Shown piece after piece: positions 1-37,845 of a DNA stretch of 37,845 nucleotides. The stretch is from a virus, in IMG/VR virus record IMGVR_UViG_3300032223_001008, positions 1 through 37,845 of that record. One strand, written 5' to 3'. Under the pieces are notes generated by a model that was not told the origin of the DNA, searched no databases, and saw nothing but the letters and a program-made list of their open reading frames with translations. The position numbers were made by a program, and so were the translations under genes. Numbering within the stretch: the stretch's first letter is position 1; each line of letters starts with the position of its first letter.

Positions 1-134
1 ATAGCTTCTTTAGCTATTTCAAAATCAGTAACATCTAATGTCTGTCTAGATGTGGCAGTAAAACCATCACGATCTAATGTATCTCTAACTTCGTCTATAA
101 TATCAAGCTTGATATCTAATGAACATTTTGCCAT
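1..134 (-). CDS. 5' part of an unidentified gene downstream of the virion RNA polymerase
   Basis: An open frame starts with ATG at 134 and is still open at the window edge, giving 44 codons (it begins MAKCSLDIK and includes DEVRDTLDRDG). The start lies two bases after the TAA stop of the giant polymerase gene, so translation is probably coupled and the gene is co-transcribed with it. There is only a weak GGA upstream, as expected for a Bacteroidota phage. I do not recognise the family. Its position next to the polymerase suggests a late or virion-associated protein, but too little is visible to assign a role. Confidence 0.6.
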   Translation of the reverse strand, partial: MAKCSLDIKLDIIDEVRDTLDRDGFTATSRQTLDVTDFEIAKEA

Positions 135-136
135 AA

Positions 137-3100
137 TTATCCACAGTTGTTTTGATTTCTATCTTTAATTGCAGGTTTGCCTTTAGGTTTAATTTCTCCA
201 GCAGTTTGTGCAGGTTTAATATCATATAAGTAAACTTCTTTTCCCTTCTGTAAATCTATACCAGCATATTTAGCAGCTTTAACAAATCCAGCCCAGTTAT
301 TAAATCCTTCAGCTGCACCAAATTCATCTAGTGTATAAGATACATTATCACCTACAATTTTTTTACCGACCATTTTTACTTTACCACGATTTACTATATC
401 ATATGGTTTACCTGTTTTAGTAGAAGTATATATACCAGAAACCTTATCATAATTTCTTATAGTTGTTTTAGCCTTACCTTTTTGTACAAGATCTTCTATA
501 AGTTCTAATTGAATTGTTCCTTTAGGTGATATTTCATTCCCAGCTTGTGTTATAGGAGCTGTATAAATAGTTTTTGTCACTGTAGAACCTTTTCTTGTTA
601 CAGTGGTTTTAGTTGCCTTCTGAAGGAAAGCATTAATCACTGGAGCATCACTCACCTCTTTAGCCTTGAGGAATCTATTATCTATCACAGAAGATCTTCC
701 TGTTGCATAGAACTCATTAGCACTAAATGAATTACCCCAAGCATTTATCATCTTATATACATAATATTGTTTCAATTCACCTTTGCTATTAGTGTATGAA
801 TGTATTAAAGGATCTGCATTCTGTTCATCGCTTTCTTTCACTCTCTGGAAAAGACCTTTTTGTATGTATGAGAAATCTCCTTTCTTTTTCATTTCTGTTT
901 TCTTTTCTCTTAATAACTTTGCTCTTTTTCCAGAAGGAAGTTCCATTTCCTTTTTTGTAAGTAGTTCTTCTTCTGATTTCTCCCAAGAGTAAACAACATA
1001 TTCACTTCTAGATTCTGAACTAAGGGTTGAGAAAGTTACAACTCTTGGAATAGTTCCATTAGTAACAGCTTCTTTTACACCTTTAGGAAGAAACTCCATT
1101 GCAGGATTATATACTTTTCTTGTTCCATATATGTAATCTGGTACAGTTGCTACACCAGCTCTTGAATAAGGAACAAGATCATCATTATTCCAGTTGTTTC
1201 TTTGGAACACTCCTAAGTTATAAAAGTCCTCTAAGTTACTAATAGTATTTAACTTTGCCAAAATTTTATTATACTCTTCCTTGAAATCTTCATAAGGAAG
1301 AAGTTGTGTAAATGATATAGGAGAAGTTGAAACACCACTCTGAAGAATAGACATAGCTACAAGTCTCTTATAAACATCTAAGTTATTTTCTCCATTTAGA
1401 TAGTTCTTAATCTCAGCAAATGCATATATCACCTGATTTTGGTCATACACTTTATTATCCCTATTCTTAAGCTTCATATTATTCACCTCACCATTTACCT
1501 CATGGATTAATGTTTGAATAACATAGTTATTTTTTAGAGGATGTTTTTTGTTTGATTTTATAGAATCAAATAGTTCTTGAAGTTCTTCAGCTGCTCCACC
1601 ATCTTTTAATAGAATATCAGCTATAGCCATGTTAAGCTTTTTACTAGGATCTGTTTGTACAGCCCAATCAAAAAGATCTGAAACAGCTTTTCTAGCAACC
1701 TTTACAAACTCTCTATCTGGAAGATCTATATATGGAGTGAGGACATTCTCAATAACACTCCTCACCTTACCCTTATCTGATGATAGGAATTCAGCATACG
1801 CATCTCTAACATTATTAATTTTATATGCAAGCTTACCAAGGAATGAGTTTTTCAATATAGCATCAACCCCAGGAACAATGTTATTGTCTTCATCTAGAGA
1901 GGATATAATTGTATTCTGTGCTTTTTCAAGTTGTTTATTCTTCTTGAATATTAACATTGGATCATTAAACGTGGCTGTGTCAAAGTTTGATCCTTGTGTA
2001 ACCAAGAACATATGACTAGCCATTTTAGAATACTTTAAGAACTCTTGTAATATAACTCTTTGCTGTGCAAGTTGTTGTTTATCAAGCTTCTTATTACCAA
2101 TCATTTCTCTCAACTTAGCTTCAGATGGTATTTTATCAGAAGCTGTTACATCACTTGCATAGTCTTTTAATGTATCTTTTACAAACGTATCAATGAATAA
2201 CCAAGAGTATCCAGCATTCTCCACTCTGTTTAAGTAGTCTCTGATGATTGGTTGGTTCATGAAATATCCAACACTCTTCATAGGAACACCAAGCTTAATT
2301 AAGAATAACCATGTACTAGCTACATTTGGCCAAGCACCAAGCTCCATAATCCAAGGACCCTTTGCAATATCCACATATCCATCAATAAACTGACCTATTA
2401 AATCTGATATAAATTCTCCAGCTGAATTCTTAATCATTGATAGAATAGGAACATTCTTACCCTTAATGTTCATTGAGTTGTATTTCTCAAACTTAATTTT
2501 ACCATCTCCTAACCAAGCTTGATCATCACTAGAAAGATCTTCAAGTCTGTCTATATCAACAAACATAGGTTGTCTCTGGTTAAGAGAGTGGTTAGTTTGG
2601 TTAACAGCTGCAATACCAATAGCATATTTACCTGTAACAAATGCATATCTAAGTCTTGTCATAAACACCCTACTTAGCATGTTCTTTGTAGAACTATAAT
2701 CAAAAGATTCAATACCACGAAGTTCTGTAATCTCTGCAGATAAATCTTTTAAATCATCTGCTGAGTTTGGTTTAATAAGTTGATCAAAGTTTTTAGGATG
2801 TGTAACCAATTTCTCTAGAGATTCTACATATGCATTCTCTAAAGACTTCTTATACATAGTTTCTTTGAATCTATCCATAAACTTATCTTGAATATTTTGA
2901 TCAGATAAGTCTTGAATTTTTCCTATTGCTTTCTCAATCTTTTCCTCAATTGTATCTTCTAACTCATTGAGTGTCAAGTCTTCACCAAACATATCTCTAA
3001 GAATAGGAATCCATTTATTCTTTGTTTTCTTACTAGCTGTCTTATCAATAATACTTCCAATAATCTCTTTTAGACCAGACAGTTTTTCTTTTCCACCTTC

Positions 3101-6100
3101 AGCTTTCTCAATCCTCTCTTGAAGCATATCATAGAACATATCTTCAAACTTAGCTAAAGCTTCTTTTCCTATTCCTAAATAAGGAACAAGTTTAAGGTTT
3201 CCTTTATTATCTGTAAATAGATTCTTGAAATATAAAGAAAGTTTATCTATATCAAAGTCAGATCCTTGTTTCTGTACCAATTGTGCAGGAACAATTACAT
3301 TATCTCCAAACTCTGCAGGAAGAAATCTTTTAATAACAAATGCATCAATAGAGTTTTGCTTCTGTGTAGGGATACGGAATCCTATTCCTGATAAGATCTT
3401 TCTACCCTCTTCAGAATTAAAATATTTTATTAATTCAGCATCTGTCATTTCACTCTTGAACCATCTTCCTACCATGATTTCACATACACGTTTACCATCT
3501 TCATCTTTATAGAATGAAAGTTCTTTAGATGTGTATACAGTTTTAGGGCCCTTCTTAGTTTCTATCACTGTAGCTTCAGCACGTACACTCTCTAGAAGTG
3601 TAGAAGGAATCTGTACCTTCATACCTCCAGTGATCTTAGGAGAAACTACATTCTTATCAGCAATTGAATATAGAATATTTCTAACTTGTTGATATGCAGG
3701 AGTTGCTTCAAGAACAGCATTACCAGAAATAAAGTCACTTAAAGCATCACTAATGTTATCATTACTTTCTCTCTTAAGGATTTCCTCACGAAGAGTTTCA
3801 GCAGCTTTTGAGAAGTCTGTAACCTCGTATCCTGTAACCTTACCATCTTTAACTATCTCTTCAATTCCCATCTTATTGAGAAGAGTGTTATATCCATTAT
3901 CAATCATAGCTTCAAGAAGCATTTGATTGTTCTTTATCTCTTTATAAAGATTGTCACCATTATTATAAGCAAGCTTTTCTTCTTCAGAAAGCTTTATCCA
4001 TTTAATATATTTATCATTAAAGTCAAGTCCTTCTTCAAAATCTACAGGAACACCAGCTTCCATAAAGTCCATTGTAACAAGCTTTGTAACCTGAGAACCT
4101 CTTGTAACAATTTCATCTTCCTTAGAAGGAACCTCAGCCTGTACACTCATTATAGCAAATGGAATGTTTGTTATAGCATCTTTGCTGTAAGGAGCAGGAT
4201 TAAGATTTCCTTTTGTATCATATAGAGGTGTTGAATTTTTAGCTCCTACCTTTCTAGCACTATCAAACACTATATAATCAATGTCCTCTTTTTGCATTTT
4301 GTTATATAACTTAACAGCATTTGATTTAGGATTTAATTCCATAATCACACGAAATGATAGAGGGTATAGAGAGTATTTATCAAGAACAACATCATTGTAA
4401 GAATTACCATCAGCTTTATTACCAGCAACAATAGGTTTCTCAGTGGTGTATGCACTTCTCACTTCAGGGTTACCATCTTTAAGAATCTCTTTCTCGTAGT
4501 CACTAAGTTTGATTCCTTTATATCTCTTCTCCCAAGCTATATCATATTTGAATTGTAACTCTTCAGCAGCACTCCATTTTCCTCTTCTTATTCTAAAGTT
4601 ACGATAAGATTTGAAGTTAATTATACCAGCACCATCAGTTTCTTTGTACATAGCTTTCTCATAACCTGGAAGATCATCTTCTCCTAGTACATCATTATAG
4701 GAAATTGTTCTGAAATAGTCTCTGTTAAAATCTGTACGTCCAATATCATTTCTTTCAAATCCTCTATTATAAACAATATTCATTGCTTCATTCATCTTAG
4801 CAGAACCATGTAAAATAGCTTGTCTAGGAGAAAGGAAGTTTTTAATACGCTTAAGTTCATCTGCATATTGATAAGGATCTGAATATATAAGTTTATGAAG
4901 TTCTATATTACTAATGATATAATTTGTAGAAAGAGCATTTAGTTTTCTATTAAGATCAACTTCATTCATACCATCAGAATCTGTAAATGCTATATTCTGT
5001 GTAACTATTTCTCCCTCAGAATTAAACTTAATAATACCATATTCCATTAATTCTGACTTTGTTCTCTGGGCATCTTTTTTAATAAAAGCTTCTACAGCAG
5101 CATCAACTTCTTTCTTATACTTTCCAGGATTCTCTTTAGTACCATAGATTTCTTCAATAGGTGTTTTTGTATCTTTTACAATCTTATCATGTAAAACATC
5201 TCCAAGAATACCTTTAAAGAATCTAAGATCTTTTGAATTACGTCCTTCAATAACTGGTCTGTCAGATCTTGATAGTTTAACTTCTGACTCTAGATAACCA
5301 CCAAAGATTTTAAATACATTATCAAATCCAGATAGAAGAGATTGTTCTGTAATAGCATTACCCATAAACACTGTATGCTCTAGAGAAGCATCACCAGGAA
5401 CTAGATTTGTATAGTAACCATTCAAGTTCATATTGATCTCTTGAACAAGTCTTTCTTTATAGTTAAGCTTTGAGGATTGTTTCTTCTTACCATTAGCTGT
5501 ATTCACTGTACCATCAGCATATCCTGCTTTCATGAAGATTGGAGAATCTTTACGTTCACCAGTTTTCATATTAAACATCTTACTAAGAATAACAGAACCT
5601 TGTACAAACTCATCTGTAAGAAGATATTCATATTGTGTTCCTGTAAGATCATTAAGATTTTCTATTTGTGAAATAGCATCAAAGAAATCACTAATAGCAT
5701 TTGTTCCCATGAAAGTTTGTGTACGTTCACCTTTAACATTAAAGAATGTACTATCAAACTCAGGGTTATCAATACTAGCTCTAACAAGAGCAAGTTGAAG
5801 AAGCCTTCCTTCTATGTCTAATACCTTACCACCAATTGTAGCAATCTGGTCTGCAGATTTTATACTATCTCTAATTCCTGTAACAGCATCTTTAAATGTT
5901 GTTTTCTTATCTGTAGGAAGACTAGTTATTTCCTTTTCTGTAAACTTAATACCTATAGACTTTAAGAATTCAACCATCTTAGCATAAACAACAGTTTCAT
6001 CTCCTCCAAGATTTACACTCTTTATACCTCCAGGTTTTCCAACAAATACCTTCTCTTTATCAGAGTATTCAAAATAAGGATTCTTCTTCCTCATTGTTGT

Positions 6101-9100
6101 AGCTATAGCTGTTTCATATTCACTTTTTACTTGTCTAGCTGCACTTGAAAGATTTGATTCTCCCATATTCACCTCACCACTTTCAAATATAAATATAGTT
6201 CTAGCATCTGGACTTTGTTTCTTAAATGTGGTCCACATAGCTATAATAAGCTGAAGGTCATGTCCATCTAACATCTCTGAAAAGTCTACAGTGTTTTCAC
6301 TATAGTCTGTACCTGTAAGGCGAGAATATAATAAACGATAGTTCTCATCATTAGTAGCCATTTGTCTAATCCTCTCAATCATATCATCAACATTTATTGA
6401 TGTATGAAGATTGTTCATAAGAGACATATACACCTGACTAAGAGGAAGAAGTTTAATACCATTAATAGATGAACGCTGAGGTTTATCATTCTCCATAATA
6501 GGAAGTGTAGAAAGTAACAACTTGATTGCAGAGTTAGTCTTTCTAAAATGATCTATCTTATCAGAGCTATCATATTCACCTCTACCTGTATTCTCATCAG
6601 ATCTTACATTCATCTCATCATTCTCATCAAACTCAATATTATATGATCTAAGATATTCTTGATGTTTTTTTACAATATCTTCCCAGTTTTTCATTGTGGT
6701 TTTCCACAAAGCAATTCCTTTTTCTATGATTGGAGCAACTTGTTCTTTATTATATTTCCCATCTCTCATTCCCTTTCTTGCTTTTTTAGCATTTCTAAGA
6801 ATAGTCTTTCCTGTCTCATATCTTAGCATTCTATATAACTCTGCCTTAGGTTTTCCTGAGACATTAAACAAACTATCATTTGAACTAATAATATCACGCA
6901 ATGTCAAATAAGTCATTTGTTGCATAATATCATGAACTGTTTCACCAGGAATCTTTAAACGAAGTTCACTGTCTTTATCTATTGTAGCATCTTCAATATC
7001 AATGATTCCTTTCTTAGCAAATGAAAGATTTGTTTCAAATGGAATATAACTTTTATAATATCCTTTATTAATCTTTGCAAATAATCTTTCTGTGTTATTC
7101 TTAGCTCCAGGAGTGTTAGCAAATAGATTCTTAACAGCATTTACAATATCAGCAAACAGTCTAAGAATAAAAGGTTTTGTACTAACTGGTTTAGCAGGCA
7201 TCTTACCATATTGTACATAGTCTCTAAACTCTTCAGCTAATTGTTCTTTCACTTGAGAGTTTGTAGCATCTTTATAAGCAATCACTTGTCCTGTAGGTCT
7301 ATCTACAAATGATCCTTTTCTAGAAGTAAATTCTTTAACTACAGCTTTTCTCTCTTTAGGATTAGAGAACATTTTCCATACACCTTCAAACACCTCATGA
7401 TAGATAGTACCAACCTCTGCATTCTCATATACATATAGAGCACCATTCTTAAGCATTCCCCATGCTTGAAGTCCATTAGTAGATTTAAGAATATTCTTCA
7501 CTCTGTACACAGGAAGATTTGGGAAATTAGCTTTTAACCACTTTTCAATCTCAGGCCATCTTTCTGTTTCTGTTACATCCTCATCAATTATCTGACGTAA
7601 TAAAGGTTCATCATCCTCATCTTCTTCATTTAATTGATTTTCAATATCAGTTTCATCATCACCTATAATAATTGCTTCTTCATCATCTTCAGCTTTTTCA
7701 TTTGGATCTGGTTCAACATATGTATCAGCATCATCATATATCTCTTCATCATCTTCTCCAATTATTATTGTTTCTGAATCTTCAAGAGCTCCTGCAGGAA
7801 TACTTCTTAGTACAATCTGTTTTACATTTTCTCTTGCTTTTTCCTCACTACCTAGTTTCTCAGTTAGAGCTGCAACAACTTCTTTTATATCTCCACCTTT
7901 TATAATAACTATAGCAGCTAATCCTGTTTTTGAATTATCATACACCCATCTAATTTTCTTACCAGCAGGAGATACAAATGTATTAATCTTCTTTCCAGAT
8001 AGATCTATTTCTCCTTCTTTAGCTTCTGTAAGTTGTGTTGTAGATGCTGTTTTAGCACCAGGAACTATCTTCTTAGCAGTCTTTGGTGTTTCTTTTATAA
8101 TAGGTTCTTTGTATTGTAGATCTGTAAGGACAAAATATACACCTTGTCTATTAGCATCTTCTGGTCCTGCTTTTGGTCTAATGGTTGTATGCAAAGGAAG
8201 TTCTTCATTCTTTCTAGCACTACCATCTGGATTCTTTGATGATAGTAGGAATGTTTGATAATTTTCCCATTGTCTAGAAACAATTTCACCATTAGGTTTA
8301 ACCTCAAGAATTTCTTCATAAGGCTCACTCCATTCATTCTTTTTACCACCATTAGCTCTTGTAGAGTTTACATTATTATAAAGTTTCTGAATAAGAGCAA
8401 TTATTCCAGATTTATTATCTTTTATGTATGATGGTGTGAATGGAATACTTCCATCTTTATTTGAGAAGAATAGTCTTAATGATTTTTTCTTATTACCATT
8501 ATCATCTATCACTTCCACTCTATCAAAGAATATACTATTATGTCCAGCAGATTTAGCTTTACCTTGAGCATCTTTAGGAGTTCCCCAATATACAACACTC
8601 TTTAACCATCTTAATAACCTTTGAGCTTCTTCAGATTTAATATCCCCATCTTCAGAGAACATTATTTCAGATAGACGAGCTATTGCTTGATGTATTGTAT
8701 TAGCTTCTTTTTCTGTAATCTTTCTATTCTGAAGTTTTACAAGTCCATTCTTTAGAGAAAGAAACACTCTACCCATAGCATTTTTGAAAGAAGTTGTACC
8801 TCTACTCTCACTATCATTTGTTGTAGGAATTCTCAATATACGATGGTTCTCAAGATCATCTTCTGAAATAAGTCCAGCTTCTGATACAGAAACCATAGCA
8901 TTCTTATCTTCTATGGGATTACCATTCTTATCTGTAATAACATTACCATTTTCATCCTTTTGAGAAACACGTTGAGGATTACCAAATGAAGCTTCTATAG
9001 AGAATGTTCTTATTGGAGGATTTTCTAAAGTTTCTTCTCTCCAAGCTTTATATTGTTCTTTAAGACTTTTCTTCACTTCATCAGCAGTACCTTTCCTAAA

Positions 9101-12100
9101 CATCTCTTTACCACCATATTCCTCACTCCACTTTAGTTCTTCTGTAGGCATCACTTGATATACAGCATTATCAAATGTAGGATTCTCTAACACTTTACCA
9201 TCTGTTCCTACAAGCTTTCTAGAACCATCAGCTTGTTCTTCCACCATAACAATAGCTATAGTGTTATTCATTTCAGCCTCAGATAATTTCTCCTGACCAA
9301 GATGTTCTATAAGTCCAGGAAGAATATCAGCTTGATTCTTTCTTGTAACTACAATAGCCTTTATACTTTTCCTATTAGGAAAACTTTCAATATTATTTCC
9401 AAATGCTTGAGATGCTGCATAACCAGGAAGATTTTGAGAAGCAACTGTTGCTCTTGGTATATTAAGATTTGTCTTCTTATTATCTTCTTCATATTCAGTG
9501 CCTTCTTCTAATGTTCTCTGACTAGAATCTGCTGTCTTCATTATTCTTTCAGCAAATGCTTCATCTTCTTCCAATCTACTTTGCTCAGCAAGTTCTTGTT
9601 CAAACTTTGCTACACTTGTTTCAAAAGCTTCTAATAGATCACCTTTTGCTATAGCTTGTCTAACAAGATCTTCTACACCAGATTCAAGTTCAGACATTTG
9701 AGATTGTAACCTCTGAACCTTCCTAGTCATATCTGGTATCTTGAGCTCATCAGAAAATAAAGATATCTGATCCTCAAGATCTAATACTGCTTGTGTAAAT
9801 CCTTGTTTTTCAGCAATAAAGTTTTTAGCTCCTTCTTCTCCAAGGAACCTTTCAATACTAGATTTAAACTGGTCTATCGATAGAGGGATATTAGGATTTT
9901 CTTCTACTACTCTTTTTATAAAATCATCCATTAAAGAAAGAGCATTCTTAAGAACCTCATCTATCTTTGATAATAATGATTCACCATTCTTGATAGCATC
10001 ATTTGTATTATCAACCATTTCTTCAATGTTACTAATATCATCTTTAAGATCTTCAATCACTTCTTTATAATCTTCAGGCATAGTTTCTGCATACTGAAGT
10101 AAAGATTCCATATAAGGAAGTTGTGATTCTAGTTCATCCTTTTCTTCTTGAAGAGTAGATATGGTATTTTCAATAGCTTGTTTCTGAGAAGAGAGTTGAT
10201 TTATGGTTTTCTTATATGCATTGATTGCTTTTCTAGGAAGACCTTTCTTAGTAAACATTGCATTATGTAATGCTTCTTCTACTTGCTGTAAAGAATCTTT
10301 AGCTTTAGCAAGTTCATCGGTAACATCATTTAAACGTTCTCTAGAATTGTTAACAAGATTAATCACCACTTGTTTTCTTTTCTCAACACTATCTCTTATA
10401 TTATCTTTTTCCTTTACAAAATTTTCAAAAGATTCCTGCTGAGCTGCTGTAAGTTTTTCTACAGAACTTATCATTGCAGTGTTATATCCTTTCTGAGCAG
10501 CAAATTGTGGTCCTCTAACTTCTACAGTTCTTTCCTTACCATAATCATTTATATATTTAAATAGTAAAATATCATCCTTTTGAGAGTATTCAAGTCTTCC
10601 TCTTCTAGGTTTACCATTTCTATCTTTTAAACCTTTGTGTTCAAATACAGTATTCCAGTTGTCTAAAAAGAACTTTGCCTTCTTATTATTTTTTACAAAG
10701 TCTAAAGAAACAAGAGAGTGATCATTAAACTTAGATCTATTAATATTCACTATCTTTCCTTCAGAATTCTTTATCTTAATTGTACCATCTTCATTCTCTC
10801 CAAGTATTGTAATAATAGGAGTTTCATAAAAAGGTTCACCCTCTTTAGTTTTCTTAACAATCTTTGATACATAATATTGCTCACCAACATTGAACTCTTT
10901 CTCTCCTTTATTTGTTTTTATCTTTATTGTAGATTTCTTTTCACCAGGTTTAGTTGTAACTTCTGGTTCAACTATCTCTTTATACTTATCGGGACTTTTC
11001 TTAATATCATTATACTGATCAATAAATAGTTTTCTTCTTAGAGAAGCTTCAATAAGATCATCTAGATTTTGATTTAAATCATCTTTTTCTACATCAGGAA
11101 TATCCATTGCAGAAATCAAAGATTTTGCTGTATTTACAGAACTTACATCTTCAGATCCTTTTTTAATAACATCGTTGATTATATCTTGTGTAGAAAGTCC
11201 TGCTTCTATTAAAGAAGAATTTATTCCAGGAATACGCTCATCATAGTTTTTAATCTTAGCTGCAGCATAAACCATTTTATCTATAACATCATCTGAATAA
11301 ACTCTATCACCTTTATCATTTCTAATACCTGAGTATTTATCATTAAGATCAGAGTATGTGTTATCTACTTGTTTTGCAAGTTTTTTAAGATTTTCTATTT
11401 TTCCTATGAATTGTTCTTTTGTCTCATTTTCATTAACTACACCACCTCTTTTAAGCTGATCAAATCCCTGATCATCCATAGCCTGATTCTTATAATAGTC
11501 AAGCTCTTGATTCACAGAATCAATCTTACCATACTTCACTCTAGGCATTAAATAAGAAAGAGTAAAGTCTTGCTCATAATCTTTTTCAGAAAGCTTATCA
11601 TTATTTGTAACAGCTTGCTGTCTAAGTTTTTGAGAACCTATTCCAATATTAATAAAATTAGAAACATCTTTCAAAGCTTTATCAATGTTTGTTTTATTCA
11701 AAGCTGATAAAGCCATTTCAGTATTTACTCTCTTTTCACCACCTGTTCCAAATACACCTCTTTCTTTTATAGATTCTCTCATCTCCTGAAGACCCCCAGA
11801 AATACCTCCAATAAGTATACTCTCAAGACCTTCTTTGCTTGAAAGAGTATCATCTACCCCTTCAGATAGAGTGGTTCCCATTGTATCATATAAATCACTT
11901 AAAAAAGAATCTCCCTCTTTTTTATTTTTATAAGCTCTATCAAAATAGTTTTTTACACCTGTTTGTATAGAAGATTGCATACCTTCTTCAAATGCTTCTG
12001 ATGGAGCAAATAATAAAGAGCCTATTCCTTTTACACCTTGTGCAATTCTTCCAAACTTTGTTTCAGGTTTTACAACTTTAAATTCAGAACCAATTGCTTC

Positions 12101-13165
12101 TTGTTCTATATCATTGATTAAAGCTTTATCAGCTTTTCTTGAAGATGCTAAGATTTTAGGAAGTTGAACATAGTTTGTTCCTGTAAGAAGAAGTGTATTC
12201 TGTGCCCATATATTTAAACCCACTTTATCAGCATATGAATTAATCTCATCAAGATCTTGTCCTTGAGGATCTACACCATATTTATCTTTATAATCTTGAA
12301 TAAGTTTTTTTCTAAATTCATTCATACCTTGAAGACCTTCCATAGAAGCTTCACCAAATGTACCCATTGCAGAAGTGAGTATTCTATCTGAATCTTTCAA
12401 TACAGCAGATATAGGATTCTTTATATATTTCTGAGCAGTTGCATTTAATGCATTTTCAAATGCTGCATACTTTCCTAATTTAGGAGCAGCAGTCATAGCA
12501 TCCTCAACAGCAGTAGCTGCTTCTAATCCTTGACCAGCTTTAACAAGAGCATTAGTGAGTCCTATTCCTTTTAATAAAGATCCCCAAGCAATACCACCAC
12601 CCATTGCTCCTAAAGAAAATCCTAAGTTCTTTAAAACTTTATCTGACCAGAAGTTTGCTGTTAGTATGTTCTTAGGAGAATACCATTCAGCATCTTGTTC
12701 TGCATGAGTGTAATAATTTGGAGCAACATCTTCAAGTGATGTAGAAACATTATCCATTGCTCTTGTAACATCATTATCAATCAATGATGCTAATCTTTGA
12801 TTTTTAATAGCTGAACCTATTCCATATACAAGACCTGCTGTTCCTGATACAAAAGATGTAGCTGCAATACCAAGCATTTTACCAGAAGCATTTCTCCATT
12901 TATCCCATGCAGATTGCTGTTGACCAGCCATTTCTTCATAATCTGTACCTGGTCTAGTTTCTGTATATCTTGATCCTGAGTAAATGGAAGACATAGGAAT
13001 ATCAGCAACACCTTTTGTTTTGATACCACTTAGCATAGATCTAGTCATATCATTAACTGACATCTTACCAGCAAGAGGATCTCCTGTTGGAACATCTGGA
13101 ACTATTGGTGTTTTTGGAAAACCTTGTATTGTACCTCCTAAATTAACTACTTTTTCTTCTGGCAT
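137..13165 (-). CDS. Giant virion RNA polymerase polyprotein with fused zincin-like domain (4342 aa)
   Basis: Predicted DNA-dependent RNA polymerase packaged in the virion and ejected to transcribe early phage genes. The key signature is at residues 3264-3307: RIPT, then SIDAF, then DFDID (D3303, D3305, D3307). It parallels the R-x-PT...I-x-AF...DFDGD block of the cellular beta-prime subunit, and DFDID is the loop reported for phi14:2 gp66. Other regions, N to C: hydrophobic glycine-rich segments at about 97-120 and 180-210; a long coiled coil at about 920-1200; an acidic linker at about 1795-1855 containing two related IIIG(E/D)D segments; and a zincin-like HEVFE at 1923-1927 followed by EQLAEEF. 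A conserved-looking TDGAGIIN block and a DSARKVGAK segment near 2970 may belong to the first barrel domain. At roughly 490 kDa it is about twice phi14:2 gp66. Only two cysteines are present (in RVCEI and the penultimate residue). The start is the only plausible one, two bases after the preceding stop. Confidence 0.93.
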   Translation of the reverse strand: MPEEKVVNLGGTIQGFPKTPIVPDVPTGDPLAGKMSVNDMTRSMLSGIKTKGVADIPMSSIYSGSRYTETRPGTDYEEMAGQQQSAWDKWRNASGKMLGIAATSFVSGTAGLVYGIGSAIKNQRLASLIDNDVTRAMDNVSTSLEDVAPNYYTHAEQDAEWYSPKNILTANFWSDKVLKNLGFSLGAMGGGIAWGSLLKGIGLTNALVKAGQGLEAATAVEDAMTAAPKLGKYAAFENALNATAQKYIKNPISAVLKDSDRILTSAMGTFGEASMEGLQGMNEFRKKLIQDYKDKYGVDPQGQDLDEINSYADKVGLNIWAQNTLLLTGTNYVQLPKILASSRKADKALINDIEQEAIGSEFKVVKPETKFGRIAQGVKGIGSLLFAPSEAFEEGMQSSIQTGVKNYFDRAYKNKKEGDSFLSDLYDTMGTTLSEGVDDTLSSKEGLESILIGGISGGLQEMRESIKERGVFGTGGEKRVNTEMALSALNKTNIDKALKDVSNFINIGIGSQKLRQQAVTNNDKLSEKDYEQDFTLSYLMPRVKYGKIDSVNQELDYYKNQAMDDQGFDQLKRGGVVNENETKEQFIGKIENLKKLAKQVDNTYSDLNDKYSGIRNDKGDRVYSDDVIDKMVYAAAKIKNYDERIPGINSSLIEAGLSTQDIINDVIKKGSEDVSSVNTAKSLISAMDIPDVEKDDLNQNLDDLIEASLRRKLFIDQYNDIKKSPDKYKEIVEPEVTTKPGEKKSTIKIKTNKGEKEFNVGEQYYVSKIVKKTKEGEPFYETPIITILGENEDGTIKIKNSEGKIVNINRSKFNDHSLVSLDFVKNNKKAKFFLDNWNTVFEHKGLKDRNGKPRRGRLEYSQKDDILLFKYINDYGKERTVEVRGPQFAAQKGYNTAMISSVEKLTAAQQESFENFVKEKDNIRDSVEKRKQVVINLVNNSRERLNDVTDELAKAKDSLQQVEEALHNAMFTKKGLPRKAINAYKKTINQLSSQKQAIENTISTLQEEKDELESQLPYMESLLQYAETMPEDYKEVIEDLKDDISNIEEMVDNTNDAIKNGESLLSKIDEVLKNALSLMDDFIKRVVEENPNIPLSIDQFKSSIERFLGEEGAKNFIAEKQGFTQAVLDLEDQISLFSDELKIPDMTRKVQRLQSQMSELESGVEDLVRQAIAKGDLLEAFETSVAKFEQELAEQSRLEEDEAFAERIMKTADSSQRTLEEGTEYEEDNKKTNLNIPRATVASQNLPGYAASQAFGNNIESFPNRKSIKAIVVTRKNQADILPGLIEHLGQEKLSEAEMNNTIAIVMVEEQADGSRKLVGTDGKVLENPTFDNAVYQVMPTEELKWSEEYGGKEMFRKGTADEVKKSLKEQYKAWREETLENPPIRTFSIEASFGNPQRVSQKDENGNVITDKNGNPIEDKNAMVSVSEAGLISEDDLENHRILRIPTTNDSESRGTTSFKNAMGRVFLSLKNGLVKLQNRKITEKEANTIHQAIARLSEIMFSEDGDIKSEEAQRLLRWLKSVVYWGTPKDAQGKAKSAGHNSIFFDRVEVIDDNGNKKKSLRLFFSNKDGSIPFTPSYIKDNKSGIIALIQKLYNNVNSTRANGGKKNEWSEPYEEILEVKPNGEIVSRQWENYQTFLLSSKNPDGSARKNEELPLHTTIRPKAGPEDANRQGVYFVLTDLQYKEPIIKETPKTAKKIVPGAKTASTTQLTEAKEGEIDLSGKKINTFVSPAGKKIRWVYDNSKTGLAAIVIIKGGDIKEVVAALTEKLGSEEKARENVKQIVLRSIPAGALEDSETIIIGEDDEEIYDDADTYVEPDPNEKAEDDEEAIIIGDDETDIENQLNEEDEDDEPLLRQIIDEDVTETERWPEIEKWLKANFPNLPVYRVKNILKSTNGLQAWGMLKNGALYVYENAEVGTIYHEVFEGVWKMFSNPKERKAVVKEFTSRKGSFVDRPTGQVIAYKDATNSQVKEQLAEEFRDYVQYGKMPAKPVSTKPFILRLFADIVNAVKNLFANTPGAKNNTERLFAKINKGYYKSYIPFETNLSFAKKGIIDIEDATIDKDSELRLKIPGETVHDIMQQMTYLTLRDIISSNDSLFNVSGKPKAELYRMLRYETGKTILRNAKKARKGMRDGKYNKEQVAPIIEKGIALWKTTMKNWEDIVKKHQEYLRSYNIEFDENDEMNVRSDENTGRGEYDSSDKIDHFRKTNSAIKLLLSTLPIMENDKPQRSSINGIKLLPLSQVYMSLMNNLHTSINVDDMIERIRQMATNDENYRLLYSRLTGTDYSENTVDFSEMLDGHDLQLIIAMWTTFKKQSPDARTIFIFESGEVNMGESNLSSAARQVKSEYETAIATTMRKKNPYFEYSDKEKVFVGKPGGIKSVNLGGDETVVYAKMVEFLKSIGIKFTEKEITSLPTDKKTTFKDAVTGIRDSIKSADQIATIGGKVLDIEGRLLQLALVRASIDNPEFDSTFFNVKGERTQTFMGTNAISDFFDAISQIENLNDLTGTQYEYLLTDEFVQGSVILSKMFNMKTGERKDSPIFMKAGYADGTVNTANGKKKQSSKLNYKERLVQEINMNLNGYYTNLVPGDASLEHTVFMGNAITEQSLLSGFDNVFKIFGGYLESEVKLSRSDRPVIEGRNSKDLRFFKGILGDVLHDKIVKDTKTPIEEIYGTKENPGKYKKEVDAAVEAFIKKDAQRTKSELMEYGIIKFNSEGEIVTQNIAFTDSDGMNEVDLNRKLNALSTNYIISNIELHKLIYSDPYQYADELKRIKNFLSPRQAILHGSAKMNEAMNIVYNRGFERNDIGRTDFNRDYFRTISYNDVLGEDDLPGYEKAMYKETDGAGIINFKSYRNFRIRRGKWSAAEELQFKYDIAWEKRYKGIKLSDYEKEILKDGNPEVRSAYTTEKPIVAGNKADGNSYNDVVLDKYSLYPLSFRVIMELNPKSNAVKLYNKMQKEDIDYIVFDSARKVGAKNSTPLYDTKGNLNPAPYSKDAITNIPFAIMSVQAEVPSKEDEIVTRGSQVTKLVTMDFMEAGVPVDFEEGLDFNDKYIKWIKLSEEEKLAYNNGDNLYKEIKNNQMLLEAMIDNGYNTLLNKMGIEEIVKDGKVTGYEVTDFSKAAETLREEILKRESNDNISDALSDFISGNAVLEATPAYQQVRNILYSIADKNVVSPKITGGMKVQIPSTLLESVRAEATVIETKKGPKTVYTSKELSFYKDEDGKRVCEIMVGRWFKSEMTDAELIKYFNSEEGRKILSGIGFRIPTQKQNSIDAFVIKRFLPAEFGDNVIVPAQLVQKQGSDFDIDKLSLYFKNLFTDNKGNLKLVPYLGIGKEALAKFEDMFYDMLQERIEKAEGGKEKLSGLKEIIGSIIDKTASKKTKNKWIPILRDMFGEDLTLNELEDTIEEKIEKAIGKIQDLSDQNIQDKFMDRFKETMYKKSLENAYVESLEKLVTHPKNFDQLIKPNSADDLKDLSAEITELRGIESFDYSSTKNMLSRVFMTRLRYAFVTGKYAIGIAAVNQTNHSLNQRQPMFVDIDRLEDLSSDDQAWLGDGKIKFEKYNSMNIKGKNVPILSMIKNSAGEFISDLIGQFIDGYVDIAKGPWIMELGAWPNVASTWLFLIKLGVPMKSVGYFMNQPIIRDYLNRVENAGYSWLFIDTFVKDTLKDYASDVTASDKIPSEAKLREMIGNKKLDKQQLAQQRVILQEFLKYSKMASHMFLVTQGSNFDTATFNDPMLIFKKNKQLEKAQNTIISSLDEDNNIVPGVDAILKNSFLGKLAYKINNVRDAYAEFLSSDKGKVRSVIENVLTPYIDLPDREFVKVARKAVSDLFDWAVQTDPSKKLNMAIADILLKDGGAAEELQELFDSIKSNKKHPLKNNYVIQTLIHEVNGEVNNMKLKNRDNKVYDQNQVIYAFAEIKNYLNGENNLDVYKRLVAMSILQSGVSTSPISFTQLLPYEDFKEEYNKILAKLNTISNLEDFYNLGVFQRNNWNNDDLVPYSRAGVATVPDYIYGTRKVYNPAMEFLPKGVKEAVTNGTIPRVVTFSTLSSESRSEYVVYSWEKSEEELLTKKEMELPSGKRAKLLREKKTEMKKKGDFSYIQKGLFQRVKESDEQNADPLIHSYTNSKGELKQYYVYKMINAWGNSFSANEFYATGRSSVIDNRFLKAKEVSDAPVINAFLQKATKTTVTRKGSTVTKTIYTAPITQAGNEISPKGTIQLELIEDLVQKGKAKTTIRNYDKVSGIYTSTKTGKPYDIVNRGKVKMVGKKIVGDNVSYTLDEFGAAEGFNNWAGFVKAAKYAGIDLQKGKEVYLYDIKPAQTAGEIKPKGKPAIKDRNQNNCG

Positions 13166-13167
13166 TT

Positions 13168-15978
13168 TTATTTATTTAAAGCTTCAGATTCTGCTATAAT
13201 TGATGAAACATATGTTGGGTTAACAGCTTGTTTTAAAAACAATTCAACCTGTTGTAAGTTCTCAGAACCCTCAAGTTCTCTTGGAACCTTTGTCATATTT
13301 TTACCATCAGATGCAAATATTACAGGATAGTATATACCATTACGATATATTATATTTGCTCTAACATCATAAGGTGCATTTCCCATTCCTTTAAAATCAT
13401 GTCTATCATAATATACATCTCCATTAACATATGTAGTGATATCTTTAGGATTACCTTCACATGTTTTATTTCCGTTATAGTTTATTTTATTTCTTAATAC
13501 AGAAACTTCTTTTGATTCATAAAGAGAATTTACATCAATTCCTATATTAGCTGCTTCATCTTTTTGTATTGTCATACCACCAGATCTTTTTCCATCACTA
13601 TCATATGATACAAGTTCTACTTGTGGTTTATTATTACCATCTATTATAATTTGAGCTTCTATATTACTTTCTTCTAAATTCTTTCCAAGACTTTCTGCAA
13701 ACTTTTTAAAGTCAGGAGAAAGATTTTCTGTTTGTCCAGCTGTATAAGCACCAGCCCAATTCTTTATTTTACTAAATGTCACCTTATCAGTAGAAACATC
13801 TCCTGATACAAGACCTACTTTTAAGTTAGGTTTCATACCATATGCTTTATCTATAATTCCAGCTTTTATAGATAGTCCTTTTTCATATTCATCGCTGTTT
13901 ATTTTATCAAAGACATCTTTAACTTGTCCAGTTACAATGAATGCATCTGTATAATCTGATGGATGTAAGATAGTTTTTAAACCTGCTTTAATTGTTCTTA
14001 ATCCTCCTGTTATAGGAGTAGATGTAAGAAGTGTAGGATTTGCTGTATTTATATCTAATTGATAATCAGCTAGATCACCAAGTCCTTTTAATTTTAATCT
14101 TTGATATGCTGTTTTAGCAGCTCTGTTTGCTCCCTCATCATTCATGAATCCAAATGTTGATTTGTTTCCACGAACATAAACTGCTAAATCATATATATCA
14201 TTTTTTGTAAGTTTAACTTTATTTCCTCTAAAGGTAACAAACTGTTCATCTGGAACAAACCCTAATATATTTGTTTTTTTAGCACCCTCCTGACCAAGAG
14301 AGTCTTCTGTTTGATCATCTACTTGTTTTTTAATAGAGGAAATTACATCAAAGGTTTTTCTTGAATCTCTATATGCAGTGTATGCAGCAGTTAGTGATGG
14401 GTTTGCTTCTCTTTGTTGAGGAGTCATTTTAAAATAATTAACCTCAGCTTTATTTCCCCAATTTGCTCTAAATGTTATAGGATCTTGGTTTGAACTTCTT
14501 GCAGCATTAGTAATCATTAATGATATTGCTTCACTCCTATTCATTTTTCCTGAATTGATAAGCTTTGCTAAATTTGCATCATTATTACCAACTCCTGAAA
14601 ATGCATTATTCCATAAAAACTCATCAGATCCTGCTTGAAATTCTGTTGCAGCATCTGTATAATCTTGTTCAAGTTTTTGTATCTTATCAATATCAGATGG
14701 TTGATCAGCTTGTTCAGTGGTCTTATCACCATCAGGACCTGTTCCAGTTCCCACCCCTTTCTTTTTATCAATTGCTAATCTTTCTTTTTGAAGATAGTCA
14801 GCTTCCCATTGTTTATTTTTTTCAGTAAATTCTAACTTTCTTTGATGTAAATCTTGAGCAAATCTAGATTGAGCATTTGCTTCTTTTTGAAGTTCAAAGT
14901 TAGCTCTCCATCCTGGGTTTTCCATCATCTGCTCTTTCTTCTTTATCTGACCAAACATTGTTGTAAATCTAGAACTTAAATCATCTTTATAGAGTTGTCC
15001 TTTAACACCATCTGGATTATCAAAAGCTGTTTGAGCATATTCATCATACGCAGATGCTACACTTTGCATTTGTTGTGTAACACTATCTATATCTTTTTGA
15101 ACATCTTTACCAGAGTTCTTTTTAAGATTTAAATCAAGTAATTGATTTTCATAAGAAGCTAATATTGATTCCTTCTGATCTAAGATCTTTCCACTTAGTT
15201 GATCAGGAGTCATGTTCCTATAATTATACTGTCCAGATATACTTAACTGTTGACCCACTCTAGGATCAGAGAATATCTGATTTAAAGTTTCTTTCACCTT
15301 AGCAGGAAATATACCTTCTTGTTCCATTCTCACCATTACAGGAGAATATATAGGTTGTTTTGTTTTAGGGTCTATTTTAGGATTGCCATTTTCATCTGTA
15401 ACATAAACTTGGTCAAAAGAAAAACCATCAGGTTTTACAGCATCAAATGTTTCTTTAGCAAACTTAAATACATCAAAGTTAGGGATATACTTTCCACTAT
15501 AAACAATAGGATTACCATTCTTATCTTTAAGATCTTTAGAGCTTATATAAGATGAAAGTTGTTTGTTATAGTAGTATTCATTATCTGGAGTGAGAGTTCC
15601 TTTTTTTCTATCAGCTTCTATCTCAGCAGCTTGTTTTCTATGATTTGCTGTAGAAGATACAGCTGCTTGAACATATTCATCTTTAGCAACTTGTTTAGTC
15701 ATACCTGCAACAGAGTTAACTAATTGGAAGTTTGAAAAATCTCCAGCAGCTACTCCTGTTAAGTTATTACCAAGTTCATTAAGTTTAGATTGAAGATAGT
15801 TCTTATCTACATCTCTTAATACATCAAGACCAGCTACCTGATCTATCTGAGCTTGTATTTTCTTATATCCTTCTTCATATTGGGCTTGCTTTTGCATACC
15901 AACCTTTACCATAGCATCTACTGGTAGCTGTGGTACATAAGGATTAAACTGTGTTATTGCGTCTGTAAAACTTGCCAT
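13168..15978 (-). CDS. Helical virion cargo protein, probable ejection protein (936 aa)
   Basis: Begins MASFTDAITQFNPYVPQLPVD, followed by a mostly helical, glutamine- and lysine-rich sequence; the strongest coiled-coil stretch is about residues 340-410 (KKKEQMMENP through KERLAIDKKKG). This N-terminal pattern is one I associate with large crAss-like proteins encoded next to the virion RNA polymerase; the match is from memory. It has one cysteine and no signal peptide or obvious catalytic motif. It is the first gene after a terminator-like hairpin and probably the first of a unit with the giant polymerase, whose start lies two bases beyond this stop. The likely role is a cargo or channel protein accompanying the polymerase through the tail. 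A purely structural core protein is the alternative. Confidence 0.75.
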   Translation of the reverse strand: MASFTDAITQFNPYVPQLPVDAMVKVGMQKQAQYEEGYKKIQAQIDQVAGLDVLRDVDKNYLQSKLNELGNNLTGVAAGDFSNFQLVNSVAGMTKQVAKDEYVQAAVSSTANHRKQAAEIEADRKKGTLTPDNEYYYNKQLSSYISSKDLKDKNGNPIVYSGKYIPNFDVFKFAKETFDAVKPDGFSFDQVYVTDENGNPKIDPKTKQPIYSPVMVRMEQEGIFPAKVKETLNQIFSDPRVGQQLSISGQYNYRNMTPDQLSGKILDQKESILASYENQLLDLNLKKNSGKDVQKDIDSVTQQMQSVASAYDEYAQTAFDNPDGVKGQLYKDDLSSRFTTMFGQIKKKEQMMENPGWRANFELQKEANAQSRFAQDLHQRKLEFTEKNKQWEADYLQKERLAIDKKKGVGTGTGPDGDKTTEQADQPSDIDKIQKLEQDYTDAATEFQAGSDEFLWNNAFSGVGNNDANLAKLINSGKMNRSEAISLMITNAARSSNQDPITFRANWGNKAEVNYFKMTPQQREANPSLTAAYTAYRDSRKTFDVISSIKKQVDDQTEDSLGQEGAKKTNILGFVPDEQFVTFRGNKVKLTKNDIYDLAVYVRGNKSTFGFMNDEGANRAAKTAYQRLKLKGLGDLADYQLDINTANPTLLTSTPITGGLRTIKAGLKTILHPSDYTDAFIVTGQVKDVFDKINSDEYEKGLSIKAGIIDKAYGMKPNLKVGLVSGDVSTDKVTFSKIKNWAGAYTAGQTENLSPDFKKFAESLGKNLEESNIEAQIIIDGNNKPQVELVSYDSDGKRSGGMTIQKDEAANIGIDVNSLYESKEVSVLRNKINYNGNKTCEGNPKDITTYVNGDVYYDRHDFKGMGNAPYDVRANIIYRNGIYYPVIFASDGKNMTKVPRELEGSENLQQVELFLKQAVNPTYVSSIIAESEALNK

Positions 15979-15993
15979 GTTAAATTAAGTTAG

Positions 15994-16024
15994 CAAATGT
16001 AATTAAAAATAATAAGATTACCAA
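15994..16024 (-). promoter_or_regulatory. Candidate Bacteroidota-type promoter for the cargo/polymerase unit
   Basis: Read on the minus strand, TTGG (16024-16021), 19 bases, then TACATTTG (16001-15994). The second box is an exact TAnnTTTG, the first is one base off TTTG, and the spacing is the consensus 19. The upstream box lies inside the hairpin arm of the terminator, and the leader to the ATG at 15978 would be only about ten bases. In such AT-rich DNA a chance match is possible. Confidence 0.35.
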
Positions 16025-16050
16025 GAACTATAACAGTTTTTGGTAATCTT
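16004..16050 (-). terminator. Intrinsic terminator after the 1139-aa cargo gene
   Basis: An 11-bp perfect stem (AAGATTACCAA at 16014-16024 with its complement at 16040-16050) encloses a loop that can extend by four more pairs (AACT/AGTT) past one mismatch. On the minus strand it is followed by a T-rich stretch (ATTATTTTTAAT), the usual layout of a Rho-independent terminator. On the plus strand no T tract follows, which supports the minus-strand reading. Confidence 0.75.
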
Positions 16051-16065
16051 GTATAATTGAATTGG

Positions 16066-19000
16066 TTATAAATTTTTGATTGCTTTCACAATAGAACCAT
16101 TTCTAGATTCTTTCTTTAGCTTAGTACCATATTTAGCTTCTTCTTTTGTTTTCCTAGTACCTACAATATTACCATTTGCATCATATGTAAATTCCAATCC
16201 TGATGCTAATCCTCCTGTTTTAGAAGAAGCCATAGATCCAGAATAATCAAACTGAGCTAAAGGATTCATATTAACTGCTCTACCACTCTTATCAAATCTA
16301 TAGTTATATAGATTTTCGTATATACCTAACTGTCTGTTTTCCAACTTGTTCTGAGCAATCTTAGAAGCAATAGACTTCATAGCTTCAATATTCTGTTGCT
16401 TTGTAAGAGACTTAGCTTGTGACTGTCTGGTCATTTGTGTATCTAATATACCAAGGTTTTTAAGCTGAGCATCATTCAATACAGCTCTGTTTCCTTCATA
16501 CACTTTATCTTTCTCAGCTTGGTTAAGTCTAAATTGTTGTCCAAGAACATTTGAGTTAGCTGCATACTTTTGAGCTGCTAATGCTGAAAGAGCTGCAGGA
16601 TTATATCCCATAGCTCTTTGTGTAGCATTATAGTCTGCTTGGTTTGCATTCATTTGATCTTGAAGAGATATATCATACGGTGTTCCTAGGTCTGGATGAT
16701 ATAGCTGAGCTTGTACAGGATCTAACTGATTTGTAGCTAAAGACATTAACTCAGGAGCTATCTGACTATAATCAAATGCTTCTTGATCTGTAGGTCTTAA
16801 ATATGGAATTAGAGTGTTAGCTGCATCTATCCATGTTTTTCTTTTATTAGGTTTCACTGTTTCTATATTTGAAGTTTCTGTATTATCATCAGAAGATGGT
16901 TCCTTATCTATTTGTGATATATCTACTAATGGAATCTCTCCTTCATATTCTTGATTATTTCCAATTGATTTAAGTTCAGGAGCAGCCCAACCATATCCAA
17001 AGTGTTTAGGATCTAACCAAGGTGCTTTACCATAAAGATCCTGATGTCTTTTTTCAATTATATCTTTAGCCTTAGGATTATCTAATAAGAATTTTTCAAA
17101 CTCTTCATTACCACGTCCTTTGAATCCAAGTTTATCAGCTATATCATCCCACTCTTCTGCAGTAAAGCTAGATGCTGTTTTCTTACCAAGACCTGTAATA
17201 TTTCCTTTCCAAGGATCAATACCATACTTACTTACATATCCTGATGATTTAGTTTGACCACTTTTAGGGGATCTTTTTTTAGAAGTAGTATTAGTAGTTT
17301 CTGCTTCAACAGTCTCTGGTAATTCTACACTTAAATCTTCTTGAATAGGTAATCCAGCCATTTGTCTAGCTGTTGTTTCATCATATCCTTTTGCTCTAGC
17401 ACTTTTATATATAATAGCTTTTTTAACTGTTTGTGATATATATCCATCTTGAGCTTTAAACAATTCCTTACCATATTTAGCTTGTTCTTTCTTAGCTTTA
17501 GGATCTACTTTAACTTTACCTTTAGCAAGATGATCTGCATCAAGACCATGTTCAGCTGCTGTATCATTTATTGCATTTTGTACAGCTGCAGCATTTGATT
17601 TCTTAAGAGCAGCTTCTTTAAGATTCATATTACCTCCAATAACATTAGCAGTTAATCCATTAAATTTAAGTTTATCAAATGGTGTATATACATTAAGACC
17701 ATCTATCTGTTCAGATGATTTATCAACAATCTTATTTTGTTTAGCTTCCATCTTACCAAGATCAGCTACATAGTTTTTGAACTTCTTACCTTTAGCTTTA
17801 ACATCACCTATTTCATTTAGGAACATATTAGGAATTTTAAGATTACCAAATACCACCATATTCTTTTCTCCTGTCTGACCATCTACCATTTCTGTAGCTG
17901 GTTCACCTCTTTCAACTTCCACATCAGCATCAGCATCTCTAGAACCAAACTCAGCATAGTCTGTCATTTTACCACCTTCACCATACTTAACACCAATACC
18001 TGTATGTCCTCTACCATCAGATTGACTATGTGCACCTATTGTTTTTGTTTTACCATCACTTGTTTTTTTCTTAATTCCTCTAAACATGACAGTTTCTCCT
18101 GTACCAGGCATATGAGGATTATAAGAAATAGGTTCTGCATATCCACCCCATGTAGTCTTTAGTTCTCCACCTAGAGCATATTGATCTGTAGGGAACATAT
18201 TGTTCTGTGTAATGTGACCACCAGTTCTTAATGTATCCATTTGAGGATCTCTTCTTAAAAGATCTTGCATACTGTGCTCACCAAACTGTGTAATCACTTG
18301 AGGTTGCCAATCATGGCTCACCCATCCACCATCTTCCATATAATTACCATATTGTCCTTGTTGTAAGTATTGAGCACCTTCATTAAAAGCCATAGCTCCT
18401 ACATTCTTTTTAGTCTTTTCTTGAGCAATCTTCATTTTTTGAGGATTCCTATCAACAAGTTTTCCAACTGTTTTTCCTAAAGTCTTTCCAATAGCTTGTC
18501 CAACAGGACCACCAATAACCATTCCTGCAGTTCCTCCAATAGCTCCACCTATATCACCACCAGCATTGTTTGCTATAGCTGCATCACCAATTGTATCTAA
18601 CATATTAAATCCACCTTGATTAGCAAAATCACCTAATGCACCACCCCCAGCAAACTGTTTAACTTGACTAGAATCATTAAGAGGTTCATATCCAAGATTG
18701 TCATATAAGTTATTAGGAGCATAGGTGTTTTGTATCTCTGTAAGATTACCACCTATCTTCATCACTCTTGTACCATCTTTAGCTAAGTAGTTTGTACCTA
18801 CACCATATGTAGGAAACAACTGATTAGGTTGTACTATCTGATCTTCTGGTCTTAAGAAGTTATGTCTTAGAGGATCTTTTGGTCTTGACTCTTGAGCTTG
18901 TTTTGTAATATCACTTACATTAGCCCAAGTTTCAGCAGACTTTCTTTGTTTCTTTTCTTCTTTTAATTTTTGAAATCCTCCAATCAACTGACCTGCAGTT

Positions 19001-19485
19001 TGAGCAATTCCTGCATATCCTCCTAACTTACCAAGAAGATTTGTATTACTTTTACCAATCATCTGTGAACCCATACCTTGTATAGATCCAGGAGTTATTC
19101 CACCTAATGCACCAGCATTTGATATAGTTTGACCTGTTCCATAAAGCTGTGTTTGGTTTGCTAAATCTGTATTACCTTCAAGAGTCATTGTTCCACTAGG
19201 AGCATTATTCAATCCCATTTGTCCAACTCCTACATTAGAATTTAAAGGCATTTGTACCATTGGAAGAGGATTACCCCACATATCTAACTGTCTACCATCC
19301 TGAGCTTTAGGAGGATTACCAAAGTCTGTAAGTTGTTCCAACTGGGTCTTTACCATCTTAGCACCCATAGCTGCTTTTTTAAACTCTTTCTTATGAGCTT
19401 TCATAAAAGCTTCCTCTGTAGGATACTTTTTATAGAATTCCTTTTCAGATTTAACACCAGCGATTTTTAAGATTTCTGCTTTCAT
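16066..19485 (-). CDS. Large glycine/asparagine-rich virion cargo-like protein (1139 aa)
   Basis: No enzyme motif recognised. The N-terminus (GVKSEKEFYKKYPTEEAFMKAH) and a mid-protein VEVERGEPATEM segment are patterns I recall from crAss-like minor structural proteins. Two glycine-rich regions stand out. One is at about 118-172. The other, about 300-348, has repeated small-x3-small spacing (GGAIGGTAG, VIGGPVG, IGKTLGKTVGK) like a membrane glycine zipper. Short AQDG or KYG-x-x-L motifs recur (PKAQDGRQL, KYGKELFKAQDG, KYGTKLKK near the C-terminus). There are no cysteines at all. It lies nine bases after the 949-aa gene and ends before a terminator. The inferred role is an ejected or channel-associated virion protein. 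Confidence 0.75.
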   Translation of the reverse strand: MKAEILKIAGVKSEKEFYKKYPTEEAFMKAHKKEFKKAAMGAKMVKTQLEQLTDFGNPPKAQDGRQLDMWGNPLPMVQMPLNSNVGVGQMGLNNAPSGTMTLEGNTDLANQTQLYGTGQTISNAGALGGITPGSIQGMGSQMIGKSNTNLLGKLGGYAGIAQTAGQLIGGFQKLKEEKKQRKSAETWANVSDITKQAQESRPKDPLRHNFLRPEDQIVQPNQLFPTYGVGTNYLAKDGTRVMKIGGNLTEIQNTYAPNNLYDNLGYEPLNDSSQVKQFAGGGALGDFANQGGFNMLDTIGDAAIANNAGGDIGGAIGGTAGMVIGGPVGQAIGKTLGKTVGKLVDRNPQKMKIAQEKTKKNVGAMAFNEGAQYLQQGQYGNYMEDGGWVSHDWQPQVITQFGEHSMQDLLRRDPQMDTLRTGGHITQNNMFPTDQYALGGELKTTWGGYAEPISYNPHMPGTGETVMFRGIKKKTSDGKTKTIGAHSQSDGRGHTGIGVKYGEGGKMTDYAEFGSRDADADVEVERGEPATEMVDGQTGEKNMVVFGNLKIPNMFLNEIGDVKAKGKKFKNYVADLGKMEAKQNKIVDKSSEQIDGLNVYTPFDKLKFNGLTANVIGGNMNLKEAALKKSNAAAVQNAINDTAAEHGLDADHLAKGKVKVDPKAKKEQAKYGKELFKAQDGYISQTVKKAIIYKSARAKGYDETTARQMAGLPIQEDLSVELPETVEAETTNTTSKKRSPKSGQTKSSGYVSKYGIDPWKGNITGLGKKTASSFTAEEWDDIADKLGFKGRGNEEFEKFLLDNPKAKDIIEKRHQDLYGKAPWLDPKHFGYGWAAPELKSIGNNQEYEGEIPLVDISQIDKEPSSDDNTETSNIETVKPNKRKTWIDAANTLIPYLRPTDQEAFDYSQIAPELMSLATNQLDPVQAQLYHPDLGTPYDISLQDQMNANQADYNATQRAMGYNPAALSALAAQKYAANSNVLGQQFRLNQAEKDKVYEGNRAVLNDAQLKNLGILDTQMTRQSQAKSLTKQQNIEAMKSIASKIAQNKLENRQLGIYENLYNYRFDKSGRAVNMNPLAQFDYSGSMASSKTGGLASGLEFTYDANGNIVGTRKTKEEAKYGTKLKKESRNGSIVKAIKNL

Positions 19486-19494
19486 ATTGCAAAT

Positions 19495-22344
19495 TTAATT
19501 ATATTTTTCTAACCAACCACCTGTTGATTTTTTATTTATTTTTCTGGTTTGTGTAACATTACCATAAGGTGCTCCATAACCTCTTTGTGACATCTCATTA
19601 GCAAACTGATCACTTTCTTGTTGAGACATAAAAGCTCTTTCATTCCAATCTTTTATTTCAGGATCCCAATAGCTTGTTCTATATTCTCCCTGTGGTAAGT
19701 TTTGTAGTTTTATTTCTGGATGTTGAATAGATGTTACTCCTGGTGTAAAACTATCGGTCATAGAAATAGGAGTTATATTACTTACCTTTTTCTTTAGTGT
19801 AGGTTCTAGTTTAGGTTTAGGAGGAATACCTGTAATGTTATATGGATTATCAGGATCTCCTGTTTCTCTATATACCATATTATCAATATTTCCAGAGAAA
19901 CGTCCTTTTGCTATTTCTGGAGTAAGAGGTTTCCATTGACTAGATTTATCTTTAGATTGTTTAGATCTATATATTATGGGTTGTACTGGTTTTACATTTG
20001 AATAGTTATATATTTTTCCTTGTGATTCATCAAAAAATAAATTATCTTTTAAATAATTAATATATCCTATAGGATTAATATTAGGATTTGCAAGTTGTTG
20101 AACTTTTCCATATAAGTTATCTACAAAATTACCAACTTGTTTTTTTCTTTCTGCTTCTTTTTTTATACAATTATAACAAATGCTTCCATCAGGATTTCTT
20201 GGAAAGTTTTCTTCTTTTTTAATATAATCAGAACTACTATATTGCTTATCTAATATATTCTTAAGTCTATTATAATCATTATACAAATTTAAACTATCAT
20301 TATATGCTTGTACTTTTCTAGGATCTTGTGTATATATAGGGGGAAGAGTTTTACCTTTCTGAGCCATAGGATATTCTGTAACATTCTTTCCTTTAAATGT
20401 ATAGTCTTGATCTGGATACATCATTTGTTTATCACCTGCATCAGAGATTCCTAATACAGGATAGTCCACTCCTTTCATTGTTATTTGATTAGAGTTGATC
20501 TTTGTTATCTTTCCAGGATGTGCCCATTGTCCTCTATCATCTTCTATTATACCACCTTCTTCTTGTTTAGGAACTTCTTTATATCCTCTTAGCCAATCTT
20601 GAGTATAAAATTTAGTATCAGGATCAAATGAACTTAAAGTTTGATTAGGTGAAGCAACTAAATCATAAGTAGGATGAAACTTGCTAGAATTTGTTACTTC
20701 AACCATATCAGGGCCTGGATAAATACTTCCTTTCTTTTTACTTAAAGGACTTTTCCAATCTCTATCTAAAGGTGTACCTTTTGAAAAATAAGGTCTATCA
20801 TATAATGGACCTTGATTAGAAGTAAGATCAAATCCTTTATCAGGATCAAAACTTATTATATTATTATTTTGTTTAGCTCTAAGAATACCACTTTCAAAAG
20901 CATCAACTGTTCCTTCTTTACCTAACATTCTATAATAAGCTTCTGGATTAGGTTTAAATGCCCAAGGATTTAATTTATATGTATTAGAAAGCAATCCTGA
21001 TTCCATAGACTGAGCTACTTTACCAGGAAGTTTCATAGCACTTCCTAATGGATCAACTCCAGTGGCTCCTAAAAATAATCCTTGTCCTATACTAGTAAGA
21101 TATGGTAAGTTAGAATTAGATTGTTTAGCTTCATAAGGAGCTGTGCCTAATGCACCTGCTGTTTCTGTAATCCAATTAAGAGGATTTATAGTATCATACC
21201 AAGCTTCATCATTTTCATTAAACCTCCCTTTACCTTCTAATGACTTACCAGAAATATAAGCTTTTTCTCTCCAATCCATCTGGTCTTTAGTTTTAGTCTG
21301 ACCATTTGGAAATGTAAAAGTATTAATTTCTCCTTTATCAAAAGATTTAGCAGCCTTTCTTTCTTTTATTCTTTGTTGCTTAAGTCTTTCTTCTGTTGCT
21401 CTAGATTTACCCATAGCTTGAGAACTAGCAGCCATATTTTCTTTACTCATCCCTGTAGTGAGTGCTCTACTTGTAGGAGCAGTAGATTCACTAGCATTCA
21501 TCATTTGCCTTTGAAGATCTCTAGGATTTGGAAGAACGAACTCTGCATTCTGATTCTTTGGAATATCATCACCATTTTTACTAATACTCTTTGGTTTCCA
21601 ATCTAGTCCATGTTGATAGTAGGTCATTGATCCACCATTTTCAAAATCCTTTCCCCATCTTCTAAGAGGAGTAGGAATAGATTGTCCTTTCTCTACATAA
21701 GGATGTCTTACATTTTGATCCCATTCATCAGCCTCTTGCCATGTTTTAAAAGGACCTCCAAGATAGTCTCCTGTTCTTCTAAACTCAGCATAAGGACTAT
21801 CACTTGGTCCAAGTATAGGTTGTCCATATTTAAAAGAAGGAATCAATAATGCAGGTTCTCCATCTTCTCCACCTATAGATATTGCTAACTCTGAACGATG
21901 ATTATTTACTGGTAATTTAGAACTATTTGGTTCAAGGAATGTAAGACCATCTTGAGCACTAGCTTTTGTCTTCTTAGCATATGGACCATTATCAGGAGCA
22001 GCTCCTGCTGTACGTGCATATGTGAATCCTACAGCACCAGGCATAGAGCCTCCCATTTGAAATTGTCCACCCCATGCAGGAGAATAGTTTCTACCTGTTG
22101 TATCATTTCCCATTCCTACAAATCCTGGAGGGTATGATGTTGTATTATCATTATAGTTCTCTTGATACTCTTGCATTCCACCACCATTATATTTCTCTAA
22201 CCATCCTCCTTGTTCTACTTTCATAGGAGCACCACCAGCTATTGCACCAAAGAACTTTCTTTGCTTATCTGTAAGAGGATGTCCATGCACACTCTTATCA
22301 TGCAGGATTTCTTTTGCCTTATTTGATGTTAATTTCTTAGCCAT
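19495..22344 (-). CDS. Large mosaic virion cargo-like protein with possible ADP-ribosyltransferase-like module (949 aa)
   Basis: Residues 1-60 contain HPLTDKQRKFFGAIAGG followed by GGWLEKYN; the same eight residues form the extreme C-terminus (942-949). The interior is a mosaic of short conserved-looking blocks: MPGAVGFTYART; FRRTGDYLGGPFKTWQEAD, like the FRxTGxHLGxFxTxxEAD motif seen in other phage proteins; and DDRGQWAHPGKIT with VDYPVLGIS. Residues about 460-570 carry YYR, YFSKG and MVEV (R472, Y519, E549), spaced as in some ADP-ribosyltransferase-like folds; this is speculative. A CYNC pair supplies the only two cysteines. Its ATG overlaps the previous stop (TAATG). I infer a packaged or ejected protein; no function is proven. 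Confidence 0.72.
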   Translation of the reverse strand: MAKKLTSNKAKEILHDKSVHGHPLTDKQRKFFGAIAGGAPMKVEQGGWLEKYNGGGMQEYQENYNDNTTSYPPGFVGMGNDTTGRNYSPAWGGQFQMGGSMPGAVGFTYARTAGAAPDNGPYAKKTKASAQDGLTFLEPNSSKLPVNNHRSELAISIGGEDGEPALLIPSFKYGQPILGPSDSPYAEFRRTGDYLGGPFKTWQEADEWDQNVRHPYVEKGQSIPTPLRRWGKDFENGGSMTYYQHGLDWKPKSISKNGDDIPKNQNAEFVLPNPRDLQRQMMNASESTAPTSRALTTGMSKENMAASSQAMGKSRATEERLKQQRIKERKAAKSFDKGEINTFTFPNGQTKTKDQMDWREKAYISGKSLEGKGRFNENDEAWYDTINPLNWITETAGALGTAPYEAKQSNSNLPYLTSIGQGLFLGATGVDPLGSAMKLPGKVAQSMESGLLSNTYKLNPWAFKPNPEAYYRMLGKEGTVDAFESGILRAKQNNNIISFDPDKGFDLTSNQGPLYDRPYFSKGTPLDRDWKSPLSKKKGSIYPGPDMVEVTNSSKFHPTYDLVASPNQTLSSFDPDTKFYTQDWLRGYKEVPKQEEGGIIEDDRGQWAHPGKITKINSNQITMKGVDYPVLGISDAGDKQMMYPDQDYTFKGKNVTEYPMAQKGKTLPPIYTQDPRKVQAYNDSLNLYNDYNRLKNILDKQYSSSDYIKKEENFPRNPDGSICYNCIKKEAERKKQVGNFVDNLYGKVQQLANPNINPIGYINYLKDNLFFDESQGKIYNYSNVKPVQPIIYRSKQSKDKSSQWKPLTPEIAKGRFSGNIDNMVYRETGDPDNPYNITGIPPKPKLEPTLKKKVSNITPISMTDSFTPGVTSIQHPEIKLQNLPQGEYRTSYWDPEIKDWNERAFMSQQESDQFANEMSQRGYGAPYGNVTQTRKINKKSTGGWLEKYN

Positions 22345-23225
22345 TATTTGTAAGAGATTTGAGAAGGTGTTGTAATAAATCGTGATGATAAATGAGCATC
22401 ATCTCTATTATCTAATATATGTCTAACTTTTAATAATTTAGCTCTTAGAGGTTCTTTCTTAAATGATCTTTTTCCATAATCCATATTTGCTTGATTAACA
22501 GTCTTATCTAAAGATAGAGCATTGCAACAAGTTGTTGTAAACAAAGGTATGGATTTATTTTTAACTAATGACCAAAAAGTGTTATATTGATAGAAATTAT
22601 CTGATTTAGTATAAGTGATTGTCTTACTATCAGGATTGTATATAGGGAATTTTAAATACTCTTTTAGATTGTGCATAGGTTTTGGAACAAGCTCTAGAAT
22701 ACCTGTAGACTGTTGGTCATTATATAGAATGGCTTTATTGAACCATCTGTCATCTGTTTCTATTCTTGTGTTATAATTAAATACACCATCTGGAATATCT
22801 AAGTATTTATAAGCCTTTGTATAGTCTTTTACATTTTGTAAGATTTCATCATAGTATTCATATGAGAAAGGATACTCTATAATATATGGTTCTATGTTAC
22901 CATAGAATGTATTATATATTCTAGGATTAGTAAGATGTCTCCAGAGAGATGGTGTATTCTTATTTTGAAATGTTGTAGTTGCTAATTGTGCAGCATTCAT
23001 TGTTCCTATAGATATATTGATTTTATTTTTACATTTACCAATACATCCTCCTGTAGACTCAAGAATAATCACTGATACATTAGTATCAACATTAAAGGTC
23101 ATTCCTTGAATCAGTCTTCTTTTAGAAACATCTGTAGCTAGAACATTACCATAGTTATCAGATATGGTGAATGGTCCTGTTCTAAGGCCAGCTTTTGTTA
23201 ACTTTACAATTATTGTTTTACTCAT
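22344..23225 (-). CDS. Putative tail appendage/dock protein following the muzzle (293 aa)
   Basis: The N-terminal 60-70 residues (KTIIVKLTKAGLRTGPFTI and on) look like a small beta domain. The C-terminus carries SFKKEPLRAKLLKVRHIL and ends QISYK, a pattern I recall from proteins encoded beside the crAss-like muzzle. There are no enzyme motifs. It lies 12 bases after the muzzle gene and its stop shares a base with the next start, so the three are co-translated. It is likely a virion component attached to the tail, such as a fibre dock or hub. That role is inferred from position only. Confidence 0.6.
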   Translation of the reverse strand: MSKTIIVKLTKAGLRTGPFTISDNYGNVLATDVSKRRLIQGMTFNVDTNVSVIILESTGGCIGKCKNKINISIGTMNAAQLATTTFQNKNTPSLWRHLTNPRIYNTFYGNIEPYIIEYPFSYEYYDEILQNVKDYTKAYKYLDIPDGVFNYNTRIETDDRWFNKAILYNDQQSTGILELVPKPMHNLKEYLKFPIYNPDSKTITYTKSDNFYQYNTFWSLVKNKSIPLFTTTCCNALSLDKTVNQANMDYGKRSFKKEPLRAKLLKVRHILDNRDDAHLSSRFITTPSQISYK

Positions 23226-23237
23226 TTATATTTTCAT

Positions 23238-26200
23238 TTAAGAAGGGCAACCATTTATACAAGAACCAAGATTAGTAGTTACTATTCCAGGAAAACTTGA
23301 TACACTTATTCCACATACATAAACTGTATCTTTAGCTTCAATTTCAAGTGGAATCATATTTCCATATACATCCGTATAATCTATATCAACAGGTAAGTCT
23401 CCTGAATTATAAACACTAAAACAACTACCAATAGGAACTTCCTCAATAGCTATAGCCTCAAGATCACAACCTCCATTCATTCCAGAATAGAAGAAGTTAT
23501 TCTCAGCTATATAGAAGTTAGGAATATAACTATGGAAACTGATCCAGCTCTTAGTATTCATATTGAATGAAAGTGTCCAAGATTTGTTACAGAAGTATTC
23601 TGGATCTGTAACATCTACAATTGTTTTTAATTCAACTCCTGCAACTTGCTCAATTATATAAAAATCTCTTGTTACCTCATCATATTTAATATTATTATTT
23701 GCAGGTATATAATCAAGCTTAGAGATTATCACTCTATCATACTTACTATCATATACACCATGAAGTCCTATTCCATTATAATGATTATCTATATCAGCAT
23801 CAGGGAAATATCTTAAGATTTCAAATGCTAAATGATCTGTAAAGAATCTATTTAGTCCAGAACCAAAAGCAGAAAGATCTGAAGCACCATTACCTGTAAT
23901 TAGGAAAACTTGTCCTCTTTTAGCATCAACTGTAATTTGTCCTTGAGGAATCTTTAATAAGAACTTATTCTGACTTCCTACATATCCAAGATCTGTTTCA
24001 GCAAAATCTACTGGAGGTGAGCTTCTAAATAATGTATCATTACCAAGATAGGCAGCTTTGGGATTACTTGTTTCAACAGTTAATAGAGTGTTATATAGTA
24101 AGCTCTTATTTTCAAATCTAGCAAGGATAGATTTATTCTGGATACCATCTAGAGAAACTAATTTACCAAAGTTTTGAGGAAAGTCAAACATTGCTATAGC
24201 ACCATAACTTAACCAGTTATTCACTTTATTATCAGCATTTTGTTCTTGAGAATCTGAATAGATAGCTCTAAATGGATAATAAGTGAAACATAATTGATTC
24301 TTCCAATCTGGAGGAAGATGTGAGAAATAGTTTTCTTTATTCTGCTTAGAGAAAGTTACATTATAATAGTATGTATTATCTTGAGCAATTGTTACAAAGC
24401 TTTCTTGGAACCAATCATCAGGAATACTTGTACTTACATGAGGCCAGAAATCTCCTTCTCTATTATTAAATGCTTGTCTAAGATCTGTGTTTATACTTGA
24501 TTCACAATAGAAGTTTGGAATACCATATGCAAATAAGTACATCTTACCATCATAGAAAGTTCTTCCAGGAGTGCTTGTACTTACATCTTGTTTATTAGGA
24601 CAATCAAAATTATGAGCCTTGTATGATATTATATTAACCATATTTTGTGGTACATAATTTGATAAAACAGATCTTGCTGAGTGCCAGTATTGTGGATAGG
24701 CCACATTACCAATCTCATCATAGAATATATCTGAATCATCAGGAGCACCCACTCTATTATCTATAAAGAATGGAAGTTTTGTTTTGAATGCAAATCTAGA
24801 GATGAATGTATCACCACCAAATATAGTGGACATTAAAGTTCTTCCAGAACTTAGAACAGCTTGATATCCTGTATCTATTGTATTGTAAGAATATATTTGT
24901 CCCCATTGATTAACAAATTCATTTTTCAAAGAAGCATAGTAAACTATAGTTTTTATATCAACTTCTTTTTCAGGAACATCACAAGTGTTGATTCCAGGAG
25001 AGGATGGTGTAAATCTTGATGAATCTGTAATATAAGGTCTATGTCCAAATGAAGGTTTTATTGTTGGTGTTTCACTAGGAAAAGGTAAAGGTATTGTAGG
25101 GATCTGCAATACAACAAATCCTGAATCTACTATAGTTATACTATAATCTGAACTAGGAGCCCCTGTTATTTCAGCTGGAAATATTGTAGAATTTACTGTA
25201 TTACAAGTTGAAGGATTTAATGATACTGTAGATGTTCCAGTTGTGGGATCTTGATATTCAAATGTTACAATCACACCTGAACCAACTGAAGTGGTATTAC
25301 ATATTAAATATGTAGTATAATTTACCACTGTAGGTTTAAGTTGTTCTGTTGTTTTTAAATAAACAGATGATTCCCTATTCCAGTTATTAATACTTAGATT
25401 ATCACCAGCAGACTGTACACCAGGAATAAGATATTGAGCAAGTTCAATTGGTCTTTGTTTAAGTCCAGTATTGTTGTATATATTTGAAGAATAGTCATAG
25501 CTAGCTATAGAGTTAAAAGACCAGCCATAATTCCTTCTAGTGATACCATTTACATAAATTGTAAGATAGGCTTGATATGCAGTGAATACTGCTGTTATAT
25601 CTGTACCTCCAATAGCAAAAGATGATGTAAGAGCATCTACTTGTGCTTCATAAGTTAAAAGTTTATAAAATGCATTCTTCTTAACTTCTACAAAATGAGC
25701 TTTACCAGCACCAAATATTACATTCTCAAGCTTAAGAATATTTCCTAAAAATGGTTGTCCAAATGATGTCTCAGGAGAATTAAATACTTGTCTGTATTTA
25801 CTACCATCAGTTGTAAACGCTTCTAATGGAATGGGAGAACAAATATCATATCCATATGATGCTACTTCTTCTATGGTATAATATGCACCATTTATAACTC
25901 CTGGTGTAGAAATAGAATATACATATTGATAAATATTAGTACAAGAAGTTCCTCCACATTCTACTATTATTGATTGCTCAGTCAATACATCACTACAACA
26001 AAGACTACAAGATGGATTATTTAAACAAGCATTTATCCAATCTGTATATCCTGAAGGTAATGTATCATAGTTACAAGGACATCCATAATCACAACTTAAA
26101 TTTGGAGGATAGTAAGTAAATACATTTGGATATCCTCCATATTGTGATGTTAATTTATATTTCTTGTATGTGTTACATACTATCACTGGATTTCCAGAAA

Positions 26201-28250
26201 GTATATTAGGTTTTGGAAAATCAAGACTACAAATGTTTACAACATCTCCTTCTTTTAAAGTTAATTTAGTGTATTCAAGACTTGTGCAGTTTAAATATTC
26301 AATTGTACAAGGAGCATTAGGTTGTGCATAAACTGTAAAACTTCTACATATTGTATTCCCTGATATAGAAGAAGATACTGTATAAGCATTACTATTTGAT
26401 AGAAGGAATGGATCTTTTCCAAGATCATTATATGGATAGTTTGGAAAATAGTATTCCGTATCTTGTCTTTTGTATTTACCTACATTTCTAAGAATACCTT
26501 TAGCAACAATAGATTTGTTTGTACCACGGTCACCTCTAACTATCTTAAATCCAACTATATCATCTTTTTGTTCTTGAGTTAGATCAGAGGTTTGTATCAA
26601 TGAATATACCTGAGAGTTATTAATCTTAACTCCTATTGGAAATACAGCATCTGAAGATCTCATTTCAACATTATACTTTCCAGCAACTATTGTTGGTGTT
26701 GCACTTTCAAATATAGGAGAAACTAATACATCAGGAAACTTATGATGTCTGATAGGTTGATCTGCAAGATCTCCCCAAAGATCAGGGTTACAAGGATAAA
26801 GTTCTGTAGATTCCCAATATGCAAATTCACCATATTTATACGGTGTAGCATTTCCAATATTATCACCTGTAGCATCACCTATAATTGAAGCTGTATTATA
26901 TATTTTCCAATAAGGACTATATCCTATTCCTGTTGCAGGATCTACATAATCAGGAGTTCCTACAAAATCATCATTTGTAGTTGGTACATCTGGATGGCTA
27001 AATTCATTTATATTTTTTAATCTACCAGGAATATGGAAACCATCTGTTTGTTTACCATTCTTTAATAAGAATACTATTTCAAATGCATACACTTCATCTC
27101 TAAGATAACCTCTTAGATTTGTAGCATTTAATGCATCTGCATAGTTTTCATCAGCAGGGATTCTATATGTCTGCCATTGAAGAGATAATTGATTAGCTAT
27201 CTTCTGATAGTTAATCCTATCTATAGAAGATAGATTATCCCATACAAGAATATCTTGTACAGTGGTAAGATCTTGAGCAATATCATAATAAGGATACTTC
27301 TCAAAGATATCATTTATAGTAAGCTTGATTTGTTCTTGATTCTGTCCAGTGTAAGTAATAACCCTAGTTGGCTTATCAATAAAATATGTTCCTGCTAATT
27401 CTACAGAACTAATAGCATTTACTGTTTTAATTACAGCAAGATTAAAATATTGAAACTGTCCAGTGAGATCTAAATTACTAACTGTAACCTCAATAGATCT
27501 TCCCACTTCATAATTGAAATTAGGAGTGGTAAGTTGAGGATTAGCAACAGGAGTGGGATTTGTTACTGAGTAGTATGAAGTGTAAGGATTACCAGCAGCA
27601 TCAGAATACTGAATAGCAAATTGATAAGTTCCTGCAATAAGAGCACCTCCAGTAGTAATATTTGTTACATTAAGTTCTGGAATATTAAAATTAGGTTGCA
27701 TCTTTAGTTGATTACAATCTAATTCATTTGTATATACAGGATTACATAATTGTGAGTTTGGATCTAACTTATATGGGATATTCTCAAGATCTAAATATCT
27801 TCTTGGATTAAATCCATCAGTCCAATAAATCTCTGTAGTACAGTTAGTTATCTTATGCACTATCTTGAGAATAGGATAGTGAATATTAAAGTTTAAACAA
27901 TCAGCATTAACAATTGTAACATATTGACAATTATTATTATTCATACACCCTATCTCAGATTGTGCTGTTTGAGGATTAGCAAGAAAGAATATATGTTTAT
28001 TTTTCTCAGCAATGAAATGTGTACCTATTAATTGATATCCTGTAGGAAATTCAACACAAAATTCATTACCAGGTTCATTCTGGTAGTTAACAGAGTTTGC
28101 ATCAAAGTTTTCTACAGAAGCATTTAATGCATAACTAAGCATGCCTTTAGGAATTTGGCTAACAGAGTTATCCATGTTCATTCCTGCAACAGCTTGATTA
28201 AATTCTTGCTTTATATTACTTTGTTGTTTATCTTCTTTTTGATCTGCCAT
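23238..28250 (-). CDS. Tail muzzle / 'stabilization' protein of crAss-like phages (1670 aa)
   Basis: A long beta-rich protein forming the distal short tail that closes the DNA channel. The C-terminal third holds segments I associate with the crAss-like stabilization/muzzle family: LVSLDGIQNKSILARF, AAYLGNDTLF, DLGYVGSQNKFLL and GQITVDAKRG, then DNHYNGIGLHGVYDSKYDR. The N-terminus (NQAVAGMNMDNSVSQIPKG) also fits. It is cysteine-rich: at least nine cysteines fall in about residues 715-770 (including CDYGCPC and CSLCC), and the protein ends GSCINGCPS. The gene follows the ring protein gene directly, as in other crAss-like genomes. The length is typical or somewhat large for the family. I am fairly sure of the family and less sure of exact structural boundaries. 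Confidence 0.87.
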   Translation of the reverse strand: MADQKEDKQQSNIKQEFNQAVAGMNMDNSVSQIPKGMLSYALNASVENFDANSVNYQNEPGNEFCVEFPTGYQLIGTHFIAEKNKHIFFLANPQTAQSEIGCMNNNNCQYVTIVNADCLNFNIHYPILKIVHKITNCTTEIYWTDGFNPRRYLDLENIPYKLDPNSQLCNPVYTNELDCNQLKMQPNFNIPELNVTNITTGGALIAGTYQFAIQYSDAAGNPYTSYYSVTNPTPVANPQLTTPNFNYEVGRSIEVTVSNLDLTGQFQYFNLAVIKTVNAISSVELAGTYFIDKPTRVITYTGQNQEQIKLTINDIFEKYPYYDIAQDLTTVQDILVWDNLSSIDRINYQKIANQLSLQWQTYRIPADENYADALNATNLRGYLRDEVYAFEIVFLLKNGKQTDGFHIPGRLKNINEFSHPDVPTTNDDFVGTPDYVDPATGIGYSPYWKIYNTASIIGDATGDNIGNATPYKYGEFAYWESTELYPCNPDLWGDLADQPIRHHKFPDVLVSPIFESATPTIVAGKYNVEMRSSDAVFPIGVKINNSQVYSLIQTSDLTQEQKDDIVGFKIVRGDRGTNKSIVAKGILRNVGKYKRQDTEYYFPNYPYNDLGKDPFLLSNSNAYTVSSSISGNTICRSFTVYAQPNAPCTIEYLNCTSLEYTKLTLKEGDVVNICSLDFPKPNILSGNPVIVCNTYKKYKLTSQYGGYPNVFTYYPPNLSCDYGCPCNYDTLPSGYTDWINACLNNPSCSLCCSDVLTEQSIIVECGGTSCTNIYQYVYSISTPGVINGAYYTIEEVASYGYDICSPIPLEAFTTDGSKYRQVFNSPETSFGQPFLGNILKLENVIFGAGKAHFVEVKKNAFYKLLTYEAQVDALTSSFAIGGTDITAVFTAYQAYLTIYVNGITRRNYGWSFNSIASYDYSSNIYNNTGLKQRPIELAQYLIPGVQSAGDNLSINNWNRESSVYLKTTEQLKPTVVNYTTYLICNTTSVGSGVIVTFEYQDPTTGTSTVSLNPSTCNTVNSTIFPAEITGAPSSDYSITIVDSGFVVLQIPTIPLPFPSETPTIKPSFGHRPYITDSSRFTPSSPGINTCDVPEKEVDIKTIVYYASLKNEFVNQWGQIYSYNTIDTGYQAVLSSGRTLMSTIFGGDTFISRFAFKTKLPFFIDNRVGAPDDSDIFYDEIGNVAYPQYWHSARSVLSNYVPQNMVNIISYKAHNFDCPNKQDVSTSTPGRTFYDGKMYLFAYGIPNFYCESSINTDLRQAFNNREGDFWPHVSTSIPDDWFQESFVTIAQDNTYYYNVTFSKQNKENYFSHLPPDWKNQLCFTYYPFRAIYSDSQEQNADNKVNNWLSYGAIAMFDFPQNFGKLVSLDGIQNKSILARFENKSLLYNTLLTVETSNPKAAYLGNDTLFRSSPPVDFAETDLGYVGSQNKFLLKIPQGQITVDAKRGQVFLITGNGASDLSAFGSGLNRFFTDHLAFEILRYFPDADIDNHYNGIGLHGVYDSKYDRVIISKLDYIPANNNIKYDEVTRDFYIIEQVAGVELKTIVDVTDPEYFCNKSWTLSFNMNTKSWISFHSYIPNFYIAENNFFYSGMNGGCDLEAIAIEEVPIGSCFSVYNSGDLPVDIDYTDVYGNMIPLEIEAKDTVYVCGISVSSFPGIVTTNLGSCINGCPS

Positions 28251-28258
28251 TATACTTA

Positions 28259-29242
28259 TTAATTATTACGTCTCCACCCATATCTATTTGTTCTGTTTGG
28301 AAGTTCGTACATGTTAAATCTGTTCAAATCATTCTTTATCCTTCTCTGCTTAGTCCAAGCATCTTGTTTCTTGATCTCTATATCAGCCATGATAAATGCT
28401 TCTTCAGACATTTGTTTATAGTAGACAAGTTTTTGTTGTAATTGCTGGAATGTTTCATCATTAGTTTGATTTGTAAGAGTTTCAAATATCTTATACTTAA
28501 TGAATGCTTCAATGTATTCTCTTATACGATAGTTATCAGGAATCATTTGATTACCACTATTGTCATACTCTGTAGCATAGAATAATAGATGTACAACTCC
28601 TGTTCTGAAGTTAGTTACAAACTTATTATCTCTAATATCAAAACTATCAGCAGCAGAAGCTCCAGGTGTTGAACTACGATTAGCAACTCCTGAGTATCCA
28701 TAGAATTCCCAGTTATCATTATAATCTACAGCACAGTTATTTCTAGCAGAAATGTTTCCTGGCTTAAGTAGATATTCTTGTCTATAAGATCTTCCTGATT
28801 GTTGATTAGTTTTATATACAGCTTCTATAAGCTCAGGCATACATTCACCAGCACAACTAGTAGGATTTAAACACTGAGGATTTTTGCAACAATCTTGTCC
28901 TCCAACTGTTAAAGGAGAAACCTGTATTGTTGTTTGTGAAGCAGCTTGAGAATAGAAAGAATTAGCTGTCTGATATGGATAACCAGGAACCTCTGTACAT
29001 AACCAAGCTTCTCTTACAGCAAAGAAGTTATCTGGAAGTCTAGCTTGAAAGTCTTCTATATATAATATCTCTTCAGATATTACATAAGTAGTTCTTCCTA
29101 GTTTCCTCAAACACTTATCTGTGTATGTAGGGAACATAAGATCATCTACAGCTCCTGTATCAAAATATGATTTAAGTTCTTCCTTAACTGTGGAATAAAC
29201 TATTTCAGGGCTTATGAAATTGTATTTGTAATAGTATGACAT
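28259..29242 (-). CDS. Neck ring / tail tubular protein adjoining the muzzle (327 aa)
   Basis: Begins MSYYYKYNFISPEIVYSTVKEEL and continues with ISEEILYIEDFQARLPDNFFAVREAW, a pattern fitting the crAss-like ring or tail tubular family encoded just before the muzzle; functionally comparable to P22 gp4-type tail accessory proteins. A cysteine cluster lies at about residues 114-133 (CCKNPQC...C...C). The C-terminal third is helical and basic. The gene sits five bases after the IHF-like gene and eight before the muzzle, so one polycistronic message is likely. The role is to extend the portal channel toward the muzzle, inferred from gene order and family pattern. Confidence 0.75.
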   Translation of the reverse strand: MSYYYKYNFISPEIVYSTVKEELKSYFDTGAVDDLMFPTYTDKCLRKLGRTTYVISEEILYIEDFQARLPDNFFAVREAWLCTEVPGYPYQTANSFYSQAASQTTIQVSPLTVGGQDCCKNPQCLNPTSCAGECMPELIEAVYKTNQQSGRSYRQEYLLKPGNISARNNCAVDYNDNWEFYGYSGVANRSSTPGASAADSFDIRDNKFVTNFRTGVVHLLFYATEYDNSGNQMIPDNYRIREYIEAFIKYKIFETLTNQTNDETFQQLQQKLVYYKQMSEEAFIMADIEIKKQDAWTKQRRIKNDLNRFNMYELPNRTNRYGWRRNN

Positions 29243-29247
29243 CTATG

Positions 29248-29721
29248 TTATTTTTTGTACTCACGATAAATATGTTGATATTTCTCGTTGGTTTTTAGGT
29301 AGTGTGATAGAAGTCTTGATGTTGTTCTAGATGGTTTAAAATACCAAAGATCTGTATTCTTTAACCTTGCAGTGTTCTTAAACCACATCCATCCAAAAAA
29401 GAAACCTTCTGTATGATAGTTAAAGTTGTATATAACTTTTCCTTTCTCTTTTGTTTTCTGCCAATCTATAGGAAGATTGACAAACTCATCATTAAGTCCT
29501 TTCTTCTTTCTTCTCTTCTTTTTATTAATAGAGAACTCTCCAAATCCAAAAGGGAGCTTTGCTTTCTCCCCTGTTTCTAATATATAGTTTTTGAAGGATT
29601 CATTATATGAGTATATAATATCTCTCCACTCATCATATGTGAGCTTAATGGATGGATGTTTCTTACAGAAATTTTTGTAGTTATCCAAACTTGCACTTCT
29701 CCAATCAATTTTTACTCTCAT
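29248..29721 (-). CDS. HU/IHF-like virion neck protein (157 aa)
   Basis: Residues roughly 55-80 read KLPFGFGEFSINKKKRRKKKG. This echoes the conserved beta-arm entry of HU/IHF proteins (GFGxFxVxxRxxRxxxNP) but lacks the usual NP. The next part (IDWQKTKEKGKVIYNFNYHT) and the basic C-terminus are typical of the protein annotated as 'IHF subunit' in crAss-like genomes, where it is found in the neck cluster. Whether it binds DNA or acts only as a ring is unknown. Its start overlaps the previous stop by one base (TAATG), with AGGA a few bases upstream, one of the few visible ribosome-binding-like sites here. Length is larger than a bacterial HU (about 90 aa). Confidence 0.77.
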   Translation of the reverse strand: MRVKIDWRSASLDNYKNFCKKHPSIKLTYDEWRDIIYSYNESFKNYILETGEKAKLPFGFGEFSINKKKRRKKKGLNDEFVNLPIDWQKTKEKGKVIYNFNYHTEGFFFGWMWFKNTARLKNTDLWYFKPSRTTSRLLSHYLKTNEKYQHIYREYKK

Positions 29722-30449
29722 TATTTTCCTGCTGGTGCATTAGCTGCTTGACCATCTATATCATCAGAAGTCAAGTCTGTTTTAATTCTAAAGTATGTAG
29801 ACAGTAATTTTTGTGATGTAAGCTCAAGGACTTGCTTTTCTAGATAACCAGGAAGTCCATATTCTTTATCTAGAGGATTTTTACAATAGTCCTCATCTGT
29901 ATACTCAGGAGATCCGCAACCACACTCTGGATACATAATCTCATTAGGAACATCTTCTTCAAAGAAAGCAGAGATTCTTATAGATTGTAATAAAGGATTA
30001 TTTATGTATAGATAATCATTCATTATCCAGTAGTATTCTTCTTTCTTAATAATAGGAAGTTTCAAAAGATTTATATATCTATTGATAGTTATTTCTTTAA
30101 GCTTCTTACCTTTTCCACCCATAGCATTTATAGAATAAACACCTTGGATGAGATATTGATAGTTTCCTTCAGATATGCGTGGAAGTTTGTATTTACTTCT
30201 TGCTATTGTGCAAGGATCAACATATTCACAACATTCAGATATGGGAACCTCTACCATTTCCAAACAAGAAATAGTGGTGAATAAAGTTCCTGTAGCCCAA
30301 AGCTTTCTAAGATTTGTTTCTCTCTTTATAAGAAGAATTGCATTATTCTTAATTTCAGATGCTATTACACGATCTGTTATCAAGTTATCACTTGACAGAA
30401 GTTTATGCATAGATCTTACATCCGATACTAATTTTCTTAATGTTGACAT
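29721..30449 (-). CDS. Neck/ring structural protein, crAss-like (242 aa)
   Basis: No enzymatic motif. The N-terminus is helical and basic (STLRKLVSDVRSMHKLL), the middle contains YQYLIQGVYSINAM, and two cysteine groups are seen (ECCEYVDPC near 75 and ECGCG near 185). The C-terminal helix (LEKQVLELTSQKLLSTYFRIKTDL) resembles portal-adaptor proteins. It lies between the metallophosphoesterase and the IHF-like protein, sharing its stop with the next start. In crAss-like phages this slot holds one of the ring proteins stacked under the portal. The assignment rests on position and general character. Confidence 0.62.
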   Translation of the reverse strand: MSTLRKLVSDVRSMHKLLSSDNLITDRVIASEIKNNAILLIKRETNLRKLWATGTLFTTISCLEMVEVPISECCEYVDPCTIARSKYKLPRISEGNYQYLIQGVYSINAMGGKGKKLKEITINRYINLLKLPIIKKEEYYWIMNDYLYINNPLLQSIRISAFFEEDVPNEIMYPECGCGSPEYTDEDYCKNPLDKEYGLPGYLEKQVLELTSQKLLSTYFRIKTDLTSDDIDGQAANAPAGK

Positions 30450-30452
30450 AGT

Positions 30453-31685
30453 TTATATTCTTGATTCAAATTCTCCTATCTTTCCATGATTAGGATGATA
30501 TATAAGCACAAGACCAGCTCTTATTGAATGAACAAAGTTATGATCAGCATGCCATCTATCTGTTCCAGATAAGCTAGGCATTTGTTGTATTCTTACACCT
30601 TTCACCTCTTTAGCCATATAGTGATGTTTATCACCTGTATGAACCTCTCTATATTTAGCAGCACCAAAATCAAAGCTATCCTTACCTGTAGCAAATAACA
30701 AAGGAAGATCATCTATCTTACAGTTACCATGATGATAACCTATAAATGTATTTCCTAACACTACAGATTTAGTCACTGAATGTTCTCTTTGGAATGTAAC
30801 ATCTGATACACCTTTAAAGAAAACCTCAAGAGCATGTGCTAAGTAGAATGATTTAGTTCTATCATGATTACCTTGTACAAGAACAACTTCTACATGATTA
30901 CTTACCAATCTTAGATGTTCAATAGCAGTAACTAATAAATCAAAACCAACCTCATACTCATTATCATATCCTGTAAGTACATCCTGAGGTGTACCATTTG
31001 TAGTTTGATTCTGGTAGTTATCTGTATGGAAGAAATCATTTGATATAGGAAACACAACTGTATCTATATTATATGAGTTTCTAACCTTCTCTATAAGATC
31101 ATTTAGAGTTTTAAGATATTGTACCTTTTTATCCTCTAATGTTTCTTCTTCTAGTGTTTTCTTAGCTAAGTGAAAGTCAGCTATAGAAATCTCAATATCA
31201 ACTTCTTCATACCCTCTTTCAGCATCACTATTAGTTACATCTATTACATTTGGTTCATAGCTCTCTAGAAACTTAGCAAAATCTTCTGCTGTGTAATCCT
31301 TTGGTTGTCTGAGAGTTGCAAATACAGAACTAGTAAATTTACCATTTGATTTCTGCTTAGTCCAGTAGTTTGATATCTTATATTTATCCAAATTGATCTT
31401 ATGTAGCATAGCTAGTTCAAGATCATCTTTTGGTTCAAAGTTTGTTTCTATTATAGATTCTAATGTTCCTTTTTCATTATTCACCTTTACAACCATCTCC
31501 TCTAGAACAGTAATGTAATGTGCAACTTCTGCATCATCTCTAACTCTTTCCTTATTCTTTAGTTCTTTTAATAGCTCATCAATCACTTCTTCTGTAACCC
31601 CTAGCTTTTCAGCATAAACCTTTTTACTTTTCTTCCAGTGAAGTATTTGTTCTAACTGGGATAACAAGTTTTCATTTACTGCCAT
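30453..31685 (-). CDS. Calcineurin-like metallophosphoesterase with N-terminal helix-turn-helix-like segment (410 aa)
   Basis: Likely a two-metal phosphoesterase or nuclease. Motifs in order: ADFH (D170, H172); SNDFFHTD (D217), where the usual GD is ND; GNHD (272-275); GYHHG (316-320); and HTGDKHH (349-355), in the place of the usual GHxH. Together these supply the expected metal ligands. Residues about 10-45 (KVYAEKLGVTEEVIDELLKEL) look like a helix-turn-helix, which could bring it to DNA. It is the first gene after a strong terminator and has its own candidate promoter, heading the neck/tail operon. The substrate is unknown; DNA processing at packaging, or a virion-associated nuclease, are both possible. 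Confidence 0.88.
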   Translation of the reverse strand: MAVNENLLSQLEQILHWKKSKKVYAEKLGVTEEVIDELLKELKNKERVRDDAEVAHYITVLEEMVVKVNNEKGTLESIIETNFEPKDDLELAMLHKINLDKYKISNYWTKQKSNGKFTSSVFATLRQPKDYTAEDFAKFLESYEPNVIDVTNSDAERGYEEVDIEISIADFHLAKKTLEEETLEDKKVQYLKTLNDLIEKVRNSYNIDTVVFPISNDFFHTDNYQNQTTNGTPQDVLTGYDNEYEVGFDLLVTAIEHLRLVSNHVEVVLVQGNHDRTKSFYLAHALEVFFKGVSDVTFQREHSVTKSVVLGNTFIGYHHGNCKIDDLPLLFATGKDSFDFGAAKYREVHTGDKHHYMAKEVKGVRIQQMPSLSGTDRWHADHNFVHSIRAGLVLIYHPNHGKIGEFESRI

Positions 31686-31703
31686 ATGTAGTTTTTATTG
31701 GTT
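31686..31703 (-). promoter_or_regulatory. Leader motif shared with the 36828 gene
   Basis: Immediately before the ATG the minus strand reads AACCAATAAAAACTACAT. The gene starting at 36828 has the same leader with three extra bases (AACCAATAAAAAACAACTACAT), and in both it runs into ATATGG. Both genes are the first after a terminator. It may be a translation-initiation leader or part of a late promoter. Confidence 0.5.
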
Positions 31704-31713
31704 AAAATTAGCG

Positions 31714-31745
31714 TAAAGATAAGAAACATATTCATATTTACCAAA
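31714..31745 (-). promoter_or_regulatory. Candidate Bacteroidota-type promoter for the metallophosphoesterase/neck/tail operon
   Basis: On the minus strand TTTG (31745-31742) is followed after 20 bases by TATCTTTA (31721-31714). This is close to the Bacteroidota consensus TTTG-N19-TAnnTTTG, with one mismatch in the second box. It lies just after a strong terminator and about 28 bases before the ATG at 31685, where a new transcript would be expected. Confidence 0.5.
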
Positions 31746-31789
31746 TCTTTTTAATTAATTTAATTATATAACTTAATTAAATTGGTTAT

Positions 31790-31823
31790 AAAATAAAAAC
31801 TCCCAGGGTAGAAACCCTAGGAG
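31790..31823 (-). terminator. Strong intrinsic terminator after the collar-domain gene
   Basis: On the minus strand a 10-bp stem (CTCCTAGGGT / ACCCTGGGAG with one G-T wobble) has a TTCT loop and is followed by TTTTTATTTTAT. The plus-strand version carries a C-A mismatch, so pairing is better in the transcribed direction. A second weak hairpin (CCTGT/ACAGG, 31828-31849) precedes it. The position between the stop at 31862 and the next start at 31685 fits the end of a transcription unit. Confidence 0.88.
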
Positions 31824-31861
31824 CTACCCTGTAAAACCAACAAAACAGGATTTTTAATATA

Positions 31862-32953
31862 TTAAGGGATGTACATTATATAATAACAAGCTAACACTGG
31901 TTGTGTATTAGCATGATATTCTCCACCACCTGTACTAGCATTTGTTACACTTACACTCACAGTGGTTCCAGCTGTATTTACACTACTTATACCACTACCA
32001 AGTGTTGTTATTGCAGTATTACTTCCTGCACCTGCAAATGTACTAGCTGTTTGATAAAATAATATATGATCATGAACTGCAGCAGTTGATGTAGCAGAGT
32101 GTGTATGTGGAGGAATCTCATTAGTAGACAGAGCTATGCTATTGTTACCTGCTGTCATTTTTAATTGATAGTTTGGATTAAATGTATATGGAGCAGTTCC
32201 ACCAGGCTGAACCTCTGGATCTAATGATCCACCACCAACTCCCACTATAGCACCTACACCAACTCTACCTCTTTTATCTGGAGTACCATTTAATCCATTA
32301 CATAAGTAGATCTTTTCCCAATCACCTGATCCTATACCATTACCATCAAAGTTACCTGTAAGATCACCATAATATTCTACTACAGTGTAAGGAACCATCT
32401 TAAGATAGTGTTTAGTACTACCAGGACCACTTCCTGCAATACAAGCTGTAACAAGATCACAAATCTCACTATTCTTTACATAGTTTGTATCAACATCTAT
32501 AGCAAGAGCTGTTAAAGATGCATTTAATGCACACAAGTTATCTATAGTGGCTTGTAGAATAGCATGTGTTCCAGATGTACTTGTAACACCTGATAAACAT
32601 GATGTGCTATAAGCTGCTTCAATATTTGCTACTGAAGTACCAATTACAGTCACTTGAGCCTGAAGATCACATAGAGCTTTGATTAAAGCATTAAACAAAT
32701 CTACAGCTGTAAGATCTCCACACGTAGGAAGATATTTTTTAACTAATGTACAGATGGTTGTAGAAGTAGGAATATCTATCTTAATTCCTGTACCATCAAG
32801 AGTAGAAGTTAAAAACGTAATGAGAGCCTGTTCTACATAAGAAAGACTATCACCAGTCTGAATACCAAGAACAGGAACATCTATTCCTGTATATTTAACA
32901 CATTGATCAGAAACTATTTCTGAACAACCATTGAAGCAATTTGAACAAGTCAT
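31862..32953 (-). CDS. Head-fibre or tail-fibre protein with tail-collar domain (363 aa)
   Basis: The N-terminus is cysteine-rich (MTCSNCFNGC), then SDQCVKYTGIDVPVLGIQTGD, which I recall as a conserved attachment module of Bacteroidota phage fibres. The C-terminal half has the hallmarks of the phage tail-collar fold: PDKRGRVGVGA, IPPHTHSATS with further HDH (HxH pairs of the type that bind metal in T4 long-tail-fibre tips), and the closing NTQPVLACYYIMYI. It probably forms a trimeric surface appendage used in host contact. It directly follows the 88-aa gene (TAA then ATG) and ends before a strong terminator. Head fibre versus tail fibre cannot be told apart from sequence alone. Confidence 0.8.
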   Translation of the reverse strand: MTCSNCFNGCSEIVSDQCVKYTGIDVPVLGIQTGDSLSYVEQALITFLTSTLDGTGIKIDIPTSTTICTLVKKYLPTCGDLTAVDLFNALIKALCDLQAQVTVIGTSVANIEAAYSTSCLSGVTSTSGTHAILQATIDNLCALNASLTALAIDVDTNYVKNSEICDLVTACIAGSGPGSTKHYLKMVPYTVVEYYGDLTGNFDGNGIGSGDWEKIYLCNGLNGTPDKRGRVGVGAIVGVGGGSLDPEVQPGGTAPYTFNPNYQLKMTAGNNSIALSTNEIPPHTHSATSTAAVHDHILFYQTASTFAGAGSNTAITTLGSGISSVNTAGTTVSVSVTNASTGGGEYHANTQPVLACYYIMYIP

Positions 32954-33220
32954 TTATTTATAATTTAAAAGTTTAACACGACTAGCAATCATCTCAACAG
33001 TGAAAGAAGATGCATAATTTGAATTAGAATATTTATATGTAAGAATTCTTTTATAATTTAATAGATCATTTATTGCTACACTATTAATAGAATTATTTAA
33101 AGAAAATACAATATTATTGTATAGTTCATTAGCTAATTCTGTAAGCTTACAATCAATATCTGTAAGAAGAGCAGGTATAGTAGTACTTGCTTCAACATTA
33201 GTAAGTCTTGGTGATAACAT
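32954..33220 (-). CDS. Small conserved fibre-cassette protein (88 aa)
   Basis: A small mixed protein containing LLTDIDCKLTELANELYNNI, NDLLNYKRILTYKY and MIASRVKLLNYK. It has no recognised domain. The gene is locked between the 31-aa cysteine-rich mini-protein and the collar-domain protein, each joined by stop and start codons with no gap. An AGGA lies about seven bases before its ATG. I recall similar small proteins in this slot in other crAss-like genomes, suggesting an assembly factor or adaptor for the fibre, but that is unverified. Confidence 0.68.
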   Translation of the reverse strand: MLSPRLTNVEASTTIPALLTDIDCKLTELANELYNNIVFSLNNSINSVAINDLLNYKRILTYKYSNSNYASSFTVEMIASRVKLLNYK

Positions 33221-33316
33221 TTATTTTCCTTTTTTAGAATTACAAAATCCACATAATCCATTGATTAGTTGACATCCACAGCCAACATTTGCTCCACATC
33301 CTTTACAAGTTGCCAT
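33221..33316 (-). CDS. Cysteine-rich mini-protein, zinc-ribbon-like (31 aa)
   Basis: ATG at 33316 and TAA at 33221 give a 31-residue product with MATCKGCG, GCGC and LCGFC: seven cysteines in its first 25 residues, arranged as CxxC near the N-terminus, CxC in the middle and CxxC near the end. The start is one base after the preceding stop and its stop directly abuts the next ATG, with no frame gap, which argues for a real gene. It would fold as a small zinc ribbon or knuckle. The function is unknown; a link to the cysteine-rich fibre proteins on both sides is plausible. Confidence 0.75.
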   Translation of the reverse strand: MATCKGCGANVGCGCQLINGLCGFCNSKKGK

Positions 33317-33317
33317 A

Positions 33318-33872
33318 TTAATAAAAGTTTGTCAAGTAATTTGTACCAGAACATTGACATCCATTTCTCATGAAGTTGTTCAACATCTTACTTGCTTGGT
33401 TATATAATTTATTTGCTGTATCTATAGCACAGTTATTAGCTGCTGCTATTGATCCTTGAATGAAGAAGTTTATACTAGTTAAATCTACTTTTTGCTGTGT
33501 CTTGATAGCAAGGTCACACTGCATCATATCTAGCTTCATAAATGCACCATCAAACTTCTCTTGAAGTTGATCAATACGCATTATGTTCTTTACAACAAAA
33601 TATTCATTTGCAGGAGTGTTTGTATATTTTAATGTATATACACCATCAGGAATAGGAAGTAAAGGTTCTCCAGTTTGTGTAAGTCCTAATGTTTCAGAGT
33701 TATATATATTAAAATCATTAATGTTAAATGGAATACTCACATCACCAAATCCTGGAACAGTAATAGTCATTGTAGGATCTACAGGTGCACCATCATAAGT
33801 GGATGCATCAGCAATACCTAATGTTAAAGTGTTATAAGTAGGGATTACTAATATATCTAATTTTGTTGCCAT
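33318..33872 (-). CDS. Structural protein of the fibre cassette (184 aa)
   Basis: A beta-rich N-terminal domain (about 1-95) contains PIPDGVYTLKYT and EYFVVKNIMR, followed by a helical C-terminal part with DLAIKTQQKVDL and LYNQASKMLNNFMRNGCQC. I recall similar N-terminal domains in crAss-like phages next to capsid decoration genes. Three cysteines lie in the C-terminal half, two of them near the end (GCQC). It starts just after a hairpin and leads the cassette of 184-, 31-, 88- and 363-aa proteins. The role is probably in head fibre or neck attachment; this is inferred from the cassette. Confidence 0.65.
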   Translation of the reverse strand: MATKLDILVIPTYNTLTLGIADASTYDGAPVDPTMTITVPGFGDVSIPFNINDFNIYNSETLGLTQTGEPLLPIPDGVYTLKYTNTPANEYFVVKNIMRIDQLQEKFDGAFMKLDMMQCDLAIKTQQKVDLTSINFFIQGSIAAANNCAIDTANKLYNQASKMLNNFMRNGCQCSGTNYLTNFY

Positions 33873-33885
33873 ATTGTTTAAAATA

Positions 33886-33928
33886 ATTATGCCAGAGGAT
33901 TGAGTTTTAATCCTCTCACCTCTGGCAT
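33886..33928 (-). terminator. Stem-loop with alternative pairing, probable terminator after the auxiliary capsid gene
   Basis: A perfect 10-bp stem (ATGCCAGAGG at 33889-33898 and CCTCTGGCAT at 33919-33928) encloses about 20 bases, followed on the minus strand by AATTATTTTAAAC. A second, mutually exclusive 8-bp hairpin (AGAGGATT/AATCCTCT) can form inside the same segment. The run of T is modest, so it may be a partial terminator or an mRNA processing/stability element between the abundant capsid gene and the fibre cassette. Confidence 0.65.
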
Positions 33929-33953
33929 AGGTTATATGATTTCTTTCTTTCTA

Positions 33954-35105
33954 TTAAGGAATCAAAGTTGTTGTTGTTGAAGTAGTAGGCCATACAGTAG
34001 TTGAAGTAGATGTAGTAGTTACACAACTATTATTATTTCCTAATGAACCTAATGCATCTTCTAATATAGTTTGAAGAGCTGATGTACCTGCTTGAGGAAC
34101 AGCAATGATTACCATTGAATCTTCATAAATATAATCACCCCATTGGTAAGCTGATTTATCAAACTCATTAAACTTGATGTAGAAGGTATCATAAGTTGTA
34201 CCATCACTCACCCAGCTTTCAAAGTTTTCGTTGTAACCAACCATTCTGTAAAGATGCTTCAAATAACCAGCTTGGTAGCTGTAGAAGTTCTTCTCCAATT
34301 GCTTAATCTCATCTGATGTTCCATCAGGATAAGAAGCACGTTGAGTGATAGTAGCATTAGCAACAATGTTACAGTTATCAGCAACGATAAAGTCAGCAGT
34401 TGTAGCAGGACCAGAATAAACGAAAGTACGGAAGTACATTCTGTCATATTCATAAGGGAATGCAGCAACATCACAAGGTTGACCATACTTAGTTAAAGGC
34501 TTACCAGAGATACGTAAGATTGCATTCTCATCATCACCAATTCTTTGGAATTGATAGAAAGTGCTAAAGCTAATGTTATCTGGATTGATACCAGGAGCAT
34601 GTTGAGTCAATTTCAAGATGAAAGCATCAATCAATGCAGGAACATCAACTGTATCACATGGGTTTCCACCACAATCACAGCAAGGAGCTTGAACAGTTAC
34701 ACTACGAGTGAAACCATTGAAGTACAATGTGTCAATGTAAGAAGAATGAGCACGTAGTGTTAAAGTAACAATATCACCACATTTAACATTCCACATGTCT
34801 ACATCAGTTACTTGAGTTGCAGCTGTAGGGCAACCTTTAACTTTGTACCATTCTGTAACGTTAGTTGGTGCTGTGTTATTTACACCAGCAATCTTATCTG
34901 ATCTTTTAGATCCTTGTAGATAAGTGTTTACTCTACCTTGAGCAACGTAGAAATAAGGAGAAGAGCTTGGAGTTGTATCAGCAACATAAGCACTGTTGAA
35001 GATACCTACTTGACCAGCAGTCAAATTCTGCGTAGATCCAGAGCTAGGAAACGTTGTTTGTCCTACTGGCACTACGAAGAGGGTAGTTAATGAAAAATCT
35101 GCCAT
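33954..35105 (-). CDS. Probable auxiliary capsid (decoration) protein (383 aa)
   Basis: Begins MADFSLTTLFVVPVGQTTFP and is mostly beta-rich. A CCDCGGNPC cluster sits at about residues 140-150, and the C-terminus is a Thr/Ser-rich tail (TTTSTSTTVWPTTSTTTT). Like the capsid gene, it uses CGT for arginine and more C-ending codons than the AT-rich cargo genes, as expected for an abundant virion protein. Its position close after the major capsid gene and before the fibre cassette fits the auxiliary capsid slot of crAss-like virions. A tail tube-like or head-fibre protein is the alternative. A hairpin follows the gene. Confidence 0.62.
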   Translation of the reverse strand: MADFSLTTLFVVPVGQTTFPSSGSTQNLTAGQVGIFNSAYVADTTPSSSPYFYVAQGRVNTYLQGSKRSDKIAGVNNTAPTNVTEWYKVKGCPTAATQVTDVDMWNVKCGDIVTLTLRAHSSYIDTLYFNGFTRSVTVQAPCCDCGGNPCDTVDVPALIDAFILKLTQHAPGINPDNISFSTFYQFQRIGDDENAILRISGKPLTKYGQPCDVAAFPYEYDRMYFRTFVYSGPATTADFIVADNCNIVANATITQRASYPDGTSDEIKQLEKNFYSYQAGYLKHLYRMVGYNENFESWVSDGTTYDTFYIKFNEFDKSAYQWGDYIYEDSMVIIAVPQAGTSALQTILEDALGSLGNNNSCVTTTSTSTTVWPTTSTTTTLIP

Positions 35106-35131
35106 TTTGTTTATATTTAATTGTTAAAAAT

Positions 35132-35863
35132 CTATTCGTTTGTTTGTATTCTAAGCTGAGCACTTTGAACAGCTGATTGATTCTCTGTATACATAGCTAA
35201 GTTCTCAACTGTAAGATCTAGTAGTTCATCTTCTAGATAGGTTTCAAGTTCACAGTCTTGATCATAAGAATCTTTACCATCTAGCATTACATATCCTTCT
35301 TTATTTATGTACACTGGATATCTCATGTAACTTACATATATATCAGTGGGTGTGAATGTTCCATCTGTGAATATAGAGATTTCATCAGAGGATAGAAAGT
35401 TGAATGTTTCTTGATATTCAAAGGATGGTTTGTAATGATCATTGTTCAAGATGAACTGAAGATCACTATGCTTAGCCATATCTCTATTAATCCATATCTT
35501 TCTATTCTTACATCTTCCCTTATCAGCTATTACATAACTATCTACATAGAACATGTATCTTGGATTCAGGAGATGTATATTTGCAGCCCATTGATTTAGT
35601 TCTTGGTTCTTTATATGTAATGGTAATCTACCATCATTATAAGCAACCACAAGACTTTGTAAGTCTTCATAACGCTTTTTGAAAGCATCTAGACCAAGTC
35701 CAGAAGCTGTGCTTTGACCATCAACCTTTTGCTTTATCAGCTTGATTTGAGCTTCATTAAGAGCTAAAATCTTATCTTCTAATTGAATCTGTTGGTGATC
35801 ATTAGTAGATAGTTTATTTAGTCTTTGGTCAATCTTATATAATAAACTATCTACTGGTATCAT
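35132..35863 (-). CDS. Head-neck adaptor/ring-type structural protein (243 aa)
   Basis: The N-terminus is helical (MIPVDSLLYKIDQRLNKL, then DKILALNEAQIKLIKQKVDG), the middle contains PRYMFYVDSYV and a beta region, and the C-terminal helix is LEDELLDLTVENLAMYTENQ. That layout resembles head-completion or ring adaptors of podoviruses. Its start overlaps the previous stop as ATGA, so translation is coupled to the 322-aa gene. It ends in TAG, with another stop a few codons later. No catalytic motif. The assignment to the neck comes from fold character and context. Confidence 0.58.
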   Translation of the reverse strand: MIPVDSLLYKIDQRLNKLSTNDHQQIQLEDKILALNEAQIKLIKQKVDGQSTASGLGLDAFKKRYEDLQSLVVAYNDGRLPLHIKNQELNQWAANIHLLNPRYMFYVDSYVIADKGRCKNRKIWINRDMAKHSDLQFILNNDHYKPSFEYQETFNFLSSDEISIFTDGTFTPTDIYVSYMRYPVYINKEGYVMLDGKDSYDQDCELETYLEDELLDLTVENLAMYTENQSAVQSAQLRIQTNE

Positions 35864-36828
35864 ATTGACGCTAATTTCTTACTTTTTAATTTTTGTTCCA
35901 GAGTTATTAAGTCTTCCTGATGATCATCATCAGCCAAATACTTAACTAATTCATCTTCATCTTTTGCTATTTCAAATTCACCTTCATAAACTTTACCACT
36001 AGCTTTAACTCTATAAACTGAGTGGGTGATAGCTTGTTTGACAAGATCTTTAATATGTAGTAAGTTTTCCTTCATATCTGCAAACCTGTTAAAAACCTCA
36101 ATTGGATTTAAACCTTGGTATTTGCCATTCTTGAATTCTGTTTGTTTTAGGACGTTATCAACTTGATTGTAAACAGCTTCTTCTTTCGTATCTTCTGTTA
36201 CAGGCAAGCCTAACAATCTAGCTACTTTTCTCTTCTTCTCAGGAGTCATACTATCAAACTTCACAATTGCTTTATTGATCAATTGTTTCTTCTTATAGAT
36301 CACTGCATTTTCAATTTCATCATCAGCTACATAGAATTGTGTATCTGCTGCAAACTCACCTCTTTCCCAAGCTTGGTATGAAGAAGCAATTGTAGGATGA
36401 ACACGTAACCATGAGAATGCTAACTCTTGAAGAGGAATAGCAAGATCAAAGAAGTTATCACCATCTAACAATTTAACAGCCTGTACATGCAATGTATCTT
36501 CTGTAGAAGTGGAAAGTCCATAGTTCCAAAATGATGAACGTGGTCCTAAGTTAATATCACCTAATGAAGCTTCAAGCTTAGCTTTCAAAGCTGTAACACG
36601 CTCAACTTCCATTTCTCTTTCTACTGGATCACTTATCCTACGAATGTATGCAGCATTAGGATCTAGTCCTGTTCTATACTGACCATCTAATTCTTTGTAA
36701 GGATACTTGAAAACTCCTGTACCAGGAATTCTTGTTAGACCTTTTGTGGCTAAACCACCTTGCATTGTTTGCAATTGAGAATTGTTGTACTCTTTCTTAA
36801 TAGTAGAGATTTTTCCTATCTTACCCAT
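35860..36828 (-). CDS. Conserved structural protein encoded after the major capsid gene (322 aa)
   Basis: Begins MGKIGKISTIKKEYNN, with a flexible first 60 residues, then ERVTALKAKLEASLGDINLGP and a mainly helical C-terminal half (KKRKVARLLGLP, ENLLHIKDLVKQAI). There is no enzyme motif or signal. It is the first gene after the capsid terminator, has the leader motif shared with the 31685 gene, and overlaps the next gene by ATGA. Crass-like genomes carry a conserved protein of this size in this slot. A head-assembly, scaffold-like or inner-capsid role is possible. I cannot name the family. Confidence 0.62.
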   Translation of the reverse strand: MGKIGKISTIKKEYNNSQLQTMQGGLATKGLTRIPGTGVFKYPYKELDGQYRTGLDPNAAYIRRISDPVEREMEVERVTALKAKLEASLGDINLGPRSSFWNYGLSTSTEDTLHVQAVKLLDGDNFFDLAIPLQELAFSWLRVHPTIASSYQAWERGEFAADTQFYVADDEIENAVIYKKKQLINKAIVKFDSMTPEKKRKVARLLGLPVTEDTKEEAVYNQVDNVLKQTEFKNGKYQGLNPIEVFNRFADMKENLLHIKDLVKQAITHSVYRVKASGKVYEGEFEIAKDEDELVKYLADDDHQEDLITLEQKLKSKKLASI

Positions 36829-36851
36829 ATGTAGTTGTTTTTTATTGGTTT
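36829..36851 (-). promoter_or_regulatory. Leader motif shared with the 31685 gene
   Basis: The minus-strand sequence just before the ATG is AAACCAATAAAAAACAACTACAT, nearly the same as the leader of the metallophosphoesterase gene (three bases longer). There is no Shine-Dalgarno site, so the A-rich leader itself may guide initiation, as is common in Bacteroidota. Confidence 0.5.
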
Positions 36852-36857
36852 AATTTG

Positions 36858-36916
36858 CAGAGAAGTGAACATCGAAGTTCTAAGCAAATGGACACATTAT
36901 CCAAGTCTCCTCTCTG
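36858..36916 (-). ncRNA. Foldable 59-nt leader element, three-way-junction-like
   Basis: On the minus strand CAGAGAGG pairs with CTTCTCTG (8 bp, one G-T wobble) and closes a segment holding two small hairpins, TGGA-loop-TCCA and GAAC-TTCGAT-GTTC. It lies between the capsid terminator and the start of the 322-aa gene, so it would be a structured 5' leader. The fold was drawn by eye; no energy was calculated and the small stems are only four pairs each. Confidence 0.35.
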
Positions 36917-36923
36917 TGATTTG

Positions 36924-36953
36924 AGAAAATACTCCCTCCACTGAAGGAGGGAG
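36924..36953 (-). terminator. Intrinsic terminator after the major capsid gene
   Basis: A perfect 8-bp GC-rich stem (CTCCCTCC / GGAGGGAG, 36932-36953) with a six-base loop is followed on the minus strand by TATTTT. This is a standard Rho-independent layout and ends the capsid transcript about 85 bases after its stop codon. Confidence 0.85.
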
Positions 36954-36974
36954 AATATCATCTCGGTAGGTTTG

Positions 36975-37031
36975 ACTCAGACTGGGACAGCTGTGCAAGA
37001 CATGAAGTCTATTCTGAGAGCTGTTCTGAGT
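36975..37031 (-). ncRNA. Structured segment in the 3' UTR of the capsid gene
   Basis: Nested inverted repeats are visible: ACTCAGA/TCTGAGT (7 bp, 36975-36981 with 37025-37031), ACAGCT/AGCTGT (6 bp, 36987-36992 with 37019-37024) separated on one side by a five-base bulge, and an inner AGAC/GTCT hairpin. The segment is clearly more GC-rich than the surrounding AT-rich genes and holds no open frame. It could be an RNA stability element or a small regulatory RNA released from the capsid mRNA. Confidence 0.45.
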
Positions 37032-37038
37032 ACTGTTA

Positions 37039-37845
37039 TTAGAATTGTGGAATCTCTTCGATCAACACTGTACGTGATAAGTCTTCAATGAACACATCAC
37101 AACGGTCTTTCATCCAGATTTCATATCCTGGGAATTTGTTAGCAGAACTCATACCCTGAGACTTAGCAAAACCTAAGTGGTGACGAGTACCATCAATATA
37201 TCCCCAAGTCATAGAAGGAGCACCCTTCATACGTACTTCACGAATGTTATTAACCATTGAACCATCGCTCATAGGACTAACATCAAACACCATGAATACT
37301 GGAGTAGATTTTTTGTTCTGACCAAATTCCAAGTTAGATTGTGGTAAATCTAATTCTTTCAAGTGAATCAATTCAACACGTCCTGTTTCACGTGTAACCA
37401 TTGCATCGAATGCAAAGTTATAAGTGATGTGTTGACCTTCTCCTTGCATGTAACGATTTCCAGAATCAGCCATGAAAGTAAGACCTGAATTAAGAGCATC
37501 ATTCTTCAAAGCTTGTTGGAACACGTCAAACCCAGCTTCATTAGTGTACATCTTAACAGCACGATCCTTAACATCAACACGTCTGTAGAACAAATCTCCA
37601 AACACAGAACGAATCAAGTTTGCAGAAAATTCTCCACGATTGTATTGTACTAAGTTACCGTTATTTCTCATTCTGTGGTAAACACCAGCAGAAGTTCTTT
37701 TCAATTCTTGCTTAGAACCGTTAGTCTTAACAGTACCTGGTTTAGACCAGATCATACGTTTAACTTTCAATTCCAACATAGATTTACGCATCCAGAACTC
37801 GATGAATGGTTCCCATTTAACATCATTACGAGTTAAAGGTAATTG
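37039..37845 (-). CDS. Major capsid protein, C-terminal 268 residues (5' end outside window)
   Basis: The frame is open from the window edge (QLPLTRNDVKW) to TAA at 37039; the internal ATG at 37791 is not the true start. It contains LVQYNRGEFSANLIRSVFGDLFYRR, the segment TNEAGFDVFQQALKNDA, and the C-terminal MTWGYIDGTRHHLG, a pattern that fits the HK97-fold major capsid protein of crAss-like phages. Codons are enriched for CGT, AAC, TTC and ATC compared with the AT-rich tail and cargo genes, as expected for the most abundant virion protein. It is the promoter-proximal gene in this window. The family call is inferred from pattern, codon use and gene order. Confidence 0.82.
   Translation of the reverse strand, partial: QLPLTRNDVKWEPFIEFWMRKSMLELKVKRMIWSKPGTVKTNGSKQELKRTSAGVYHRMRNNGNLVQYNRGEFSANLIRSVFGDLFYRRVDVKDRAVKMYTNEAGFDVFQQALKNDALNSGLTFMADSGNRYMQGEGQHITYNFAFDAMVTRETGRVELIHLKELDLPQSNLEFGQNKKSTPVFMVFDVSPMSDGSMVNNIREVRMKGAPSMTWGYIDGTRHHLGFAKSQGMSSANKFPGYEIWMKDRCDVFIEDLSRTVLIEEIPQF

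Follow-up and report, generated by a model that had tools for sequence, protein, structure and literature searches.

The window analyzed here is the whole 37,845-nucleotide stretch of IMG/VR virus record IMGVR_UViG_3300032223_001008, and most of its first third is occupied by a single intact open reading frame (ORF) on the minus strand that starts with ATG and specifies a protein of 4342 amino acids and 489.5 kDa, as established from the ORF list and the translation of the window (P0001 [Table 1]). This gene closes the virion gene block and adjoins cargo-type genes. The next gene, whose start lies at position 134 and which is cut by the window edge, yields a 44-residue translation that resembles the N-termini of the downstream ORFs of relatives; because those ORFs match crAss001 gp49, phi14:2 g065, and cr108_052, the truncated gene is, as judged from this resemblance, the third transcription-block protein of the crAss001 gp49/phi14:2 g065 family. 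Two large neighbors of P0001 (1139 and 949 amino acids; positions 16066 to 22344) contain repeated Gly-rich peptides, AQDG repeats among them, with GGWLEKY at both ends of the 949-residue protein, and a family search with the two returned no family. A hydropathy scan of P0001 that included the N-terminal module revealed no strong transmembrane helix, so the claim of a membrane anchor was dropped.

TABLE 1 Features of P0001 and of the adjoining gene, in window coordinates
Feature	Position	Strand	Basis
P0001, giant fused protein	137..13165	minus	ORF and translation; full-length single-ORF clade homologues
Residues 1 to ~740, N-terminal module	10946..13165	minus	hmmsearch, hhalign, tblastn
Residues ~900-1090, coiled-coil-like stretch	9896..10468	minus	weak matches to coiled-coil proteins/families
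Residues 1795-1858, strongly acidic linker at the junction of N-terminal module and zincin-like domain	7592..7783	minus	composition
Residues 1840-2100, zincin-like domain	6866..7648	minus	hhalign probability 97, hmmsearch
HEVFE, residues 1923-1927	7385..7399	minus	comparison across 57 chains
Residues 2071-2649, N-terminal part of polymerase module (gp66 ~100-774)	5219..6955	minus	VIA-align to 6VR4
Residues 2650-3849, two-barrel polymerase core (gp66 ~754-1985)	1619..5218	minus	AlphaFold2, Foldseek, VIA-align
K3015 and K3028, P-x-K...GSQ-x-x-K, candidate first-barrel basic residues	4082..4123	minus	invariant in 72 sequences, gp66 alignment
Catalytic loop, RIPTQKQNSIDAF (from residue 3264) to DFDID (3303-3307)	3245..3376	minus	sequence, alignments
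Residues 3850-4342, C-terminal part	140..1618	minus	hhalign to cr108_1 ORF 053
Next gene, third transcription-block protein, N-terminus, cut by window edge	1..134	minus	44-residue translation

A sequence-only reading of this DNA had recognized an RNA polymerase loop of the DFDID type within P0001, and both its coordinates and its sequence were confirmed: residues 3264 to 3307, running from position 3376 to position 3245, read RIPTQKQNSIDAF...GSDFDID. DFDID is the sole DxDxD of the chain, and the composition of P0001 leads to a chance expectation of 0.004 DFDID and 1.4 DxDxD, such that the letters alone constitute weak evidence and their context is decisive. Within this context, R3264, P3266, N3271, G3301, D3303, D3305, D3307, and K3308 are invariant in 72 aligned sequences, and the distance from the arginine of R-x-P to the first aspartate is 40 positions, equal to that in phi14:2 gp66 (RIPN...DFDID, with DFDID at residue 1361). 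The same spacing had also been claimed for cellular beta-prime subunits. In the E. coli subunit, R-x-PT...I-x-AF is in register with P0001, but DFDGD falls about 4 residues earlier, and hence the correspondence is real for the first part and approximate in its spacing. Upstream of the loop, K3015 and K3028 are likewise invariant in the 72 sequences and share a motif with K1106 and K1119 of gp66; they are candidate basic residues of the first barrel, with a putative catalytic role.

Similarity to gp66 extends well beyond the motif, as had been anticipated for the flanking regions. When the last 3000 residues of P0001 were compared with phage records by tblastn, phi14:2 gp66 was recovered (E 5e-20) along with other crAss-like proteins, and a profile built from eight clade sequences and searched against all PDB sequences gave only one significant chain, 6VR4, which is phi14:2 gp66 (E 1.7e-25). 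The clade profile was needed for this match, since a single-sequence phmmer search of P0001 against the PDB returned no polymerase. Nor did Pfam, NCBIfam, or PHROGs assign a polymerase family to P0001, their weak matches falling mostly in the coiled-coil stretch.

The AlphaFold2 model of residues 2650 to 3849, computed from the 72-sequence alignment, has a mean pLDDT of 85 and a pTM of 0.86 and contains the gp66 fold, with its pair of double-psi barrels. It matches 6VR4 with a Foldseek E of 1.1e-28 and superimposes upon residues 754 to 1985 of gp66 by VIA-align (Z 24.0, 931 residues, rmsd 3.8); sequence identity to gp66 is about 18%. The structures ranking next by VIA-align, RDR2 and QDE-1, reach Z values of 10 to 11 and are spanned across both barrels. 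A second and weaker model (residues 1840 to 2660; pLDDT 75) places residues 2071 to 2660 upon residues 100 to 774 of gp66 (Z 10.1, 402 residues, rmsd 3.6), and because both models align to 6VR4, nearly all of gp66 is mirrored in residues 2071 to 3849 of P0001. Farther toward the C terminus, residues ~3600 to 4120 match cr108_1 ORF 053 (hhalign probability, 98.9), and the final ~150 residues are poorly conserved. Among the predicted viral structures of BFVD, crAss-like phages supply the overwhelming majority of named matches to the polymerase core, the nearest being A0A7S9STY9 of the unclassified environmental virus NIOZ-UU157 (48 to 50% identity over the core). The second half of P0001 is therefore a gp66-type RNA polymerase with two barrels, as known from crAss-like phages and as the sequence-only reading had proposed; neither of the two outcomes named as refuting that reading, a missing barrel pair or flanks unlike those of gp66, was encountered.

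That reading had also drawn attention to a chain about twice as long as gp66. The length is real, but it does not denote a new kind of polymerase, in that the counterpart of the first ~2100 residues is a virion protein that is separate elsewhere (crAss001 gp47 and, in part, phi14:2 g067). Comparisons with named phage proteins by hmmsearch and hhalign match residues 1 to ~740 with the N-terminus of crAss001 gp47; the module finds gp47 homologues by tblastn at an E of 3e-14, is also common to phi17:2 gp039, Lbo-JY46 XAI97382, and crAssE-Sib WOZ57301, and is matched more weakly by phi14:2 g067. Residues ~1840 to 2100 match the C-terminal HEAFH region of crAss001 gp47 and the HESFH region of cr108_1 ORF 054, and the polymerase part matches crAss001 gp50 (DFDVD) and phi14:2 gp66. 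With gp47 matching at the N-terminus and the zincin and gp50 matching at the polymerase, P0001 equates to gp47 plus gp50 in one ORF, and its extra length is, by these alignments, a gene fusion of proteins that are separate in phi14:2 and crAss001.

Like P0001, gp66 of the Cellulophaga phage phi14:2 has the DFDID loop, the two-barrel fold, the spacing from R-x-P to DFDID, and g065/g067-type neighbors; unlike P0001, it is 2180 rather than 4342 amino acids long, its g067 module is a separate gene, and the two are only ~18% identical. crAss001 likewise has a gp47-like N-terminus with a zincin, a polymerase, and a gp49-like partner, but these constitute three separate proteins, with HEAFH at the zincin, whereas the window joins the gp47 and gp50 equivalents in one chain that has HEVFE. 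The modules are separate proteins in Dulem virus 41 as well. In the hhalign comparisons, a gp66-type polymerase was not found among the large proteins of phi17:2, crAssE-Sib, and Lbo-JY46 that were compared; given that Babkin et al. reported one for crAssE-Sib by HHpred (PMC11054128), this may reflect a limit of sensitivity.

The fusion is not unique to the window. Zincin and RNA polymerase already occur in one ORF, specifying proteins of 4491 to 4774 amino acids, in gut crAss-like genomes in GenBank: cr55_1 gp070 (4551 amino acids), cr50_1 gp059 (4774 amino acids), and cr4_1 gp26 (4491 codons). In the giant ORF of cr4_1 (L018:3076-16551), TAG occurs in frame 38 times and is the only kind of stop codon present, consistent with TAG being read as an amino acid. 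The same zincin-polymerase order occurs in cr108_1, interrupted at the catalytic motif: about 290 bases (L010:14482-14773, NC_055878) separate two polymerase ORFs at GSDxDID, which suggests an intron or a similar insert. These Suoliviridae (cr55_1, cr50_1, and cr4_1) and Steigviridae (cr108_1) resemble P0001 in having the zincin followed by the polymerase in ORFs of similar length, but they differ in that the N-terminal module is marginally similar or not detected, HExxH is intact, and identity is ~23%; the records of their giant ORFs carry no RNA polymerase annotation. Fusions of the virion RNA polymerase (vRNAP) to large proteins are known from crAss-like phages (PMC10770324), and the transcription block has been described as made up of several multidomain proteins of large size (PMC7886860).

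Scanning IMG/VR contigs twice produced 87 loci, some of them duplicates, and 57 non-redundant chains, window included, have the layout of P0001 in common. Within this environmental clade, the fused chain is conserved, with complete single-ORF versions ranging from 3735 to 5052 amino acids, and almost every chain has DFDID, the variants DFDVD, DYDID, and GADFDID each occurring once. At one locus (L063, 2004-14530), the two halves form separate ORFs (2026 and 2151 amino acids) and the zincin-like domain is missing at the split, so that the fusion is dispensable even among these relatives. At the opposite extreme, one of about 80 loci (L089, 1139-20365) has a single ORF of 6409 amino acids in which the polymerase (DYDID) is joined both to the gp47-like module and to the third protein of the gp49/g065 type, its residues ~4830 to 6409 aligning with the separate downstream ORFs of relatives. 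A PD-(D/E)XK nuclease-like pattern is visible by eye at residues ~5250 to 5450 of this third protein, a region in which Pfam found nothing.

The zincin-like domain varies at its defining motif. HExxH is absent from the window chain, which has HEVFE; the H and E of this motif are invariant in the 57 chains, but its fifth position is E in 48 (HExxE) and H in the remaining 9 (HExxH), and E1974 and E1978 are conserved downstream. The second zinc ligand is thus changed, by sequence, in most of the clade. HEAFH is kept in crAss001 gp47 and in several gut phages. A structure search with the model of residues 1840 to 2660 gave no convincing zincin match for the zincin-like part.

Among clade contigs of 107 to 125 kb, 7 of the 8 examined with crAss001 TerL as the query encode a crAss-type TerL, a result that pertains to the clade contigs, the window itself being a fragment without TerL. 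One such TerL (L104:499-2562) is closest to that of Lbo-JY46 (40%), followed by crAssE-Sib and phi4:1/phi17:2 (32%) and then Suoliviridae (27%). The muzzle protein of the window (23238-28250) matches Lbo-JY46, phi17:2, and crAssE-Sib, the same first neighbors as for TerL, and the fragment of the major capsid protein (MCP) in the window has a tblastn match to Lbo-JY46 only and a major-head PHROG match at an E of 2e-15. The window derives from an unclassified crAss-like clade that is nearest, by TerL identity, to Leptolyngbya phage Lbo-JY46. It is unexpected that TerL and muzzle should have their closest counterparts in a phage on record for a cyanobacterium, Leptolyngbya, crAss-like phages being known from Bacteroidota, and the true host of this phage record may be an associated bacterium. 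Phage MA9V-1 is a myovirus and has no bearing on this locus. No relative was detected when contigs of bacterial and archaeal genomes were searched, and there is accordingly no prophage or host link.

Other giant virion polymerases offer precedents. The vRNAP of N4 is of the single-subunit, T7-like type and unrelated to the two-barrel polymerases. N4 (Schitoviridae) ejects this 3500-residue chain, which, like P0001, combines an N-terminal domain, there membrane-inserting, with a polymerase and a further domain, in N4 one with HExxH (PMC12633501). The domain order differs from that of P0001. In P23-45, a two-barrel polymerase is fused to a giant virion protein, the 5002-residue tape-measure RNA polymerase (TMP-RNAP) gp96, which also has metallopeptidase and membrane domains (PMC10770324); unlike P0001, gp96 has an N-terminal clampless polymerase, comes from a long-tailed phage, and is structurally further from gp66 than is QDE-1. 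Given these giant chains, the passage of a ~490-kDa chain through a tail would not be unprecedented. As for the relatives of P0001, the records of phi14:2 g065 to g067 carry an MS/MS virion annotation, virions of crAss001 were found to contain gp47, gp49, and gp50, and cargo proteins have been proposed to exit partly unfolded (PMC10172136).

Taken as a whole, the locus is best explained, and very probably so, by a fused gp66-type virion polymerase that would be packaged and ejected and would transcribe early genes. By analogy with its relatives, P0001 would be packed in the head beside the neighboring cargo proteins, would leave it during infection in an at least partly unfolded state by way of portal and tail, and would refold to transcribe early phage genes, presumably on the DNA of its own phage. 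The N-terminal module would be the part belonging to the entry machinery, and its fusion to the polymerase would fix a 1:1 ratio and the order of delivery and could keep the polymerase tethered at the entry channel.

The same polymerase identity is compatible with P0001 being a precursor that is cleaved into gp47-like and polymerase parts, either while the head assembles or once inside the host, and is never ejected whole. The separate state of the modules in phi14:2, crAss001, and Dulem virus 41 would fit such a cut, as would the acidic linker and zincin-like domain at the junction. However, a maximally acidic window occurs at the linker position in only 18 of the 57 chains, and N4 and P23-45 provide examples of giant chains in use (PMC12633501, PMC10770324). 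Cleavage by the zincin-like domain itself was down-weighted because HExxE replaces HExxH in most chains; another protease would still be compatible, and we regard processing as unlikely overall.

Still less probable is a polymerase that stays out of the particle and is synthesized only once infection has begun, as are the non-virion polymerases of P23-45 and AR9. Phages have two-barrel polymerases of the virion and the non-virion kind alike (PMC10770324), but P0001 lies last in the virion gene block, beside genes of cargo type, shares its chain with a gp47-like virion protein, and has homologues in virions (phi14:2 MS/MS annotation; PMC10172136). The very low identity to gp66 might be taken to mean that the barrels are catalytically dead and P0001 structural; the invariance of the three aspartates, the following lysine, and the two first-barrel lysines makes this highly improbable. 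Finally, the existence of split forms (L063, phi14:2, and crAss001) raises the prospect of an assembly artifact joining two genes, which is hardly credible when 57 non-redundant chains, as well as three genomes in GenBank, have the same joined order and independent contigs with the joined ORF were found.

More interesting than the polymerase itself are the altered motif of the zincin-like domain and the variable joining of three proteins, which yields chains of up to 6409 residues. Within one clade, the three virion transcription proteins occur split, two joined, or all three joined, with a zincin-like domain that in most members lacks the second zinc ligand. Uncut chains would mean single polypeptides of 490 to ~700 kDa pushed through a short tail and a protease-like domain turned structural or differently metal-binding, a reading that we hold tentatively and with some doubt. 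A single chain that holds a polymerase, an HExxH-like domain, and another large virion domain is a layout seen repeatedly, with different polymerases, in N4, P23-45, and crAss-like phages. The clade itself supplies many close and diverse gp66-type homologues in naturally fused, split, and fully joined versions, which therefore render testable the role of tethering the polymerase to the gp47-like module in DNA entry and early transcription.
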